Source: Verrucomicrobiales bacterium (lineage in GTDB: Bacteria > Verrucomicrobiota > Verrucomicrobiia > Limisphaerales > UBA9464). From it: 64,000 nt of DNA. The stretch is from assembly GCA_027488845.1 (NCBI GenBank), contig JAIYBC010000048.1:1-64000 (forward strand). The letters run 5' to 3'. The notes below the pieces were generated by a model, which saw only the letters and a program-made list of their open reading frames with translations, was not told where the DNA came from and did no database searches. The translations under genes were made by a program, and so were the position numbers. Of the stretch, positions 1-64,000 are shown one piece after another. Every line of letters begins with the position of its first letter. Position 1 is the stretch's first letter.

Positions 1-419
1 ACCGTCACCGGGTGCTGCCACGTCGTCGAACTGCCGCGCACCAGGTTCCGGGACACCGCCTGCTCCCAGCTCGGCGCCTGCGTCACGTCCCACACACGCA
101 CCTGGAACGTCACCACCTGACCGGGGGACAGAGTCGGGAACACGATCGCCTGGGCGGTCCAAGTTCCCGGTTGGGACGTCGTCACCGCCCGGAACGGCCT
201 CAACGTCCCCGGCGACGCCACCAGCGCCGTCTCCGCCGCGTTCGCCGGTCCGAAGAACAGCTGCGCCACCCAGTTCGATCCCGTCAGCGGTGCTCCCGCC
301 AGGTCCAGCACCGGCGGACGTCCCGTCAGCAGTCCGTTGCCGAATTGGATCGTCGCTTCGCCATGGAGCATCAACACGGAGAGGAACCAGGCGGCCAGCA
401 GCAGAAGCGGGTGTTTCAC
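1..419 (-). CDS. Secreted protein, N-terminal part (cut by window edge)
   Basis: The reading frame runs from a GTG at 419 down to the left edge, giving about 139 residues without a stop. The first 21 residues (MKHPLLLLAAWFLSVLMLHG) look like a cleavable signal peptide: a short basic start, a long leucine-rich core and small residues at the end. The mature part opens with a TIQFGNG...G-beta-rich stretch and continues with alternating Val/Thr residues and aromatic residues, suggesting a beta-sandwich. No catalytic motif is visible. I recognise the general style of exported Verrucomicrobial proteins but cannot name a function. The start is a GTG because no in-frame ATG lies between it and the upstream region; the C-terminus is outside the window. 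Confidence 0.7.
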   Translation of the reverse strand, partial: MKHPLLLLAAWFLSVLMLHGEATIQFGNGLLTGRPPVLDLAGAPLTGSNWVAQLFFGPANAAETALVASPGTLRPFRAVTTSQPGTWTAQAIVFPTLSPGQVVTFQVRVWDVTQAPSWEQAVSRNLVRGSSTTWQHPVT

Positions 420-564
420 GGGAGGATGTCTGGGTTGTCGGAGGGTTTCGAAATGGAGCCCGCCTGAACGGACGATTTCTCCAAGTCAAGTGGGCAGGAA
501 ACGCCTAGCCCCAGAAACATTCCATCACATATTTCTGGTTTTTTGTGGCCGTGTTGGATGTCGA

Positions 565-602
565 AAGACGAAAACCCGCCGCCCAGTTCTGGGTGGCGGG
601 TT
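565..602 (-). terminator. Rho-independent terminator of the phosphorylase gene
   Basis: A 13-bp stem (573-585 with 590-602, one G-T wobble) closes on a 4-nt loop. On the minus strand it is followed by a T-rich run (TTTTCGTCTTT). It lies about 60 nt after the phosphorylase stop and ahead of the next minus-strand gene, as expected for an intrinsic terminator. Confidence 0.85.
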
Positions 603-661
603 GAGGAAGTGCCGTGGCGTCACGGCGTGAAGCCTGGGATTCGGCTTCCCAGGCGTGGTTC

Positions 662-2812
662 CTAGCGGCGGGTGTAGTACTTGTTGGAGTACTCCTGGAC
701 CATCCGCCAGGTGCTGTATTCCGCGGCGAGGGTGCGCCAGGCCTCGCGGATCTTCCCGATCCACTGGCGCGGCACGCCGTCGGCATCCCGGCTGTAGAAG
801 GACGGGATCACCTCCTGGGTCAGCACGTTGTAGAGGTTCTCGCTGTCCACCCGGTCCTGCTCGTCGACGTCGGCCGGATGGGAGTCGGGTCCGATGGAGA
901 AGCCGTTGTTGCCGTTGTACCCCTCGCGCCACCAGCCATCCATGATGCTCATGTTGAGGCAGCCATGGGCCGTCGTCTTCATGCCGGACGTGCCCGAGGC
1001 CTCGAGCGGACGGCGCGGGTTGTTCAGCCAGACGTCGCAACCGGAGACCATCTGGCGTGCGACGTGGATGTCGTAGTTCTCGATGAACACGAGATGCCCC
1101 TTCAGTTCGCTGTACTTCGAAAGGTGGATCACCTTCTGGATGAAGCGTTTGCCGGAGTCGTCCCGGGGATGGGCCTTTCCGGCGAACACGAACTGGATGG
1201 GGTGGCCGGAGTCCTTGACGAGCTTCACCACCGCCTCGAACTGGTCGAAGATGAGCGGCGCCCGCTTGTAGGTCGCGAATCGGCGGGCGAATCCGATGGT
1301 CAAGGCGTCGGGGTTGAGGAAGGCGTCGAAGGTGATGAAGTCACCGTGGCTGAAGGTGCCGCCCTGGAGCAGCAGGCGGCGACGGGTGAACTCGACCAAC
1401 TCGCGGCGGAGGCGGTAGCGCAGGGCCCAGACCTCCTCGTCGCTCGTGACCGACGGATCCGCGAGCTTGGCCCAGAACTCGGGGTTGTTGGCGTCGGCGA
1501 ACCAGTCGATCTCCGACTTGGCGGGATAGAGCTGGTGGAACTTGCGCTTCCAGACGCGGCGGACCGTGCCCTTCATCCAGCCGACGAGGTGGATGCCGTT
1601 GGTGATGTGTCCGATGGGCACTTCCTCGGGGGTCTTGGCACCGTAGAGTTCCATCCACATCTCGCGGCTGACCGCACCGTGCAGCTCGCTGACGCCGTTC
1701 GCCGCGCGGGAATAACGCAGCGCGAGGACGGTCATGCAGAATGTCTCGGAGGCTTCACCGGCCCGGACCCGGCCGAGGTTCATGAGTTCCTCGTGGCTGA
1801 TGCGGAGATCCGAGAGGAAGCCCTGGCCGGCATAGCCGAGCAGATCGCTGGTGAAGCGGTCGTGGCCGGCTTCCACCGGCGTGTGGGTGGTGAAGAGACA
1901 TTCGGCCTTCGTCAAGGAGGCGGCCTGATCGAAGGGGCTTCCGGCGGCCAGCTTCTCACGGATCAGCTCGAGGGTGAGGAAGGCCGCATGGCCCTCGTTC
2001 ATGTGGAACGTCGAAGGCTGGAGTCCCAGCATGCGCAGCAACCGCACGCCGCCGACACCCAGCACGATCTCCTGCATCACGCGGGTGGTGCTGTCGCCGC
2101 CGTAGACCCGAAGGGTCAGGTCCCGGAACATCGGCTCGTTCTCGGGCCGGTTGGTGTCCAGCAGGTAGACGGGGACGCGGCCGATGTTCACCCGCCATGC
2201 ATGGAAGCGCACGGTGCTCGCCGCGATGCGCACGGAACCGACGAGCTGGTCGCCACGGGCGTCGAGGACCGGCTCCAGGGGCAGGTTGGTCGGATTGAGC
2301 TGGGTGTAGTACTCGGTCTGCCAGTTCTCCTGGCTGATCGCCTGCTGGAAATAGCCCTCGCGGTAGAAGAGCGAGACGCCCACGAACCCGATGCCCAGGT
2401 CGCTGGCGGACTTCGCATGGTCGCCGGCCAGCGCGCCGAGGCCGCCCGCCGCGATGGGCAAGGTCTCGTGGAAGGCGAATTCGGCGGAGAAGTAGGCCAC
2501 CGGATTCGTCACCAGGTTCGGCGCATTCTCGGTGCCCCAGGTCTTCGGAGCCTTGATGTAGGCGTCGAAACGCGAAAGCACGCTCCGGACACGGTCCGCG
2601 AAACCCGGATCCTGGAGACGGACCCTCAGCTCGTAGGGCGACACCTCGCGCAGGATCGCCACCGCGTTGTGGTAGAGGTTCTGCCATCCACGGGGCGAGA
2701 GGTCATGGAAGACCTCCTGGGCCTCCTGGTCCCAACTCCACCAGAGGTTGCGGGCAAGCCGGTTCAGGCCGGAGACGAGTTCAGTCAGTTCCGAGGCGGT
2801 CAGCGGTTTCAT
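662..2812 (-). CDS. glgP: Alpha-glucan (glycogen/maltodextrin) phosphorylase
   Basis: This 716-residue enzyme belongs to the short GT35 phosphorylase group that carries the DUF3417-type N-terminus (NLWWSWDQEAQEVF near residues 22-35). It releases glucose 1-phosphate from alpha-1,4-glucans in the cytoplasm using pyridoxal phosphate. The PLP-binding site is EASGTSGMKTTAHG at about 604-617, with Lys612 as the expected Schiff-base lysine. The sequences HMNEGHAAF and SFSGIAAGGLGALAGDHAKS-like segments match the substrate and phosphate regions of the family. It is monocistronic by appearance, with its own terminator, and its product fits the phosphohexomutase gene 4 kb away. The choice between glycogen and maltodextrin as the preferred substrate cannot be made from sequence. 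Confidence 0.93.
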   Translation of the reverse strand: MKPLTASELTELVSGLNRLARNLWWSWDQEAQEVFHDLSPRGWQNLYHNAVAILREVSPYELRVRLQDPGFADRVRSVLSRFDAYIKAPKTWGTENAPNLVTNPVAYFSAEFAFHETLPIAAGGLGALAGDHAKSASDLGIGFVGVSLFYREGYFQQAISQENWQTEYYTQLNPTNLPLEPVLDARGDQLVGSVRIAASTVRFHAWRVNIGRVPVYLLDTNRPENEPMFRDLTLRVYGGDSTTRVMQEIVLGVGGVRLLRMLGLQPSTFHMNEGHAAFLTLELIREKLAAGSPFDQAASLTKAECLFTTHTPVEAGHDRFTSDLLGYAGQGFLSDLRISHEELMNLGRVRAGEASETFCMTVLALRYSRAANGVSELHGAVSREMWMELYGAKTPEEVPIGHITNGIHLVGWMKGTVRRVWKRKFHQLYPAKSEIDWFADANNPEFWAKLADPSVTSDEEVWALRYRLRRELVEFTRRRLLLQGGTFSHGDFITFDAFLNPDALTIGFARRFATYKRAPLIFDQFEAVVKLVKDSGHPIQFVFAGKAHPRDDSGKRFIQKVIHLSKYSELKGHLVFIENYDIHVARQMVSGCDVWLNNPRRPLEASGTSGMKTTAHGCLNMSIMDGWWREGYNGNNGFSIGPDSHPADVDEQDRVDSENLYNVLTQEVIPSFYSRDADGVPRQWIGKIREAWRTLAAEYSTWRMVQEYSNKYYTRR

Positions 2813-3294
2813 GTTTCCAGGATTTCAGGACACGGATCTCCCGTTGGTTGCCGGGTCAGCGTGAAAAGCATGGGACCCGAAGTCCCGGATGAGAAGGCAA
2901 AGTGTGGCGCCCCGGCGAGATGCCCCCGCGCGCGGCTTCGCGTCCGAAGGTCATCCCAGCCGGCCTCGGGCGAACAAAGGCCCATTCCCTGTATCCGAAT
3001 GACGCGTCCCCAGGGGCTTGTCCCCACGGGCTATGCGTGCATCTCCTCAGGGTATGGAGTACCGGCTTCAGCCGGCGGAAACCGTCCCAACCCAAACGCC
3101 GCCGATTCGACCCCGACTGGCCTACGGGATGGTTGTGGGAACCATCGCCCCCCTCCGCGGCCACCGCGCCTCCGCGTGAACCTGCTCACGAACGGCGGCA
3201 GGACGACGTCGTTCAGGGCGTTTCGCCGCAGCAAAACACCCTGATGGGTCGGGGTCGGTTCTCTGCCTGAGGCCCCCTTCCGCGTGGGTCCGGA
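2813..3294. other. 482-bp intergenic region without a convincing gene
   Basis: No reading frame here has gene-like content. The stretch holds structured sequence instead: a hairpin core at 3013-3029 that recurs at 12543-12556, a perfect CCGGCT-TC-AGCCGG palindrome at 3062-3075, and at about 3150-3182 a run of ccgcg/cgcctccgcgtga units resembling one arm of the elements at 6694 and 8391. The phosphorylase promoter must lie in its left end, but I see no clear -35/-10 pair. Confidence 0.6.
3013..3029 (-). repeat. Small hairpin repeat, copy 1 (core GCTTGTCCCCACGG)
   Basis: The 14-nt core GCTTGTCCCCACGG at 3016-3029 is identical to 12543-12556. In both places it is preceded by a run of G so that GGGG pairs with CCCC across a 5-nt loop. 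The minus-strand reading would place each copy in the leader of a minus-strand gene (phosphorylase here, the TonB receptor at 12.5 kb). Confidence 0.5.
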
Positions 3295-4125
3295 TCAGGC
3301 GAGGAACGCAGCCGCCTGTGCGGCGGTGGCCCCGTCATGGACCAACGCCATCAGCGCCCGGGTCATACCGGCCGGGTTCGCATGCTGGATGATGTTCCGC
3401 CCGTACACGATGCCCGCGGCGCCTTGCGCGACCAACCGTTCCGTCCGCTCGAGGATCTCGGAGTCGGAGGCTTTCCCGCCACCCCGCACCAGCACCGGGA
3501 TGCCGCCGGCGATCTGCACGACCCGATGGTACACCGAGACGTCGTCGGTCGGATCGGCCTTGATGATGTCCGCACCCAACTCGACCGCCTGACGGACCAG
3601 CGGCAGGATCTTCTCGAGGTCGCCGTCCACCATGTAGCCGCCCGCCTTCGCGTTCGGCTGGAAGACCAGCGGCTCCACCATCAGCGGCATCGCGTACCGG
3701 TCGCAGGCCGGCTTGATGTCGAGGATGTTCTGGATGCACTGGTCGGTCACCTCGGGCTGGCCCGGGATGCGGAAGAGGTTCACGACCACGCAGGTCGCAT
3801 CCAGCCGGAGCGCCTGCTCCACCGGTTCCTCGATCATGCGGCTGAAGAGGGTCCGCGGAAGGTCCTGCCCATAGACGTTGGCCACATCCGTCCGCAACAC
3901 CAACGCCGGCTTCGCCTTGCCGGGAATGCCCTGAAGATGACGCGCCTGTCCGACGGTCAACTGGACGGCGTCCGGCGCCGCCGACACCACCGTGCGCACC
4001 GCGGCGCCGATGTCCTCGATCCCGGCGAGGAAGCCGCGTTCGTTGAAGAAGCCGTGGTCGATGGCGACGTCGAAGCAGCGACCGGACTTGGGGTTGAAGA
4101 GACGGTTGAGGCGGAACTGTTTCAT
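3295..4125 (-). CDS. Class I fructose-bisphosphate aldolase family (DhnA/FbaB type)
   Basis: This 276-residue cytoplasmic TIM-barrel enzyme belongs to the DhnA/LsrF/FbaB group of Schiff-base aldolases. The hallmark DHG (residues 23-25) and the ADIIKADPT strand with Lys189 as the predicted Schiff-base lysine are present, as is the phosphate-binding stretch LVRGGGKASD and the closing GAAGIVYGRNI. Members act as fructose-1,6-bisphosphate aldolases or on related ketose phosphates (LsrF, ADH synthase), so the exact substrate is open; glycolytic/gluconeogenic use beside glgP is plausible. The ATG at 4125 begins the conserved core (MKQFRLNRLFNPKSG); the longer upstream frame has no homologous look and was not used. 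It is transcribed divergently from the next gene. Confidence 0.85.
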   Translation of the reverse strand: MKQFRLNRLFNPKSGRCFDVAIDHGFFNERGFLAGIEDIGAAVRTVVSAAPDAVQLTVGQARHLQGIPGKAKPALVLRTDVANVYGQDLPRTLFSRMIEEPVEQALRLDATCVVVNLFRIPGQPEVTDQCIQNILDIKPACDRYAMPLMVEPLVFQPNAKAGGYMVDGDLEKILPLVRQAVELGADIIKADPTDDVSVYHRVVQIAGGIPVLVRGGGKASDSEILERTERLVAQGAAGIVYGRNIIQHANPAGMTRALMALVHDGATAAQAAAFLA

Positions 4126-4247
4126 GTGGCTGCAGGTACGTTGAGCGGGAGCCGGCGCCCAGCCAATGTGAATGTGGATGGGGCGGGCCCCCTTCCCGAA
4201 CCGGTCGTTGCCACCTGCTCGCCGAACGTCTACTCCAGAGCCTTCCC

Positions 4248-5354
4248 ATGAACGCATTGCGCCCGATTCCGTTCGCGCTCGGCTGCTTGGCCGGCGTGCT
4301 GGTCCAGATCCAAACCTTGGAAGCGGCGGATTCCCGCCAGGAGGGCTCCGCCCGCGGAGGCGCAACCCGGATCCAATCCCAAACGCGCAAGTCCACGCCC
4401 TCGAAGTCCTATCCGACCTTCGGCTCCGTGGACCGCCGCGATCCGGGGCTCGATGCCCTGCTCGCCCCGGATGCCCGGATGGAGAAGCTGGCCGAGGGCT
4501 TCACCTGGTCCGAGGGCCCGGTCTGGCGCAGCGCCTCCGCCGACCTCCTGTTCTCCGACGTCCCGAAGAACCGCATCCATCGCTGGTCGGAAACGGACGG
4601 TCTCTCCGTCTTCCTCGAACCCAGCGGCTACACGGGCCGTGCGCTGCAGTTCCGGGAACCCGGCTCCAACGGTCTCGCCACGGACCGAGCCGGAAACCTC
4701 CTGGTCTGCCAGCACGGCGACCGGCGGATCTCCCGCCTACGGTCCGACGGGACGTTTGAACCGCTCGCGGAGTTCGTGAACGGCCGTCGTCTCAACTCGC
4801 CGAACGACCTCTGCGTCGCCGCCAACGGGGACATCTACTTCACGGATCCTCCCTACGGACACGAGGGCCTCGACGCCAGCCCGCTCAAGGAACTCCTCTT
4901 CAACGGGGTCTATCTGCGTCGCCGGAACGGGGAACTGGTCCTCCTGACGGATCGGATCCCCTTCCCCAACGGGATCGCCCGCTCGCCCGACGGCAGGACG
5001 CTCTACGTGAACCAGTCCGATCCCAGGTCCCCGGTCATCACCGCATTCCCGGTGAAGCCGGATGGGACGGTCGGCGACGGCTCCACTTTCTTCGACACCT
5101 CCCCCCTGATGCCGGGGCGCAAGGGGCTGCCGGACGGCTTGAAGGTCGACGAACGCGGCAACCTGTGGTCGAGCGGTCCGGGCGGCATCCTCGTGATCTC
5201 GCCGACGGGCAAGCTCCTGGGCCTCCTGGACACCGGTGTGCCGACGGCGAACTGCAACTGGGGTGACGACGGGCGCACGCTCTACATCACCGCCGACACC
5301 CAGCTCCTCCGGATCCGCACGCTCGTGCGCGGTGCCGGTTGGGAACGCCGATGA
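4248..5354 (+). CDS. Secreted SMP-30/gluconolactonase-like beta-propeller
   Basis: A signal peptide (residues 1-26, ending LEAA) precedes a linker and an SMP-30/gluconolactonase/LRE domain from about residue 78. Family marks include LAEGFTWSEGPVW, the central SNGLATDRAGNLLVCQHGDR, and SPNDLCVAANGDIYFTDPPYG, whose Asn/Asp residues supply metal and substrate ligands in the family. Enzymes of this type hydrolyse sugar lactones in the periplasm, though many secreted relatives in this lineage have unknown substrates. Total length 368 residues. It is followed 58 nt later by the yqgE start on the same strand. Function as a lactonase is inferred. Confidence 0.8.
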   Translation: MNALRPIPFALGCLAGVLVQIQTLEAADSRQEGSARGGATRIQSQTRKSTPSKSYPTFGSVDRRDPGLDALLAPDARMEKLAEGFTWSEGPVWRSASADLLFSDVPKNRIHRWSETDGLSVFLEPSGYTGRALQFREPGSNGLATDRAGNLLVCQHGDRRISRLRSDGTFEPLAEFVNGRRLNSPNDLCVAANGDIYFTDPPYGHEGLDASPLKELLFNGVYLRRRNGELVLLTDRIPFPNGIARSPDGRTLYVNQSDPRSPVITAFPVKPDGTVGDGSTFFDTSPLMPGRKGLPDGLKVDERGNLWSSGPGGILVISPTGKLLGLLDTGVPTANCNWGDDGRTLYITADTQLLRIRTLVRGAGWERR

Positions 5355-5412
5355 AGCGGCACCGGCGGCCTTGTCGCCTCCCGGTTGCGGCTCCATCGTC
5401 ATCGGGTCCGCC

Positions 5413-5988
5413 ATGGCCAAGACTCCCCGACGTCCCAAGTCCTCCCTGAAAGGGCGCTTCCTCCTCGACGGAGGAACCCTCACGGGAACCTTCTTCCATC
5501 GGACGGTGGTGCTGGTCTGCGAACACAATGCGGAAGGGGCCTTCGGGCTGGTCCTCAATCGGCCCAGCGGAAGCCAGCTCGACGACGTGCTGAGCGTCGA
5601 CGTTCCACCTCGGCTCCAAGGCATGCCGATCTTCAACGGGGGGCCCGTCCAACCGGCGGCCCTCAGCTATCTGGTCAACCACCCGGCCTTGAAGGGAGGC
5701 AATGTCCTTCCGAGGCTCGTGCTGGGGCATGACCTCGAAGCGTTGCTCCAGCTGGCGGCCGAACCGGCCAAGGACCTTCGACTCCGCACCTTCGCCGGAT
5801 ACGCCGGCTGGGCTCCGGGACAACTCGACGACGAGGTGGCACGGAATTCCTGGATCATCCGGAAGGCCACATTGGATCTCATCTTCCAGGAACCCGCCGA
5901 GTCGCTCTGGCGGGAGGTGCTGCGACACAGCCGAGACTGGCGCGACCGTCTTCTCGGGGATTCGCCGGATTCCCTTTCCCGCAACTGA
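5413..5988 (+). CDS. YqgE/AlgH family protein (UPF0301)
   Basis: The 191-residue product matches the YqgE/AlgH family in length and in its characteristic segments: GRFLLDGGTLTGTFFHRTVVLVCEHN, GAFGLVLNRPSG, FNGGPVQP, and the C-terminal FAGYAGWAPGQLDDEV...SWI. The family is widespread and cytoplasmic; its biochemical role is not established. I chose the ATG at 5413 (MAKTPRRPKSS) because it sits a few residues before conserved sequence and gives family length; the frame is open further upstream but there overlaps the preceding gene. The next gene starts 3 nt after its stop, so the two are almost certainly co-translated. Confidence 0.9.
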   Translation: MAKTPRRPKSSLKGRFLLDGGTLTGTFFHRTVVLVCEHNAEGAFGLVLNRPSGSQLDDVLSVDVPPRLQGMPIFNGGPVQPAALSYLVNHPALKGGNVLPRLVLGHDLEALLQLAAEPAKDLRLRTFAGYAGWAPGQLDDEVARNSWIIRKATLDLIFQEPAESLWREVLRHSRDWRDRLLGDSPDSLSRN

Positions 5989-5991
5989 GCC

Positions 5992-6684
5992 GTGAGCCGG
6001 ACCCTGCTTTTCTTCGCGATGCCCAGCGAGGCGTCCCCGTTCCTCCGCGAACTCCGTCGGCTCGGGCGCCCATTGACGCCAACGCCCCTTCCCTCCGGTG
6101 CAGCCGGGGGCCGCCGGTACCGGGCCGGGGACCTGGAGGTCTGGGTCACGGGCATCGGCCCCGCCAACGCCATCGCCATCGGGACCCTGGCCCTGGATGC
6201 CGTCCAACCAGAACGGGTGGTCACCGCCGGCGTCGGCGGAGCGCTGCGGCCCGGGATGAAGGTCGGCGATGTGGTCCATGACGCCGAGGAACCGACCGGA
6301 TTGGCCACAAGACTGTCCGACCTCGGCAGCCGCGCCGGACTGTATGCCCTTTCACAGACCGTCGTCGTCACAGCGGCACAGAAGGCGGCGCTTTTCCGAT
6401 CCACCGGGGCGGACATCGTGGACATGGAATCCGGCGCGATCCGGGAACTCTGCCGGCGACGATCGATTCCGTCCGCCACCGTCCGGTCCGTCTCCGACCA
6501 GGCCGAGGACGATCTCCCGTTGGACTTCAACCGCGTCTACACGTCCACGATGACGCTGTCGCCGACGCGGTTGGCCTGGGAGATCCTGCGTCGGCCCACG
6601 GCCATTCCAGGCCTGATCCGTCTGGGAAGCCATGCGGCCGACGCCTCGGAACGCCTCGCCGGCATCTTGGCCAAGGCACTCTGA
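5992..6684 (+). CDS. Nucleoside phosphorylase-fold protein (MTA/SAH nucleosidase-like)
   Basis: The 230-residue protein has the PNP/UDP phosphorylase (MTA/SAH nucleosidase) fold signature: an N-terminal LLFFAMPSEASPF (catalytic-acid strand of MTA nucleosidases), VWVTGIGPANA, VVTAGVGGALRPGMKVGDVV, and the nucleoside-site DMESGAI. Relatives cleave adenosine or futalosine derivatives, or act in hopanoid assembly (HpnG). With no hopanoid or menaquinone genes near it, the substrate cannot be named. It starts at a GTG 3 nt after yqgE. The segment after DMESGAI differs from classical Pfs enzymes (SVSDQAEDDLPLDFN), which resembles the HpnG-like group. Confidence 0.72.
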   Translation: MSRTLLFFAMPSEASPFLRELRRLGRPLTPTPLPSGAAGGRRYRAGDLEVWVTGIGPANAIAIGTLALDAVQPERVVTAGVGGALRPGMKVGDVVHDAEEPTGLATRLSDLGSRAGLYALSQTVVVTAAQKAALFRSTGADIVDMESGAIRELCRRRSIPSATVRSVSDQAEDDLPLDFNRVYTSTMTLSPTRLAWEILRRPTAIPGLIRLGSHAADASERLAGILAKAL

Positions 6685-6693
6685 ACCGCTGAA

Positions 6694-6846
6694 GGGGAGC
6701 CTCACGCCAAAGCGCGAAGCCGCGAAGTGGCTTTGAAGCAAAGCGGACGGTCCGCTCCGGGAAGTTTGATCAAACAACGGGGTTGCCATATCGGCTCGCC
6801 TCCCGTTTCCCCTTGGCGTCTTCGCGTTTTCGCGTGAGGCCTCCCC
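6694..6846. repeat. Structured inverted element A (upstream of phosphohexomutase)
   Basis: The two ends (6694-6727 and 6812-6846) are imperfect inverted copies: GGGGAG-CCTCACGC near the left end is matched by GCGTGAGGCCTCCCC at the right, followed by cgcgaag/cgccaag units. Inside are a 15-nt palindrome (AGCGGAC-G-GTCCGCT, 6742-6756) and a perfect 12-nt palindrome (GTTTGATCAAAC, 6764-6775). A related element lies at 8391-8540, so the phosphohexomutase gene is bracketed by two copies. No open frame of note lies in it. Confidence 0.7.
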
Positions 6847-6946
6847 CTCCCGTCCTTCGATTGATTCCAGACCGATGCGAATCCCGTCGGCCCACGGAAT
6901 CCGCGTGCCTCCCGACCGCCGTCTGTGGTTAGTTCCGCGGCACATT

Positions 6947-8368
6947 ATGGGAGCGATCAAATTCGGCACCGACGGCTGGCGCGCGGTCATCGGCGAGGAC
7001 TTCACGTTTGCCAACCTCGACCGCGTTTCGCAGGCGACGGCGGATTACTGGAAGGCCAACCCCGTCGAAGGCGCCGATCCCCGGAAGGTCGTCGTGGGCT
7101 ACGACCGCCGCTTCCTCTCGGACCAGTTCGCGGCCCGTGTTGCCGAGGTCCTCGCCGGCAACGGATTCATCGTCACCCTGACCGACCGTCCGACGCCGAC
7201 GCCGAGCGTATCGTTCGAGGTGAAGCGCCAGAGGGCCATCGGCGGAGTCATGCTCACCGCCAGCCACAACCCGCCGTCCTTCAACGGATTCAAGCTCAAG
7301 GCCTGGTACGGCGGCTCGGCCGAACCCGCCATCTGCCAGGCGGTGGAAGCGCTCCTCGACGCCTCTCCGGTGAAGTCGGTTCCCTTGGCCGAGGCCCGCA
7401 AGGCCGGCTCGGTCACGGTGAAGGACATCCGCAAGGCGCACTACGCGGCGCTCAAGAAGCTCGTGGATTTCCCGCTGATCGCCACATCGAAGCTGAAGTT
7501 CGCCCACGAGGCCCTGTACGGGGTCGGCGCCGGATGCTTCGACGAACTGCTCGAGGGAACGACCTGCCGGGTCAGCACCATCAACGCGGAGCACAATCCC
7601 GGCTTCGGTGGCATCAACCCCGAGCCCATCGCCCGGAACTACGTCAACTCGATCCCGTTCCTGAAGAAGCATCCGCACGACATCTGCCTGGTCACGGATG
7701 GCGACGCCGACCGTGTGGGCGGCCTGATGGGCAATGGTGATCCGCTCACCACCCATCAGATCATCTGCCTGCTCTTGGCGCATTACGTGAAGAACCGCGG
7801 AATGCGCGGACGCGTCGTCAAGGCACTCACGACCACCTCCATGGTGGATGTCATGTGCGCCAAGTTGGGTCTCGAACTCGTGGAGACCGGGGTCGGATTC
7901 AAGTACATCGCCTCCGAGATCATCAAGGGTGGCGTACTCCTCGGTTTCGAGGAAAGCGGCGGGATCGGTTTCCCGGGCCACATTCCCGAGCGCGACGGCA
8001 TCGCGGCGGGACTGGTCCTGCTGGAACTGCTGGCGATGGAGAAGAAGCCCCTCAAGACCCTGCTGGCCCAACTGGAGAAGAAGTATGGAACGTTCCGCTA
8101 CGCGCGGATCGACACCCACTTCCCGCTCGAGAAGCGCGCGGCCCTCATGGAGCACTGCAAGACGCGGCCGCCGGCGAAGCTCCTGAAGTCGCCGGTCACC
8201 GAGGTGAAGTCGTTCGACGGCGTGAAGTTCATCGCGAAGGACGCCTCGTGGCTGATGCTCCGCGGCTCGGGAACCGAACCGATCCTACGCATCTATGCCG
8301 AAGCCAAGTCCGATGCGGACGCGGCGGCCCTCCTGAAGCTGGGCGTGAAGATCACCAAGGAGGTCTGA
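6947..8368 (+). CDS. Phosphoglucomutase/phosphomannomutase
   Basis: The 473-residue alpha-D-phosphohexomutase interconverts hexose 1- and 6-phosphates in the cytoplasm. All four active-site loops are visible: the phosphoserine loop TASHNP with Ser106, the metal loop DGDADR, the sugar loop GFEESGG, and the phosphate-binding RGSGTEP near the C-terminus. The opening KFGTDGWRAVIGEDFT is typical of the group close to bacterial PGM/PMM. The ATG at 6947 directly precedes this conserved opening; an earlier in-frame ATG would add 24 residues without family similarity. It would link glucose 1-phosphate from the phosphorylase to glycolysis. Glucose versus mannose preference is not decidable here. The two sides carry related structured repeats. 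Confidence 0.93.
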   Translation: MGAIKFGTDGWRAVIGEDFTFANLDRVSQATADYWKANPVEGADPRKVVVGYDRRFLSDQFAARVAEVLAGNGFIVTLTDRPTPTPSVSFEVKRQRAIGGVMLTASHNPPSFNGFKLKAWYGGSAEPAICQAVEALLDASPVKSVPLAEARKAGSVTVKDIRKAHYAALKKLVDFPLIATSKLKFAHEALYGVGAGCFDELLEGTTCRVSTINAEHNPGFGGINPEPIARNYVNSIPFLKKHPHDICLVTDGDADRVGGLMGNGDPLTTHQIICLLLAHYVKNRGMRGRVVKALTTTSMVDVMCAKLGLELVETGVGFKYIASEIIKGGVLLGFEESGGIGFPGHIPERDGIAAGLVLLELLAMEKKPLKTLLAQLEKKYGTFRYARIDTHFPLEKRAALMEHCKTRPPAKLLKSPVTEVKSFDGVKFIAKDASWLMLRGSGTEPILRIYAEAKSDADAAALLKLGVKITKEV

Positions 8369-8369
8369 T

Positions 8370-8386
8370 CCGTTCCTCGGGAACGG
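8370..8386 (+). terminator. Hairpin directly after the phosphohexomutase stop
   Basis: A perfect 7-bp stem (CCGTTCC/GGAACGG) with a TCG loop starts 1 nt after the stop codon. There is no T run after it, so it may be a 3'-end stabilising hairpin or part of the adjoining repeat rather than a complete intrinsic terminator. Confidence 0.4.
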
Positions 8387-8390
8387 GTTG

Positions 8391-8540
8391 GGGCATCACG
8401 CCAAAACGCCAAGGCGCCAACGGGGAGCTGGATCCGGGGCCGAAGTGGCCGACACCAGCCCGGATGTCGGACTCGAAGCCTCGAAGTCCGCGATTCCGTT
8501 TCCTTTGCTTCGCGGCTTGGCGGGTTGGCGTGAGGATTCC
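8391..8540. repeat. Structured inverted element B (downstream of phosphohexomutase)
   Basis: The left end (GGGGCATCACGCC... with cgccaa units, 8388-8420) is the imperfect inverse of the right end (TTCGCGGCTTGGCGGGTTGGCGTGAGG, in 8506-8535, stated here as a region). The interior carries an inverted repeat CCGACA (8449-8454)/TGTCGG (8465-8470). The ends match those of element A at 6694-6846, while the interiors differ. Confidence 0.65.
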
Positions 8541-8594
8541 TCCGGCATTGGACCTCACGCCCAACGCTCCGGCCATGCCCGGAGCGGAGTGCGG

Positions 8595-9275
8595 TCAGTA
8601 GGCGCCGGCGGCTCCGGAGTGGCCTTGGACGATCGCCACGCCGGCGCTGGTCCCGAGACGGTTGGCTCCCGCCTCGATCATGGCCAAGGCGGTCGCCACG
8701 TCCCGGATGCCACCACTGGCCTTCACTCCGATCCTGGGCCCGACGGCTTCGCGCATCAGGCGGATGTCCTCGACCGTGGCTCCGCCCCCGGAGAAGCCGG
8801 TGGAGGTCTTCACGAAGCGTGCCCCAGCCTCCACGGCCAGGCTGCAACCGAGACGCTTCTGCTCCAGGGAAAGCAACGCGGTCTCCAGGATCACCTTCAC
8901 CGGCACTCCCTGGGCGGCTTCGACCACGTCCCGGATCTCACGGAGGATGTAGCGGTCATCGCCGTCGCGGAGCCGACCGATGTTGAGGACCAGGTCGATC
9001 TCCTGGGCACCCAGGTCGATCACGCCTTCGGTCTCGAACCGCTTGGCGTCGGAGTCCATCGCGCCCAACGGGAAACCGACCACCGCGGCGACCTTGACCT
9101 CGGAGTCCTCGAGCAACGCCGCCGCTTGGGCGACGCGGGATCCGTTGACGCAGACGCTCCAGAAGCCGTGCTCACGGGCTTCGGCACAGAGCTTGGCGAT
9201 GTCCGCCGCCAGGGCATCCGGCTTGAGAAGGGTGTGGTCGATGTGGCGGGCGAGATCTCGGGCGCTCAGCTGCAT
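8595..9275 (-). CDS. deoC: Deoxyribose-phosphate aldolase
   Basis: The 226-residue TIM-barrel enzyme cleaves 2-deoxyribose 5-phosphate to glyceraldehyde 3-phosphate and acetaldehyde in deoxynucleoside catabolism. The family residues are present: HIDHTLLKP at the start, EIDLVLN with Asp94, FVKTSTGF with Lys156 as the Schiff-base lysine, and VKASGGIR with Lys185 as the proton relay. The ATG at 9275 gives family length; the frame is open 23 residues further upstream but with low-complexity sequence. It works in the same pathway as nucleoside phosphorylases such as the one at 22.9 kb, though the genes are unlinked. Confidence 0.94.
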   Translation of the reverse strand: MQLSARDLARHIDHTLLKPDALAADIAKLCAEAREHGFWSVCVNGSRVAQAAALLEDSEVKVAAVVGFPLGAMDSDAKRFETEGVIDLGAQEIDLVLNIGRLRDGDDRYILREIRDVVEAAQGVPVKVILETALLSLEQKRLGCSLAVEAGARFVKTSTGFSGGGATVEDIRLMREAVGPRIGVKASGGIRDVATALAMIEAGANRLGTSAGVAIVQGHSGAAGAY

Positions 9276-9388
9276 GCCGGCAGAATCCGCGGTGCCGGCC
9301 GATGGTTCAAGCGGACGGTTCAGGATCCAAGGCGGCGGCCGCATTGGGCGCGCGCGACGGAAACCGGGGCGCCATGTCGGGACAATCG

Positions 9389-9425
9389 AAGAAAAAAGGC
9401 CGGCCCCGACGAGCGGGACCGGCCT
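9389..9425 (-). terminator. Rho-independent terminator of the TonB-dependent receptor gene
   Basis: A 13-bp stem (9395-9407 with 9413-9425, one mismatch) closes on a 5-nt loop. Read on the minus strand it is followed by a run of six T. It lies about 40 nt after the receptor stop codon. Confidence 0.88.
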
Positions 9426-9464
9426 TGAAGGGGAACCGGATCCATGGGGATCCGATTTCCGGAC

Positions 9465-12400
9465 TCAGAACTTCTTGCTGAGCTCCATGTAGTAGAAACG
9501 GCCGCGGAGGTCGGCGTACTGCCGGTCGACGTTGCTCTCGAAGGCCGAGAAGAACGCGGGCGGGCGCTCGTCGAACAGGTTGTTGATGCCGAAGGAGAGG
9601 TCGGCCTCGAGCTTCGGGATCGTGTAGCGCGTGCGCAGGTCGAAGGTGTGGTAGTCACGTCCTTCGCGGATGTCCGGCGGGTTGCCGTCGATGGTCTCGA
9701 AGTTCTGGCCGCTCTGGTCCTCGCGGTAGCCGGAGGTGTAGTTCCAAGCCAGACCGGCGAAGTAGCGCTCGTATTCCCAGGAGAGGGACATCGTGGAGCG
9801 GTACTCGGGGAAGCCGACGTCGGAGAGGGCCGCACCCGAGGCCCAGAAGGAACCGAGGTAGTCGATCGGGGTCGAACCCGGGAAGTTCTCCATGCTGAAC
9901 GACAGCACCTTGGTGGCGTTGCCGGACACGGTGAACTTGCCGAACGATGTCTCGATTTCCTGGGTGAGCGACAGGTCGAGGCCGTCGGTGACGCGGGAAC
10001 CGGTGTTGATAGGTCCAATGTTGCGGATCTGGTCAATATCACCCGTGGTCGGATCCACCGAGACCTGGGCGGCCAAGGGGTTGACCGCACTGGCGACCGC
10101 AGCCGCGCCAAACGGATTGGCGGCGTTCGAGTCGCCACCGTTCAACGCCCATTGGTTCACGATGAACTGCTCGCTGGCGAACGGAATGCCCTTCTGTTCG
10201 ATGCGGTAGTAGTCCAATCCAACCGTGAATCCCTTGATGAAGTTCGGGGACCACTTGCCGCCGATCAGCCAGTTGTCGGCCTCTTCGGGCTTCAGGTTGG
10301 GGTTGTTGACGGACAGCACGCCGTTCTCAGGCTGGGTGCGGATGCCGGTGATCGGATTGAAGACTTCCGGGAAGTCCTGGCCGCCGGCCGGCTCATAGAT
10401 GGCGGCGAGTGACGGGGCGATGAAGCCCTGGGCGTAGGAACCGCGGATGACGAACTGCTTCTCCAGCGGCTGCCAACGGAAGTTGAAGCGGGGCTTCACA
10501 CCGGTGTCACCGACGTCGGAGAACTCCTCGTAACGGGCCGCGACGCTGAACGTCAGCGAGTCCATGCCAGTGAACTTCAGGTCGTTGCCGAAGATCGGGA
10601 TCTGGACCTCGCCGTAGACGGCGTCGGTCTGGCGAAGGCCGTTCCACTTCACGGCGACGTTGAACGGGGCAACGGCACCGTTCTGCAGCGCGTAATCCGG
10701 GGCGATGCTCAGCGAATCCCGGCGGGTTTGGGCGCCGAACGACGCCTGGATGGCGCCACCGGGGAGGTCGAACACCTCGCCGCCGACGAGTGCGTCGAAC
10801 TGCTGGGTGATGAACTCGTTCTCCTGGGTCGCGGAGCCTTGGAATCCACCGATGACGGCCGGGGAATTGACCGCACTGGTTCCGCCGATCGGAGTGTAGC
10901 CGAACGGATTGAACGAGGAGGCCGCGCTCGCGGAATTCAAGGCCGCCTGGTAGTTGCCAGTCAGGATGCCACCGGTGATGACGGTGTCATTCTGGACGCG
11001 GTCGTATAGGAACGCCGTTTCCCAGTTCCAAGTGGACTCGCCGATCTGGCCACGGAGGCCGGCGACCGTGTGGATCGTCTGGTATGTGTCGTTGTAGATA
11101 CGCGGACCCGCTTCAACCGGACGGTAGGTGAAGTTGAAGTTGTCGTTGGCCGGGGTTCCGGGGAACACCTGCTGCCACCAGTAGTTGCCCGTCGACATCG
11201 TGTAGCCACCGAGGGGACCCGGGGCCAGGGTGTACGACGACTTGTTGTTCATGTAGTACGCGTCGGCGAACACCTCGAGGTTCTCGCCGAACAGCTTGTG
11301 GGCGATGGAGGTGTTAAAGCCGTAGCGGTCATGAGGCCGGTAGGCCGTCGTGTAGTAGCCGAACGGGAAGCCCGGGTTGGTGCCCGGGACGAGGCTCTGG
11401 TTGCCACCGTATCGAAGTTGCGCATCGGCCGGGAGGATCGCACGCAGGGCGGCCTCGGCGGCAGCCTGGGCGCCGGTGACCTGGGCGCGGGTCGTCGCGG
11501 TCGAAGTGTCGACGTAGGCGCTCGGGTCGAACCGGTTGCCGGAGACCACCAGGGGGAAGGTGGCGCCGCCGGCGGTGACCGTGGCGGGCACCGGACCGGT
11601 GAAGGTCGGAACCTGGGCGGCATTGGTCAGACCGCGGGTGTTGGCGAACGCCGGGGTCCAGCGGAGGGAGATACCGTTGGCGATGGCATTGGTGACGCCG
11701 CCGGCTACCACCTCATGCGTGCCGAAGTTGCGGCGGTTGAAGAACAGGCCCGGGTTCGAGGTGCCGGAAACGTTGCTGCCGGCCGGGAAGCTGCGGTCCC
11801 GGTCGATGCTCAGCAGGTCGTTCGCCGCATTGTACTCGGCGGAGAAGAACGCGCGGGTCTTCTCGGTGGAGGTGCCGAACTGGAGGCTGAAGCGGCGCTG
11901 CGCGGCATCCTTGTCGAAGGTGTTGCCGTAGAACGCGCTGAACATCGTGCCCTGGAAGTTCTTCTTGAGCTTGATGTTCACGACGCCGGCGACGGCGTCC
12001 GTGCCGTAGATGGCGCCGGCGCCGTCGTTGAGGACCTCGATGGTCTCGATGGCGGCCATCGGGATCATGTTGAGGTCTGAGGTCGACGTACGGCGTCCGT
12101 CCACGAGCAGCAGGGTCGCGTTGCCGGGGAGACCACGGAGGGAGATGAAGGCCTGACCCGAACCACCGTTGCCGAAACCTTCGTTCAGGTTTCCGGTACC
12201 GGCCAACTGCGGCAACTTGAGGCGGAACACGTCGCTCAGGTTGGCGAAGCCGCCGTTGATCGGAGAGGACATCTCGATCGGCGTCACGGAGAGGGAGCCC
12301 TCCGCTTCGGCGCCGGTCAGCAGGGAACCGGTCACCACCACACGCTCCAGCTTCGCTTCCTCAGCCTTGGGGGTGGCGTCCGCGTTCTGTGCCCAAAGGG

Positions 12401-12491
12401 CAGGCACAGCGATCAGCTGTGAGCCCAGTCCGACGGTGATGAGGTTCCGCAGCGCAACGCCACGGACCATGGTTTGATTGTTGTATGGCAT
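9465..12491 (-). CDS. TonB-dependent outer-membrane receptor
   Basis: The 1,008-residue product has an N-terminal export signal (residues about 8-36, ending PALWAQ), a short linker, then KLERVVVTGSLL, the usual opening of the plug domain. The plug contains FISLRGLPGNATLLLVDGRR and ETIEVLNDGAGAIYGTDAVAGVVNI (the two best plug motifs). A large beta-barrel follows, ending in a terminal Phe (YMELSKKF) as expected for BAM recognition. No N-terminal STN signalling domain is seen, so anti-sigma control is unlikely. The closest style is the large oligosaccharide/peptide-type receptors (IroN/CirA-like plug). The ligand is unknown and no SusD-like partner or TonB genes are adjacent. The ATG at 12491 starts a plausible signal peptide. 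Confidence 0.92.
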   Translation of the reverse strand: MPYNNQTMVRGVALRNLITVGLGSQLIAVPALWAQNADATPKAEEAKLERVVVTGSLLTGAEAEGSLSVTPIEMSSPINGGFANLSDVFRLKLPQLAGTGNLNEGFGNGGSGQAFISLRGLPGNATLLLVDGRRTSTSDLNMIPMAAIETIEVLNDGAGAIYGTDAVAGVVNIKLKKNFQGTMFSAFYGNTFDKDAAQRRFSLQFGTSTEKTRAFFSAEYNAANDLLSIDRDRSFPAGSNVSGTSNPGLFFNRRNFGTHEVVAGGVTNAIANGISLRWTPAFANTRGLTNAAQVPTFTGPVPATVTAGGATFPLVVSGNRFDPSAYVDTSTATTRAQVTGAQAAAEAALRAILPADAQLRYGGNQSLVPGTNPGFPFGYYTTAYRPHDRYGFNTSIAHKLFGENLEVFADAYYMNNKSSYTLAPGPLGGYTMSTGNYWWQQVFPGTPANDNFNFTYRPVEAGPRIYNDTYQTIHTVAGLRGQIGESTWNWETAFLYDRVQNDTVITGGILTGNYQAALNSASAASSFNPFGYTPIGGTSAVNSPAVIGGFQGSATQENEFITQQFDALVGGEVFDLPGGAIQASFGAQTRRDSLSIAPDYALQNGAVAPFNVAVKWNGLRQTDAVYGEVQIPIFGNDLKFTGMDSLTFSVAARYEEFSDVGDTGVKPRFNFRWQPLEKQFVIRGSYAQGFIAPSLAAIYEPAGGQDFPEVFNPITGIRTQPENGVLSVNNPNLKPEEADNWLIGGKWSPNFIKGFTVGLDYYRIEQKGIPFASEQFIVNQWALNGGDSNAANPFGAAAVASAVNPLAAQVSVDPTTGDIDQIRNIGPINTGSRVTDGLDLSLTQEIETSFGKFTVSGNATKVLSFSMENFPGSTPIDYLGSFWASGAALSDVGFPEYRSTMSLSWEYERYFAGLAWNYTSGYREDQSGQNFETIDGNPPDIREGRDYHTFDLRTRYTIPKLEADLSFGINNLFDERPPAFFSAFESNVDRQYADLRGRFYYMELSKKF

Positions 12492-12537
12492 ACTGTGGTT
12501 GGATTTGGAGCTCCCTGGACGCAGTTGGATTGCACCC

Positions 12538-12556
12538 GGGGAGCTTGTCCCCACGG
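12538..12556 (-). repeat. Small hairpin repeat, copy 2 (in receptor leader)
   Basis: GGGGA (12538-12542) pairs perfectly with TCCCC (12548-12552) across GCTTG. The 14-nt core at 12543-12556 is identical to 3016-3029. It lies about 50 nt upstream of the receptor start and so probably within the transcript leader. Confidence 0.55.
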
Positions 12557-12565
12557 AAAACCCGA

Positions 12566-12584
12566 CACTTGTTCAGTGCAAGTG
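12566..12584. promoter_or_regulatory. Inverted repeat upstream of receptor (possible operator)
   Basis: A perfect CACTTG-N7-CAAGTG dyad lies 75-93 nt ahead of the TonB-receptor start. Its size and spacing fit a dimeric repressor or activator site, but no regulator gene is next to it and no second copy was noticed in the window. Confidence 0.35.
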
Positions 12585-12824
12585 AATTCCGCATTCCGTT
12601 CCTGCGAAGATTTCCTGAGACAATGACGACATCTCATTTCCTCTCGTGGGCGCTTCATGCTCATTGCGGAGCCTCGGTCCGGGATCGCCGACGCGCCTGA
12701 AACCGGGAATGGCATCCGCCCCGATGACGGGACCAAGGGGTTGGGGGTGGCGGGATGCCACGCCCAAAGCCGGCGGGGCAAACCCTGCAAGTCCTCTCCG
12801 TACCAAGTTCCAATGGCCGGATCG

Positions 12825-12854
12825 TTGACAGACGTCTCCGCACACACTTACGCT
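12825..12854 (+). promoter_or_regulatory. Sigma-70-type promoter of the coiled-coil/lipoprotein pair
   Basis: A consensus -35 (TTGACA, 12825-12830) is followed after 18 bp by TACGCT (12849-12854) as -10. The start codon of the next gene is 21 nt after the -10, so the leader is short. This is the clearest promoter in the window. Confidence 0.65.
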
Positions 12855-12875
12855 GGCCCCGAAAACACCACTCTC

Positions 12876-13628
12876 ATGTACCGCGTTGCCCTTATTTTCG
12901 CTGTGCTTGCTGCGGCCGGCAGCCTCGCCCTCAGCTTCACCGTCACCAAGCCGAAGATCACGGCGTTGACGGATGCGAACAACTCCTTGACCGAGAATCT
13001 CACCGCCTCGGAAGCGGCGAAGGTTGAAGCCGAGAAAAAGGCCAAGGCGGCCACTGCGGCGGCCGAGAAGTCCGCTTCGGAGCTCGTCACCACCAAGAAG
13101 GAGTTGGAAGAGACCACGGCCGAGGCCGACCAGCAGCGGAAGCGGGCCGACAAGTATTTCGCCGACCTCAACAAGGCCACCACCGACAAGAACTCCGCGC
13201 AGGAGCAGCTCGCCCGTTGGAGCGCCCTTCGCATCCAGCCGGATCAGGTGATCGCGCTGCAGCAGGACCTGAAGGCCACCAAGGAGACCGCCGCGGCCCT
13301 CGCCGATCAGGAAAAGATCCTGACCCGGAACATCGCCAACCTGAAGAGCAAGCTCTCCAAGTACGAGGATGAGAACGTCCTGGTCGAAATGCCCGGCCTC
13401 AAGGGCAAGATCGTCGAAGTCGATCCGAAGTGGGACTTCGTGATCCTCGATGTGGGATCCACCCAGGGCGCCAAGGAGGGTGGCCTGATGCTCGTCCGTC
13501 GTGGCGACAAGCTCGTTGGCAAGGTCCGCATCGTGAGCGTCGAAAACAGCCGCTCCGTGGCCAACGTCATCTCCGACTGGAAACAGGGCAATGTCGCGGT
13601 TGCCGCCGGCGACGCCGTGCTTTACTGA
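12876..13628 (+). CDS. Membrane-anchored coiled-coil protein of unknown function
   Basis: The 250-residue protein starts with an uncleaved-looking hydrophobic anchor (MYRVALIFAVLAAAGSLALSF, 1-21). A long Ala/Lys/Glu-rich segment (about 28-165) with heptad character predicts a coiled coil. The last 80 residues form a Val/Gly-rich beta domain (GKIVEVDPKWDFVILDVGS, then GLMLVRRGDKLVGKVRIVSV) that resembles in layout the beta domain of MreC: anchor, coiled coil, beta barrel. It sits 7 nt ahead of a lipoprotein gene and about 300 bp ahead of mreB. A scaffold or envelope role near the cell-shape genes is inferred from layout only. The ATG at 12876 is placed 21 nt after a good -10, which supports it over upstream in-frame starts. 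Confidence 0.72.
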   Translation: MYRVALIFAVLAAAGSLALSFTVTKPKITALTDANNSLTENLTASEAAKVEAEKKAKAATAAAEKSASELVTTKKELEETTAEADQQRKRADKYFADLNKATTDKNSAQEQLARWSALRIQPDQVIALQQDLKATKETAAALADQEKILTRNIANLKSKLSKYEDENVLVEMPGLKGKIVEVDPKWDFVILDVGSTQGAKEGGLMLVRRGDKLVGKVRIVSVENSRSVANVISDWKQGNVAVAAGDAVLY

Positions 13629-13635
13629 TCCGATC

Positions 13636-13797
13636 ATGAATCGGGCAATCCAGAAGCTCCTGCTCACGGCGTTCCTCTCCCTCGCGGCCTTCTCCTTCAG
13701 TGGATGCCGAACCGAGGATGAGTTGATCGGCCGGCCTTGGAACACTCCCAAGTCATGGGAATCCGGGCTTCCCTCGGCCATGACCGAGGGGCGTTGA
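13636..13797 (+). CDS. Small lipoprotein (53 residues)
   Basis: The product begins MNRAIQKLLLTAFLSLAAFS and reaches a lipobox FSGC with the cysteine at residue 24, so a 30-residue mature lipoprotein is expected. The mature part ends in a Trp/Pro-rich motif (RPWNTPKSWESGLPSAMTEGR), an unusually specific tail for so short a protein. The gene begins 7 nt after the coiled-coil gene and is followed at once by a terminator, so the two form a bicistron. I know no function; the position ahead of mreB is suggestive. Confidence 0.7.
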   Translation: MNRAIQKLLLTAFLSLAAFSFSGCRTEDELIGRPWNTPKSWESGLPSAMTEGR

Positions 13798-13803
13798 TCC
13801 ACC

Positions 13804-13836
13804 GGGACGGATTTCGGTCCGTCCCTTTTTCTTTTC
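13804..13836 (+). terminator. Rho-independent terminator after the small lipoprotein
   Basis: An 8-bp perfect stem (GGGACGGA/TCCGTCCC, 13804-13811 with 13818-13825) with a 6-nt loop is followed by TTTTTCTTTT. It separates the coiled-coil/lipoprotein pair from the mre operon. Confidence 0.9.
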
Positions 13837-13923
13837 CGTCACCATTTCGAGTGGATCCGGGTAATTCCCTTGACCCGACTGCAAGCCGGGAAACACCCTG
13901 ACGACCGGCAATCCGCCCAATAC

Positions 13924-14952
<1,029 letters not shown>

Positions 14953-14991
14953 TCTCCCCGGTGGCGCGTTGGGCCGAATTCCGGTTCAAAC

Positions 14992-15798
14992 GTGCTCAAA
15001 AGGCCCCATTACCTGGCATTGGGAGGCACCTTGGTCCTCCTGCTGGCCCTGCTCAACCTGCCCGCTTCCGTCGCGGAACGGCTCAAGCTGGTTGTCAGCG
15101 GCTCCTTCCTGCCCTTGTTCGGCCTCCGGTCCGCCACCCATTCCTTCCTCGACCGCGCCAGCTACCAACTCCTCCCCCGCTCCGTCCTCATCGAGGAACT
15201 GGTCAAGGCGCGCCTCGAGATCTCCGACCTCCAGGCGACCCTGCTCCAAAGCCAGGAGGCCCTCGGCGAAAACGCCCGGCTCCGGGCCGCCCTCGGCAAT
15301 CCACCGAAGGGCCCATGGAACCGGCGCTTCGCCCGGGTCATCGGACGTGATTCCACCACCTGGTGGAGGACGCTGCGCATCGACCTCGGCTCACGGGACG
15401 GAATCCAACCGAACCAGGTGGTGATGACCGCCGCCGGACTCGTCGGGCGGGTAAGCCAAGTCGGATTGACCCACTCCGATGTCGCCCTAGTGGGAGACGC
15501 GGAGTGCGGCGTTTCCGTTGTCGTCCGCGAAACGCGGGACCAGGGGATCATCAAGGCGGGACAGGCCAGTTCCAGCGAAGGAGGATACGTGGAGCTTTCG
15601 CTGCTCCAGAACAGTCCGGATGTGATGGCCGGGCAGACGATCCTCACCAGCGGACTGGGAGGGGTGTTTCCCTCCGGCATCCCGGTGGGGGTGATCCAGG
15701 ATTCACGCGCCATGGAAGGCGGCCTCTTCACAAGCGCCCGCGTTCGGCTTTCGGCGGCCCTGAACCGACTTGAGGAGGTGTGGGTGCTCCAGCCATGA
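14992..15798 (+). CDS. mreC: Rod shape-determining protein MreC
   Basis: The 268-residue protein has one N-terminal membrane anchor (about 9-30), a coiled-coil region (about 62-100, ELVKARLEISDLQATLLQSQEAL) and the periplasmic double beta-barrel domain (VIGRDSTTWWRTLRIDLGSRDGI, then GLVGRVSQVGLTHSDVALVGD and TILTSGLGGVFPSGIPVGVI). It couples MreB filaments to PBP2/RodA. It starts with GTG 39 nt after mreB and its last codons overlap the mreD start (ATGA). Confidence 0.93.
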   Translation: MLKRPHYLALGGTLVLLLALLNLPASVAERLKLVVSGSFLPLFGLRSATHSFLDRASYQLLPRSVLIEELVKARLEISDLQATLLQSQEALGENARLRAALGNPPKGPWNRRFARVIGRDSTTWWRTLRIDLGSRDGIQPNQVVMTAAGLVGRVSQVGLTHSDVALVGDAECGVSVVVRETRDQGIIKAGQASSSEGGYVELSLLQNSPDVMAGQTILTSGLGGVFPSGIPVGVIQDSRAMEGGLFTSARVRLSAALNRLEEVWVLQP

Positions 15799-16364
15799 AC
15801 CCGCCCCGCCTTTCCATCGCATTCCTGTTCCTGCTCTCGTGGCTGGGCGTCTTCGCGCAGACCCAGTTTGCCGGATTCCGCGAACTCCTCGGGGTTCCCT
15901 TCTCCATCCTGCCCGCCCTGATCGCCTATTCGGCGTTGACCCACGGCCTCTGGACGACGACGGCGTTGGCGGTGGTGACGGGACTCTGGGTCGACTCCCT
16001 CTCCGCCTCGAAGCTGGGCGTCTCGGTGGCTCCCCATTTCCTCTTGGCCCTGCTGCTGCACCTGCGGAGCCATCTGATCCTCCGCGACCAGCGCTACGCC
16101 CAGTTCTGGATCGGCTTCGGCAGCGGTGCGGCGATCCATGTGCTCGTTCTCCTGCTCCTGTCCGCAGGGCAACGCGAACCGCTCACCGGCTGGGCGACCT
16201 TCTGGCAGCTCCCACTCCTCGCCCTGATGAACGGTGTCGCCTGTCCTGCGGCGTTCATCCTCTTCGACGCACTGGGTCTCGCGTTCGACTACCGCCCGGT
16301 CTTCCAGTCCAGCTTCCGCAACGACCGGCAAACCGTCCGTGGACGACACGACCGAATCCACTGA
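15795..16364 (+). CDS. mreD: Rod shape-determining protein MreD
   Basis: The 189-residue, strongly hydrophobic protein has about five or six membrane segments, with the WVDSLSASKLG motif typical of MreD (the usual D/L/G after the second helix). Placement between mreC and PBP2 supports the call more than sequence, because MreD diverges quickly. I chose the ATG at 15795, which overlaps the mreC stop; a GTG five codons earlier is also possible. Confidence 0.87.
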   Translation: MNPPRLSIAFLFLLSWLGVFAQTQFAGFRELLGVPFSILPALIAYSALTHGLWTTTALAVVTGLWVDSLSASKLGVSVAPHFLLALLLHLRSHLILRDQRYAQFWIGFGSGAAIHVLVLLLLSAGQREPLTGWATFWQLPLLALMNGVACPAAFILFDALGLAFDYRPVFQSSFRNDRQTVRGRHDRIH

Positions 16365-16367
16365 TCC

Positions 16368-18392
16368 ATGCTCGTCTTCGACCAACTGAACAAAGGGGAA
16401 CGCCCGCTCCGGCTCCTGGCCTTGGCCACCGGAATCGGCTTCGCGATCCTCTTGGTCGGATTGGTCCGGGTCCAGATCCTCGGACGGCACCGGTTCCAGC
16501 AGTCGCTCCAGACACAAAGCTACAAGGTGGTCCGCGTGCCGGCCATGCGAGGCCGCATCCTGGACCGTGCCGGACGCGAGCTGGCCGGGAATTCGCCCCG
16601 GTATCGCCTCGACGTCTACCTCGAGGAACTCAGTCCCGACTTCACCCGGGAATACACCCGGATCCGCCGGGGAATCCTCGCGGCCCGCGGTGCCGGTTCA
16701 CAGCCTCCGCCGGGATTCTGGACGCGGATGATGTCCCGTCTCCGCCGCGAGAAGACCAAGCCCTTGATCTCTTCCCAGGAAAACGAGGGCCTCTGGAGGG
16801 CGGCCCGATTCCTGGTCGTCTCGAACGTGGTCGCCCAGGTCTCGACGCGGGTGGGGATGCCCCTTTCTCTGACGGAGTCGGATCTCCATCGCCATTGGGC
16901 GAATTCGAGGGCGCTTCCGCTCGCCGTGCTTCGCCGGCTTTCTCCCCAGCAGGTGGCCCTGCTGACCGAGCAGTCCTGGTCGATGCGCGGCATCAGCATC
17001 GAACTCCAGCCCGTGCGCAGCTACCCCCACGGCCCCCTCGCCTCCCATGTGTTGGGCCATCTCGAACGGGCGGACGACTATTCCGACGAGGACGAGGAGG
17101 CGTTCGACTACCGGCTCCGCGACTACCGGGGTGTCGCGGGTCTGGAAAAGGCCTTCGACGCGCCGCTTCGGGGCACCGCGGGTTCCAAGAGCATCCTCGT
17201 CAACAGCGCCGGCTACCGGGTCGGAGAGACGATCGCGGCCCCGGCGGTACCCGGGCGGAACCTGGTCACGACGCTCGACCTGGGACTGCAGCAGGCCGTC
17301 GAGGCCTCCCTCGCCCAAGTGAACGGAGACGAGCGCGGCGCGGTCGTGGTCATGGACGTCCGGAACGGCGACATCCTCGCGGCCGCCAGCGCGCCGGCCT
17401 TCGATCCCGGCGAATGGATCGACGGCGTCAGCCAAGCCCGATGGACCAACTTCTACGATGTCCCCAAACGGACGCCCCTGATGAACCGGATCACCGACGG
17501 CGCCTATTCGCCCGGCTCCACCTTCAAGATCGTCACCGCGTTGGCCGCCTTGGAAAACGGCCTGGATCCGGACCGGACCTACCGCGTGGAACCGAATCCG
17601 TCGAATCCGTCCAAGGGGGCCTACTTCGTGGGGCGCCACCGCATCGGCGACACGGCGCCGCCCGGCGACTACGACTTCCGCCGCGCCTTCATCCGTTCCT
17701 CCAACTCGTACTTCATCGATGCCGGCCTGAAGGCGGGTTTCGACCGGCTGCTCGCCACCGCGCACCGGTTCCATTTCGGGGAGCCGACCCGGACCCAGCT
17801 CCCCGGCGACGAGGACCGGGCCGCCTGGATGCCCGACGGTGACGAAGCACGCGCCGGCCGTTGGCAGTTGGGACGACTGGCCAACTTCAGCATCGGCCAG
17901 GAAGTCACCGTGACGCCTCTCCAGTTGGCCGTGATGGTCTCGACGGTCGCCAACGGAGGAACGGTCTTCTATCCGCGGCTCGTCGACCGTCTCGAAAGCG
18001 GAGACCCCCTCTCCGAATCCCGGGTCGAACAGGTCCGCCCAGGACAGGTGCGCAGCCTCCTCGGCGCGCGCCCCGAACACCTGGCCCTGATCCGTGAGGC
18101 CATGCGGGACGACGTCCTCGCCGACGAGGGCACCGGGAAGGCCTCGCGGCTGCCCGACTTCTCCGTCTGCGGGAAGACCGGCACCGCCGAGATCAAGGGG
18201 AACGGCTTCAAGGACAAGGTGACCTGGTTCGCCAGCTTCGGTCCCTTCGAGTCCCCCCGCTATGCCGTCGTGGTGATGGTGGAAAGCGGCGGATCCGGCG
18301 GCGGCACGTGTGCGCCCGTGGCGAAGCGGATCTACGAACACCTCAGGGACCGCGGCCTTTCGGCTCCGCGCGCCTTGGCCTCCCTGCCATGA
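16368..18392 (+). CDS. mrdA: Penicillin-binding protein 2 (elongasome transpeptidase)
   Basis: The 674-residue class B PBP carries a membrane anchor (about 17-38), a dimerisation/pedestal region opening RGRILDRAGRELAGNSPRY, and a transpeptidase domain with SPGSTFK (Ser384, Lys387), SSN (Ser444-Asn446) and KTG (Lys603). It cross-links peptidoglycan during elongation together with RodA. It begins 3 nt after mreD and its stop overlaps the rodA start in ATGA, indicating coupled translation. A somewhat long insertion (about 90-190) before the conserved core is not typical of E. coli PBP2 but is common in divergent homologues. Confidence 0.95.
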   Translation: MLVFDQLNKGERPLRLLALATGIGFAILLVGLVRVQILGRHRFQQSLQTQSYKVVRVPAMRGRILDRAGRELAGNSPRYRLDVYLEELSPDFTREYTRIRRGILAARGAGSQPPPGFWTRMMSRLRREKTKPLISSQENEGLWRAARFLVVSNVVAQVSTRVGMPLSLTESDLHRHWANSRALPLAVLRRLSPQQVALLTEQSWSMRGISIELQPVRSYPHGPLASHVLGHLERADDYSDEDEEAFDYRLRDYRGVAGLEKAFDAPLRGTAGSKSILVNSAGYRVGETIAAPAVPGRNLVTTLDLGLQQAVEASLAQVNGDERGAVVVMDVRNGDILAAASAPAFDPGEWIDGVSQARWTNFYDVPKRTPLMNRITDGAYSPGSTFKIVTALAALENGLDPDRTYRVEPNPSNPSKGAYFVGRHRIGDTAPPGDYDFRRAFIRSSNSYFIDAGLKAGFDRLLATAHRFHFGEPTRTQLPGDEDRAAWMPDGDEARAGRWQLGRLANFSIGQEVTVTPLQLAVMVSTVANGGTVFYPRLVDRLESGDPLSESRVEQVRPGQVRSLLGARPEHLALIREAMRDDVLADEGTGKASRLPDFSVCGKTGTAEIKGNGFKDKVTWFASFGPFESPRYAVVVMVESGGSGGGTCAPVAKRIYEHLRDRGLSAPRALASLP

Positions 18393-19603
18393 TCCCCTTG
18401 CCCACGGCCCAATTGAACCGGAAGGAGAGTGGCATCGAATGGCCGCTCTGGGCCGCCGTGCTCGGCCTCATGGCCTTCGGCGCGGCCTTCATCTTCAGCA
18501 CCACGGGCGCCGCGGAGACGGCCCGGGGAGTCGGCTGGTATTCCTGGACTGCCAGCCGGCAGGTGGTCGCCTACATCCTCGGCCTCGGTGTCGTCGTGGC
18601 CCTGAATCTCATCGACTACGCCCGCCTCGCCCGCTGGTCGCTCGTGGCCTACTGGCTCGCCATGGCGCTGCTGGTCTGCGTGTACATCTTCGGGACTTCC
18701 AGGCATGGCGCCAGACGCTGGCTCGACCTCGGCCCCATCCAGTTCCAACCCAGCGAACTGGCCAAGCTGACTTTCCTCTTCGCCTTGGCCGGATTCCTGT
18801 CCCGTCCCGCGGCCGAACTGCGTTCGCCCGCCCTGTTCGTCAAGGGCCTTGCCATGGCCCTCCTGCCGTTTGCGCTGATCCTCAAGCAGCCGGACCTCGG
18901 CTCCGCGCTGGTCTTCCTGCCCACGACTCTCGTCATGATGCTGGTGGCCGGGGTGCCGAGGGTGTTCCTCGTCAAGCTGGTCGGCGGAGCGGCCCTGATG
19001 GTCTCCCTGATCCTCGTCGACATCCTGATTGCGCCGCCGGGATGGCGCCTGATCCAGCTCCAGGAATACCAACGCCACCGTCTGCTGGTCTATTTCGACG
19101 CCAGCTTCGCTCCGCGGGACTCCACGCCCGAACAACGCCTCCGTGGCGCCCAGCTCAAGCGCCAGATGTCGTGGAACGTGGAACAGGCGATGATCTCGGT
19201 CGGATCGGGCGGCCTCACCGGCAAGGGCTGGGGCCAGGGAACCCAGCACAAGCTCGGCTACCTGCCGAGGCTGGGCGCCCACAACGACTTCATCTTTTCC
19301 GTCATCGCCGAGGAGAAGGGTTTCCTCGGCAGTGTCATCGTCCTCGGACTCTACGCCACGATCCTGTTCACCGGGATCAAGATCGCCGGCCAGGCACGCG
19401 ACCGCCTTGGCCTGCTGCTGGCGTCCGGGGTGGTGACACTCCTCTTCACCCACGTGTTCGTGAACATCGGAATGAACATCAAGCTGATGCCGGTGACGGG
19501 AATCCCACTGCCCCTGCTCAGCGCAGGCGGAACCTCGGTGATCTGCTCCCTGGTCGCGATAGGCATTCTCCAGAACGTTCATCTGTACCGGCGACGGTAC
19601 TGA
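18389..19603 (+). CDS. rodA: RodA, SEDS peptidoglycan glycosyltransferase
   Basis: The 404-residue SEDS polytopic membrane protein polymerises lipid II for the elongasome. The family motifs are visible: ARRWLDLGPIQFQPSELAKL, ILKQPDLGSALV, the extracellular-loop region with GSGGLTGKGWGQGTQHKLGYLP and NDFIFSVIAEEKGFLG, and the final TGIPLPLLSAGGTSVI. About ten membrane helices can be drawn. The ATG at 18389 overlaps the PBP2 stop. Confidence 0.96.
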   Translation: MIPLPTAQLNRKESGIEWPLWAAVLGLMAFGAAFIFSTTGAAETARGVGWYSWTASRQVVAYILGLGVVVALNLIDYARLARWSLVAYWLAMALLVCVYIFGTSRHGARRWLDLGPIQFQPSELAKLTFLFALAGFLSRPAAELRSPALFVKGLAMALLPFALILKQPDLGSALVFLPTTLVMMLVAGVPRVFLVKLVGGAALMVSLILVDILIAPPGWRLIQLQEYQRHRLLVYFDASFAPRDSTPEQRLRGAQLKRQMSWNVEQAMISVGSGGLTGKGWGQGTQHKLGYLPRLGAHNDFIFSVIAEEKGFLGSVIVLGLYATILFTGIKIAGQARDRLGLLLASGVVTLLFTHVFVNIGMNIKLMPVTGIPLPLLSAGGTSVICSLVAIGILQNVHLYRRRY

Positions 19604-19619
19604 CCCAACCCCTCAAGAA

Positions 19620-21608
19620 ATGAGTCAACAGACATTCAAACGCGGCAAGGGACCCATGCGGTTCAAGCCCACCCGCGGTCTCGGCGCCCCCAACCCAAGC
19701 CGTGCCGCCACCAACGCCCGCCTCGAGGCCCTCGGCGAGAAGAACACCGACGAACGCGTGTTCGACGTCCGTCGCCACGAGTCGGAAATCCGCAAGGCGG
19801 AGAACCGCGCCGCCGGCCTGCCGGAGGATGCGCAGGACGCCCCCGAGGAGAACGTCTCCTCCGCCGGACGCGACCAAAGCTTCCGCTCCCCCGACCTCGC
19901 CCGCGCCGCGGACGCCGCGGAGGACGACGACGCCACCACCGCCGCACCCAAGCCGCCCGCTCCCAAGGGCATCTTCGAGAAGGCGCGCGCCGCGGTTAAG
20001 GAGGTGGTCAAGAAGGTCCGTCGCCTCATCAAGCCCGAGGAGAAGCTCGTCAAGGAGGTCATCATCAACGCGGAGCCCCTCGAGACCCGGGTCGCCGTGC
20101 TCGAGGACAGCAAGCTCGAGGACCTCACCGTCGAACGCACCGGCGACGAACGCCTCGTCGGTTCGATCTACAAGGGCAAGGTCAAGAACCTGGAGGACGG
20201 CCTGAAGGCGGCCTTCGTGGACATCGGCTTCGAGAAGAACGCCTTCCTCCATTACTGGGACATCATCCCCAACGGCTTCGACTCCAACGTCGAGATCGTC
20301 GAACGCGACGAGAACGCGCGCAACCGGCGCAAGGACAAGCCGAAGATCACCCAGAAGGACGTCCCGCGACTCTTCCCGCCGGGCTCCGAGATCATCATCC
20401 AGGTCACCAAGGGCCCGATCGGCACCAAGGGTCCCCGGGTCACCACCAACCTCTCCCTCCCGGGCCGCTACCTCGTCCTGCTGCCCAACTCCGACCAGTC
20501 CGGCATCAGCCGCAAGATCGAGAGCGTCGAGGAACGCCAACGCCTCAAGAAGATCGTCCGCGAACTCTCCATCCCGGAGGGCATGGGCGTCATCATCCGG
20601 ACCGCCGGCGAGGAGAAGCGGAAGGCCTACTTCGTCCGCGACCTCGCCATGCTCCTCGAGGAATGGGCCCAGATCCAGGAGCGGATCAAGACGCAGCCGC
20701 TGGCCACCTGCGTGTACCAGGAGCCCGACCTCATCGAACGCACCGTCCGCGACTTCCTGACCGAGGACGTCGACAAGATCGTCATCGACAACGCGAAGCA
20801 GTTCGAACTGATCCGCGACAACATCAAGCGCATCAGCCCGCGCTCCGCCCGGAAGGTCCACTTCTACAACGAGGCCGAGCCGCTCTTCGACCGGTACAAC
20901 ATCACCCGCCAGCTCGAGGCCGCCTTCAGCCGCCAGGTCAACCTCCGCTCCGGCGGCTACCTGATCATCGACGAAACCGAGGCCCTCGTCGCCATCGACG
21001 TCAACACCGGCAAGCACAAGCAGGCCGGGACCAAGGACCACGACTCGACGATCCTGAAGGTCAACATGGACGCCGCGGACGAGATCTGCCGCCAACTGCG
21101 CCTGCGGAACATGGGCGGCATCATCGTCCTCGACTTCATCGACATGAAGTCGCGGAAGGACCAGCAGACGATCTACCAGCGCATGAAGGAGAACCTGAAG
21201 CGCGACAAGGCCAAGACGCACGTGCTGCCCCTCTCCCAGCTGGGCCTGATGGAGATGACCCGTCAGCGGCAGACGGAGAGCGTCCGTTCTTCCCTGTACG
21301 ACGACTGCGCCCACTGCAAGGGCCGCGGCGTGATCAAGAGCGCGGAGACGATGAGCGTCGAGATCCAGCGCAAGCTCACCCAGATCCTCAAGGGACGCCC
21401 GAGGGACGAGAGCGACTTCCAGGTGAAGATCGTCTGCAATCCCCAGGTGCTGGACCGCCTGCGAACCCGGGACGAGAAGCTGTTGATCGAGCTGGAGAAG
21501 AAGTTCTTCGCGAAGCTCTCCTTCCGTCCGGATCCCACCTTCCACAACGAGGAATGGCGGATCTACAACGCCCTCAACAACGACGAGCTGGCCCGTTCCA
21601 AGAACTGA
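19620..21608 (+). CDS. rng: Ribonuclease G/E
   Basis: The 662-residue endoribonuclease has a disordered, charged N-terminal extension of about 140 residues that standard RNase G lacks, then the S1 domain (RLVGSIYKGKVKNLEDGLKAAFVDIG, about 180-205), the 5'-sensor and DNase I-like region with catalytic Asp460 (AIDVNTGKH) and Asp505 (VLDFIDM), and the Zn-link CAHC (Cys563, Cys566). It lacks the C-terminal degradosome arm of RNase E. It starts 16 nt after rodA, so it probably shares the mre/rod transcript; RNase G is found beside mre genes in several phyla. It ends with a strong terminator. Confidence 0.94.
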   Translation: MSQQTFKRGKGPMRFKPTRGLGAPNPSRAATNARLEALGEKNTDERVFDVRRHESEIRKAENRAAGLPEDAQDAPEENVSSAGRDQSFRSPDLARAADAAEDDDATTAAPKPPAPKGIFEKARAAVKEVVKKVRRLIKPEEKLVKEVIINAEPLETRVAVLEDSKLEDLTVERTGDERLVGSIYKGKVKNLEDGLKAAFVDIGFEKNAFLHYWDIIPNGFDSNVEIVERDENARNRRKDKPKITQKDVPRLFPPGSEIIIQVTKGPIGTKGPRVTTNLSLPGRYLVLLPNSDQSGISRKIESVEERQRLKKIVRELSIPEGMGVIIRTAGEEKRKAYFVRDLAMLLEEWAQIQERIKTQPLATCVYQEPDLIERTVRDFLTEDVDKIVIDNAKQFELIRDNIKRISPRSARKVHFYNEAEPLFDRYNITRQLEAAFSRQVNLRSGGYLIIDETEALVAIDVNTGKHKQAGTKDHDSTILKVNMDAADEICRQLRLRNMGGIIVLDFIDMKSRKDQQTIYQRMKENLKRDKAKTHVLPLSQLGLMEMTRQRQTESVRSSLYDDCAHCKGRGVIKSAETMSVEIQRKLTQILKGRPRDESDFQVKIVCNPQVLDRLRTRDEKLLIELEKKFFAKLSFRPDPTFHNEEWRIYNALNNDELARSKN

Positions 21609-21626
21609 GCGGATCCCATCGACACG

Positions 21627-21662
21627 ACGGGCGGCCGGGTTTTCCCGGCCGCCCGTTTCGTT
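21627..21662. terminator. Bidirectional terminator between rng and bioB
   Basis: A perfect 13-bp GC-rich stem (21627-21639 with 21644-21656) with a TTTT loop is followed by TTCGTTTT on the plus strand. It lies between the ends of two convergent genes and could serve both. Confidence 0.9.
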
Positions 21663-21706
21663 TTCGGCGCTTCCTTCCGTCCGGGCAATCCACCGGACCG
21701 TTCCGT

Positions 21707-22726
21707 TCAACCGAGCGCGGTCACCGGCACGGCGGCATCCTGTGGACGACCGTTCTTGAAGGGTTCCCGCATCCTCAGGCCGAGGATCTCCAACAGCTCC
21801 CGGTCCTTGTCGTAGCTCGGCGAAGGCACGGCCTTGGTGAGCATGAACTCCGTCTCGCTGCTGAAGATCGAGTTCGCACCCGCAAGGAAACAGAGGGCCT
21901 GCGCGGTCGCATCGAGCTTCACCCGTCCGGCGGTGAGACGGACATCCGACTTCGGCATCACGATCCGGGCCGTGGCGATCATCCGGATCACCTCCCACAC
22001 GGGGACGTCCCCGTTCCCGGCCATCGGGGTTCCCTCCACCTTGCTGAGGATGTTGATCGGGACGGATTCGGGATGCGGCCGCACCTGGGAAAGCGTCTGG
22101 ACCATCTTGAGGCGGTCGTCCACCGACTCGCCGAGTCCGATGATCCCTCCGGAACACATCGTCAGGTTGGTCTTGCGGACGTTCTCCAACGTGCGGAGGC
22201 GGTCGGCGTAGGTGCGCGTGGTGATGATCGTCTCGTAGAACTCCGCGGAGGAATCGACGTTGTGGTTGTAGGCGTAGAGTCCCGCCTCCTCGAGGCGCTT
22301 CGCCTGATGCTCATCGAGCATCCCCAGGGTGCAGCAGACCTCGAGTCCCATGTCCGTCACGCTGCGCACCATCTCCAGCACGCGGTCGAACTGGGCGTTG
22401 TCCTTCACCTCACGCCATGCCGCTCCGAGGCAGACGCGGGAGACGCCGGCCGCCTTGGCGCGCTCGGCGATCTCCACGACGCGGCCGGTTTCCATGAGGC
22501 GTTCCGGGGCCACACCCGTGCTGTACCGCGAAGACTGCGCGCAATAGGAGCAGTCCTCGGGACAGGCGCCGGTCTTGATGGAGATCAGCTTGCTGACCTG
22601 CATCTCGGACGGGTCGTGGTGGGCGCGGTGGACGGTGGCGGCGCGGAAGACGAGTTCCAGCAGGGGCAGGTCGTGGACCGCGCGCAATTCCCCAAGGGTC
22701 CAGTCGTGTCGGATGGTGTCGGTCAT
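21707..22726 (-). CDS. bioB: Biotin synthase
   Basis: This 339-residue radical SAM enzyme inserts sulfur into dethiobiotin. The 4Fe-4S motif CPEDCSYC (Cys55, Cys59, Cys62) and the residues for the 2Fe-2S cluster in the barrel ([26 protein letters not shown]; then [11 protein letters not shown]) are present, as are YNHNVDSS and [13 protein letters not shown] start four codons upstream (ATG 22738) is equally possible. No other bio genes lie nearby, so it is a lone pathway gene here. It faces the next gene divergently. Confidence 0.96.
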
Positions 22727-22883
22727 GCAGGCCGGCACCTCGCTTCACGGGCCACCGGCGCCGGAAGGTTGGTCGGTGACGGACGCCTTGTAAATCCAAC
22801 GGTTGCGACCGCTTGACGGAATGGAGCCGGCCTTCCGCCGTTGAGACGTTGCCACCCGGCGCCGCCCCGGAAAGACTGCGCCC

Positions 22884-23720
22884 ATGCCGCGCCCAAGCCG
22901 CCTTCCGCAACCTTCCTCCACTGCGTCCCTGATCCTCAAGCGGACCCGGACGCGACCGGTCCTGGGGATCATCCTGGGCAGCGGCTTCGGACCGGTGGCC
23001 TCGGCCGTGGAGGTGGAGCAGGAGTTCGCCTACCGCGACCTTCCGGGATTCCCGATCGGCGGCGCCCCGGGGCATGCCGGTCGGTTGGTCTTGGGACGTC
23101 TCGGTGGAATCCCGGTGGCGGTGCTGTGTGGCCGCGCCCACTACTACGAGGGCTTCGAGCCGGCCGAGGTGACGTTCGCGACCCGGGTCCTCGCGGCGTT
23201 GGGCGTCCGAGACCTGCTCGTCACCAACGCCGCCGGCGGGATCCATCCGCGGTTCAAGGTCGGCGACTTCATGATCCTCACCGACCACATCAACCTGATG
23301 GGCATGAACCCGCTTCGTGGCCCGGTGCCCGAGGGTTGCGCCCGCTTCGTGGACATGACCCGCACCTACGACGAAGGCCTGCGACGCGAACTGGAGGCCG
23401 CCGCGCGTTCCGTGCGACTGACCTTGCGCAAGGGCGTCTATCTCGCCGTCTCCGGTCCCTGCTTCGAAACCCCGGCCGAGATCCGCGCCTTCCGGACGCT
23501 CGGAGCGGACGCGGTCGGGATGAGCACCGTCCCGGAGGTGATCGTCGCACGGCAATGCGGCCTCCGGATCGCCGGACTCAGCTGCATCACCAACGCCGCC
23601 GCCGGGCTCGGGGGCAAGGCCCAGGTGGTCTCCTCGGACGAGGTCCTCGAAGTCGCCAAGAAGCGGGAGGGATTGGCCACCCGGCTGGTGACGGCCTTCG
23701 CCGCACGGCTCGCCGCCTGA
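22884..23720 (+). CDS. Purine nucleoside phosphorylase (trimeric, type I)
   Basis: The 278-residue enzyme phosphorolyses inosine and guanosine (and deoxy forms). The phosphate site GSGFG, HAGRLVLG and CGRAHYYEG, the central VTNAAGGIHP, the base-binding SGPCFETPAEIRAFRTLGAD and the family signature GMSTVPEVIVARQCG with the closing SCITNAAAG are all in place. Its ribose 1-phosphate products link through phosphopentomutase to the deoC product pathway. The start at 22884 (MPRPSRLPQPSS) leaves a short non-conserved leader. Confidence 0.93.
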   Translation: MPRPSRLPQPSSTASLILKRTRTRPVLGIILGSGFGPVASAVEVEQEFAYRDLPGFPIGGAPGHAGRLVLGRLGGIPVAVLCGRAHYYEGFEPAEVTFATRVLAALGVRDLLVTNAAGGIHPRFKVGDFMILTDHINLMGMNPLRGPVPEGCARFVDMTRTYDEGLRRELEAAARSVRLTLRKGVYLAVSGPCFETPAEIRAFRTLGADAVGMSTVPEVIVARQCGLRIAGLSCITNAAAGLGGKAQVVSSDEVLEVAKKREGLATRLVTAFAARLAA

Positions 23721-23741
23721 CACGCCATTCCGCGCAGTCGC

Positions 23742-24797
23742 CTACTCGGTCAGGTCCCGTGCGCCACCGATCGAGGACTCCAGCTTCTTCAGCGTCGGCA
23801 GCACCCGCGCCACCGTGGTCGACTCGAGCTGGCCCGCATAGGGCTTGAGGCGGAACTCCATCACCCCGATGACCTCGCCGTTCCGGTCGTGCAGGGGCGC
23901 GGTGACGATGGCGGCCTGTGGGGTCTTTCCGAAGTAGGTCTGGTTTTCGGCGTACACCTTGAGCTGGGTCTCGTTGGCGGCCCGGCCGACCTCCTCGGCT
24001 TCCTTGGCCGCGAGGCAATGCAGCTCCGAACGCGAGGAACTGGTCCCGAAGAGCCGCACACCAAGCAGGCGTGGCTGGTCGGCCAGGGTCTGTCGAACCA
24101 GGACGGCGGCCAGCGTCTCCAGGGGACGGTAGTCGAGCCGGACGTCGGTGAACTGGGCCAGGGTGTCGGTCTTGGTGATGAAGCCGATGCGGCCGGAGAC
24201 GAAGGTGTTGTCGGTGATGGTCGGGATCGCGTTGGTTCCGTCGACGAGGACCTCGAACTGGTTGCCCGAGGCCTTCACCGTGAGGTCGAACCAGCGGCCC
24301 TTCTCGAACGGGATGGACGGCCCGATGGGCGGCGAACGTTGCCCGTCCACGAACTTGTAGAACCGCAGGTTGCCGCCGAGCGCGCTGGCGCGGACCACGT
24401 AGAGGTTCCGTTCGTCCTGGGCCCTGAAGACGAGTCCTGCGATCTGTTCCAGGGCTCCCCCGACGATCCGCATGCGGACGGTGCAGTTGAAGTCCCCGAG
24501 CTTCTCGCCTCCCCACAGCAACAGAGGGAATCGTTCGTCCTCGGCCGAGGCGACGGTCTGCGCGACCACCGCCCTTTTGGTGAAACGCGGGGCGTTGGCC
24601 GAGATCGGCGCCAACGCCGGCGGGACATCCTCCATCTGGACCTCCCACTTGCCGGTTCGGCCGGATCCCGCCAGGAGATTGGTCCAGCCTGCGGGGACCT
24701 CACCGGGACGGGAGTCGGTGAAGTCGAAGAAGCGTTCCGCGGCGGCGAGGCGCAGCACGAGGAGAAGCGATACCGCCAATGGCAGACGTCGGATCAT
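23742..24797 (-). CDS. Secreted LamG/DUF1080-like protein with a sensor-like C-terminus
   Basis: The 351-residue protein has a signal peptide (about 1-20, LRLAAAE), a jelly-roll domain (about 22-230) with DUF1080/LamG style sequence (FFDFTDSRPGEVPAGW, then GLVFRAQDERNLYVVRAS, GRWFDLTVKASGNQFEVLVDG, GRIGFITKTDTLAQFTDVRL), and a C-terminal part (about 235-345) that reads like a Cache/sensor fold (YFGKTPQAAIVTAPLHDRNG, then EVIGVMEFRLKPYAG). No kinase or other output domain follows. It is the first of three consecutive genes on the minus strand, but 89 nt separate it from its neighbour. Function unknown; carbohydrate binding is plausible. Confidence 0.75.
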   Translation of the reverse strand: MIRRLPLAVSLLLVLRLAAAERFFDFTDSRPGEVPAGWTNLLAGSGRTGKWEVQMEDVPPALAPISANAPRFTKRAVVAQTVASAEDERFPLLLWGGEKLGDFNCTVRMRIVGGALEQIAGLVFRAQDERNLYVVRASALGGNLRFYKFVDGQRSPPIGPSIPFEKGRWFDLTVKASGNQFEVLVDGTNAIPTITDNTFVSGRIGFITKTDTLAQFTDVRLDYRPLETLAAVLVRQTLADQPRLLGVRLFGTSSSRSELHCLAAKEAEEVGRAANETQLKVYAENQTYFGKTPQAAIVTAPLHDRNGEVIGVMEFRLKPYAGQLESTTVARVLPTLKKLESSIGGARDLTE

Positions 24798-24886
24798 GAC
24801 CCCGGCAAGGCTAGCGGGGACCGGCGACCGGGCAAACCGGGATTGCTCCCAGGCCGCGTCCCACGCGCGGGGCGGACGCTTCCCCG

Positions 24887-26152
24887 TCAGGGGCGCCAGA
24901 CGATCCGGCTGATGGAGTCGTTGGTGGTCGACTGGAACCATCCTCCGTACTCGACGAGGTAGAGCGCGCCGTCGGGCCCCAACCGCATCGCGACCGGCCC
25001 ACCAGGCAGGTTCTGGGCGAAGGATTCGCTGTCGCCGGGCCGCCCCGACTTGGGATCCACGGGGGCGAAACGGACCGACTTGCGGTTGTAGTCCGCATAG
25101 AACAGGCCGCCCAGGAAACGCCCGGGAAACGCCCCGGATCTGCGCGGAGCCCGGTAGATGAGCGCTCCGGTGCAGGAGCCGCCGGTGTTGCGCAGGTAGT
25201 GGAACCAGGGGGCGGAATACCCGGCGACGCGGTTCGTCCGGGTCAGCGTTTCCATCCCGTCGGAGAACACCCGCGGCCAACCGTGGCTGGCACCGGGCTC
25301 CAACCGGTTCACCTCCTCGTGGTCGTCCAGTTCATCGCCGCCGTTCTCGGCCTCCAGGACCCAGCCGGTCGGGGCGTCGAAGCTCAGCGCCCACGGTTGG
25401 CGATGTCCGACGGTGTACACCTCGCCCCGGGCACCGGGCTTTCCAACGAACGGGTTGCCGGCCGGGATGGAGCCATCCAAGCCGATCCGGAGCACCTTCC
25501 CGCGGAGATCGCCGGGGTTCAGCGCCTGGTTGTTGGTGTCGGAGCAGTAGGACTTCAGCCTTCCGATCTCGTTGTTGTCCCCGGTGGTCACGTAAAGGAG
25601 TCGCTCCACGGGATGCACCAGCAGTCCGCCACCGACGTGCTGTCCCCGCTCCTCACCGTCGAACTCGAGCAGGACCTTCTCCGAATCCGGCAACAGCCTC
25701 GCGGCCGGACCGGCCCCGGCCACGCTCCATTTCGAAACACGGCTCCGGTAGAGTCCGGCGGGCTTGTTGGTCGCGTGATGGAACAGGAAGACCTCCCCAC
25801 CGTCGGCCGCCGAGAAGTCCGGATGGAAGGCGATCCCGTGGAGCCCACGGTCGCCGGCGGTGTCGGTGGGGATCCGGCCCACCAGGACCACGGACCGGTC
25901 CTGCGGATCCATCCTCCAGACATGACCCGAGCGCCCGGTGATCCACGGGGCCCCATCCGGGGCGAAGGCGAGGTCCATCGGTTCCTGCAGCTCGGAGCCC
26001 GCCAATCCCTCGCGGACAAAGCCGTTCGGAAGCCGGACGGACGCGCCCTCGGTCCCGGGAGCTGCCGCCAGCAGCAGCACGGTTCCGGCGAGGGACAAGA
26101 ACCTGGCAACCAGGCTCGGATGCGGGGCGCAGGACCGGTTTCCGGGATTCAT
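24887..26152 (-). CDS. Secreted glucose/sorbosone dehydrogenase-like (PQQ-type) propeller
   Basis: The 421-residue protein has a signal peptide (about 12-37, ending AAPGTEG) and a six-bladed propeller of the soluble glucose/sorbosone dehydrogenase family: MDLAFAPDGAPWITGR, GLHGIAFHPDF, VGGGLLVHPVERLLYVTTGDNN, DLRGKVLRIGLDGS, VGHRQPWALSFD, AENGGDELDDHEEVN and GALIYRAPRR. The His of HGIAFHP and the Arg in GHRQPWA correspond to the catalytic His and PQQ-binding Arg of the family. Family members oxidise aldoses in the periplasm with PQQ and calcium; many relatives in this phylum have no tested activity. The ATG at 26152 precedes a good signal sequence; two earlier in-frame starts exist. Confidence 0.82.
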   Translation of the reverse strand: MNPGNRSCAPHPSLVARFLSLAGTVLLLAAAPGTEGASVRLPNGFVREGLAGSELQEPMDLAFAPDGAPWITGRSGHVWRMDPQDRSVVLVGRIPTDTAGDRGLHGIAFHPDFSAADGGEVFLFHHATNKPAGLYRSRVSKWSVAGAGPAARLLPDSEKVLLEFDGEERGQHVGGGLLVHPVERLLYVTTGDNNEIGRLKSYCSDTNNQALNPGDLRGKVLRIGLDGSIPAGNPFVGKPGARGEVYTVGHRQPWALSFDAPTGWVLEAENGGDELDDHEEVNRLEPGASHGWPRVFSDGMETLTRTNRVAGYSAPWFHYLRNTGGSCTGALIYRAPRRSGAFPGRFLGGLFYADYNRKSVRFAPVDPKSGRPGDSESFAQNLPGGPVAMRLGPDGALYLVEYGGWFQSTTNDSISRIVWRP

Positions 26153-26217
26153 TCGATGGATCCCATTCCCGCCGATTCCCGTCCGCATGTCCACAGCGAG
26201 GGGACCGGTTTTCGACC

Positions 26218-26985
26218 CTACTTGGCCAATCCCCGCTTGGAATCCCGGGCGAAAGCCATCAGATGCGTCAGTTCCTCGGAGGCCGGCAACTCGGACTCCA
26301 GGCGGGCCAGCGCGTTGGCCGTGGTCAGTCCGGAACGGAACAACACCTTGTAGGCCTTGGTGAGGTTCGAGACGGATTCCGCGGCGAATCCGGCACGCTC
26401 CAGGCCGACCTTGTTGACGAACCGCGTCTCGGCCGGATTGCCGTCCGCCATCATGTACGGGGCGATGTCCTGGACCACTTTCGAACAGCCTCCGATCATC
26501 GAGAAGCGCCCGATCCGGCAGAACTGGTGCACCGCCGCCAAGCCCCCGATGATCGCGTGGTCCTCCACGATCACATGGCCGGCGAGCGTGGCCACGTTGG
26601 ACATGATCACGTGGCTGCCCACCTGGACGTCGTGGGCCAGATGGGTGTAGGCGAGGAAGTGGTTGTCGGAACCCACCGTCGTGGCGTCGCCGTCGGCGGT
26701 TGCGCTGTGGACGGTCGAGTACTCGCGGAAGACGTTGCGGTCGCCGATCACGGTCCTTGTCTCCCCACCGTTCCACTTCAGGTCCTGGGTCTTGGTGCCG
26801 AGGCAGGCGAAGGGAAAGATCTCATTGTCCGATCCCAACGTCGTGACGCCGTCGAGGACCACGTGGGAATGGAGTCGGCAACGGTCGCCGAGGACCACCC
26901 TCGGTCCGACGATGCAATACGGACCGATGTCGCAATCGGCACCGAGACGGGCTCCGGCGTGGATGACGGCGGTGGGATGGATCAT
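26218..26985 (-). CDS. lpxA: UDP-N-acetylglucosamine acyltransferase
   Basis: The 255-residue left-handed beta-helix enzyme performs the first step of lipid A synthesis, transferring a 3-hydroxyacyl chain from ACP to UDP-GlcNAc. The hexapeptide repeats run from about 1 to 190 and the catalytic His is His118 in AYTHLAHDVQVGSH; GGLAAVHQFCRIG and the NPAETRFVNKVGLERAGF segment match the family C-terminus. Its ATG at 26985 overlaps the stop of the small membrane protein (ATGA), so it is in the lpxC-fabZ operon. A start 14 codons upstream would lie inside that gene and was not used. Confidence 0.95.
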   Translation of the reverse strand: MIHPTAVIHAGARLGADCDIGPYCIVGPRVVLGDRCRLHSHVVLDGVTTLGSDNEIFPFACLGTKTQDLKWNGGETRTVIGDRNVFREYSTVHSATADGDATTVGSDNHFLAYTHLAHDVQVGSHVIMSNVATLAGHVIVEDHAIIGGLAAVHQFCRIGRFSMIGGCSKVVQDIAPYMMADGNPAETRFVNKVGLERAGFAAESVSNLTKAYKVLFRSGLTTANALARLESELPASEELTHLMAFARDSKRGLAK

Positions 26986-27272
26986 CGGGCGGTCTTGGTG
27001 GAGTCGGAGATGTCTGCCGGCCCGCATGGGTTCCGGCGTTGGAAGAACAGGCCAACCAGCACCGCGAAGACCCCGAGACCGCCGCCGAGGAAGACCCCGC
27101 CGGTGGCGCCGAGGACGATCGCGAAACCCACCGGCTCGACGTCGTTCCAGGGGATGAAGTGCCGGAAGAACGACGGCACCAGGGTTCCCGCCGCCCAGCC
27201 GAACAGGCCGCCCATGGACATCCCCGCAAGCGCCCCAAGGGACACGCGGGCGAATATGACGAGCCAGCTCAT
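26982..27272 (-). CDS. Small two-helix membrane protein between fabZ and lpxA
   Basis: The 96-residue protein has two glycine-rich membrane segments (about 5-32 and 49-76) separated by a short loop with a FRHFIPWND motif, and a hydrophilic tail. It begins 29 nt after lpxC-fabZ and overlaps lpxA by 4 nt, so it is co-translated with the lipid A enzymes. No family is recognised. Conservation of such a gene in this slot elsewhere would point to a role in lipid A synthesis or enzyme anchoring, but this is inference. Confidence 0.75.
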   Translation of the reverse strand: MSWLVIFARVSLGALAGMSMGGLFGWAAGTLVPSFFRHFIPWNDVEPVGFAIVLGATGGVFLGGGLGVFAVLVGLFFQRRNPCGPADISDSTKTAR

Positions 27273-27300
27273 GGATACCGGTTTGGGAACGAAGTGCGGT

Positions 27301-28704
27301 TCAGCGGTCCATCAACATGAAGGTGACGTCCGCCTCGGAGACGGTCTCGCCATCCACGGAGCACTTGCCCTTCGCCTTGCCGATCTTGCCGCGCGACTTG
27401 GTCATCTCGACCTCGATCATGAGGACGTCGCCAGGCCGCACCGGCTTCCGCCATTTCACGTCTTCGGCGGACATGAAGTAGGCCAGTTTCCCGGCGTTCT
27501 CCGCCTGGCGCATCATGAGGATGCCGGCGACCTGGGCGATGGCCTCCAACTGGAGCACGCCCGGCATGATCGGATGCCCGGGGAAGTGGCCTTCGAAGAA
27601 GGGTTCGCCCATCGTGACGTTCTTCTGGGCGACGATCCGGTTGCCGTCGATCTTGGTGACCTTGTCCACCATGAGGAACGGCGGGCGATGCGGCAGGACC
27701 TTCATGACCTGCATGACGTCGAGCGTGGCGCCGTCCTGGACGAGGTTCTCGGAATGCGGTGTGGAATTCACGACGGGAACTGCGGGTTTCGCGGCGGACT
27801 TGGGCGACGTGGAAGCGGACTTGGTCTCGGAGGCGACCGGCGGCGGGGCGAAGGTCCGGGCGGCCTCGATGGGGCGGCGCATCTGGGCGAGGATCGCCTT
27901 CGCCAGCTCGGTGTTCGCGTGATGGCTCGGCTTGACCGCGATGACGTGTCCCCGGATCGGCCGGCCGACCAGCGAGAGGTCGCCGACGATGTCGAGGATC
28001 TTGTGCCGGACGAACTCCTCGCGGTAGCGCAGGGGTTCGTTGGTGAGGATCGCGTCGTCGCGGATGACGATCGCGTTCTCGAGGCTGCCTCCCTTGATCA
28101 GGCCGTTCTTGATGAGGTACTCGATCTCCTCGTAGAAGCAGAACGTCCGGGCGTGGCTGAGTTCCTTTTCCCAGGACGCGGAGGTGACCTCGAGTGAGAA
28201 GAACTGGGTGAACCGGCCTCCGCGATCGGAGCTGGTGCAGGTGACCTTGAAGCCGTCGTGCGGAAAGACCGCCATCTGGGTCTCGCCGATGGTGAGCTCG
28301 ATCGGGGCCACGACCGAGTAGGGTTCGACGACGTCCGACTGGGGGACGGTCCCGGCCTCACGGAGCATCCGGACGAACTCGCGGGAACTGCCGTCGGCGA
28401 TGGGCGGTTCGCCGGCGTCCAATTCGACCACCGCGTTGTCGATCCCGGCCCCGGCGAACGCCGCCAGGACGTGTTCCACGGTATGGATCCTGACGGAACC
28501 CTTGCCGATGGTGGTCGAACGTTGGGTGTCGACGACATGTTCCGCGCGGGCCTCGACCTCCGGGCGACCGTCCAGGTCCACGCGACGGAACCGCAGGCCG
28601 GTTCCCGGCGCGGCGGGCAGGAAGGTCATGGAGACCTTGTTCCCGCCATGCAGGCCGATGCCCGAGAAGGACACGGCCTGTTTGAGAGTCTGCTGTTGAG
28701 GCAC
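27301..28704 (-). CDS. lpxC-fabZ: LpxC-FabZ bifunctional fusion
   Basis: Residues 1-285 are LpxC, the zinc UDP-3-O-acyl-GlcNAc deacetylase, with zinc ligands His78 (HTVEH), His234 and Asp238 (RHKILDIVGD) and the catalytic His261 (KPSHHANT). A Pro/Ala/Ser-rich linker (about 285-325) joins FabZ (about 327-467), the 3-hydroxyacyl-ACP dehydratase, with LPHRPPFLMVD and FEGHFPGHPIMPGVLQLEA, catalytic His373 and Glu387. It links lipid A and fatty-acid synthesis at a branch point. The 467-residue length fits known LpxC-FabZ fusions. I chose the GTG at 28704 because conserved sequence begins at residue 6 and the preceding in-frame codons look like promoter DNA. Confidence 0.94.
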   Translation of the reverse strand: MPQQQTLKQAVSFSGIGLHGGNKVSMTFLPAAPGTGLRFRRVDLDGRPEVEARAEHVVDTQRSTTIGKGSVRIHTVEHVLAAFAGAGIDNAVVELDAGEPPIADGSSREFVRMLREAGTVPQSDVVEPYSVVAPIELTIGETQMAVFPHDGFKVTCTSSDRGGRFTQFFSLEVTSASWEKELSHARTFCFYEEIEYLIKNGLIKGGSLENAIVIRDDAILTNEPLRYREEFVRHKILDIVGDLSLVGRPIRGHVIAVKPSHHANTELAKAILAQMRRPIEAARTFAPPPVASETKSASTSPKSAAKPAVPVVNSTPHSENLVQDGATLDVMQVMKVLPHRPPFLMVDKVTKIDGNRIVAQKNVTMGEPFFEGHFPGHPIMPGVLQLEAIAQVAGILMMRQAENAGKLAYFMSAEDVKWRKPVRPGDVLMIEVEMTKSRGKIGKAKGKCSVDGETVSEADVTFMLMDR

Positions 28705-28718
28705 GGCGCTGGGTAATA

Positions 28719-28748
28719 GCGAATTGAAAACCGGCAAGGCAATGCCCC
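28719..28748 (-). promoter_or_regulatory. Possible promoter of lpxC-fabZ operon
   Basis: On the minus strand, TTGCCT is followed after 18 bp by TATTAC, and the GTG start lies about 14 nt on. The hexamers are weak and the leader would be very short, so this is tentative. It faces the promoter region of the divergent giant gene. Confidence 0.25.
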
Positions 28749-28828
28749 AGTGCGGGAGGCGTTGGAAACGGCAGGTATCCGCAGGCCTGCATTGAGTGCA
28801 CTTGGCGCCCGGGAATAGGCTTTCGAGG

Positions 28829-31800
28829 ATGTCCCGGTTCATGGCGCTTCTCCTGGCCCTCGCCGCCAACCTGGCGGCCGGAACGGACCTGCGCATCGAA
28901 TGGCAATCGGTGGTCTTCCCGGAACTCCCGCCAGCGGGTTCCAACCAGCCCGGGGGCGTCCCGATCTACTGGCCCGTCGCGGGAACCTCCCTTCCCGGCG
29001 GGGACGCCTCCATCGTGGCGGCCACCTTTCCGTCCAACACGGTGACGTACCTCGCCCAGGTCGACCCCACCGGAGCCGTCCTGCGGGTGCGGACGGTGAC
29101 CAACGAAACGGTCCTGGCGGGCGCACGGCTGTTCGCGACCTCCGACGGAGGCTACATCGAGGCAGGCCTGGCATCGACCTACCCGAGCCCGGAGGTGGGG
29201 GAGATCCGCCGATTCTCCTCGGACGGCGCCCGTTCCTGGTCCATCACGTGGACCAACCGGGTTCCCGCCGTTTTGCCAACTGTCTTTCCGTCGTCGGACA
29301 ATGCGATGGAGGCGGGTCACATCGCTTTTCCTCACTCCGCCTGGGGGAATGGCGAAGTGGAGGAGGGTTACACCAACCTCTGGCATCTTTCCTCCGTGGG
29401 CCTCGACGGCCGGTTGGCTTGGACCAGCGGGAAGGCGTGGCGTGGACCGATTGCCAACTCGGTGGCGACACGGGACGGCGGAGCCGTGGCCCTGTTCGGC
29501 CAAGGGCACGGAAGGCAGTGCCTGCGGTTGGACCGCTCCGGAAACCCAGTTTGGATTCGTCCGCTGCGGAATGGATCCATCGACACCGAAGCCATCCATG
29601 AGCTGCCGGACGGGGACCTGCTGATGAACGACGGTGCGTGGCTGACCCGGCTGTCGCCGCGGACCGGGGCTGCCCTCTGGAACATCGAACTCGGAAAGCG
29701 AGCCCAGCGGTACCCGACGGACCTCGAGTGGAATCCCCAGTTCGGGCACCCGGCCCCGATCCATTCGGTCGTGCCGATGCCGGAGCGGGCCGGATTCATG
29801 GCGTTGGTTGCCATCCACGCCACCATCGATGGCTCCGACGCCATCACCCGGATTTGTGCCGTCCAGGGCAACGGGGCGGTTTCCTGGACCACCACATTGG
29901 AAAACGAGGACCCGGGGTCGCTCCAGTTCCTGCCCTTGCCAGACGGTTCCGTGGCCGCCGTAACCGATCGGCGGCATCCCCGATTCCGGCATCAGCCCCT
30001 CGCCCTTCGTATCTCCACCAACGGCTGGACGGGACCGGTCCTCCGCTTCGGCGAGAACCCGGACTGGACCACCGGGTTCTCCGCCGAATCCGGCGCCCGG
30101 TTCCTGGAGGGTGGACGCCAGGTGCGGCTGACCGCGGTCGGTACGGTTGATGTTCCCGGATCTCCCCTTCCCCGCTCGGCGACTTCCACCCCCGACCTGA
30201 TGGTTCCCGGCCTGGCGGAATGCACGGTGGAGTTGGACGGGGACCTCCCCCTGTCCTTCAACTGGGGCCGCATCGTTCGAGCCGGGCCGGTTTCCTCCAT
30301 CTCCACCCTATTCGGACAAGGAACCAGCCGCCTCCTCTACGCCTTCTCCCCCGGGCCTGCGGACGGCATTGCGGAAGCCCAGGTCGTGGTTTCCAACCGC
30401 CTGGGAACGCTGGTCAGCCCGCTGCTCTCCACGCGCTTCATTGGCCGGAAGATCACCCGGACTTACCTCCAGCCATTCGCCTCGAACTCCGCTCCCGTTC
30501 TCTATGCGACAGACCACGCCGCGGACGCCCGGCCCCAATGGTTTCAGGACGGTGAACCGATCCCGGGCGCCACCGGCGAAGCGCTCCCCCTGACCGCGGC
30601 CTCCACTGCGATCCGGCACGTCTACGAGTTCCGCACCGCCGCACCAAACCGGACGTTCACAAACACCGTGTTTGAGGTGGAACGGGCCCCGGGAGCATCG
30701 GAACGTTGGAGGCGGGAGGATCGCGTTTCCTGGAACGGAAGGACTGACTTGGTGGACGCCGGCGACGCAGGCGTCTTTGAACTGTTGGACGGACGCCTTC
30801 GCCGGCTGGATGCAGACGGAAGCCTTCTTTGGGAGATTCCCGGCCCGTATCGGCAACTCCTGGGCTTGACCGCCGGCAACGGCGTTCTGGTGCGCTCCGA
30901 TACGGACGGATGGGCCCGGGTGGATCCAACCGGAAGGATCCTGTGGACCGCCGAACGGCCGGAGGGTGGATTTGGGAGCGTCATTCTCCCGACCCCGTCG
31001 GGCGGCTTCTGGAGCGGCCGTCTGGAGGAGAGGACGGCCCACCATTTCTCCGGCGCAGACGGACGACGAACGGCCACCGTCCGGGTGGAACGCACCGGGT
31101 TCTCGCCCGAACCCGTTTGCGACCGGCTTGCGCTGCGACCGAGCGGAGGCGTGGTGATCGCAGGGCATTGGGAGGAAGATCATTGGGTGGACTGGTATTC
31201 CGCCGATGGAGCACGGACCCATCAACAGGTTCACCGATTCGATTCCACAACGGTCACAGCCGCACTGGTGTGCGACGAACGAGATCGCGTCCACGGCCTT
31301 TGGAACGAGGTGCCCGGCGGGGAGGGTTTGCCCCGTGGCCGGGTGGCCGCCGTGGATCCGGAGACCGGTTGGACTTGGTTCGAGGATCTTCCTCCCAGCA
31401 CAACCCAGGCTTGGAGGATCGGCTCTTCCCCGTCCCAGTTGTTCCAGTTTCCCAATGGAGACGTGGTCGCCAACCCACTCGAAAGGCATGGCCAATCCTG
31501 GCTGGCCCGCTGGAACCGCTCGGGCCGCTTGGTCGGATTCGGCCCGACCACTTTCGAGCCCCTGGTCCCCTTCTATGGAAACAGACTCGCGAAGACGGTT
31601 TGGAACGGTGGGCCGTGGCTGGAGGTGATTGGTCCCGATGTGGACGAACGAGAACGGGTTGCGGTCGGTGGGAGCCCAGAATGGCGGACTGGTCTTTCAA
31701 CGGCTTCAAAGGAGGTCCGGATCTGCATCGGAGCCGGAGGCCGGGTCTACCTTCAGGCCCTGGGTATCGACAGGGATCAGGGGCGCCTCCGCGGGAGTCG

Positions 31801-33904
31801 GGTGCTGGTGGCCCTGGATTTCCCGATGGATACGGAACCGACGAACCGGGCTCCGGTCATCACCGTTCAACCGCCGGAGCCGCGGCCTCGCCATCCCGAC
31901 GAGGCCTTGGATCTCCAGGTTGGCGTTTCCGAATGGCCCGGACAGGAGTTCGCCTGGTACCGGAATGGCCAACGCATCCCAGGGGCTTCCAGCTCTCAAC
32001 TGCACTTGGACGCAGGTCCGCCGCAAGAGCTCTTTCCCGTCTTTCCTGGCTTGGACACCTACCAACTGGAGGTCCGCCGTGGGGGACGCGTCTGGCTCAG
32101 TCGCCCCTTCGAGGATCTCCGTTCCAGCCATCCGCGCGAGTCCGCGATCTCCCTGATGGTCGGATCGTCGTTGCCTTCGCCCACGGTCCTACCTCTTCCG
32201 CAAAGGATCGCGGGCTCGTCACCAGAGACTTGGAGCCGGAATGGAACTCCCCTTTCCGACGTGGACTTGGACTTGATGCGTGCCGGCGTCCGGCCATCCG
32301 ACTCCGGCACCTACGCGGCGGCGTCCACGAACTCGCCGCGATTCCACCTCCGAGTCGAGGATCAGGTCCGACTGCAGCCATTGGCGCCGCCCGACCTCGT
32401 CGGTCTTCGGCTCCTGGGGGACGGAGACGACGGAGCCTATCTGGTCCGAAGGGATCCCACGGCCTCCGCCCCGACCTTTGTCCTCGACCATCTGGACCGA
32501 GCGGGCTCCAACACATGGTCTTCCTCCATCAAGGGCGATTCGTTCGCCTTGGCCGGCGAAGCGCCTCGGTTCATCGGCATCGGGTCGACAGGATCCGAGG
32601 GGACAAGGGAGGTTCGCATTGCCCGGATCCATCCAGACGGTCGGATCGAGCCGGTCCACGCCGAAGTCCTGGCCACGAACCGGTACCTGAACTTCCTGGA
32701 GGGACGAGGCAACCGGGACCATGCCGCGTTCATCGTCCATGCCGAGGATTTCGAAGACGCAGACCCACCTGTTCCCTTCCTTCTCCACCAGGCTGTAGAC
32801 GGGACGTTCCGTCGGGAAATCCTCCCCGAAGCGGCCCAGTACTCCCGTTGGGAATCCGATTGGAACGTGGCACCCAACGGCCACGTCTGGCTGGCCACAC
32901 AACAGGGCCTTTTTCTAGGACCGGCCCCATGGATTCGGGTCGATCCTGAACCGTTCCATTCGATCGCCGTCGACGCGTCCGGATGGATCGTCGCCGCGGG
33001 AACCGACCGGATCGCCGCCTTCACCCCCGACGGAAGAGTCCTATGGAATCGGAAGGAGTCTGCCCGGCAGGTTCGAATCAACCGTTTCTCCCAAATCGTT
33101 GGGACCGACCCTGGTGGCACCTTTGTCCTCGACCGGGAGGGTCGGGTGCTCCTGCGCAGTCCGAGATCGGAGGAACGCATCCCGATCCCGGGAACCGGGC
33201 TCTTCCTGACAGGATGGGGAAGCGTCGAGCAGACGCCCTATTTCATGGGAGGCCTCGAGCTGCAAACGGCGACGGGACAGCGGATCTCGACCTTCCATCC
33301 GCCCTCGGGAAGTTTCCACATCCTCGAGGCGGTTCCCACCTCCGCTGGCCGAGCCCTGTTCCTGCTCAAGGACTCGAACCAAGCCCGGAGCCTTTGGAGC
33401 CTTGTCGCTGACGGCATCCCTTCCGGGCCACGTGTCACGTCGCCAGTACCGGACATGGCAACGGTTCCCTTCGAAACCGTTTCCTTGCAGGCCACCGTGG
33501 AATCCAACGAGGGCGGCCCGTTGACCTGGGCTTGGGAATCGGAGGGGGGAGTCCTCAATGGGGCATCCGGCGAAACGTTGCGTATTCCGTCCGTGACCAC
33601 GGTCCAATGGCGCCGGGTCCAGGCATGGAACGGATCCGGGATCGTCACCTCGCCCTGGATCCGAATCCGTCCCACTCCTTCCTCGTTCGGCGTCCCACGC
33701 CTGGATTCCACAGGCCGGCTGGAACTCCGATTCGCGGGCAATCCGGTCCCCCACCGACTGGAGGGGAGCCAAGACCTGATCCACTGGAACCCGCTAGGCT
33801 ATCTCACGGATGGGACCGGAAGTGCCGTTTCAGGGGTCGGGCTGGCAAAGCCGGATACAGGAGAGGCATTCCGGTTCTATCGGGCGTTGGAGATGCCGCG
33901 CTGA
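28829..33904 (+). CDS. Giant secreted beta-propeller/Ig-repeat protein
   Basis: The 1,691-residue protein begins with a signal peptide (MSRFMALLLALAANLAAG). PQQ/Trp-docking-like units recur, with a G-x-x-LW motif at about 290 (GAALWNIELG), 664 (GSLLWEIPGP), 703 (GRILWTAERP) and 1400 (GRVLWNRKES). Ig-like units with a W-x-x-(N/D)-G-x-x-IPGA turn appear at about 569 and 1041, an Ig with PSDSGTYAA near 1145, and another at about 1565. It ends with a tail of the 'RLEGSQDLIHW...FRFYRAL' type shared with other exported proteins here. No catalytic motif is seen. The most likely place is outside the cell or on the outer membrane. The ATG at 28829 follows CGAGG at a suitable distance. Confidence 0.8.
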   Translation: MSRFMALLLALAANLAAGTDLRIEWQSVVFPELPPAGSNQPGGVPIYWPVAGTSLPGGDASIVAATFPSNTVTYLAQVDPTGAVLRVRTVTNETVLAGARLFATSDGGYIEAGLASTYPSPEVGEIRRFSSDGARSWSITWTNRVPAVLPTVFPSSDNAMEAGHIAFPHSAWGNGEVEEGYTNLWHLSSVGLDGRLAWTSGKAWRGPIANSVATRDGGAVALFGQGHGRQCLRLDRSGNPVWIRPLRNGSIDTEAIHELPDGDLLMNDGAWLTRLSPRTGAALWNIELGKRAQRYPTDLEWNPQFGHPAPIHSVVPMPERAGFMALVAIHATIDGSDAITRICAVQGNGAVSWTTTLENEDPGSLQFLPLPDGSVAAVTDRRHPRFRHQPLALRISTNGWTGPVLRFGENPDWTTGFSAESGARFLEGGRQVRLTAVGTVDVPGSPLPRSATSTPDLMVPGLAECTVELDGDLPLSFNWGRIVRAGPVSSISTLFGQGTSRLLYAFSPGPADGIAEAQVVVSNRLGTLVSPLLSTRFIGRKITRTYLQPFASNSAPVLYATDHAADARPQWFQDGEPIPGATGEALPLTAASTAIRHVYEFRTAAPNRTFTNTVFEVERAPGASERWRREDRVSWNGRTDLVDAGDAGVFELLDGRLRRLDADGSLLWEIPGPYRQLLGLTAGNGVLVRSDTDGWARVDPTGRILWTAERPEGGFGSVILPTPSGGFWSGRLEERTAHHFSGADGRRTATVRVERTGFSPEPVCDRLALRPSGGVVIAGHWEEDHWVDWYSADGARTHQQVHRFDSTTVTAALVCDERDRVHGLWNEVPGGEGLPRGRVAAVDPETGWTWFEDLPPSTTQAWRIGSSPSQLFQFPNGDVVANPLERHGQSWLARWNRSGRLVGFGPTTFEPLVPFYGNRLAKTVWNGGPWLEVIGPDVDERERVAVGGSPEWRTGLSTASKEVRICIGAGGRVYLQALGIDRDQGRLRGSRVLVALDFPMDTEPTNRAPVITVQPPEPRPRHPDEALDLQVGVSEWPGQEFAWYRNGQRIPGASSSQLHLDAGPPQELFPVFPGLDTYQLEVRRGGRVWLSRPFEDLRSSHPRESAISLMVGSSLPSPTVLPLPQRIAGSSPETWSRNGTPLSDVDLDLMRAGVRPSDSGTYAAASTNSPRFHLRVEDQVRLQPLAPPDLVGLRLLGDGDDGAYLVRRDPTASAPTFVLDHLDRAGSNTWSSSIKGDSFALAGEAPRFIGIGSTGSEGTREVRIARIHPDGRIEPVHAEVLATNRYLNFLEGRGNRDHAAFIVHAEDFEDADPPVPFLLHQAVDGTFRREILPEAAQYSRWESDWNVAPNGHVWLATQQGLFLGPAPWIRVDPEPFHSIAVDASGWIVAAGTDRIAAFTPDGRVLWNRKESARQVRINRFSQIVGTDPGGTFVLDREGRVLLRSPRSEERIPIPGTGLFLTGWGSVEQTPYFMGGLELQTATGQRISTFHPPSGSFHILEAVPTSAGRALFLLKDSNQARSLWSLVADGIPSGPRVTSPVPDMATVPFETVSLQATVESNEGGPLTWAWESEGGVLNGASGETLRIPSVTTVQWRRVQAWNGSGIVTSPWIRIRPTPSSFGVPRLDSTGRLELRFAGNPVPHRLEGSQDLIHWNPLGYLTDGTGSAVSGVGLAKPDTGEAFRFYRALEMPR

Positions 33905-34497
33905 GTCGGACATTTCCCGGGCCCTGGCCTTGAATCCCGGCCCCACCAGTCCGCTCAGACCGAGACGCGAGGTGCGGAGAGAACGTCGGGGATTGGACCC
34001 TGCGTTCCATGGAACCGGTCCATCATCGGCTCCCGCGGTTCCCGCATTGCGACGTGGGGACTCCCTCTTCCTTGTCCGCAGTGAGGACCTGCCCACAAGT
34101 CTGGTCCCAAGCTCCTCTGGAATCGAAGGTCCCTCACTTCGTCCCACCCTTGGCACCCTTGGTTGTGAACTTCATCCGACCGCATTGAAGCGGGGATTTC
34201 ACAGCGAAGGGTACCCAGGGTACGACCGAGCCCATGAAGCCCTTGGAACAATGCCCTTCCGCTGAGCCCAACGTCATGCCGGGCCCGCTCAGTCGCCGGG
34301 TCGGGTGACCTCATCTGGCTTGGACCAAACGACCGGGAGGATGTCCAGGGCTGCTGCCGGATCGTTGCGGCCACGGGGCGACGTGTCCCTTGTCGCTCCC
34401 TCCGGCTTGTCGAAGGATTCGAGACCCAAACCGAAGTCATCGGCACGGCATGAAGGACGGCCATTCGCCTTGGGGGAACACCAGGGCAAAGTCCTGC
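33905..34497. other. 593-bp intergenic region with a REP-like palindrome
   Basis: Several open frames cross it on both strands, but none shows a plausible start, protein-like composition or continuity, so I call it non-coding. Its notable content is the palindromic element at 34150-34217. A second hairpin is suggested at 33919-33943 (GGGCC...GGCCC). No promoter or RNA gene is recognisable. Confidence 0.6.
34150..34217. repeat. REP-like palindromic element (full copy)
   Basis: The left arm (34150-34169) and right arm (34198-34217) are imperfect inverse copies: TGG-CACCCTTGGTTGTGAA against the complement TGGGTACCCTTCGCTGTGAA. A central hairpin CCGC-ATTGAA-GCGG (34180-34193) sits between them. 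The 14-nt core TTGGCACCCTTGGT (34150-34163) recurs at 44767-44780. Confidence 0.65.
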
Positions 34498-35352
34498 TCA
34501 AGGGGCAAACCGGTAGAACCGCGACGAGACCGAAGGATCGATCGCCTCCACGGAGGTGACCGGGGTCCAATTCGTGGGGCCCAGGAACGGCGCCGCCTCG
34601 ACGCCGTTCCAAAGGGCCAAGGTGTCGAGAACCAGCCGAGGACCGGCCTCCCCTCTCACGAAACGCACGGGACGGAACCGGTTGTCGACCCCGACCCGGA
34701 GTGGCTCGCCGGGCCGTCCAAGGCCGAAGCCCTTGATTCGGACCTTGAGGGAATCGTCGCCCGCCTGCTGGGGACCGAAATTCCAGTGGCCTTGGAAACG
34801 GAGGGTCAACCATCCCTGTCGGGCCTCGGCCCCGTCACCGACCCTGAAAAAAACGCTGTGGGGTTCACGTGCCGAAAACGCTTCGGACGGAATTCCGATG
34901 TTCGCGACGGTTCCCCCAATCACGGAAACGATGTTTCTTCCAAAACCACCCAATACAACGGTGCTCCGCCCGACCGAACAGACCAAGACCGGGCTCGAAG
35001 TCCATTGCGGAGGGTCGCCCTGCGGATTCTCGCTTTCTGGCCAAAGGACCCGCACACCCCAGTTTCCCGAATCGGCTCGGATAAAGACACCTTCCCTCGG
35101 CTCGAAGGTCAGATCGCGCCTCCATTCAGGGCCGACGCCGAACGGTTCCGGAAGGGCCGGATACCGGAGCGACGTCTCCACCAACTCCAACTCGGGCGCG
35201 CCATCCCCATCGAGGTCGACCGGAAAGCGGTTGACCGACGTCGACGATTTGGGCTCCAGCCCAGGCGACGCGCCCGTGGTCGAAAGCAGGAATCCGGAAA
35301 GGATGCCGAAGGAAAGAAGGGCAAGCCCCGGGCGTCGTGTCGTGGACTTCAT
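34498..35352 (-). CDS. Secreted protein with 'FYR' C-terminal tail
   Basis: The 284-residue protein has an N-terminal export signal (about 8-28, GLALLSFGILSGFLLSTTGAS), then RFPVDLDGDGAPELELVE, a calcium-loop-like DxDGDG segment. The rest is beta-rich with no catalytic motif, and it ends SVEAIDPSVSSRFYRFAP, the same closing module as in the 1,691-residue protein. Exported, function unknown. The ATG at 35352 precedes the signal sequence; the frame is open 37 codons further upstream. It is transcribed toward the giant gene, with the REP-like element between them. Confidence 0.72.
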   Translation of the reverse strand: MKSTTRRPGLALLSFGILSGFLLSTTGASPGLEPKSSTSVNRFPVDLDGDGAPELELVETSLRYPALPEPFGVGPEWRRDLTFEPREGVFIRADSGNWGVRVLWPESENPQGDPPQWTSSPVLVCSVGRSTVVLGGFGRNIVSVIGGTVANIGIPSEAFSAREPHSVFFRVGDGAEARQGWLTLRFQGHWNFGPQQAGDDSLKVRIKGFGLGRPGEPLRVGVDNRFRPVRFVRGEAGPRLVLDTLALWNGVEAAPFLGPTNWTPVTSVEAIDPSVSSRFYRFAP

Positions 35353-35551
35353 GATGCGATCAGCCTTTGGACCACACTTTTCAGAATGCTGACTCCGGAA
35401 CGGTTGGCAAGATGGCAGGGGGCCGCGGAAGACCGATGTCGTTTCCGCAATCTCCGCCGCCAATGGACGGATCCCTCATGGCTTCATGAAGGGCGCGAGG
35501 CGGAAGCGGGCGTTAGGGCCAACGAAACGGGTGGCCTTGGGCGCTCCTGTT
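35353..35551. other. Non-coding stretch, possibly remnant of a C-terminal secreted-protein tail
   Basis: Together with the doubtful gene to its right, 526 bp here lack a secure gene. On the minus strand one short frame (about 35476-35598) ends RFVGPNARFRLAPFMKP, which looks like a decayed 'RFYRLAP' tail of the module seen in neighbouring exported proteins. This suggests a degraded gene but is not proof. Confidence 0.35.
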
Positions 35552-35848
35552 TCACGGAGCCGCTTCCAGCTTGGGCCCGGCTTGGAGGAAGTGTCCTGCA
35601 TGGATCCGATCCGGGGCCGACGATGATTCGGATGTGGGTCGCGCCGCGACGATCCCGATCCGGCCAGGCCGTACGCTGTGGATCGGGACCGGTTCCAGGA
35701 CCGCCGCGCGGAATCCGGTGGCGGGCAGGAAATGTGCAACGATCTCCGGCCGGCTGAACCGGTCCCGTGATCGCAACCGGCTCGTCCCGAAGCCGGCCCA
35801 AAAGGCGGCCGTTTCCGTCCGGAGGCGCAGGGTGGATTTAATCGTCAT
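35552..35848 (-). CDS. Doubtful 98-residue hypothetical protein
   Basis: The frame opens MTIKSTLRLRTETAAFWAGF and runs to AGPKLEAAP. About 75% of its codons end in G or C, lower than neighbouring genes, and no domain, signal peptide or helix pattern is recognised. Its start codon lies inside the TTAA half-site array before the response-regulator gene, which would make it a divergent target of that regulator if real. The alternative is that it is a piece of a frameshifted gene with the tail described at 35476-35598. Confidence 0.28.
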   Translation of the reverse strand: MTIKSTLRLRTETAAFWAGFGTSRLRSRDRFSRPEIVAHFLPATGFRAAVLEPVPIHSVRPGRIGIVAARPTSESSSAPDRIHAGHFLQAGPKLEAAP

Positions 35849-35854
35849 TTAAGG
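35837..35854. promoter_or_regulatory. Phased TTAA half-sites before the response-regulator gene
   Basis: Two half-sites, TTTAATC and TTTAAGG, have their TTAA cores at 35838-35841 and 35849-35852, exactly 11 bp apart. They end 25 bp before the regulator start codon. Direct repeats with one-turn spacing are the usual binding pattern of OmpR/PhoB-type regulators. The same half-site is repeated after the kinase gene. Confidence 0.55.
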
Positions 35855-35878
35855 TCGTCCCGGATAACTTGATCCGAG

Positions 35879-36559
35879 ATGCGGATCCTCGTGGTCGAAG
35901 ACGAACCAAAGGTCGCGCGGTTCCTGGAGCGCGGCCTCCGTCAGCAGGCGCATGCCGTGGACCTCGCGTTCGACGGAGAGGATGGGCTGCGCTTGGCCTT
36001 CGAGAACGACTACGACGTGGTGGTCCTCGACGTCATGCTTCCGGGGAGGGACGGCTTCTCGGTCCTCACGGAACTCCGCACCGCACAGAAGGCGGTCCGC
36101 GTGCTCATGCTCACCGCCCGCGACGAGGTCGGCGACCGGGTCCGGGGCTTGGACCTCGGGGCCGACGACTACCTCGTCAAACCGTTCGACTTCGACGAGT
36201 TCCTCGCACGCATCCGGGCCCTCATCCGCCGCGCGGCCTCCGAGGGACAGACCACCCTGCGTTGTGCGGATCTGGAGCTGGACCCCCGGACGCGGCAGGT
36301 GCGGCGTGGCGGAAAACCGGTTCAGCTTACGGCAAAACCCTACGCGATACTCGACCTGCTCTTGCGCCGTCAGGGACAGGTCGTCAGCCGCACGGAGATT
36401 TCGGAACACGTCTGGGACCAGCGCTTCGATCCCATGGGCAACGTCATCGACGTCACGGTCCACCAGCTCCGGGACAAGGTGGACAAGGGATTCGAACCCC
36501 GCCTGATCCACACCGTCCGCGGGGTCGGCTACGTGCTGCGAGCCGGGGAACAGGCATGA
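35879..36559 (+). CDS. OmpR/CusR-type response regulator
   Basis: The 226-residue regulator has a receiver domain (1-118) with acidic pair Glu7/Asp8, phospho-acceptor Asp51 (VVVLDVMLPGRDG), Thr in MLTAR and the conserved Lys in LVKPFDF, followed by a winged-helix DNA-binding domain (about 128-222) ending IHTVRGVGYVLRAGE. The best overall resemblance is to CusR/CopR/QseB-like regulators. Its stop overlaps the kinase start (ATGA). Half-sites suited to such a protein lie directly upstream and downstream of the pair, suggesting autoregulation and control of the next gene. The signal is unknown. Confidence 0.94.
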   Translation: MRILVVEDEPKVARFLERGLRQQAHAVDLAFDGEDGLRLAFENDYDVVVLDVMLPGRDGFSVLTELRTAQKAVRVLMLTARDEVGDRVRGLDLGADDYLVKPFDFDEFLARIRALIRRAASEGQTTLRCADLELDPRTRQVRRGGKPVQLTAKPYAILDLLLRRQGQVVSRTEISEHVWDQRFDPMGNVIDVTVHQLRDKVDKGFEPRLIHTVRGVGYVLRAGEQA

Positions 36560-38082
36560 GACGCAGCTCCGTGATCTGGTGGTTCCTGGGGGCGGCCGCC
36601 GTCGCCCTGATCGGCATCAGCCGGTCCCAACTCGACCTCGCCAACCGTCGCGACCGCGACCACGCCGAATTGATCCTCAACCTCTCGGCCCGGACACTCG
36701 CCGGCCAGGTCGATCCGCGGAAGCCCGCCTACGACGGGGGATTCGTCGCCCCTTCCGGCGGCCACTTCGGGCGTCCGCTGGTCCTGCTCTACGATCTCGC
36801 AGGTCGCGAGGCCAGCCGCGCCGCAGGCTCGGATCCCGTGCTTCCCTTGAACGCCTCGGCGGCCCGCCTCGTGCCCGCCGGTCTCCTGCGCCCGATGTCG
36901 GGCGAGACCCCGCTGGCACCGGCCCCGCCCACCACGTCCGGGCTCGCCGAGGAACCAGGCCCCAGCAGTCTCGACCACGCGACCGATGTCCTCGGAAGCG
37001 CATGGCTCTCGGAGATGAAGGGAACCGACGGCAGGGACTGGCTCGTCGCCACCGCGCCGGTCCGCTTCCGGGACCCTTCGGGGCGGCTGAACCTCGTCAG
37101 CGCCTGGATCCAAGCCGCCCTTCCCCTGGACGAAGTCCTCCGGGCTTCGCGCGAACGCACGGTCCGCTTCCTTGTCTTCTGGGCGGCCGCCGGTTCCCTG
37201 ACGCTCCTCGCCGCTTTGTGGTCCGTCCGCGGACGCGTTTCGTTGGCGGCGGTCGCCGACGCGGCCGACCGCATGCAGATCGCGAAACTCTCCTCCACCC
37301 GCCTTCCCGAGACCGTGGACGATCCGGAGGCCCTGCGCCTTGTCCGGGCCTTCAACCGCCTGTTCGACCGCGTCGCCGAGATCCATGCCGGCCAGCAGCG
37401 GTTCGTCGCCGACGCCGCCCACGAACTCCGCACGCCCTTGACCATCCTGCGCGGTGAAATCCAGGTGGCCCTGCGCGAACCGGGGAACCATCCGCTCCTG
37501 ATCGACACCCTCAAGAGCAGCCTCGACGAGTCGCTCCATCTCAGCCGGCTCATCGACAGCCTCCTGACCCTCGCCCGTGCCGATGCCGGCACAGGCCTCG
37601 GGAAACGCGAGCAAGTCGATCCCGCGGATCCCATCCGCCGCGTTCTCGAACGTCTAGGGCCGATCGCTGGTGAACGCAGCGTCACCCTGAAGTTCACCGG
37701 CGACGACGAGGGAACGCGCCCGGCTCTATTCGCCGACCCTGCCGCCCTCGAGAGGATCCTCTTCAACCTCACGGAGAACGCGGTGAAACACTCTCCGGCG
37801 GGAAACCCGGTCGAGGTCATCCTTTCGGTCGACGCCGACGAGGTGCGGTTCCAGGTCGTCGACCGCGGCATCGGCATCGCGCCCGAACACCTTCCGAGAA
37901 TCTTCGATCGATTCTACCGCATCGATGCCGCGCGACGCCGGATGGACGGCGGAGCCGGCCTGGGCCTGGCCATCGTGAAGACGCTCGTCGAGGCGCACGG
38001 GGGGGCCGTTTCCGTCGAGAGCGAAGTCGGTACCGGCAGCCGCTTCACGATCGTGCTGCCCCGGAGTACTCGGGAGCCTTAA
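36556..38082 (+). CDS. Membrane sensor histidine kinase
   Basis: The 508-residue kinase has a membrane segment at about 6-24, a periplasmic domain of roughly 170 residues (to about 195) containing a Pro-rich stretch, a second membrane helix at about 200-220, a HAMP-like linker, the DHp box FVADAAHELRTPLT with His289, and a complete ATPase domain (NLTENAVKHS, DRGIGIAPEH, GGAGLGLAIV). The layout is that of CusS-type kinases, with no metal-binding His/Met cluster evident in the sensor domain. It overlaps the regulator gene by 4 nt. The periplasmic domain is not one I recognise, so the signal is open. Confidence 0.93.
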   Translation: MRRSSVIWWFLGAAAVALIGISRSQLDLANRRDRDHAELILNLSARTLAGQVDPRKPAYDGGFVAPSGGHFGRPLVLLYDLAGREASRAAGSDPVLPLNASAARLVPAGLLRPMSGETPLAPAPPTTSGLAEEPGPSSLDHATDVLGSAWLSEMKGTDGRDWLVATAPVRFRDPSGRLNLVSAWIQAALPLDEVLRASRERTVRFLVFWAAAGSLTLLAALWSVRGRVSLAAVADAADRMQIAKLSSTRLPETVDDPEALRLVRAFNRLFDRVAEIHAGQQRFVADAAHELRTPLTILRGEIQVALREPGNHPLLIDTLKSSLDESLHLSRLIDSLLTLARADAGTGLGKREQVDPADPIRRVLERLGPIAGERSVTLKFTGDDEGTRPALFADPAALERILFNLTENAVKHSPAGNPVEVILSVDADEVRFQVVDRGIGIAPEHLPRIFDRFYRIDAARRRMDGGAGLGLAIVKTLVEAHGGAVSVESEVGTGSRFTIVLPRSTREP

Positions 38083-38116
38083 GCCGATTTAAGGTTCGGT
38101 TAACCGGCGTTTAAGG
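38077..38116. promoter_or_regulatory. Four-site phased TTAA array before the 2,172-residue protein gene
   Basis: TTAAG, TTAAG, TTAAC and TTAAG begin at 38079, 38089, 38100 and 38111: spacings of 10, 11 and 11 bp. The first overlaps the kinase stop codon. CCTTAA and TTAAGG at 38077-38094 also form a perfect dyad with a 6-bp gap. The array sits 110-150 bp before the next start codon, where an activator would bind. It matches the two-site array before the regulator gene. Confidence 0.6.
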
Positions 38117-38226
38117 CCGGAAATGGGAGGCTCTTCGCACCGAGTCCGGGGACGCCTCAGACCGACGCCGCCCGAACGACCTGGCGGCATCCCGATCCAG
38201 GGCGGAGACCGGATCGGGACGTCGCC

Positions 38227-41200
38227 ATGAGACTCCTTCCCCTCCGCACCACCGTCGCCGTCCACCTCACCCTGACCGCCGTCGCGGGACTTTGCGCCGC
38301 CGTGATCGCGCAGAATCCGGTCCACCAGGAGGCGGCCTTGGACGGCTCGTCGCTGGACGGGACCCGGGTGGAACGCCCGTCCGAGGCCGCCCGCGCTGGC
38401 AAGCCCCAACCGGACGTCGCGCCGAAGGGAGGAACGGCTCCTGCGCCCTTCTCGATCCGGCCGATCGACCCGATCTTCGGCCGCGAGTTCGTCCAGATCA
38501 CGCAGGACATCGGCCTGGTCGAACCGCCGGCTCCGGGGCGGACGGTGGTCTTCTCGGCCAGCGGACTGCCGCCGGCGGCGACCTTCTCACCGGTCACGGC
38601 GCAGTTCTCCTGGTTGCCGGGCGAATTGGACGGAGACACGAGCCACACGATCACGGTCACCGCGATCGACAACGGCATCCCGCCACAGACCAACTCGACG
38701 ACGTTCGACATCCATGTCGCGGAGGCGAACCGGCTGCCGGTCGCCGCACCGGTCGCCGCCCTGGGCGTCGAGCTGGGGCGGACGCTGGAGCATTCCATCC
38801 TCGTGACCGATGACGACCAGCCGCCACAGTCCATCGGCTTCCGGTTGCTGAGCGGGCCGGCGGGCCTGGACATCTCCCCGACCGGGATCATCACATGGAC
38901 GCCCACGGCGTCGCAGACCGACGAACTCCACTCGGCGTCGGCCGGAGTCGGCGACGGCGTCGGCGAGGTCGTCGTGCCGTTCAGCGTCTACGCGCGTTCC
39001 CAGCCCCAGCCGCCGCAGGCGCCGCCGCCGATCTCCACGGTGCAGTTGGGGCAACGGTTGGCCCTCGCGTGGACCAACCTTCCAGGAAGCTTCGCGGTCC
39101 AGGCCTCGACCAACCTCCTCACTCCGGTCTGGCGCACGCTTCAGGCGCCCACCGCGGCGACCAACGGGCTTCGACTCCTGGCCCTCGACACCACGAACGC
39201 CACCGAGTTCTTCCGCTTGAAGAACCTCGATGGCATCCGCCTCACGGCGGCGACGCCCCGGAACAGCCGGCTGTCGCCGGGAACCCACCTGTTCGTTGAA
39301 CTCGGATTGTCCGGCGGCCCCGCCAACGACGACCTCGTCGAGATCATCGAGCGCGGCGCATTCTCCGAGGTGATCCGCCGGATTCCCGCCTCGCTGCTTG
39401 AGGACGTGGACGGCTCGGTCGGCTTCTTCCTGGACGGCGATTCCCTCCCCGTCCCCCTCGCCACGATCGGCGTCCGACTCGTCGATTCCTCGGGAGCCTC
39501 CCGCGGCCTGTTCGCGTTCGATGTCTCCAACGCCGCCGCCGTCCCCGCCGGAGCGGCGCCTTCGGTCCTGTCGCTGGCATGGGCCGGTCCCACCGGACAG
39601 GTCCGCCGCCCGTCCGACACCAATTCCTTGGCCACTCCCGCCCTGGCGGTGACCGTGTCCGATCCCGACGGCGATCTCATCCGACTGGGCGTGAGAATCA
39701 CCGCACCGGATCGGCAGACCCGTTCATGGGAAAGCACCGTCTCGAATCTCGGGACCGGTCCGACCAACCTCTTCCTCTATCCCACCGAGTTTGGTCCCGG
39801 GAGCGTTCCGGGATTCTGGGAAGCCGAGGTCACCGCGATCGACTCCTCGGGCCGTGCTTCGGCACCGGTGAAATCGGAACTGTTTCTCTCCGCGTCCACG
39901 TTTTCCGAAGCCGCGGAAGCCCCGCGGATCGACTCCTTCTCGCCGCAGCGTGGACCCGCCGGCGCGATCGTGGAGATCCTCACCCGGAACGTTCCGCCGG
40001 CCGATCTCTCCAACGCAGTCGTCCGCATCGGCGGCCGCATCGCCAGGGCGGCGGAAGTGTCCTCGAACGTGTTCCGCGCCATCGTCCCGACGGACACCGA
40101 CGGAGGCTTCATCGAACTGCGGACGCCGCAGGGCCGGACACGCACCCCGACGCGGTTCACGGTGTTGCCCGACGCCGGGATCGAACCCGCGGTGGCGCAC
40201 CTGCTGGCAGGTCAATCCATGCGCTTCGGCATCGACCGCCGGCTCCCGGCCGGTTCTGAGGTGACGTGGTCGCTTGTCGGTCCCGGCTTCCTCTCGACCA
40301 ACGGGATGTTCACGGCTCCAGCCAGCCGTCAACACCGGACCAACGCCACCATACGCGCCACGATCTCCATTGCCGGGACCAACCTCCTCGCCGAAGCCCA
40401 TGCCGCCATCGAACCGGCTCCGTTGAACCGGGGCGCCGCGACCGTCTCCGCCGTCCTCGGCGGGGTGGTCTGGTCCGACGATGCGCTGGCCCGGATCGAG
40501 ATCCCAGCCGGGGCGCTCCCGACGAACAGCACGATCTCCGTCCACCGTCCGAGGCCCGCCGAGATGCCGGCCGCGCCCCAGAACTCCTCGCTCGTCGGCG
40601 CCATCGAGTTCGGCCCCCCGGGCACGGTTTTCTCGCAGCCGGCCACGGTCCTGATCCCGCTCGACCGCTCGCTGGCGCCCGGGACTTCCCTGTCGCTGCG
40701 CGTCTGGAATCCGCAATCCGGACAGTGGCTGGACGAGGGCGTCGTCGCCGCGGTCGAGCCCGACGGACAGAACGCCCGCGCGCTTGTCCGACACTTCACC
40801 CTCTTCGGCCTCTTCGGCGACCCCTGCACCGTCGGCGCGATTCCGGTCCTCGGTTCGATCACGCCCGCCAGCATCCTCGAGGGCGAGGAACGCCCGATCC
40901 TGGTCGAGGGAAGCGGACTTGATGGCGACGTTTCGTTCGATTTGGTCAACGCCGACGGTTCTCCGCTCGAAGGGCTCGGCCATGGACCGTTCGTCCGGGC
41001 ACGCCTCTCGCCCTTCGCCGAGGACGGGACACGCGCGGCCTTCATGCTGGATTGTCCGGTGCTGCCCGGACTTTCGGCGGGCTCCACGAGGACGATGATG
41101 GTCCGGGTGTGGCGGTGCGGCGGGCCCATCGCGAGCCTTCCGCTCACGATCGTGGGCCTGGATGAATTCGACGCCGCACACCACATGGCGGGATTTCCCG

Positions 41201-44200
41201 GGGAACGGACGACCAACCTCTATTCCGAGATCGTCGTGGACCGGGACCTGTTGGGAATCCGCCGCGACGTCGTGGATCTTCACGCGACGCGACGCGTGGT
41301 CATCTCCTCCCGTGTGGACCTCTCGGGAAGGAGGGGCATGGACGCCGAACGGCATGATCCGGGCGTCGCTTTCGGGGGCGACACCCGCCAAGGCGTGAAT
41401 GGCGGGCGCAACGGCCCGGGAGCCGACGCAGTCTTCTCCGCGGTCTACGACCTGCCCGGGAACCGGCTTCGGTTCGGCTTCGGCGGCACGCGCGGGGCGG
41501 ATCTCAACAGCTTCTCCGAGCTCTCCGAAAGGATCGGATGCGTGGGCGGCGACGCGCTGGAATGCTTCGAGGAACTGATCGCGGAACTGGTGAACGACCC
41601 GTTCGACGGATTCGAGGAAGCGCGCCCGAACTTCGAGAGGCTCCTCGCCTCCATTCCGGACGGACGCCGGGGCCATCCCGGACTCTGGCACGGCGCCCCC
41701 GGAGCTTGGTACACGCTCCGGACCAGCGGCGTGGTCAGCTCCAACCCGGGATTCCGGAGGACCTTCGGACCGGGCTCGGGCGGCGGCGGCGGCGGCGCCT
41801 CGGGCCGGATTCTGGGATCCTTCACCTCCACCCTCGGAGGCGGAGCCGGCGGCGAAGGCGGGGGTGCGATCCGCTTCCTCTCAGCCCGTGACTTGGTCTT
41901 CACGGGATCCATCCGGGCCAACGGCGGTGACGGCGGGTCGGGAAGCACGGACCGGTTCGGCTTCTCGGGCGGCGGAGGGGGCGGAGGGGGCGGCGGCGCG
42001 GTCCGACTTGTCGCAGGCAGGAACGTGACCACGTCGCCCACGGCCACCATCGAGACCCGCGGCGGATTCTCCGGTCAGGGCGGGTTCGCCACGTTTGTCC
42101 GCAGCATCGGATTCGGGCTGATGATCGAGATGCCCTACGCGGAACCGACGGAGCCGGCCTCGGGCATGGCAGTCATGGAAGGCTCGCCCTTCCCCGAGGA
42201 GCAGTTCGGCAACCAGATAACCGGCTTCAACGTCCTCTCCGTCTTCACCCGGCGCGATCCGGACCTTTTCCTGCGCGATCCCGCCGGCAACGTGGGGCTC
42301 AACCCGGACCGTCCCTACATCGTCGTCCGCCGGGCCGACGGTTCGGCTTCGCGGCGCTGCTACCTCCACACCGTCGGCGAGCGGTTCCGGGTGAACCTCG
42401 TTCTCTTCCCGGGCGCCAACGTCGTCGAGATCGGTGATCCGGGGGAGGAACTCCGCCATCGCCACATCGTCTGCCTGAGCGGCATCGACACCGACGGCGA
42501 CGGCCTGTCCAACCAGGACGAACTGGCCCTCGGCTCGGACCCCAACTCGGCCGACACCGACGGCGACGGCGTGGCCGACATCGACGAGGTGGCCACGGGA
42601 ACCTCGCCCACAACCGCGGACACGGACGGCGATCTCCTTCCCGACGTGGACGAAGCCCGGCTCGGCAGTCTTGCAACCGATCCGGACACGGATGGTGATG
42701 GGCTGTGGGACAGCCTCGAGCACTACCTCGGCCGGTCACCGGTGCTGGGAGGCCGCAGCGATTTCCAATACGCCGAGGGCGACATCTTCACGGTGGTCAC
42801 GAACCGGCAGGGCGAACGGCTTCTCGCCCTGCTGGATCCGTTCTCTGGACGGCTGGGAGCCATCGGCCGCCTTCCCGGCAACCGGGGCGACGGCATCACC
42901 TTCGACCATCGCGGGACGCTCTACCTCGCCCAGGGGACGGAATTGTTCGAATGGGCGGGATCGGTCCCGGCGGAACGGCCCGACGTTCCCAACCGCGGCG
43001 GAGGATGGAGACTCCTTGCGGCTTCGTCCGGCTCGTCCCCCGGGAGTTCGGGCGGCAACATCGTCGGCCTCGGTGCTGCGGTCGGCGGCAGTTCCCCGCC
43101 GGTGCCGGGTCGGATCCGGGACATGAGAAGCATCGTTTCGAACGACGGGTCTCTCATGTTCTCCAAACTGGGGGACATCCGATCGCAGAACGCCCTCGGG
43201 GGGTTCACCCTGCCCATCGCGGCCGGGCCGTTGACCTTCGACCGGTCTCCACACGGATTCCGGCGAATCCATGGAGTCGCCACCGCGGGAGGAATCAACG
43301 GGAACACCTTCCACCTGGCGGGCGACAACCGGATCGAGACCAACTTCGTTCCCGCGTTCGTTCCCGGAAACGGCGTGGGCCAACCGGTCAAGGCCCTCGC
43401 CTTCGGGCATCCGACGGGCTACTTCGCGCTGCTCGGTTCCGCCGGCGACGACGTGGTGCAGCAGATCAGACCCTTCGCCAGCGGAACCAGCGGACCGGCC
43501 TTCCCGCTCGGCCGTGCGGACGGACTGGCGATGCTGCACCTGAACACCAACGACTTCATCGCCACCACGGCGACGAAGGAGGTCCTCCGGATCACCCTGG
43601 ATGCGGCGCAGGCGACGATGACGGTCACGCCCCTGTCCTCGACGGTCGCGCCCTGCCATCTCCTGGCGCGTGTGCCGTGCGTGGACGGCTGCTTCAACCC
43701 GAACCGGGTCTCCTCCGCCGGACCGCTCGGTCCGACCTTCACGACGGCCGGGATCCGCAACGGCGACTTCAACGGGGACGGCGTCCAGGACCTCGTGGTC
43801 GTCGGCATTTCCACGAACACGGCGCGCGTCAACATCCTCCATGGCGACGGCACGGGGCGGTTCACCAATGCCATCGACCACGTCCTCGGGCCCGGCTCGA
43901 TCGGTTCCTCCGGCAAGGTGGAACTGGCACGGGTCGATGCCGACAACCGTGACGACCTTGTCGTCTCTTGGACGACTGCCACCGGGTCCGGCCGCATCTC
44001 CGTCCTGCCCGGGACGGCCGACGGCCGGTTCGCGCCGCCGGGGCCGCCGCTCGTCACGGGGAACACCTCGGACTTCGCCGCGGGGGCATTCAACGGCTCC
44101 GCGACGGACGACCTGGTCTTGGCCGGCAACAACGTCACGCTGGTCCCGGGAACCGCCGTCGGGACCTTCGACCTCGCCTCCGCGCAGCCGTTGCTGCCCG

Positions 44201-44745
44201 CCAACCGCGCCAACCTCCACGTGGCCCTCGGCGACATCGACGGCGACGGCGTGAACGACCTGGTCCGCGTCGGGCAGTCGATCGCGACCCACCTCGGTGG
44301 CGCCACGACGGCAGGCTGGCAATCGGTCTCCGGATTCGGCGGCGGCGACGTGCTCGAGTTCGGCGACTGGGAAGGAAACGGCACGCGGGACCTGTTCTTC
44401 AGCGGCTACAGCGGATTCGTGACGGTGGTTCCCGGCAACGGGAACGGGACGTTCGCCCCCGCGGTCAGCGTCTACTCCGGGCAGCTCTACGGGAGCTCTC
44501 CCAAGTTCGCCGTCGGCGACCTCGACCTGGACGGCCGCAGCGATGTGGTCATGCCCGATCCCCTGCGGCCGCGCGCCCTGGTCCTGACGACGGTCCGCCC
44601 CGCCGCGGGCTTCGGGGTGCTGACGGAACTCCCCCTCGGGCTCATCCCGGTCGCCGCCCGCATCTTCGACACGAACGGCGACGGCCTACCGGACGTGGTC
44701 CTGATCTCAAACGCGGGCGTCATCGAAGTCGTGTTGGGCCGCTGA
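38227..44745 (+). CDS. Giant secreted mosaic protein (Ig, IPT, TSP3, FG-GAP modules)
   Basis: The 2,172-residue product has a signal peptide (1-28, ending AVIAQ). Modules in order: cadherin/putative-Ig domains at about 77-170 and 172-258; an 'ASTNLLTPVWRTL...TEFFRL' module at about 287-335; an IPT/TIG domain (SFSPQRGPAGAIVEI) at about 565-646; a ZU5-like segment at about 745-864; Gly-rich runs at about 1181-1280; four thrombospondin-3 type calcium loops (DTDGDGLSNQDE, DTDGDGVADIDE, DTDGDLLPDVDE, DTDGDGLWDSLE) at about 1421-1498; a propeller-like region about 1513-1818; and at least six FG-GAP/VCBS units (for example NGDFNGDGVQDLVVVG, GDIDGDGVNDLVRVG) at about 1844-2160. It is probably calcium-binding and cell-surface or secreted. 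Phased half-sites upstream suggest control by the adjacent two-component pair. Confidence 0.85.
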   Translation: MRLLPLRTTVAVHLTLTAVAGLCAAVIAQNPVHQEAALDGSSLDGTRVERPSEAARAGKPQPDVAPKGGTAPAPFSIRPIDPIFGREFVQITQDIGLVEPPAPGRTVVFSASGLPPAATFSPVTAQFSWLPGELDGDTSHTITVTAIDNGIPPQTNSTTFDIHVAEANRLPVAAPVAALGVELGRTLEHSILVTDDDQPPQSIGFRLLSGPAGLDISPTGIITWTPTASQTDELHSASAGVGDGVGEVVVPFSVYARSQPQPPQAPPPISTVQLGQRLALAWTNLPGSFAVQASTNLLTPVWRTLQAPTAATNGLRLLALDTTNATEFFRLKNLDGIRLTAATPRNSRLSPGTHLFVELGLSGGPANDDLVEIIERGAFSEVIRRIPASLLEDVDGSVGFFLDGDSLPVPLATIGVRLVDSSGASRGLFAFDVSNAAAVPAGAAPSVLSLAWAGPTGQVRRPSDTNSLATPALAVTVSDPDGDLIRLGVRITAPDRQTRSWESTVSNLGTGPTNLFLYPTEFGPGSVPGFWEAEVTAIDSSGRASAPVKSELFLSASTFSEAAEAPRIDSFSPQRGPAGAIVEILTRNVPPADLSNAVVRIGGRIARAAEVSSNVFRAIVPTDTDGGFIELRTPQGRTRTPTRFTVLPDAGIEPAVAHLLAGQSMRFGIDRRLPAGSEVTWSLVGPGFLSTNGMFTAPASRQHRTNATIRATISIAGTNLLAEAHAAIEPAPLNRGAATVSAVLGGVVWSDDALARIEIPAGALPTNSTISVHRPRPAEMPAAPQNSSLVGAIEFGPPGTVFSQPATVLIPLDRSLAPGTSLSLRVWNPQSGQWLDEGVVAAVEPDGQNARALVRHFTLFGLFGDPCTVGAIPVLGSITPASILEGEERPILVEGSGLDGDVSFDLVNADGSPLEGLGHGPFVRARLSPFAEDGTRAAFMLDCPVLPGLSAGSTRTMMVRVWRCGGPIASLPLTIVGLDEFDAAHHMAGFPGERTTNLYSEIVVDRDLLGIRRDVVDLHATRRVVISSRVDLSGRRGMDAERHDPGVAFGGDTRQGVNGGRNGPGADAVFSAVYDLPGNRLRFGFGGTRGADLNSFSELSERIGCVGGDALECFEELIAELVNDPFDGFEEARPNFERLLASIPDGRRGHPGLWHGAPGAWYTLRTSGVVSSNPGFRRTFGPGSGGGGGGASGRILGSFTSTLGGGAGGEGGGAIRFLSARDLVFTGSIRANGGDGGSGSTDRFGFSGGGGGGGGGGAVRLVAGRNVTTSPTATIETRGGFSGQGGFATFVRSIGFGLMIEMPYAEPTEPASGMAVMEGSPFPEEQFGNQITGFNVLSVFTRRDPDLFLRDPAGNVGLNPDRPYIVVRRADGSASRRCYLHTVGERFRVNLVLFPGANVVEIGDPGEELRHRHIVCLSGIDTDGDGLSNQDELALGSDPNSADTDGDGVADIDEVATGTSPTTADTDGDLLPDVDEARLGSLATDPDTDGDGLWDSLEHYLGRSPVLGGRSDFQYAEGDIFTVVTNRQGERLLALLDPFSGRLGAIGRLPGNRGDGITFDHRGTLYLAQGTELFEWAGSVPAERPDVPNRGGGWRLLAASSGSSPGSSGGNIVGLGAAVGGSSPPVPGRIRDMRSIVSNDGSLMFSKLGDIRSQNALGGFTLPIAAGPLTFDRSPHGFRRIHGVATAGGINGNTFHLAGDNRIETNFVPAFVPGNGVGQPVKALAFGHPTGYFALLGSAGDDVVQQIRPFASGTSGPAFPLGRADGLAMLHLNTNDFIATTATKEVLRITLDAAQATMTVTPLSSTVAPCHLLARVPCVDGCFNPNRVSSAGPLGPTFTTAGIRNGDFNGDGVQDLVVVGISTNTARVNILHGDGTGRFTNAIDHVLGPGSIGSSGKVELARVDADNRDDLVVSWTTATGSGRISVLPGTADGRFAPPGPPLVTGNTSDFAAGAFNGSATDDLVLAGNNVTLVPGTAVGTFDLASAQPLLPANRANLHVALGDIDGDGVNDLVRVGQSIATHLGGATTAGWQSVSGFGGGDVLEFGDWEGNGTRDLFFSGYSGFVTVVPGNGNGTFAPAVSVYSGQLYGSSPKFAVGDLDLDGRSDVVMPDPLRPRALVLTTVRPAAGFGVLTELPLGLIPVAARIFDTNGDGLPDVVLISNAGVIEVVLGR

Positions 44746-44750
44746 ATGGA

Positions 44751-44812
44751 CCCGTCCGCTCCAGGCTTGGCACCCTTGGTCGCGAATCCCAAGGAACGGC
44801 GCCCTGGACGGG
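44751..44812. repeat. Structured element with half copy of the REP-like core
   Basis: The core TTGGCACCCTTGGT (44767-44780) is identical to 34150-34163, but the second arm differs. Locally it folds by itself: CCCGT (44751-44755) with ACGGG (44808-44812), CCAGG (44761-44765) with CCTGG (44803-44807), and CCTTGG (44774-44779) with CCAAGG (44789-44794). It begins 6 nt after the giant gene stop codon and could end its transcript. Confidence 0.5.
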
Positions 44813-44913
44813 ATGCTGCGACTCAAGCCATGACGGGACCGCCGCCCTGGCGGCCGCGGCGCCACGCTCTCCGACATTGAGCCCTCCGTCGTGCCGAGGA
44901 TAGCCTACGGGGC

Positions 44914-46026
44914 GTGTCCACCCTGTCCCACGCTCCAAGACGCCGTCTCGCGGAGGCCGGCCTGTTCCTGGTCGTGGTCGTCCTCGGCGCCTTGCTTTCC
45001 GTGTTCGGCGGCAGCGTCGAACGACCCCGGTTCACCGTCGGTCCCGACGGAGCGCGCCAACGGGAGTTCAAGGTCGACGCCGACGGCAACCGCGTCCCTG
45101 CCAAGGAACGGGTGAACAAGTTCCTCAACGCCGAGAACCTCACCCAACTCGCCAAAGACACCTCCTTCTTCGCCATCATGGCCGTCGGCATGACCTTCGT
45201 GGTCATCGCCGGCCAGATCGACCTGAGCATCGGCTCGATCTACGCCCTCGCCGGAGTGGTCGCCGCCCAGGTGTTCCACCGGTTCGGCCCCGAGGGGGCC
45301 TCGGCAGGCTCCGGCGTCGGAGGAATCCTGATTGGCATCGCCGTCTGCCTCGGAACCGGCGTCGTCGCGGGACTGGTCAACGGCGGCATGGTCGTCGCCC
45401 TCCGGGTACACCCGTTCATCATCACCCTCGGCACCATGGCCATCTTCCGAGGCATCGCCTTCGTGACGACCCAAGGACTCAGCATCGGCGGTTTCCCCGA
45501 GGGTTTCCGTTCGGTGGTCAAGTGGAGCACCGGCGGCGGACTCACCCTCGTCCCACTCGGCGTGATGCTCCTGGTGGCGGTCGCCGGCGGCGTGTGGCTG
45601 TCGCGGACGACACCCGGACGTCGGATCTACGCCGTCGGCGGCAACGAACAGGCCAGCCGGTTCAGCGGCATCCGCACCGGCCGGGTGAAGCTCGGCGTCT
45701 TCCTGGTCTCAGGTCTGACCGCCGGGATCGCGGCCTTGCTTTCCCTGGGCTACTACGGCTCCGCCACCTCGGCCGATGGCAATGGCTACGAGCTGAACGT
45801 GATCGCCGCGGCGGTCGTCGGCGGAGCCGGCCTCAGCGGCGGACGCGGCTCGGCGCTGGGCGCGCTGCTCGGGGCACTCATCATCCAGATGATCTCGAGC
45901 GGGATCGTGATCCTCGGCATCGACCAGAACTATTCGCAGATCATCATCGGCGGCGTCGTGATCCTCGCGGTGCTGCTCGACCAGGCCAACCAGTGGATGG
46001 CCCGCAGGAGCCTGAAGCAGGCCTGA
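44914..46026 (+). CDS. RbsC-like ABC sugar permease (no partner genes)
   Basis: The 370-residue BPD_transp_2-type permease has an N-terminal helix (about 13-32), then an unusual charged stretch of about 45 residues (containing FTVGPDGARQREFKVDADG), followed by the core: GMTFVVIAGQIDLSIGSIYALAG, GLVNGGMVVALRVHPFIITLGTMAIFRG, the EAA-like RIYAVGGNEQASRFSGI and GGRGSALGALLGALII. It would import a monosaccharide such as ribose or galactose. No ATPase (RbsA) or binding protein (RbsB) gene is adjacent, which is atypical. The GTG at 44914 is the likely start; a weak ribosome-binding site precedes it. Confidence 0.85.
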   Translation: MSTLSHAPRRRLAEAGLFLVVVVLGALLSVFGGSVERPRFTVGPDGARQREFKVDADGNRVPAKERVNKFLNAENLTQLAKDTSFFAIMAVGMTFVVIAGQIDLSIGSIYALAGVVAAQVFHRFGPEGASAGSGVGGILIGIAVCLGTGVVAGLVNGGMVVALRVHPFIITLGTMAIFRGIAFVTTQGLSIGGFPEGFRSVVKWSTGGGLTLVPLGVMLLVAVAGGVWLSRTTPGRRIYAVGGNEQASRFSGIRTGRVKLGVFLVSGLTAGIAALLSLGYYGSATSADGNGYELNVIAAAVVGGAGLSGGRGSALGALLGALIIQMISSGIVILGIDQNYSQIIIGGVVILAVLLDQANQWMARRSLKQA

Positions 46027-46209
46027 GCGGGACGAGACCTCTCAAGAAACCGCCGAATCGCAGATCCGGAAAGGAACTCGGGGGCGAAATGGCGGGAGAC
46101 GACAGGTTCGCTTGCGACGCCTTCCAGGCCTTGGGTCTTGTCGCCGGGGTGGCCCGTCGACGAATCCGGTTGTTTCCAACCGATCTCGCCACTGGATCGG
46201 ACCGAAACC

Positions 46210-47046
46210 TCAAGGTTGCCCGCCGGACGCCGGGGCACCCGCCGAAAGCTTCCGACCACCTTCGAACCGGTCTTGCTCCATGCGGAAACGCGAGCGCATC
46301 GAGCTGAAGACCTTCCGTCCTTGGATCTCGGTCGCCATCAGGCCGGTCTCCCACAGGCCATCGGCGATCGGCTGCCGCTCCATCTGGAAGTTCAACTTCT
46401 GGATCGAGGCCGCGATGCCGCCCAGCACCTCGAAGCTCCTGGCCAGATGGGCATCCACCCGGGACAGCTCAAAGTCGGTCGAGTCGATCCAGAGCCTTCC
46501 TTGGAACGAACGGATCAGACGTTCGCCCATGTCGCCGCCGGAAAGTCCGGGCTTCCCGGAAAAACGGAGGACGAAGTTGGTCCGCCCCCGAACCAGCTCT
46601 TCGCCTTCGAGTGCGTACTGGAACTGCCGGAACACCTCCCCACCGAGTTCCTTCGACTCCTTCCTCCCCTTGCGGCCGGCCTTCGGACTCCCCTTCCCTT
46701 TCGTTTTCCGTTCTTCGACGTCCACCTCTTCGTCATCGGGATCGGCGGCCATCTCCGCCCCGCCCTTCCAGGGACGCACCGTCTCGACACCGTTGGTGGA
46801 GGCCACCTGGAGTTCCCGGGTCTTCGTGCGGGTCACCTTGCCGTCCTGATCCAGTTCCTCCGTGACGGTCACCCGACGGCAACGGTGCCAGCGGTCGCCC
46901 AGCGAAGGCCGGGTTTGCTCGGACCGGGCGATGAGCCGCTCGACGATCTGGTCGGCGGTCCATGCGGTGTCCGCGGCGAAGGCCGGGACGACGAGCATCC
47001 AGGCGACGACGGTTCTGGCCACGAGACTTCCCATTTCCCGGAGCAT
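46210..47046 (-). CDS. LolA-like exported protein
   Basis: The 278-residue protein has a signal peptide (about 5-26, MLVVPAFAADT). Its C-terminal part reads like the LolA-like outer-membrane lipoprotein-sorting family (FVLRFSGKPGLSGG, then GRLWIDSTDFELSRVDAHLARSFEVLGGI and QKLNFQMERQPIADGLW). A strongly charged insertion of about 35 residues (DDEEVDVEERKTKGKG onward, about 108-142) is unusual. A start four codons downstream (47034) also precedes a good signal peptide. Function inferred only by fold resemblance: binding of acyl chains or surface-bound polymers. It diverges from the DUF971 gene. Confidence 0.68.
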   Translation of the reverse strand: MLREMGSLVARTVVAWMLVVPAFAADTAWTADQIVERLIARSEQTRPSLGDRWHRCRRVTVTEELDQDGKVTRTKTRELQVASTNGVETVRPWKGGAEMAADPDDEEVDVEERKTKGKGSPKAGRKGRKESKELGGEVFRQFQYALEGEELVRGRTNFVLRFSGKPGLSGGDMGERLIRSFQGRLWIDSTDFELSRVDAHLARSFEVLGGIAASIQKLNFQMERQPIADGLWETGLMATEIQGRKVFSSMRSRFRMEQDRFEGGRKLSAGAPASGGQP

Positions 47047-47143
47047 GCCAGCCAAAGGAACCCGGGGCAACGGGGCGGAAGCGCGCAGGGACGGATGGAG
47101 TGCCGGTCTGGACGGAAGGCGTTCCGGGGACCACGGTGTTCCC

Positions 47144-47467
47144 GTGCAACCGGTCGACATCACGCCGTTCCCGAACGAACTCGCCATCCGCTGGAGCGAC
47201 GGACGCGAGGACTTCCTGCCTTTGGAGACCCTTCGGCGCTTCTGTCCTTGCGCCGGGTGCCTCGGCGAAAAGGACATCTTCGGCACCACCTACAAGCCGC
47301 CGGAGAAGCCCTACGGCCCCCACGCGTTCCAGCTGAAGCGACTCGGACCGGTGGGTGGCTATGCCGTGCAACCGGTGTGGGGCGACGGTCACGGCACCGG
47401 GCTCTACACCTGGGAATGGCTGCGGCGCGTCGGCGACGCCGTGTCGGCGGGAAGCCCGAATCCGTGA
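47144..47467 (+). CDS. DUF971 domain protein
   Basis: The 107-residue protein matches DUF971 (the N-terminal domain of gamma-butyrobetaine hydroxylases) by ELAIRWSDGREDFLPLETLRRFCPCAGC and YAVQPVWGDGHGTGLYTWEWLRR. The CPCAGC cysteines fit metal or Fe-S binding in this family; similar stand-alone proteins are linked with Fe-S carriers. It starts at a GTG and its stop overlaps the start of the next gene (GTGA). Confidence 0.87.
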   Translation: MQPVDITPFPNELAIRWSDGREDFLPLETLRRFCPCAGCLGEKDIFGTTYKPPEKPYGPHAFQLKRLGPVGGYAVQPVWGDGHGTGLYTWEWLRRVGDAVSAGSPNP

Positions 47468-48351
47468 ACGCGGGGCTCCTGCTGCCATGGATCCTGGCAG
47501 GCCGGGTCGTCCTCAGCGTCGGGGCTTCGGGGCTCCAGAAACAGGCGCTCAACCAAGGCGCCGACACCTCGGGATTCTGGAGACGCAACTACCGCTGGAT
47601 GGTGCCGGCCGGCCTGGCGTGGATGCTTCTGGATTGGGATCCCGAGGCCGCTTCCCGGCCACGGTTCTGGTGGAACGCCATCGCCGCAGGGGTCATCGAC
47701 GCCGCAGGGAACCTCCTGATGCTTTCAGCCCTTCGGCGGACGGACCTCTCGGTGTTCGGTCCCATGACCGCTTTCAGACCGGTGTTGGCCCTGATGTTCG
47801 GATGGCTGTTCCTCGGCGAGTCGCCCTCCGCGGGCGGGCTGGTCGGGCTGGCGGTCACCGCCATCGGCGGGGCCCTGCTGCTCTCCGGCACCCGGTCGGG
47901 GACAACCGCCTCCGCAGGTTCAAACCCCATGGGAATCCTGCTGCGCCTTGCCGGCCTTTCCCTCTCGACCTTCGCAGCGGTCTTCCTCAAGTCGGCGGTG
48001 CAGAACGGCACAACGGGAATGACGCTGGGCGTCTGGATCGTCACCGGGGCCCTGGCCGTCCATCTCGCCGGCATCGCCGGGAAGAAGCCGAACCCGGAGG
48101 GTGGGTCGGCGACGGAAACACCGGCAGGGATCTCGGGCACGCACGCCGCGGTCTTCTTCCTCATGCAGTGGCTGACACTCCTGGTCTTCCGCGGGAGCCT
48201 GCTCGCCTACTCCTTCGCCTTCTTCCAGGCCGGCATGGTCCTGCAGGTGGTCGTCGGCAGGATCGTGTTCGGCGAACCGGCGTTCGGAAGGCGGTTGGCC
48301 GGATGCGGCATCCTCGGAATAGGAACGCTGCTGATCGCCTGGAAGGGTTGA
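47464..48351 (+). CDS. EamA/DMT-family membrane transporter
   Basis: The 295-residue protein has about ten hydrophobic segments in two five-helix halves, with the EamA-like FGPMTAFRPVLALMFGWLFLGESPSAGGLVGLAVTAIGGALLL in the first half and a parallel FFQAGMVLQVVVGRIVFGEPAFGRRLAGCGILGIGTLL at the end. This is the drug/metabolite transporter layout; the substrate is unknown. It is a GTG start overlapping the preceding stop by 4 nt, so the two genes are translationally coupled. Confidence 0.82.
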   Translation: MNAGLLLPWILAGRVVLSVGASGLQKQALNQGADTSGFWRRNYRWMVPAGLAWMLLDWDPEAASRPRFWWNAIAAGVIDAAGNLLMLSALRRTDLSVFGPMTAFRPVLALMFGWLFLGESPSAGGLVGLAVTAIGGALLLSGTRSGTTASAGSNPMGILLRLAGLSLSTFAAVFLKSAVQNGTTGMTLGVWIVTGALAVHLAGIAGKKPNPEGGSATETPAGISGTHAAVFFLMQWLTLLVFRGSLLAYSFAFFQAGMVLQVVVGRIVFGEPAFGRRLAGCGILGIGTLLIAWKG

Positions 48352-48463
48352 CCCGCCAAGAACGGCACCGCCGAGCCGAGCCGACTCCTACAAAGGCCTT
48401 CCAAGTCCGCCCCGGGTCTGCTTGGATGCAGGGCTCCCGCGTTGTGCGGGTTGTCTACAAACC

Positions 48464-49669
48464 ATGGAAACCACCCTCCCCACCGTCCTGCTCAAGCCCG
48501 GAGAAGCCGACCGCATCGTCGCCGGCCACCCCTGGATCTACTCCGGCTCGATCCTCCGCATCACCCAACCTCCCGAGGACGGTGAACTGGTCCAGGTGAA
48601 GGACCATCGGCAGCGCCTGCTGGGCACCGGACTCTTCAATTCGAAGTCCAAGATCCACGTGCGGATGCTTTCCCCGGATCGCGTGGAGCTGGACGCGGCG
48701 TTCTTCGAGGAGCGCATCCGTTCGGCGTTGGATGTGCGCCGCCGGCATCAGCCGGGTGCGACCTCCTTCCGGGTGGTCAACTCGGAGAGCGACCTCCTTT
48801 CCGGGCTCATCGTGGACAAGTACGGGGATGTCCTCGTGCTCCAGACGAGCTCGCTCGGAATGGACCGCCGGAAGGGCCTCATTGTGCAGGTCCTCCAGAA
48901 GATCCTGAGCCCGCGTTCGATCCTCGAGCGGAGCGACACGGCGTCGCGCAAGTTCGAGGGACTGGAGACCTCCAACGGGGTCCTCGCCGGCGAACCGGTG
49001 GAATCGGTGGAGGCCAACCTGAACGGCCTGAAGTTCCGGGTGGACCTCCAGGAGGGGCACAAGACCGGCATGTACCTCGACCAGCAGGTGAACCACCGCC
49101 TGGTCGGCGAACTGGCGAAGGGCCGCACGGTCTTGGACTGCTTCACGTTCCTCGGCGGGTTCGCGATCCACGCCGCCAAGGCGGGGGCGAAGCAGGTGCT
49201 CGGATTGGACCAGAGCGAGTCCGCGATCGCGGCGGCGAAGAACCACGCCTCCGTCAACGGCGTCGAGTCGACGACCACGTTCGAGCAGGCGAACGTGTTC
49301 GACTGGCTCAAGTCGCACACGACCACCGGCCCCAACGACCGGCTCGTCCATTCGTTCGACCTCATCGTCCTGGATCCTCCGAGCTTCACACGCAACCGGG
49401 CCTCGGTTCCCGACGCCTTGCGCGGATACAAGGAGATCCACCTCCGTGCCCTCAAGCTGCTGCGGCCGGGCGGCATCCTGGCCACCTTCTGCTGCTCCCA
49501 TCACGTCGATGCGAAGCTGTTCGAGGACGTCGCCCTGAGCGCCGCCTTCGACCAACGCCGCCTGTTGAGGCGCATCGCCACCTACAGCCAGTCGCCCGAC
49601 CATCCGGTGCTGCCGAGCATCCCGGAGACCGAGTACCTCAAGGGTGCGGCGTACGAAGTGGTCCGCTGA
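48464..49669 (+). CDS. rlmI: 23S rRNA m5C methyltransferase RlmI-like
   Basis: The 401-residue protein has an N-terminal PUA-like part (HPWIYSGSILRITQ), an EEHI-like middle, and a SAM-dependent methyltransferase domain with VLDCFTFLGGFAIHAAKAGAKQVLGLDQS (motif I), LIVLDPPSFTR (motif IV, DPPSF) and TFCCSHHV (the Cys-containing motif VI). It is expected to make m5C at position 1962 of 23S rRNA, based on the family. The ATG at 48464 precedes conserved sequence; the frame is open 14 codons upstream. Confidence 0.92.
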   Translation: METTLPTVLLKPGEADRIVAGHPWIYSGSILRITQPPEDGELVQVKDHRQRLLGTGLFNSKSKIHVRMLSPDRVELDAAFFEERIRSALDVRRRHQPGATSFRVVNSESDLLSGLIVDKYGDVLVLQTSSLGMDRRKGLIVQVLQKILSPRSILERSDTASRKFEGLETSNGVLAGEPVESVEANLNGLKFRVDLQEGHKTGMYLDQQVNHRLVGELAKGRTVLDCFTFLGGFAIHAAKAGAKQVLGLDQSESAIAAAKNHASVNGVESTTTFEQANVFDWLKSHTTTGPNDRLVHSFDLIVLDPPSFTRNRASVPDALRGYKEIHLRALKLLRPGGILATFCCSHHVDAKLFEDVALSAAFDQRRLLRRIATYSQSPDHPVLPSIPETEYLKGAAYEVVR

Positions 49670-49680
49670 TTTCCGGCCCC

Positions 49681-50109
49681 ATGGACACCCCCGCGTCGTC
49701 CGAGGCGGCCAGCCCGAGTCTTCGGGTCCTGGTCGTGGACGACGTGGCGGTGAATCGGTCCGTGGCCTCGGCGCTGCTTCGGAGCCTGGGCCATTCCTCG
49801 GAGATCGCGACCACGGGAATGGAGGCATTCTATCTGGCCATCCAGGTCCGGTTCGACGTCGTGCTCCTCGATCTCTCGATGCCGGAACTCGACGGAATCG
49901 AGGTGGCTCGGATGTTCCGTCTGGAACTGCCGAAGGGCTCCGCCACGGGCCGCAGGGTTTTCATCCTGGGAACGACCGCCGGCACTGTTCCGGAGGATGT
50001 CGACAATCTACCCGGGGGCGGAATGGACGCCTGGATCCAGAAGCCCCTGTCCGCTCCCGAACTCCGAACGGCATTGGCGGGTCTGGGCGGGTCGCCATTT
50101 CAGCGCTGA
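49681..50109 (+). CDS. Stand-alone receiver domain protein
   Basis: The 142-residue protein is a single CheY-like receiver: acidic pair Asp20/Asp21, phospho-acceptor Asp64 (VVLLDLSMPELDG), a Thr-containing ILGTT at the switch position and Lys in WIQKPL. No DNA-binding or enzymatic domain follows. It begins 11 nt after rlmI. The partner kinase cannot be named; a hybrid kinase elsewhere is the usual case. Confidence 0.87.
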   Translation: MDTPASSEAASPSLRVLVVDDVAVNRSVASALLRSLGHSSEIATTGMEAFYLAIQVRFDVVLLDLSMPELDGIEVARMFRLELPKGSATGRRVFILGTTAGTVPEDVDNLPGGGMDAWIQKPLSAPELRTALAGLGGSPFQR

Positions 50110-50281
50110 TCGGTACCGGATTCCCAAGCAACGGAGTCGATCCCCCAAGCACTGGACTCCGAGACCGGCGTGTACGGTCCGACATTGTGGAGGCGGGCTA
50201 TCCGACCGATTCCAGAAGGATTTCCTGCGCACACCGGTTTCTTCTGGCCTCCCGGGTTCTCCCCCGTTACATCGGACGGAC

Positions 50282-50665
50282 ATGAGTTCGCTTGTCCCGG
50301 CCGACCTGAAGTACACGAAGTCCCACGAGTGGGTCCGCATCGTCGGCGACACCGCCGTCGTCGGAATCACCGACCACGCCCAGAAGGAACTGACCGACAT
50401 CGTCTTCGTGGAGCTTCCCGCCGTGGGCAGGGCCGTAAAGGCGGGAGAGGCATGCGCCGTGGTGGAGTCGGTGAAAACCGCAAGCGACATCTACTCGCCG
50501 GTTTCCGGCGAGATCATCGCCGTCAATTCTTCCGCCGCCGAGAATCCCGCCCTGGTGAACTCCGATCCGTACCAGGGCGGCAGCTTCTTCACCGTCCGGC
50601 TCTCGAATCCGGGTGAAGCGGATTCGTTGATGTCGGCCGCGGCCTACACGAGCCAGGTCGGCTGA
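50282..50665 (+). CDS. gcvH: Glycine cleavage system H protein
   Basis: The 127-residue lipoyl carrier of the glycine cleavage complex. KYTKSHEWVRIVGDTAVVGITDHAQKEL, DIVFVELP and the lipoylation loop VVESVKTASDIYSPVSGEI (with the Lys of VKTASD) match. The other gcv genes are not in the window. The frame is open upstream (to 49997), but the ATG at 50282 gives family length. I see no glycine riboswitch in the 172 nt before it. Confidence 0.95.
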   Translation: MSSLVPADLKYTKSHEWVRIVGDTAVVGITDHAQKELTDIVFVELPAVGRAVKAGEACAVVESVKTASDIYSPVSGEIIAVNSSAAENPALVNSDPYQGGSFFTVRLSNPGEADSLMSAAAYTSQVG

Positions 50666-50845
50666 GTCCGACAGCGGGACGCCACCAAGCACCGCACGGG
50701 GCAGGCGCCGGAACGGACGCCTTGGAGCCTTCAAGGAAGCGGAGGCCAACGGATCGGTTTCATGGGATAGCCGAGCCGTCCCCGGTGACTTCCGTGCATC
50801 AGCGGGGGATTTTGGACCGAGGACTCCAACGCACCCCGTCCCCGC

Positions 50846-51118
50846 CTAATTCTGATCGGGCCGGTTTCGACGAAGTCCGACGTCGTGGGCGATGTCGTCG
50901 AATTCCTCGCGGCTGACCTCGTGCAATTCCTTGCCCTTGGCCTTCAGCTTCTCGTTGATCTTGACCACCTTCTCGGTCATCTCCTCATGGGTCTCCTTGG
51001 AGCCTCCGACGAGGGCGAAATTCTTCCCGGTTGTCAGCCGTTGATGGCCATCGGAATCCAATCCGACACCAAGCAGCAACGCCTTGGATTTGGAGGGGTT
51101 CTTGGGAGATCTCGCCAT
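50846..51118 (-). CDS. Conserved small protein of unknown function (90 residues)
   Basis: The product begins MARSPKNPSKSKALLLGVGL and contains DSDGHQRLTTGKNFALVGGSKETHEEM, then a lysine/glutamate-rich helix (EKVVKINEKLKAKGKELHEVSREEF) and FDDIAHDVGL. This GVGLD/GKNF/GGS pattern is one I associate with small proteins in Verrucomicrobia and Planctomycetes, without a known role. It is cytoplasmic and alpha-helical at the C-terminus. The ATG at 51118 is preferred because sequence before it lacks protein character. Confidence 0.75.
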   Translation of the reverse strand: MARSPKNPSKSKALLLGVGLDSDGHQRLTTGKNFALVGGSKETHEEMTEKVVKINEKLKAKGKELHEVSREEFDDIAHDVGLRRNRPDQN

Positions 51119-51220
51119 GCCGCAGGCTAGCCCTGATACGACAACCCGGCCAAGGAATTCCAGGCTGCGGCGGCGGTTCCAACCGGTCGGATCGAGAACG
51201 CCCGCAATCCGGTGGCGAGG

Positions 51221-51250
51221 TTGACTCGGAATGCGGTTTGGGGCCATAAC
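51221..51250 (+). promoter_or_regulatory. Possible promoter of the mono-haem protein gene
   Basis: TTGACT (51221-51226) and CATAAC (51245-51250) are separated by 18 bp. The predicted leader would be about 110 nt, in which GTTAAACC and CCTAACG lie with their TAA cores 11 bp apart, a weak echo of the TTAA arrays near 35.8 and 38.1 kb. Confidence 0.35.
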
Positions 51251-51365
51251 AACACCTGTTAAACCTCCCCTAACGTGGAAATGCGGACCGCAGGTCGATA
51301 ATCCATGTCGGGTCACCCCTTCATGCGACTACCGCTGGAAGTGGGAGGCCGGGGATGCTTCATCT

Positions 51366-53315
51366 ATGAGAAGTTCCTTCATCCGCCGCCGAATCGGTTC
51401 GGCTTTCCTTCTGTGGGCGTCCGCCATGGCCGCGCTTGCCGGTCGTGTTCTCGAAGTCACGGGTCCGGTGGGCACGACGGTGTCGACGGGGCTGGTGGTT
51501 CCCAGCTCGGCGTCGAACCTCTGGCTGCGCACGCACGGGATCGTGGATCCCGGGATGGCGTCTCTGCAGGTGAATTCCGGACCTTGGATTCCCCTTTCGA
51601 ACGGGAACTGCACGATCGAAGGGCTGGGAGCGAAGCTCAACGGCATCGGGGGCCCAATGGACACCCTGTGCTTCACCGTTCCTGGAGCGGTGCTGGTTCC
51701 CGGCGTCCGCAACACCTTCACGTTCCGGTTCAATGGCAGCACCGGAACCGAAACCGCATTCCGGATCCTGGATCTCAACTTCAGGAACGCCCAAGGACAG
51801 CTGGTCCTGAACATGTCGGAACCGGTCCAACCGTACGTGTCCGTGATCCCCTCGGTCCGATCCCCGAGTTTCTCGCAGGCCACGGTGGATGCCCAGAAGG
51901 TGTTGGGTCAGCAACTGTGGACGGGGGGCACGCTGCGGTCTTCCTGGAGTGGCCCCGGAATCCGGGCCAAGTGCGCCGACTGCCACACGACCGATGGGCG
52001 CGACCTGAAGTACTTCAACTACTCGAGTCGAACGATCCAGGAGCGGGCCAAGTTCCACGGCATCGATGCGGCCGGAGCGACGGCCATCGCGGTCTACGTC
52101 GAATCGCACGGGACCGCGCGGTTGGGCAGCCCGTGGAATCCGCCCTATCAGCCGGCGGCGGGGCTGGATTCGCTCCCGATCGCCAACTGGGCGGCCGGCG
52201 GCGGCATCGCCGCGGTGACCACCAACGAAACCGCGACCTTCAACGCCCTTTTCGGCGGAGGCGCCCCTTCGTTCAATTTCGCCGCCACCATCAACACCCG
52301 GCAGCTTCCGATCCATGTCCCGCTTCCCGACTGGAACACTTGGCTGCCCCAGGTACATCCGCTCGACTACTGGGGTGATTCCTTCCTGCCGGTGGATTCG
52401 GCGTTCAAGATCCTGAGGTCCACCCCCAAGGAACATTTCCAGGTGGCCCAGGCAAATGCGTGGGCCACCTATTTGGGCTGGGCGGCCAGCCATCTCGTGC
52501 CCATGAACGGCGACACCGAGGACAGCGCGGCTTTCCAGAATGCCCGCTACAGCTTGGCCAAGTGGCGCCTGGTGCGCATGTGGGATGCCCTTCAGACGTT
52601 GGCCTTGGAGGATTCCGGCAAGTACATGTTCCCTTGGCCCGAGTCGGCCGCGCGGACTTGGCCGGGCTCGGCTGGGACTGCGTTCCAAGCCGCACCACAA
52701 TTGTCGATGACACGGCAGGCTCCGGGTTCCCTGCGCGATTCGACGGCCAAGACCTTCGCCGTCCGCTCCCTCCAATGGTATTGGCTTCAACTGGTTCTGA
52801 ACGACTCCAACCACCGTCGCAATGACACCAGCCCCATCGATTGGCCTTATCTGATGGGCCAGATCTTCCACCTCTGGGAACATGACATCCCGTCGGAAGC
52901 GATGCTGATCTCCGTGATGGCGAAGTCGGCTGAAGCCGGTACCAGCGACCCCTTCAACCCGATCAACGCCTACTCGGGATTCAGCGCAGGGCCGCGCCTC
53001 GGCTGGATTTTCGGTTCCACAACCCACGCTTCCTGGAGTTCCTACGATCCCGGATTCCGGGACTCGGTGATCGGAGCCTTCGTGGAGGAATCCTCCAACT
53101 GGACGACTCTTTTCGGTCGCAACCACTTCATCGACGTCACGGGCGAGATCGATCCGTTCGACAACGACAACACGCCGGGTACACCGACGGCTCCCCCATG
53201 GATCCGGAGCCACGCCGGCGTGATCAGCACGGCGGAATCTCTCGGCTATTCGCCGGAGGTGATCCAGCAACTGAAGGACTTCGGCGCCCAACTCTGGCCG
53301 GACGCAACCTGGTAG
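51366..53315 (+). CDS. Secreted mono-haem c-type protein, unknown function
   Basis: The 649-residue protein has a signal peptide (about 1-26) and a single haem c motif CADCH (Cys203, Cys206, His207) followed by TTDGRDLKYFN. The first 150 residues are beta-rich (adhesion- or sandwich-like); the region after the haem is long, Trp- and aromatic-rich, with helical character. I recognise no catalytic domain. A single haem in a large extracytoplasmic protein suggests electron transfer to or within an enzyme domain. The gene has its own promoter candidate and a terminator, and no obvious partner. The ATG at 51366 precedes the signal peptide; the frame is open upstream. Confidence 0.78.
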   Translation: MRSSFIRRRIGSAFLLWASAMAALAGRVLEVTGPVGTTVSTGLVVPSSASNLWLRTHGIVDPGMASLQVNSGPWIPLSNGNCTIEGLGAKLNGIGGPMDTLCFTVPGAVLVPGVRNTFTFRFNGSTGTETAFRILDLNFRNAQGQLVLNMSEPVQPYVSVIPSVRSPSFSQATVDAQKVLGQQLWTGGTLRSSWSGPGIRAKCADCHTTDGRDLKYFNYSSRTIQERAKFHGIDAAGATAIAVYVESHGTARLGSPWNPPYQPAAGLDSLPIANWAAGGGIAAVTTNETATFNALFGGGAPSFNFAATINTRQLPIHVPLPDWNTWLPQVHPLDYWGDSFLPVDSAFKILRSTPKEHFQVAQANAWATYLGWAASHLVPMNGDTEDSAAFQNARYSLAKWRLVRMWDALQTLALEDSGKYMFPWPESAARTWPGSAGTAFQAAPQLSMTRQAPGSLRDSTAKTFAVRSLQWYWLQLVLNDSNHRRNDTSPIDWPYLMGQIFHLWEHDIPSEAMLISVMAKSAEAGTSDPFNPINAYSGFSAGPRLGWIFGSTTHASWSSYDPGFRDSVIGAFVEESSNWTTLFGRNHFIDVTGEIDPFDNDNTPGTPTAPPWIRSHAGVISTAESLGYSPEVIQQLKDFGAQLWPDATW

Positions 53316-53355
53316 CCGAACGGACGATCAATCGCCTTGGGATTCCGATCCCGGA

Positions 53356-53388
53356 CGGCCGCCGACAACACCCGTCGGCGGCCGCTTT
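53356..53388. terminator. Bidirectional hairpin terminator
   Basis: An 11-bp perfect stem (53356-53366 with 53374-53384) closes on AACACCC and is followed by CTTTGT. It lies between the convergent mono-haem gene and the deiminase gene. The T run is short, so it is moderate in strength. Confidence 0.72.
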
Positions 53389-53402
53389 GTCTGGGCAACG
53401 GG

Positions 53403-54461
53403 TCAGGTTCCCGCCGGTTCCTGCTGGGAAATGCAGTGGAATGATCCCAGGCCCCAGATCAACTCCGTGGAATCCAGCCCTTCCACCCGATGGCTGGGGA
53501 AAACCGACTGCAGGATCTCGATCGCACGGCGGTCGTTGGAATGGCGATAGGTCGGGACGACCACCAGGCCGTTGGCGATGTAGAAGTTGGCGTAGCTCGC
53601 GGGCAAACGCTGACCGTCGTGCTCGACCCTTCCAGGCATCGGCAACTCGACCACCCTCAGCGGCCGTCCGTCCTGATCCTGCATCGTTCGCAGGCGCTTG
53701 AGGTTCTCCTGGAGCAGGTCGTGGTTTTCGTCCGAAGGATCCTCCTCGACGACGGTGACCACGGTTTGGGGATCCACGAAACGGGTGAGGTCGTCGACAT
53801 GGCCGTCGGTGTCGTCGCCGACGATGCCGTCGCCCAACCACAGGATGTGGCGGACCCCGAGGTAGGCCTTCAGATGGTCCTCGATCCGTGTCCGATCGAG
53901 GTGGGGATTGCGGTTGGGATTCAGGAGGCAGGCCTCGGTGGTGATCAGGGTACCGGCGCCGTTGACCTCGATCGAGCCGCCTTCCATGACGATACCCGGG
54001 GAATGGAGCGGCAACCGTCGCAGCGCGGCGACATGCTTGGGGACGGCGTCGTCGAGGTCGTACGGCGGGTACTTGTCACCCCAGGCGTTGTAGCCCCAAT
54101 CCACCACCGCGCGTTCGCGGACTCCTCCACGGTCACGGACCAGGAAGATCGGACCATGGTCGCGGCACCACGGTTCGTAGGCGGGGAAATGATGGAAGAA
54201 GACCCGTTCCATCGGGACGTTCCGTTCACGGAGCAGACCCCGGACCCATTCCTCCTTCTCGCCGTTCCAGACGTTGATGTTCACGTCCTCCACCTGGACC
54301 AGAAGCCGGATGAACTCGGCGTACACGTCCGGGACGCCCTCGTATTTGTCGGGGAAGCTGATTCCCTCGGGACGAGGCCAGGTCAGCCAGGTGGAGCGAT
54401 GCGGCTCCCATTCCGCGGGCATGCGGAAACCTAGGGCCGTAGGGGAGTCACTGTGATTCAT
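53403..54461 (-). CDS. Agmatine deiminase/peptidylarginine deiminase family
   Basis: The 352-residue guanidino-group modifying enzyme has the pentein-fold residues: RMPAEWEPHRSTWLTWP, WCRDHGPIFLV, VMEGGSIEVNG, DTDGHVDDLTRF with His221, and catalytic Cys343 in GSFHCISQQ. It would convert agmatine to N-carbamoylputrescine. No other polyamine genes lie close by. Start ATG 54461 gives a family-length protein and lies 83 nt from the next gene. Confidence 0.92.
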   Translation of the reverse strand: MNHSDSPTALGFRMPAEWEPHRSTWLTWPRPEGISFPDKYEGVPDVYAEFIRLLVQVEDVNINVWNGEKEEWVRGLLRERNVPMERVFFHHFPAYEPWCRDHGPIFLVRDRGGVRERAVVDWGYNAWGDKYPPYDLDDAVPKHVAALRRLPLHSPGIVMEGGSIEVNGAGTLITTEACLLNPNRNPHLDRTRIEDHLKAYLGVRHILWLGDGIVGDDTDGHVDDLTRFVDPQTVVTVVEEDPSDENHDLLQENLKRLRTMQDQDGRPLRVVELPMPGRVEHDGQRLPASYANFYIANGLVVVPTYRHSNDRRAIEILQSVFPSHRVEGLDSTELIWGLGSFHCISQQEPAGT

Positions 54462-54544
54462 CCGGCCGCGGAGTGAAGCCGAACGACGGAAGGTTGCAAC
54501 GGTGTTGATGGAGGCCCGGAAAAGACCCTCCCGGAAAAGCCCCT

Positions 54545-55156
54545 TCAGCGGAACAGATCCAACACCCGGGGCACGGTCACGGACGGATCCGAATGCATCC
54601 AAGCCCGCCATCCGCGCGCGGAACCCGCCTCCACGTTCTCCGGTCGGTCATCGAGGTAGAGGAGGTCAGCCCCCCGGAGTCCGGACAGGTTCTCCAGCGC
54701 CGCATAGATCCCCGCATCCGGCTTCATGGACCGGACCTCGAAGGAGAGGATCTCCCCGGTTAAGCCCGCATAGAAGGGATAGGACTCGCGGATGTGCCGG
54801 ATGGCGAAGGCGTTGGTGTTCGAGAACACGTAGGTCGGGATGCCGAGCGCCACCAGTCTTCCATGGAGCGCCACCATCTCGGGAATGGGAGTGAAGATGT
54901 CGCCGAACAGGCGCCCCAATTCCTCGCGGCTCCCGTCGAAACCCGAACGCCCAATCACGGCGTCGAGGAACCCCTGGTCGTCGATCAACCCCGTCTCGTA
55001 ACGGTGCAACAGCGGCGACTGGTCGACCTCGCGGCGAAACTCCTCGGCAGTCAGACGGCACCGTGGCGCCACCCGACGGGCGAGGAGGCCGTAGTCGAAG
55101 TCGAGGAGCACCTTGCCCAGGTCGAAGACCACGGCTTTCGGGGGATTCGGTTTCAT
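54545..55156 (-). CDS. HAD-superfamily hydrolase (YihX-like)
   Basis: The 203-residue phosphatase-type protein has HAD motif I as FDLGKVLLDFD (second acidic residue replaced by Gly, as in the YihX/epoxide-hydrolase-like subfamily), motif II VFSNTN, motif III Lys in RSMKPDAGIY and motif IV YLDDRPENVE. Substrate unknown. Its ATG overlaps the recR stop by 4 nt, so it is the last gene of the dnaX-ybaB-recR operon, an uncommon tail for that cluster. Confidence 0.88.
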   Translation of the reverse strand: MKPNPPKAVVFDLGKVLLDFDYGLLARRVAPRCRLTAEEFRREVDQSPLLHRYETGLIDDQGFLDAVIGRSGFDGSREELGRLFGDIFTPIPEMVALHGRLVALGIPTYVFSNTNAFAIRHIRESYPFYAGLTGEILSFEVRSMKPDAGIYAALENLSGLRGADLLYLDDRPENVEAGSARGWRAWMHSDPSVTVPRVLDLFR

Positions 55157-55755
55157 TGGAATTCCCGCCGTCCTTCCATGGCCCGGCTCAGGGTCAGTTC
55201 GTCGGCATATTCGAGGCCGGCACCCGCGGGCAGGCCTTGCGCCAAGCGGGTGATCCGCACGCCACGTCCGGAGTAGAGGCGCGCGAGATAATGCGTCGTC
55301 GCATCCCCTTCCACGTCGCCGGACAGCGCGAGGATGATTTCCCGGAATCCCTCGGAATCGATCCGCTGGGTCAGGGCCCCGATGCGCAGATCCTCGGGCC
55401 CGACACCATCCAATGGGCTGAGCCGACCTCCGAGGACATGGTAGCGTCCCTTGAACGACCCGGAACGCTCGAACGAGAGCAGATCGGTCGGCCGTTCGAC
55501 GACGCAGACCACCGAGCCGTCACGCCGGGGATCGCCACAGATCCCACAGGGCTGGACCTCGGTCAGGGCGCCGCAGCGCTGGCAGCCCGCCACACGTTCC
55601 CTGGCCACGATCAGGTTCTCGGCGAGGAGACGGACGCCGGAAGCGTCGGCCTGGACGAGATGCAGGGCGAGGCGTTCCGCGGACCGCGGACCGATTCCCG
55701 GCAACCCCTTCAACGCGGCGATCAGGGCGATGACCGGCTGCGGCAGGGTTGTCAT
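55153..55755 (-). CDS. recR: Recombination protein RecR
   Basis: The 200-residue RecFOR-pathway protein has the HhH motif (LKGLPGIGPRSAERLALHL, about 15-33), the C4 zinc module with Cys58, Cys61, Cys70 and Cys73, and a Toprim domain (VVCVVERPTDLLSFERSGSF, YHVLGGRLSPLDGVGPEDL). It loads RecA at gaps. It starts 18 nt after ybaB in the classical dnaX-ybaB-recR order. Confidence 0.96.
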   Translation of the reverse strand: MTTLPQPVIALIAALKGLPGIGPRSAERLALHLVQADASGVRLLAENLIVARERVAGCQRCGALTEVQPCGICGDPRRDGSVVCVVERPTDLLSFERSGSFKGRYHVLGGRLSPLDGVGPEDLRIGALTQRIDSEGFREIILALSGDVEGDATTHYLARLYSGRGVRITRLAQGLPAGAGLEYADELTLSRAMEGRREFQ

Positions 55756-55773
55756 GGAGCGACGCCTGCCACC

Positions 55774-56085
55774 TCAGAACATCCCGGGAAGGCCGAAGCC
55801 CTGGGTCACGGAACCCATCTCCTTGTTCGACAGTTCCCGCGCCTGTGCGATGCCGCTGTTGACCGCGGTCAACACCAGGTCCTCAAGGAAGGCCACGTCG
55901 TCCTTGTTCACCGCGTCCGGAAGGATGCGGATGGACTTCACGTTGCCGTCGCCACTGACGGTCACCTTGACCGCTCCGCCGCCGGAGCTGGTCTCGATGG
56001 TCTTCTGCGCGAGCGAGGCCTGGACGGATTCCATCTGTTGCTGGATCCGCTGGGCCTGCCTCATGAGTTTTCCGACGCTGCTCAT
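55774..56085 (-). CDS. ybaB: Nucleoid-associated protein YbaB/EbfC
   Basis: The 103-residue DNA-binding protein matches the YbaB/EbfC family: MSSVGKLMRQAQRIQQQMESVQ at the N-terminus and LEDLVLTAVNSGIAQARELSNKEMGSVTQG at the C-terminus, ending in LPGMF as many members do. The ATG at 56085 is the family start; a start 37 codons upstream would add an unconserved tract. It is 79 nt after dnaX. Confidence 0.93.
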   Translation of the reverse strand: MSSVGKLMRQAQRIQQQMESVQASLAQKTIETSSGGGAVKVTVSGDGNVKSIRILPDAVNKDDVAFLEDLVLTAVNSGIAQARELSNKEMGSVTQGFGLPGMF

Positions 56086-56164
56086 ATCGTATGGTGTTTC
56101 TCCCGCTTCGAATCGGGGGGAAGGATTAACCGCCCGGAAGCCGGGCGGCAATTGCGGCCGAAGA

Positions 56165-57997
56165 TCATTCTCCAGCCACCGGGTCGGATGCCGCACGCAC
56201 CTCGATGATCCGTCCCTTGAAGACCTCCAGCGCCTGACGCACGAGCGGGTCGTTGAGGAACTCCTCCTTGTTCAAAAGGACCGGCTGCGCGGGACGCGAC
56301 TTCGACTCCGGCGCCTTGGATTCCGGAGACGGTGACCGTGCCGGTTCCCGGGGCGGAGGCGGAGCCGTCGGCGTCAAGGTGATCGCCTCGGCGGACGGGA
56401 TGGCCTCGGACTGGACGAAACGCACCTCGCCCAGGTTCGGACCGAGCGAACGCAGGACCGCCTTCAAGGTCCCCTGGTTGCGCGGGGTGTCGACGTAGAC
56501 GTCGGCCGGATGCGAGACGGTCAGCACACCGCGGGAAAGCTGCGTGGGGAGACAGGATTGGAGCGAGGAACGCAGCAGCGACTCGTTCGCGGGGATTCCG
56601 GCGAGCAGGGCCTTCCAGACGGAATCGATGTCCTCCGGGACAGGAACGGCCCGAGGCGTCTCCGCAGTCGTCGGGGATGCCGCCGGCGCCGGTGTCACGG
56701 GCGGGACGGAAGGTGCGGGTGCGGCCCGTTGTGGAACCTCGGCCGGCGGCTGCGTTGCAGCGACGGGGGGCGGTGTGGCGACCACGGTCGGCGCGGCAGG
56801 ATCCAACGGCACCCGGGGCTGGACCGCGGCGACCGCGGTGGCCTGGGGCGCGGGCGACTGCTCGCGGAGGGCCTTGAGCTGACGCAACACGCCATCGAGC
56901 GGGATCGCCTCACGGGCCTGGGAAGCCTTGAGCAGGGTCACCTCGAGGAAGATGCGCCGGGAAGCCACGTCCCGCAGACGCCCCTCGGCGGAACTCAACA
57001 CCTCCATCACCCGCGTCAACGCCTCGGCGTCCACGAGCCCCGCCTGCGTCTTGAGCGCCGCCAGCTCGGTCTCACTCGCCTCGACCAACCCGGTGTTGCC
57101 GCGGTCGATCACCAGCAGGAGCAGGTTCCTGAAGTGATGCAGGAGATCGGACAAAAGGCGGCCGAGGTCCTTGCCGGACTTCGCCAACCGGTCGAGTTGG
57201 CCGAGGATCCCCGCGGCGTCGGAGCGGAGTATCGCGGCGGACAACTCGAGGAGATGCGCCTGGGCGGCGAGGCCGAACATCGAAAGGACATCCGCCTCGA
57301 CCACCTTGCCGCCGCAGAAGCTGATGAGCTGGTCGAGCGTCGATTCCGCGTCGCGCATCCCGCCGTCCGAACCCCGCGCGATCGCATGCAGCGCCGCCTC
57401 GTCGATCTCCACCTTCTCCTCCCCGGCGATCCAGGCGAGATGCTTGACGATCAAAGCCGATGGAATCCGCCGGAGATCAAACCGTTGGCAACGGCTGAGG
57501 ATCGTCGGCAGCACCTTCTCCGGATCGGTCGTGGCGAAGAGGAACTTCACGTGGGCCGGCGGCTCCTCCAGCGTCTTCAACAGGGCGTTGAAGGCGGCCG
57601 TCGACAGCATGTGGACCTCGTCGATGATGTAGATCTTGTATCGCCCCGTGGCCGGCGCGAAGCGGGCGGTGTCACGAAGCTCCCGGACCTGGTCCACGCC
57701 GTTGTTGGACGCACCGTCGATCTCGAGCACGTCCAGGGAACGGCCTTCGGTGATCTCGCGTACCCGCGGATCCGACTCGTCGAACTCGGCGGAAGGTCCG
57801 CCCGTGCAGTTCAGGGCCTTGGCGAAGATGCGGGCCAGCGTGGTCTTGCCGGTGCCACGCGGCCCGCAGAAGAGGTAGCCGTGGGCGATGCGGCCCGCAC
57901 GGATGGCGTTGGCCAGCGTCGTGGTGACGTGCTCCTGCCCGACCACGTCCTCGAACCGCTGTGGACGGTATTTGCGTGCGATGACCTGATAGCTCAC
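56165..57997 (-). CDS. dnaX: DNA polymerase III subunit gamma/tau
   Basis: The 610-residue clamp-loader subunit has Walker A GPRGTGKTT (about 45-53), DEVH-type Walker B (IIDEVHML), sensor sequences (TLEEPPAHVKFLFATTDPEKV, ILSRC) and domains II-III, then a Pro/Ala-rich tail as in tau. The zinc module usually found after Walker A is absent: after ALNC the next part reads TGGPSAEFDESDPRVREIT without a CxxC pair. No slippery sequence for programmed frameshifting is evident in the tail. It is the first gene of the recombination operon. Confidence 0.95.
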   Translation of the reverse strand: MSYQVIARKYRPQRFEDVVGQEHVTTTLANAIRAGRIAHGYLFCGPRGTGKTTLARIFAKALNCTGGPSAEFDESDPRVREITEGRSLDVLEIDGASNNGVDQVRELRDTARFAPATGRYKIYIIDEVHMLSTAAFNALLKTLEEPPAHVKFLFATTDPEKVLPTILSRCQRFDLRRIPSALIVKHLAWIAGEEKVEIDEAALHAIARGSDGGMRDAESTLDQLISFCGGKVVEADVLSMFGLAAQAHLLELSAAILRSDAAGILGQLDRLAKSGKDLGRLLSDLLHHFRNLLLLVIDRGNTGLVEASETELAALKTQAGLVDAEALTRVMEVLSSAEGRLRDVASRRIFLEVTLLKASQAREAIPLDGVLRQLKALREQSPAPQATAVAAVQPRVPLDPAAPTVVATPPPVAATQPPAEVPQRAAPAPSVPPVTPAPAASPTTAETPRAVPVPEDIDSVWKALLAGIPANESLLRSSLQSCLPTQLSRGVLTVSHPADVYVDTPRNQGTLKAVLRSLGPNLGEVRFVQSEAIPSAEAITLTPTAPPPPREPARSPSPESKAPESKSRPAQPVLLNKEEFLNDPLVRQALEVFKGRIIEVRAASDPVAGE

Positions 57998-58064
57998 GAG
58001 ACCCGGCGATTGGACTCCAATTCGGACGGCGTGAACAGCAAACAGAACCCGAAAGACGTCGGCC

Positions 58065-58871
58065 CTAGACCGCGTAGCGGCGCAGGTACTTCAGGGCCAC
58101 CTCAAGGTCCGCAGGCCAAGGAGCCGTGATCTCCACCGGATGCCCACCCACGGGATGGGTCACCGTGAGCTTCCAGGCGTGCAATGCCAACGAAGGGGTC
58201 AGAGGGCGTTCCTCGGCCCCTTCCTTGAGACGGTAGGAACGCTTCAGCGACGAAAGGAAAAGCTGCTGACCGTCGCCGTAGTCGTCATCGGCGTAGATGG
58301 GGAAACCCGCCGCCTTCAGGTGGACCCGGATCTGATGGGTCCGTCCGGTCACCGGACGGCATTCCAGGAGTGAAACCCCTTGGAAGCGTTCCAGGACGCG
58401 GAAGCGCGTGAGGCTCTGCTTGCCCTCCTTGGACCAACGCATCAGACCGGGAACCCGTTCGTCGGGCTTCAGCTTGAGGTCGACCTCGAAGGACTCCGTC
58501 TCTGGAACACCCTGGACCAGGGCGACGTAGACCTTCTCCGGATGGGTGGTGCCGAACTGGTTGGCCAAGGAGACCAAGGTCGGTTTGTCCTTCGCGAGGA
58601 GGATCACTCCGCTGGTCTCGAAATCCAGTCGGTGGGCGTTCGCAAGGTAGTCCAAGCCCCGCGCCGCAACCCAGGGTGCCTTCCGCTCCACATCCCGATG
58701 AAGCAGCTTCATCAGGTTCGGCCGCTCACGGTCGTAGCGGTCCGGAGAAGTGAGGAGGCCTGCCGGCTTGTTCAGCGCCAGCAGGTTGGCGTCCTCGAAG
58801 ACGACCGGGACCGGCCAGAACTCCCCGGTGGCCGGGGAGGACAGCTTGACGACCGGTCCCGAGGACTTCAT
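58065..58871 (-). CDS. RluA-type pseudouridine synthase
   Basis: The 268-residue enzyme has the RluA motif NAHRLDFETSGVILLAKDK with catalytic Asp83, FGTTHPEKVYVALVQG, and GRTHQIRVHLKAAGFPI. The target could be 23S rRNA or tRNA; no S4 domain is seen at the N-terminus. Its ATG overlaps the stop of the chaperone-like gene (ATGA), so the two form a coupled pair. Confidence 0.92.
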   Translation of the reverse strand: MKSSGPVVKLSSPATGEFWPVPVVFEDANLLALNKPAGLLTSPDRYDRERPNLMKLLHRDVERKAPWVAARGLDYLANAHRLDFETSGVILLAKDKPTLVSLANQFGTTHPEKVYVALVQGVPETESFEVDLKLKPDERVPGLMRWSKEGKQSLTRFRVLERFQGVSLLECRPVTGRTHQIRVHLKAAGFPIYADDDYGDGQQLFLSSLKRSYRLKEGAEERPLTPSLALHAWKLTVTHPVGGHPVEITAPWPADLEVALKYLRRYAV

Positions 58872-60517
58872 GGAACCGGACTTCCAGCAGCCGCCTTGGC
58901 GGCGGCGGCGAGCCCGGCCTTCTGGAACTCCGTGCCGAACCAGTTCTGGAAGGCCGCCATCCGACGCTGCTGTCTGGACTCCGCCAATGCCGCCGGCAGA
59001 CCGGCCTTGATCGCGGCCTCGGACACCGGACGCTTTTCCTTCAGATACAGGACGAAACCACCGTCGGCGGTCTCCGTGTAGCGCCCCACCTCGTTGGTCT
59101 TCAGGACGAACGCGGCGTTCTTGAGCGAATAGAGGTTCAGGCGGGCGTCGAGGCCGGGCACGGACTGCGAGGCGATGGAGAACGGCGGCAGCTCCGCATG
59201 GGTCACCCGCTGGGCGGCGGCGACCTCGGAGAAAGTCTTGCCGGAACCAACCCCGGCCGCAGCGGCGGCCTGGAACTTCTCACCCGCCTCGCGGGCCGAG
59301 GTCCGGGCGCGGTCTTGCTTGAAGTCGCGGCTGACGCGTTCACGGACGGACTCAAAGGAGGGGATCTCCGGGGGCAGTTTCGCCTGCAGAAGAGGGATGG
59401 CCACGTAGGAGGTGCCGTCGAGCGGTTCCGTGTACGGGGTCTCCGCGTCCAGGGCGGCCACGCGCTGTGGGAGCTGGGTCAGCTCCTCCAGCCCGACGAT
59501 CCGCTCACCGACTCGGAAGGGAGGCGTGCTCCGCACGGGCACACCGAGCTTCTGGGCCGTGGCCGCAAAGGCTGCGGGGTTCACGTTGGTCAGCTTGCCC
59601 AGTTCGTCGTTGAAGACGGAGGCGGCCCGGCGTGCGAGGACAAGGGCTCCCTGCTCCGCGGTCTCCTCCTGGAGCTTCACGAAGGCGGCTTCCTTCGACA
59701 TCACCTTGTCCTGCTCGTCGCGGAAGGCATCCGCGCCGCGCTGGGTGTAGTACTGCTCGAAACGGTTGGTGAAGGTCGAGTCCTTGGCGATTTCCGACTT
59801 GGCCTCGGCCAGGTAGTTCGTCGCGTCGTAGCGGACATACATCAGCACCGACCGCTCAGGAATGCGGTAGGACGCGATGCGGTTGCTGTAGAACTGGGTC
59901 AACTCCTCCGGCTTGGACGTGATCGAGGAAAGGAGGTTCGAGACGCTGAAAAGGGCGACGGACGTGACGTACTGCTCGTTCTCGCGGCTGAACTCGGCTT
60001 GGGCTTCGCGGGGTGTCACCAGACGGGAAGAGGCCCCGACCACCTCGACGAGGTGTTGGATGGCCACCTGTTGGCGGACGTAGTCGATGAACGCCGCCTC
60101 AGGAACACGGGTGCGCTGCTGGAGGTTCTGGATCAGGGCGTCGTAGTTGAAGGCGCCGGTCGAAGGATCCTTGAAGGTCTCGCGGATGTACGCTCCGACG
60201 GCTTCATCGCTCACCTGGATTCCCATCTCACGGATCTTGGACTGCAGGAGCAGGTACTCCTGGACCTGCCGATCGCGATCCACACCCGTACGGCCTTGGT
60301 TGCCACGCATGCGATCGTCCACCTCGACGGCATTCAACGCCTTGAGGTACTGGTCCCGCGTGACGGGACGACCGTAGAGGCGCCCGAAATCGCTCCCCGT
60401 GGAACTGAAGACGGACCGGCCTGGAGTGGCATCGGACCAGATGACGAAGCTGAGGATCACCGCGACCACGATGACGCCCCAAAGCCATTTCGAATGTTTA
60501 CGGATGGTACCGATCAT
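58868..60517 (-). CDS. PpiD/SurA-like membrane-anchored periplasmic chaperone
   Basis: The 549-residue protein has a short cytoplasmic N-terminus, one membrane anchor (about 11-28, WLWGVIVVAVILSFVIW) and a SurA-type N-terminal chaperone region (RLYGRPVTRDQYLKALN, VQEYLLLQSKIREMGIQVSDEAV, AFNYDALIQNLQQRTRVPEAAFIDYVRQQ, about 45-150). The middle and C-terminus (about 170-530) fit the PpiD layout, but a canonical parvulin GGDLGW motif is not seen, so isomerase activity is doubtful. The likely job is folding outer-membrane or secreted proteins. The ATG at 60517 is chosen over an upstream in-frame start. Confidence 0.82.
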   Translation of the reverse strand: MIGTIRKHSKWLWGVIVVAVILSFVIWSDATPGRSVFSSTGSDFGRLYGRPVTRDQYLKALNAVEVDDRMRGNQGRTGVDRDRQVQEYLLLQSKIREMGIQVSDEAVGAYIRETFKDPSTGAFNYDALIQNLQQRTRVPEAAFIDYVRQQVAIQHLVEVVGASSRLVTPREAQAEFSRENEQYVTSVALFSVSNLLSSITSKPEELTQFYSNRIASYRIPERSVLMYVRYDATNYLAEAKSEIAKDSTFTNRFEQYYTQRGADAFRDEQDKVMSKEAAFVKLQEETAEQGALVLARRAASVFNDELGKLTNVNPAAFAATAQKLGVPVRSTPPFRVGERIVGLEELTQLPQRVAALDAETPYTEPLDGTSYVAIPLLQAKLPPEIPSFESVRERVSRDFKQDRARTSAREAGEKFQAAAAAGVGSGKTFSEVAAAQRVTHAELPPFSIASQSVPGLDARLNLYSLKNAAFVLKTNEVGRYTETADGGFVLYLKEKRPVSEAAIKAGLPAALAESRQQRRMAAFQNWFGTEFQKAGLAAAAKAAAGSPVP

Positions 60518-60741
60518 AACGATTTGCCGATTCCTGCGAAGCGCGGGACCGTAAGCGGCGGGTTCAAGAACGGTCAAACGCTAAAGCCGGGAAGAAGGCG
60601 AAGAGTCGGGACGTAGAAGCTTTGGTGGAATGGCCGAGACGACTTGGAGCCTATGTCCGAAACGGCAGTCGACGGATGTCGACGATACCGATCTGGTACC
60701 GCGGGCGCATGGGAAACCCGGCATTCTGCACCTTGGCAGAT

Positions 60742-62301
60742 CTATTTCGCGTACTCCACGCAGCGGGTCTCCCGGATCACGGTGATCCGGATCTGACCCG
60801 GATAGAGAAGCTGATCCTCGATCTTCCGGGCGATGTCACGGGCGAGGCGGATCGATTCGCGGTCGTCGACCACTTCGGGCTTCACCACGACGCGGAGTTC
60901 CCTTCCGGCTTGGATGGCGAACGCGCGCTCGACGCCGTCGAAGTCCAAGGCGATGCGCTCGAGGTTCTCGAGGCGTTGGAGATAGGTGGTCATCCCCTCG
61001 CTACGGGATCCCGGACGGGAGGCGCTGATGGCATCGGCGGCGGCGACGAGGATGCCGAAGAGGGTTTCATGGGGCACTTCGTCGTGGTGCGAGGCCACGG
61101 CGTTGACGATGACCGGCGATTCCCCGAGACGCTTCAGGAAGTCGGCGCCCACGATCGCGTGCGGGCCTTCGATCTCGTGGGACATGGCCTTGCCGATGTC
61201 GTGCAACAGCCCTGACCGACGGGCCAAGGCGGTGTCTTCGCCGAGTTCGGCGGCCATCAACCCGGCCAGGTGCGCGACCTCGATGGAGTGGTCGAGCACG
61301 TTCTGGGAATAGCTGTGGCGGAAGTGGAGACGTCCCAGCATCCGAGCCACCTCGGGATTCATGGGAGGCTGGCCCGCCTTGTAGATGGCCTCCTCGCCCT
61401 TGCGGAGGATGAATCCCTCCATCTCCTGGTCCACCGCCGCCACCACCTCCTCGATCCGGGTCGGGTGGATCCGTCCGTCGAGGATGAGGCGTTCCATGGA
61501 TTGACGGGCGATCTCCCGACGCACCGGATCGAATCCGGAAAGAACGACGGCATTGGGCGTGTCGTCGACGAGCACCGTGATGCCGGTGGCGTTTTCGAAG
61601 GCCCGGATGTTCCGACCGTCCCGGCCGATGATGCGGCCCTTCATCTCGTCGCCGGTCAGGGCCACGGTCGCCGTGCTGGTCTCGAAGGTGTGCTTCCCGG
61701 CATAACGCTGGATCGCCGTGGCGATGATCCGTCGGGATTGGTCCTCGGCCCCGTTGCGGGCCTTTTCGAGGATATGGCGGGTCAGGTTGACGGCGTCGGT
61801 GGCCGCCTCCTGTTCAACCTCCTTCAAGAGGAGCGTCCGAGCCTCGACCGCATTCAGGTGGGAGATCCGCTCCAACTGGGAACGGCGTTCCTCGGTCAAC
61901 CGTCGCACCTCTTCCCGTTCGCGATCCAGCGTGGTCCGGGCGGTGTCGACGGACTCCTGACGAACCTTGAGTTCGCCTTCCAAGGTGGCCAGTCGGTCCA
62001 TTTGCCGACCCACCGTGGCCTCCCGTTCCGCGACACGGCCTTCCGACGCCAAGAGGCGTTGCCGGGAGGACTCGAGGTCGCGGTCCTGTTCGGCGCGCCA
62101 GCGGGACGCCTCCTCCTGCGCGGTCAACCGGGCCTGCACCCGGGCGGATTCGGCCTCGCGACGGACCTGCTCGGTCAATTCGCGTTCGCGTACGGAAAGC
62201 TCCGCACGGAGGGCCTGTTCCTTCACCCGGAAAAAGGCGTAGGCGACCCCGGCTCCGACCGCTGCAAAGGCGGCCGACAGCAACCAAGCTTCAGATGGCA
62301 T
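60742..62301 (-). CDS. rny: Ribonuclease Y
   Basis: The 519-residue RNase has an N-terminal membrane anchor (about 4-24), a long coiled coil (about 25-175), a KH domain (MKGRIIGRDGRNIRAFENATGITV) and an HD domain with the LLHDIGKA metal motif and ASHHDE. It begins mRNA decay at the membrane. Both RNase Y and RNase G are therefore encoded in this window. It starts 4 nt after the ygfA-type gene. Confidence 0.95.
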   Translation of the reverse strand: MPSEAWLLSAAFAAVGAGVAYAFFRVKEQALRAELSVRERELTEQVRREAESARVQARLTAQEEASRWRAEQDRDLESSRQRLLASEGRVAEREATVGRQMDRLATLEGELKVRQESVDTARTTLDREREEVRRLTEERRSQLERISHLNAVEARTLLLKEVEQEAATDAVNLTRHILEKARNGAEDQSRRIIATAIQRYAGKHTFETSTATVALTGDEMKGRIIGRDGRNIRAFENATGITVLVDDTPNAVVLSGFDPVRREIARQSMERLILDGRIHPTRIEEVVAAVDQEMEGFILRKGEEAIYKAGQPPMNPEVARMLGRLHFRHSYSQNVLDHSIEVAHLAGLMAAELGEDTALARRSGLLHDIGKAMSHEIEGPHAIVGADFLKRLGESPVIVNAVASHHDEVPHETLFGILVAAADAISASRPGSRSEGMTTYLQRLENLERIALDFDGVERAFAIQAGRELRVVVKPEVVDDRESIRLARDIARKIEDQLLYPGQIRITVIRETRCVEYAK

Positions 62302-62305
62302 TCAT

Positions 62306-62899
62306 TCAACCCGCGCCGTCCCTCATTGCGGAGGTAGGCGACAGGACCCGTTGCATTTTCACGTCGTGGGCGGCCACCGGGATCTTCTCCAACACTTGGA
62401 AGTCGAAGCAGACCCCGCAGGCCGTTCCACGGAAGGAGGCCAAGAGCCGGTCGTAGAAACCACGACCACGACCCAAGCGCGCTCCAACAAGGGTGAACGC
62501 TACGCCCGGGACCAACGCCAAGTCCAGCGACTCCGGGACGATCCGGGGACAGTCCGGGGAAGGCTCCCGCAGCCCGAAGCGTCCCAAAACGAAATCCCCT
62601 TCCCCACAAACCTCTCGGAAGCAGTAGCTTTCATTGTCCGGATCCCATCCGGGAAAGGCCGCCCTCCGTCCGGTCCTCAAGGCCTCGGCAAAAAGGGGGC
62701 GGATATCGGGCTCGTCGCCCCGAGGATCGAAAAGCGCCACCGAACGGGCTTCCCGCCACGCGGGAAGGAGCAGGACCTGGGCGCACACCACCGCGGATTG
62801 CCGAGCCCTTTCGACCGGGTCCAAGGCTGCCCAATGCGATTTCAGCTCCTGGCGCAGCTGCGCCTTGGATTGGGCCACCCGATCGGCATCGCCTTCCAT
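62306..62899 (-). CDS. 5-formyltetrahydrofolate cyclo-ligase
   Basis: The 197-residue enzyme regenerates 5,10-methenyl-THF from 5-formyl-THF using ATP. The family segments are VALFDPRGDEPDIRPL, RRAAFPGWDPDNESYCFREV, LDLALVPGVAFTLVGARLGRGRGFYDRLLA (the GxGxGxYDR loop) and CGVCFDFQVLEKIPVAAHD. It stands 4 nt from rny and 4 nt from the permease gene, so the three may be one operon. The 6S RNA gene often found beside ygfA in other bacteria does not fit into these gaps. Confidence 0.93.
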   Translation of the reverse strand: MEGDADRVAQSKAQLRQELKSHWAALDPVERARQSAVVCAQVLLLPAWREARSVALFDPRGDEPDIRPLFAEALRTGRRAAFPGWDPDNESYCFREVCGEGDFVLGRFGLREPSPDCPRIVPESLDLALVPGVAFTLVGARLGRGRGFYDRLLASFRGTACGVCFDFQVLEKIPVAAHDVKMQRVLSPTSAMRDGAG

Positions 62900-62903
62900 G
62901 GAC

Positions 62904-64000
62904 TCACTCGTATCGCAGGGCGTCGATGGGATCGAGGTTTGCCGCCTTGAGGGCCGGGAAGAACCCGAAGACGATTCCGATCACCGCGCTGACGCTGAAG
63001 GCGAGGACGACCGAGGTCTGCGAGATCAAGGTGGGGAACTCGAAAAGACGGGTCAGCAGCGGCGCGAGCCAGTAGCCGGTGGCGATGCCCAAGGCGCCCC
63101 CGAGCACGCTCAGCAGGACGGCCTCGGCCAGGAACTGCATCAGGACATCCCGGCCCCGCGCGCCGACGGCCAGGCGGATGCCGATCTCCCGGGTCCGCTC
63201 CGTGACGCTGACGAGCATGATGTTCATGATGCCGATGCCTCCGACCACGAGCGAGATGCCGGCGAAGAAGCCGATCAGCACCGTCATGATGCGGTTGTTG
63301 GCGTTGAAGAAATCCGAGGTCTCCTGCTGGTTGCGGACCATGAAGTCGTCGTCGCGTCCGTCGGCGATCTTGTGACGACGGCGGAGCAGCTCGGTGACCT
63401 GCTGCTGGACATCCGCGATGGAATCCGGGCTCTCCGCCTGGACGAAGATGGAACGGAACTTGGTGTCCCCGGAAAGCCGCTTCATCACGCTGGTGTAGGG
63501 CACGAGCAGGATGTCGTCCTGATCCTGTCCGAAGCTGCCCGAACCCTTTGCTTCCAGCCAACCGACGACCGTGAAGGGGGCGTTCTTGATCCGGATCACC
63601 TGCCCGACCGGATCGATGCCCTCACCGAAGAGCGTCTTGGCCGAGGTCGCACCCACGAGACAGATCTTGGACGCGCCGCGGACGTCGGCGCCGGTGAAGT
63701 TGGCGCCGGACTTGAGGCCCCAAGAACGGGCGAGGATGTACTCCTCGCTGACGCCGGAGACCTGGATGAAGGTGTTCTGGTTGCCGGCGGCGACCTGGGC
63801 GGAGGTCCGGGCCTCGGGACTGGCCGCGGAGATGCCGGAGACCTCGCGTCGAACCGCCTCGTAGTCCTCGACCGAAAGGTTGGGAGCCATGCCGAAGCCG
63901 CCGCGGACGCCGCCACGGGACATGTTGCCGGAAAGCACGGTCAGGAGGTTCTGCCCCATGCTGGCGATCCGCTTGTCCACCTCGGCCTTGGCGCCGGTGC
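62904..64000 (-). CDS. MacB-type ABC transporter permease (N-terminus outside window)
   Basis: About 365 residues are present, running off the right edge on the 5' side (frame open, TGAKAEVDKRI). It has the MacB periplasmic core (about 55-205: LSVEDYEAVRREV, ILVGATSAKTLFG) and the FtsX-type C-terminal permease (NNRIMTVLIGFFAGISLVVGGIGIMNIMLVSVTERTREIGIRLAVGARGRDVLMQFLAEAVLLS, given here by segment, about 240-300), ending DPIDALRYE, the classical end. It would work with a MacB-type ATPase and a MacA-like periplasmic protein, presumably outside the window. It is 4 nt from the next gene. Confidence 0.92.
   Translation of the reverse strand, partial: TGAKAEVDKRIASMGQNLLTVLSGNMSRGGVRGGFGMAPNLSVEDYEAVRREVSGISAASPEARTSAQVAAGNQNTFIQVSGVSEEYILARSWGLKSGANFTGADVRGASKICLVGATSAKTLFGEGIDPVGQVIRIKNAPFTVVGWLEAKGSGSFGQDQDDILLVPYTSVMKRLSGDTKFRSIFVQAESPDSIADVQQQVTELLRRRHKIADGRDDDFMVRNQQETSDFFNANNRIMTVLIGFFAGISLVVGGIGIMNIMLVSVTERTREIGIRLAVGARGRDVLMQFLAEAVLLSVLGGALGIATGYWLAPLLTRLFEFPTLISQTSVVLAFSVSAVIGIVFGFFPALKAANLDPIDALRYE

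Follow-up and report, generated by a model that had tools for sequence, protein, structure and literature searches.

The window analysed here, a stretch of 64,000 nucleotides from a Verrucomicrobiales bacterium, raises the question of what a single protein of 2172 residues, assembled from many kinds of module, is for, and whether the two-component pair directly upstream of its gene is there to control it. The open reading frame, first proposed in a sequence-only reading, is real and under purifying selection: comparison of the whole gene with its same-genus orthologue in G013 gives a dN of 0.018 and a dS of 0.064, which marks it as coding, and the FG-GAP part gives 0.004 and 0.048. The protein is 46% identical end to end to its relative in another genus, and its module order is recognisable in two other families, although the relatives compared are not independent lineages. 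From about residue 263 the chain reappears, its order kept, in two relatives that belong to other families, and so is no mosaic formed by chance. The gene and its modules are as follows.

38227-44745, + strand: giant multidomain protein gene, 2172 aa, probably exported (ATG start; dN/dS and family genome comparisons)
38227-38310, + strand: signal-peptide-like N-terminus, residues 1-28 (by eye; hydrophobic stretch scored)
38404-39012, + strand: two Ig-like (He_PIG) domains, residues 60-262, the lineage-variable part (Pfam, alignment, model)
39013-39906, + strand: unnamed beta domains, residues 263-560 (model; aligned in G108 and G075)
39922-40110, + strand: TIG/IPT domain, residues 566-628 (Pfam)
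40174-40431, + strand: bacterial Ig-like domain (aBig/Big_2-like, weak), residues 650-735 (Pfam scans, model)
40456-40677, + strand: ZU5-like domain, residues 744-817 (Pfam scans; profile search)
40840-41160, + strand: second IPT-like domain (residues 872-978), assigned by eye without a Pfam match (alignment, model)
41197-42156, + strand: conserved module with glycine-rich stretches, residues 991-1310 (alignments)
42481-42750, + strand: four TSP3-type calcium loops, residues 1419-1508 (Pfam, alignment)
42751-43683, + strand: probable first of two propellers, residues 1509-1819, with a DUF6923-like match in one relative (low-confidence model)
43684-44742, + strand: seven-bladed FG-GAP propeller, residues 1820-2172 (Pfam, model, structure comparison)

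Most of the modules named in the sequence-only reading are present, namely the Ig-like repeats, the TIG, ZU5-like and glycine-rich modules, the four back-to-back TSP3 loops and the C-terminal FG-GAP tandem. Its suggestion that glycine runs interrupt the chain fails, since in the alignments the runs sit inside a conserved core module (31-52% identity to the relatives, G013 excepted), a position that rules them out as insertions. In the N-terminal half, the TIG domain passes its Pfam cut-off (E 7e-5) and the He_PIG match falls below it (E 2e-4). The ZU5 match also falls short (Pfam E 0.077; 13.7 bits against a curated cut-off of 21), and a profile search with alignment A1 matches ankyrin ZU5 structures (best E 1.2e-4), so that similarity to ankyrin ZU5 is supported at the profile level only. 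Structure prediction, the check proposed for these modules, gives a chain of beta domains for residues 60-985, with a mean pLDDT of 78; in Foldseek searches with the N-terminal half, most of the chains listed are of Ig, cadherin or macroglobulin type, with TM-scores below 0.3. The AlphaFold model of residues 978-2172 is poor outside the TSP3 loops and the FG-GAP propeller, including in the first propeller and the glycine-rich module, which may be an effect of incomplete propeller rows on the alignment.

The TSP3 loops belong to TSP3_bac (E 2.7e-7; 30.7 bits against a curated Pfam cut-off of 25), and four of them also align in G034, G028, G108 and G075, with three in core-only paralogues. They are probably followed by another propeller at residues 1509-1819, a segment that has a DUF6923 match in one of five relatives (E 6e-5), whereas the segment of the giant protein itself has no match. 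The FG-GAP tandem (FG-GAP_3, four stretches, E 9e-21, above the Pfam cut-off) forms one complete propeller of seven sequential repeats, as in bacterial integrin-type propellers (PMC3192720). Its model aligns with integrin alphaIIb (9e8a) over 329 residues with a Z of 27.3 and an rmsd of 3.5, and other propellers align similarly well (Z 25-28); PDB sequence searches with alignment A6 and with the FG-GAP part gave no match. Whereas the bacterial examples carry a calcium signature in all seven blades (PMC3192720), a loose pattern, D-x-[DNE]-x-[DNG], occurs here in five of seven, and this propeller is embedded in a 2172-residue chain. Residues 1820-2172 are filed here as an FG-GAP propeller only, apart from the structure-derived FG-GAP/Cage motif class of that study.

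Upstream of the gene, the two-component pair reported earlier is borne out, and the kinase start overlaps the regulator end by 4 nt (ATGA).

35837-35854, + strand: box before the regulator gene, TTTAATCGTCATTTAAGG, made up of two 11-bp repeats (genome pattern search)
35865-35870, + strand: candidate -10 TAACTT before the regulator gene (position relative to the box)
35879-36559, + strand: OmpR/PhoB-type response regulator, 226 aa, phospho-acceptor Asp51 (Pfam Response_reg and Trans_reg_C; TIGR01387)
36556-38082, + strand: sensor histidine kinase, 508 aa, H-box His289 (HATPase_c and HisKA, Pfam, on the longer ORF)
38079-38121, + strand: putative operator before the giant gene, TTAA cores at 38079, 38089, 38100 and 38111 (repeat analysis)
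38127-38132, + strand: candidate -10 GAGGCT before the giant gene (offset common to 13 of 14 promoters from the order)

An OmpR-type pair goes with the giant gene in two more genomes of the same genus, in another genus and in another family; in the last (G075), regulator, kinase and giant gene are consecutive. Within the family, the kinase (E<=1e-60) was found in 4 of 50 genomes (G000, G013, G012 and G072), all four of which also have the giant gene, whole or as a fragment at a contig end, and 44 have neither by searches that scored 3-30 candidates per genome, so that absences are soft. In G072, one contig stops at kinase residue 461 and the contig bearing the giant gene starts at kinase residue 462. 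This co-occurrence disfavours an accidental neighbourhood, and the pair looks like the giant gene's own regulator. It is not essential to the protein family, since no such pair was found upstream of the relatives in G034 (whose contig starts too near the gene to tell), G028 and G108; in the family genomes G034 and G028 the giant gene is present and the kinase was not found. A scan of viral contigs found no relative of the regulator.

The two boxes in the window share a rare motif. KTTAAN6TTTAAGG has exactly two matches in the 5.39-Mb genome, one before the regulator gene and one at 38099, and its backwards control has none. Both boxes carry TTTCAGG in place of TTTAAGG in G072, and no such repeats lie upstream of the giant-gene relatives in G028 and G108, where no pair was found. 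Before the giant gene there are three clean 11-bp repeats from 38089, from which, together with the candidate -10, a transcript start at 38139 is predicted. The ATG lies 138 nt past the first clean repeat, rather than 50, and 88 nt past the predicted start, so the gene is not leaderless in the window: it keeps the repeats and the -10 at +38 of the layout described below and lacks its ATG at +50, which the G072 relative has. Taken by itself, the window gives no significant result in a mononucleotide-shuffle test of single gaps (p 0.175); the repeat claim rests on a set of loci.

Across the order, a triple 11-bp repeat occurs in the 240 nt that follow the kinase stop at 8 of 16 kinase loci (null mean 0.6), and ten other repeat periods reach at most 2 of 16; at seven of the 16, no box was found after the kinase by test or by eye, nor was one found at a further locus outside that set (G165:C402). 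The boxes, the +50 spacing and the -10 were first noticed by eye and counted afterwards. The pattern TTCATN6TTCATN6TTCAT has 44 matches in 25 of 293 genomes, against four for its backwards control, and 40 instances in 30 loci were examined, the 44 including matches without a locus or with an incomplete one. Nine of these have identical first and second units (ATG at +50 in none), and 11 lie on one repeat-rich contig, L178 (ATG at +50 in one). Once simple tandem repeats and that contig are removed, 20 instances remain, and the ATG stands at exactly +50 in 11 of them, with no other offset from 28 to 119 reaching more than two; without L159, L166 and L169, the loci among the 20 that supplied the pattern, the count is 8 of 17. 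An xAnnnT hexamer at +38 accompanies all 11 and only one of the other nine. At three of those nine (L157, L173 and L176), the 3-kb locus contains a relative of the regulator or the kinase with 34-57% identity, and at two (L158 and L167) there are only weak matches of 26-27%. Over 14 promoters with the ATG at +50, an A at -11 is present in all and a T at -7 in 13; left out of this set is L162, with a CTGTG-type repeat and an ATG at +50 before a gene that by eye looks like a respiratory-chain gene and not an exported one.

This fixed geometry, found in several genomes of the order, stands mostly before genes with signal-like starts, and related pairs adjoin such promoters or share a genome with them. 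Seven of the eight genomes with +50 promoters fall among the 13 of 293 with the kinase (E<=1e-55). Without the four genomes that supplied the pattern, the figure is three of four (p 8e-5), and it is 7 of 10 (p 6e-9) when G259 (L162) and G038 (L178), otherwise counted among 17 genomes without such a promoter, are taken as having one. With three repeats, a -10 and the ATG 50 nt from the first repeat, transcription is predicted to begin at the ATG, on its A, giving a leaderless mRNA. The recognition helix is HQL in all three regulators with a TTMAG box and xH(L/V) in all ten with a TTMAT box, in a table that leaves out G268, whose regulator has a TTAAT box and a different helix. Because helices and boxes change together, each pair would be a private switch. 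The wider proposal, that each pair of a family of OmpR-type pairs in the order controls, by way of a single stereotyped leaderless promoter, one gene or a small number of genes whose products are mostly large exported proteins, with the window's giant protein as one cargo, stands in our judgement at about an even chance. Neither cassette nor promoter is described in the titles and abstract openings of the papers listed, in several searches the best 8-15, from a collection that covers a minority of subscription journals.

Among known systems, CusRS and CzcRS resemble the pair in that the regulator passes the heavy-metal model TIGR01387 (282.9 bits; cut-off 279.2). They differ in that the kinase falls below the cut-off of the corresponding cztS/silS/copS model, TIGR01386 (230.3 against 292.55 bits), the scanned neighbours are not efflux genes, and the window box is a direct repeat, whereas CusR sites are palindromic. 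PmrA sites, for their part, have an N5 spacing. Direct repeats of 11 bp are described for PhoP of M. tuberculosis, of the OmpR/PhoB family (PMC4832192), and YTTAAK repeats for PmrA (PMC10927774); the window boxes are likewise tandem half-sites with an 11-bp period, and TTTAAT-N5-TTTAAG before the regulator gene fits the YTTAAK half-sites. The order's promoters differ in having three repeats and a fixed -10/ATG geometry, and they mostly adjoin genes with signal-like starts. The giant protein shares TSP3 stretches with the myxobacterial proteins CglD and MtsD but lies far below their family cut-offs (21 against 400 and 19 against 800 bits).

It is reasonably probable that the giant protein is a large exported scaffold or binding protein made on demand under control of the adjoining pair. 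The kinase would sense an envelope or environmental cue and phosphorylate the regulator, which would bind the 11-bp direct repeats that precede its gene and the giant gene and activate, rather than repress, both. The protein would leave the cell through its Sec-type signal, calcium would stiffen the TSP3 and FG-GAP loops, and the C-terminal propeller would be the likely ligand-binding end; such a protein would probably be an extracellular calcium-dependent binding or matrix protein. The calcium-dependent adhesion or surface assembly originally suggested is upheld in part, in its calcium-type loops (four TSP3, five of seven FG-GAP blades) and, by eye, in the signal-peptide-like start, but adhesion or assembly itself is still an inference, Pfam and NCBIfam giving no match to a sorting or anchor domain.

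The neighbours of the giant gene vary between lineages, and some of them would suit a component that binds or handles polysaccharides instead of an adhesin, with binding domains that hold sugar polymers for breakdown: a sugar-type ABC permease (Pfam/NCBIfam) follows the window gene, and in G108 a GH88-PL8 fusion (lyase) and a GH59 enzyme stand immediately upstream of the relative. We nevertheless consider this unlikely, given that scans of the window protein and of four relatives show no carbohydrate-active or carbohydrate-binding Pfam family, and that both G034 neighbours covered by the scans are DUF11 proteins. That the pair is a generic metal-response system merely adjoining the gene, with the shared box reflecting only autoregulation and read-through, would suit the TIGR01387 match and the case of G130 (C197), in which the kinase of a closely related pair is followed by no box and by a small gene that by eye is ion channel-like. 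It is hard to reconcile with the box and candidate -10 that the giant gene has of its own, immediately upstream, the joint alteration of both boxes in G072 and the recurrence of the repeat-ATG geometry before other genes, most with signal-like starts, and we hold it to be improbable. These genomes contain numerous long frames that match Ig- or TSP3-type modules, and the ORF might also be a neutral mosaic of secreted modules common in Verrucomicrobia, with no specific role; the end-to-end conservation, the order retained in two other families and the purifying selection described above largely refute this, leaving it very improbable.

Very long frames that carry Ig, TSP3 and propeller modules are numerous in the genomes of Verrucomicrobia. 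For a protein of this kind, a dedicated switch with a readable operator points to a regulator for knock-out and a promoter for a reporter. The promoter geometry, if confirmed, would provide a ready test of leaderless translation in an order of the Verrucomicrobia, and the covariation of helix and box is a natural set for studying the specificity of OmpR-type regulators.

The 2172-residue frame and the two-component pair upstream of it, both proposed in a sequence-only reading, were confirmed on inspection of the window:

35879-36559 (+), OmpR/PhoB-type response regulator
36556-38082 (+), sensor histidine kinase
38227-44745 (+), giant protein, 2172 residues from its ATG

The phospho-acceptors of the pair are retained (Asp51 in the regulator, His289 in the kinase) and the two genes overlap by ATGA. 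Against the same-genus orthologue in genome G013 (96% identity), the giant gene shows dN 0.018 and dS 0.064 over its whole length and 0.004 and 0.048 in the FG-GAP part, values that indicate a maintained protein. Among the module types proposed, FG-GAP_3, TSP3_bac and TIG score over the Pfam cut-off and He_PIG and ZU5 fall under it; core profile A1, built from seven sequences over residues 686-1488, has ankyrin ZU5 structures among its matches (E 1.2e-4), which makes a ZU5-like fold in the core likely. In structure models, residues 60-985 are predicted as consecutive beta domains (mean pLDDT 78), and the C-terminal propeller (mean pLDDT at least 70 in 28 of 35 ten-residue blocks, range 46-88) aligns with integrin alphaIIb over 329 residues (Z 27.3, rmsd 3.5, 16% identity). 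Other propellers reach equal scores against this model, and the alignment thus shows fold, not function. A calcium motif occupies five of the seven blades.

The description of the protein as a mosaic did not hold. Sequence comparison indicates that it is a conserved chain, with relatives in other families aligning from about residue 263 on; the first pair of Ig domains varies. The whole-protein search took in 59 genomes, the own one included, and found long or end-aligned relatives in four others, the first four genomes listed here.

Relatives of the giant protein in genomes of the same order, with the residues of the giant protein that they match
G013, 1-2172 (whole-protein search)
G034, 68-2172, 46%
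G028, 64-1652 and 1627-2172, split over two contigs
G012, 1-402, stopping at the contig end
G072, a third genus, 37-1180
G108, another family of the order, about 263 to the end
G075, another family of the order, from about 263 to the contig end, which falls within the first propeller
G110, C-terminal fragment, 51%, with an in-frame stop

With three candidates scored per genome, so that counts are lower bounds, the core profile matches 77 of 293 order genomes, and the match extends beyond its TSP3 end in at least six of them (the own genome G000, G028, G034, G021, G075 and G108). Of eight named loci in a genome-contig collection, the best five are Verrucomicrobia assemblies, two labelled Akkermansia; the remaining three match over a short part only. 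The own genome also encodes a shorter paralogue (G000:C36, 33%) comprising only the ZU5-to-TSP3 core. A serine/threonine kinase containing WD40-type repeats is encoded upstream of it (locus L045, 10956-14168 (-)), which suggests that its control is of another kind. The G108 relative (locus L109, 14-6710) is preceded by what looks like a glycosaminoglycan-type degradation set, a GH88-polysaccharide lyase 8 fusion together with a GH59/F5-F8 protein. Three further genes were noted in the window:

28796-33904 (+), upstream of the giant gene, 1702 residues with weak matches to Ig and DUF5122, possibly another giant exported protein
34501-35463 (-), between the two giant genes, 321-residue ORF containing a VDLDGDGAPELELV loop, without a Pfam match
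53406-54611 (-), peptidyl-arginine/agmatine deiminase-type gene (PAD_porph, E 5e-120)

The linkage of pair and giant gene recurs. At E≤1e-60 the kinase is found in four of 50 family genomes (G000, G013, G012 and G072), all of which carry the giant gene, whole or as a piece at a contig end. The giant gene occurs without the kinase in two of the remaining 46 (G034 and G028), and pieces may be missed among the other 44, part of which were searched with residues 686-1488 only. In G072 the cluster is split over two contigs: the one with regulator and kinase breaks off at kinase residue 461, and the one with the giant gene resumes at 462; in G075 regulator, kinase and giant gene follow in succession. 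Neither relatives of the pair on the fetched stretch nor repeats within 160 nt upstream of the giant-gene relative were found in G028 or G108, and the G034 contig is too short on the upstream side to look for the pair. At locus L147 (G130:C197) a close regulator relative (72.5%) has a similar box before its gene, TTTAATCGTCTTTTCAGG, and the pair there precedes a small gene, ion-channel-like by eye, rather than a giant gene.

Both window promoters carry 11-bp direct repeats, or boxes, with TTAA cores:

38079, 38089, 38100 and 38111, in the gap between kinase and giant gene
35838 and 35849, before the regulator gene

TTTAAGG-N15-TTTAAGG with up to two mismatches has one match in the window (expected 0.01). 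KTTAAN6TTTAAGG, composed after both sites were seen and hence an argument from rarity, not discovery, has two matches in the 5.39-Mb genome, one at each of these promoters (none in the backwards control); one mismatch adds one match (control 2). Both boxes are kept in G013 and G012; G000 and G013 share 96.5% identity over the gap as a whole, and box conservation there therefore says little by itself. In G072 both are altered to TTTCAGG.

OmpR-type regulators bind half-sites 11 bp apart. Among 16 kinase loci (near-duplicates G013 and G012 excluded, as was G165:C402, where no repeat was seen, from the repeat test), eight carry a triple 11-bp repeat in the 240 nt that follow the kinase stop (null mean 0.6; no more than 3 in any of 20 resamplings); each of ten other periods from 7 to 17 gives at most two. 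The G072 giant gene is a ninth case by eye, failing the formal test, and in seven of these nine an ATG stands exactly 50 nt from the first repeat (+50). The pattern TTCATN6TTCATN6TTCAT, derived from the kinase loci, is matched 44 times, in 25 of the 293 order genomes; a backwards control gives four matches, all in one genome. The 40 instances in 30 loci show further ATG peaks of 8-9 at offsets such as 36, 69, 80 and 91, chiefly from one repeat-rich contig; once this contig and simple tandem repeats are removed, 11 of the remaining 20 have an ATG at +50, and every other offset from 28 to 119 has at most two. An xAnnnT hexamer at +38 accompanies 11/11 of the former versus 1/9 of the others. Several genomes also have perfect tandem repeats with an 11-bp unit, of the type TTCATCTGTGT, that are unlike the boxes (loci L155, L171, L172, L180 and others).

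All of the 14 promoters with ATG at +50 (ten from the pattern, four from kinase loci, some mutually orthologous) have A at -11; T at -7 and C at -1 are each present in 13. For a transcript that begins with the A of this ATG, the first two positions would form a -10 hexamer in its canonical place relative to the start. At the corresponding offset the window giant gene has GAGGCT; its ATG lies 88 nt past the predicted start at 38139, so this gene would have a leader. TAACTT stands 16 nt past the last repeat of the window regulator-gene box, as in other promoters.

The box promoters keep company with the pair. A regulator or kinase relative lies within 1.5 kb of seven of the ten pattern promoters, and of four of seven when the three that supplied the pattern are removed; the other three (L152, L154 and L177) have the kinase elsewhere in their genomes (G116, G183 and G047). 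Seven of the eight genomes with +50 promoters belong to the 13 of 293 with the kinase at E≤1e-55, and it is found in 0/17 genomes sorted by the author as having the pattern but no +50 promoter; with five candidates scored per genome, 13 is a minimum and 0/17 is soft. Without the four pattern-supplying genomes, three of four promoter genomes have the kinase (p 8e-5). Recognition helix HQL goes with TTMAG boxes (3/3) and xH(L/V) with TTMAT boxes (10/10) in a table made by hand from the main or last repeat, in which mixed arrays exist and lineages are related; G268, whose helix is FSI and whose regulator gene is preceded by TTAAT repeats, was excluded. At two pairs of loci, L143 and L148, and L170 and L181 (G236, G151), the two-component pair has a box promoter on either side, one serving a small protein with a signal, encoded behind the kinase, and one serving a gene divergent from the regulator.

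A hydrophobic, signal-like start is present in eight of the ten genes behind pattern promoters; L153 is the kinase itself, and L181 has no hydrophobic stretch in its first 42 residues. Among the products of genes behind other boxes are a 1442-residue protein with CARDB and an InlB-type repeat and a frame, 2562 residues or longer, containing DUF11 and He_PIG, but also proteins of about 145 residues. No anchor domain was matched in the giant protein with Pfam or NCBIfam. Collectively, these analyses support a giant protein that is conditionally expressed and probably exported, with calcium-type loops and a terminal propeller, and our best guess for its role is extracellular binding to a surface, matrix or glycan.
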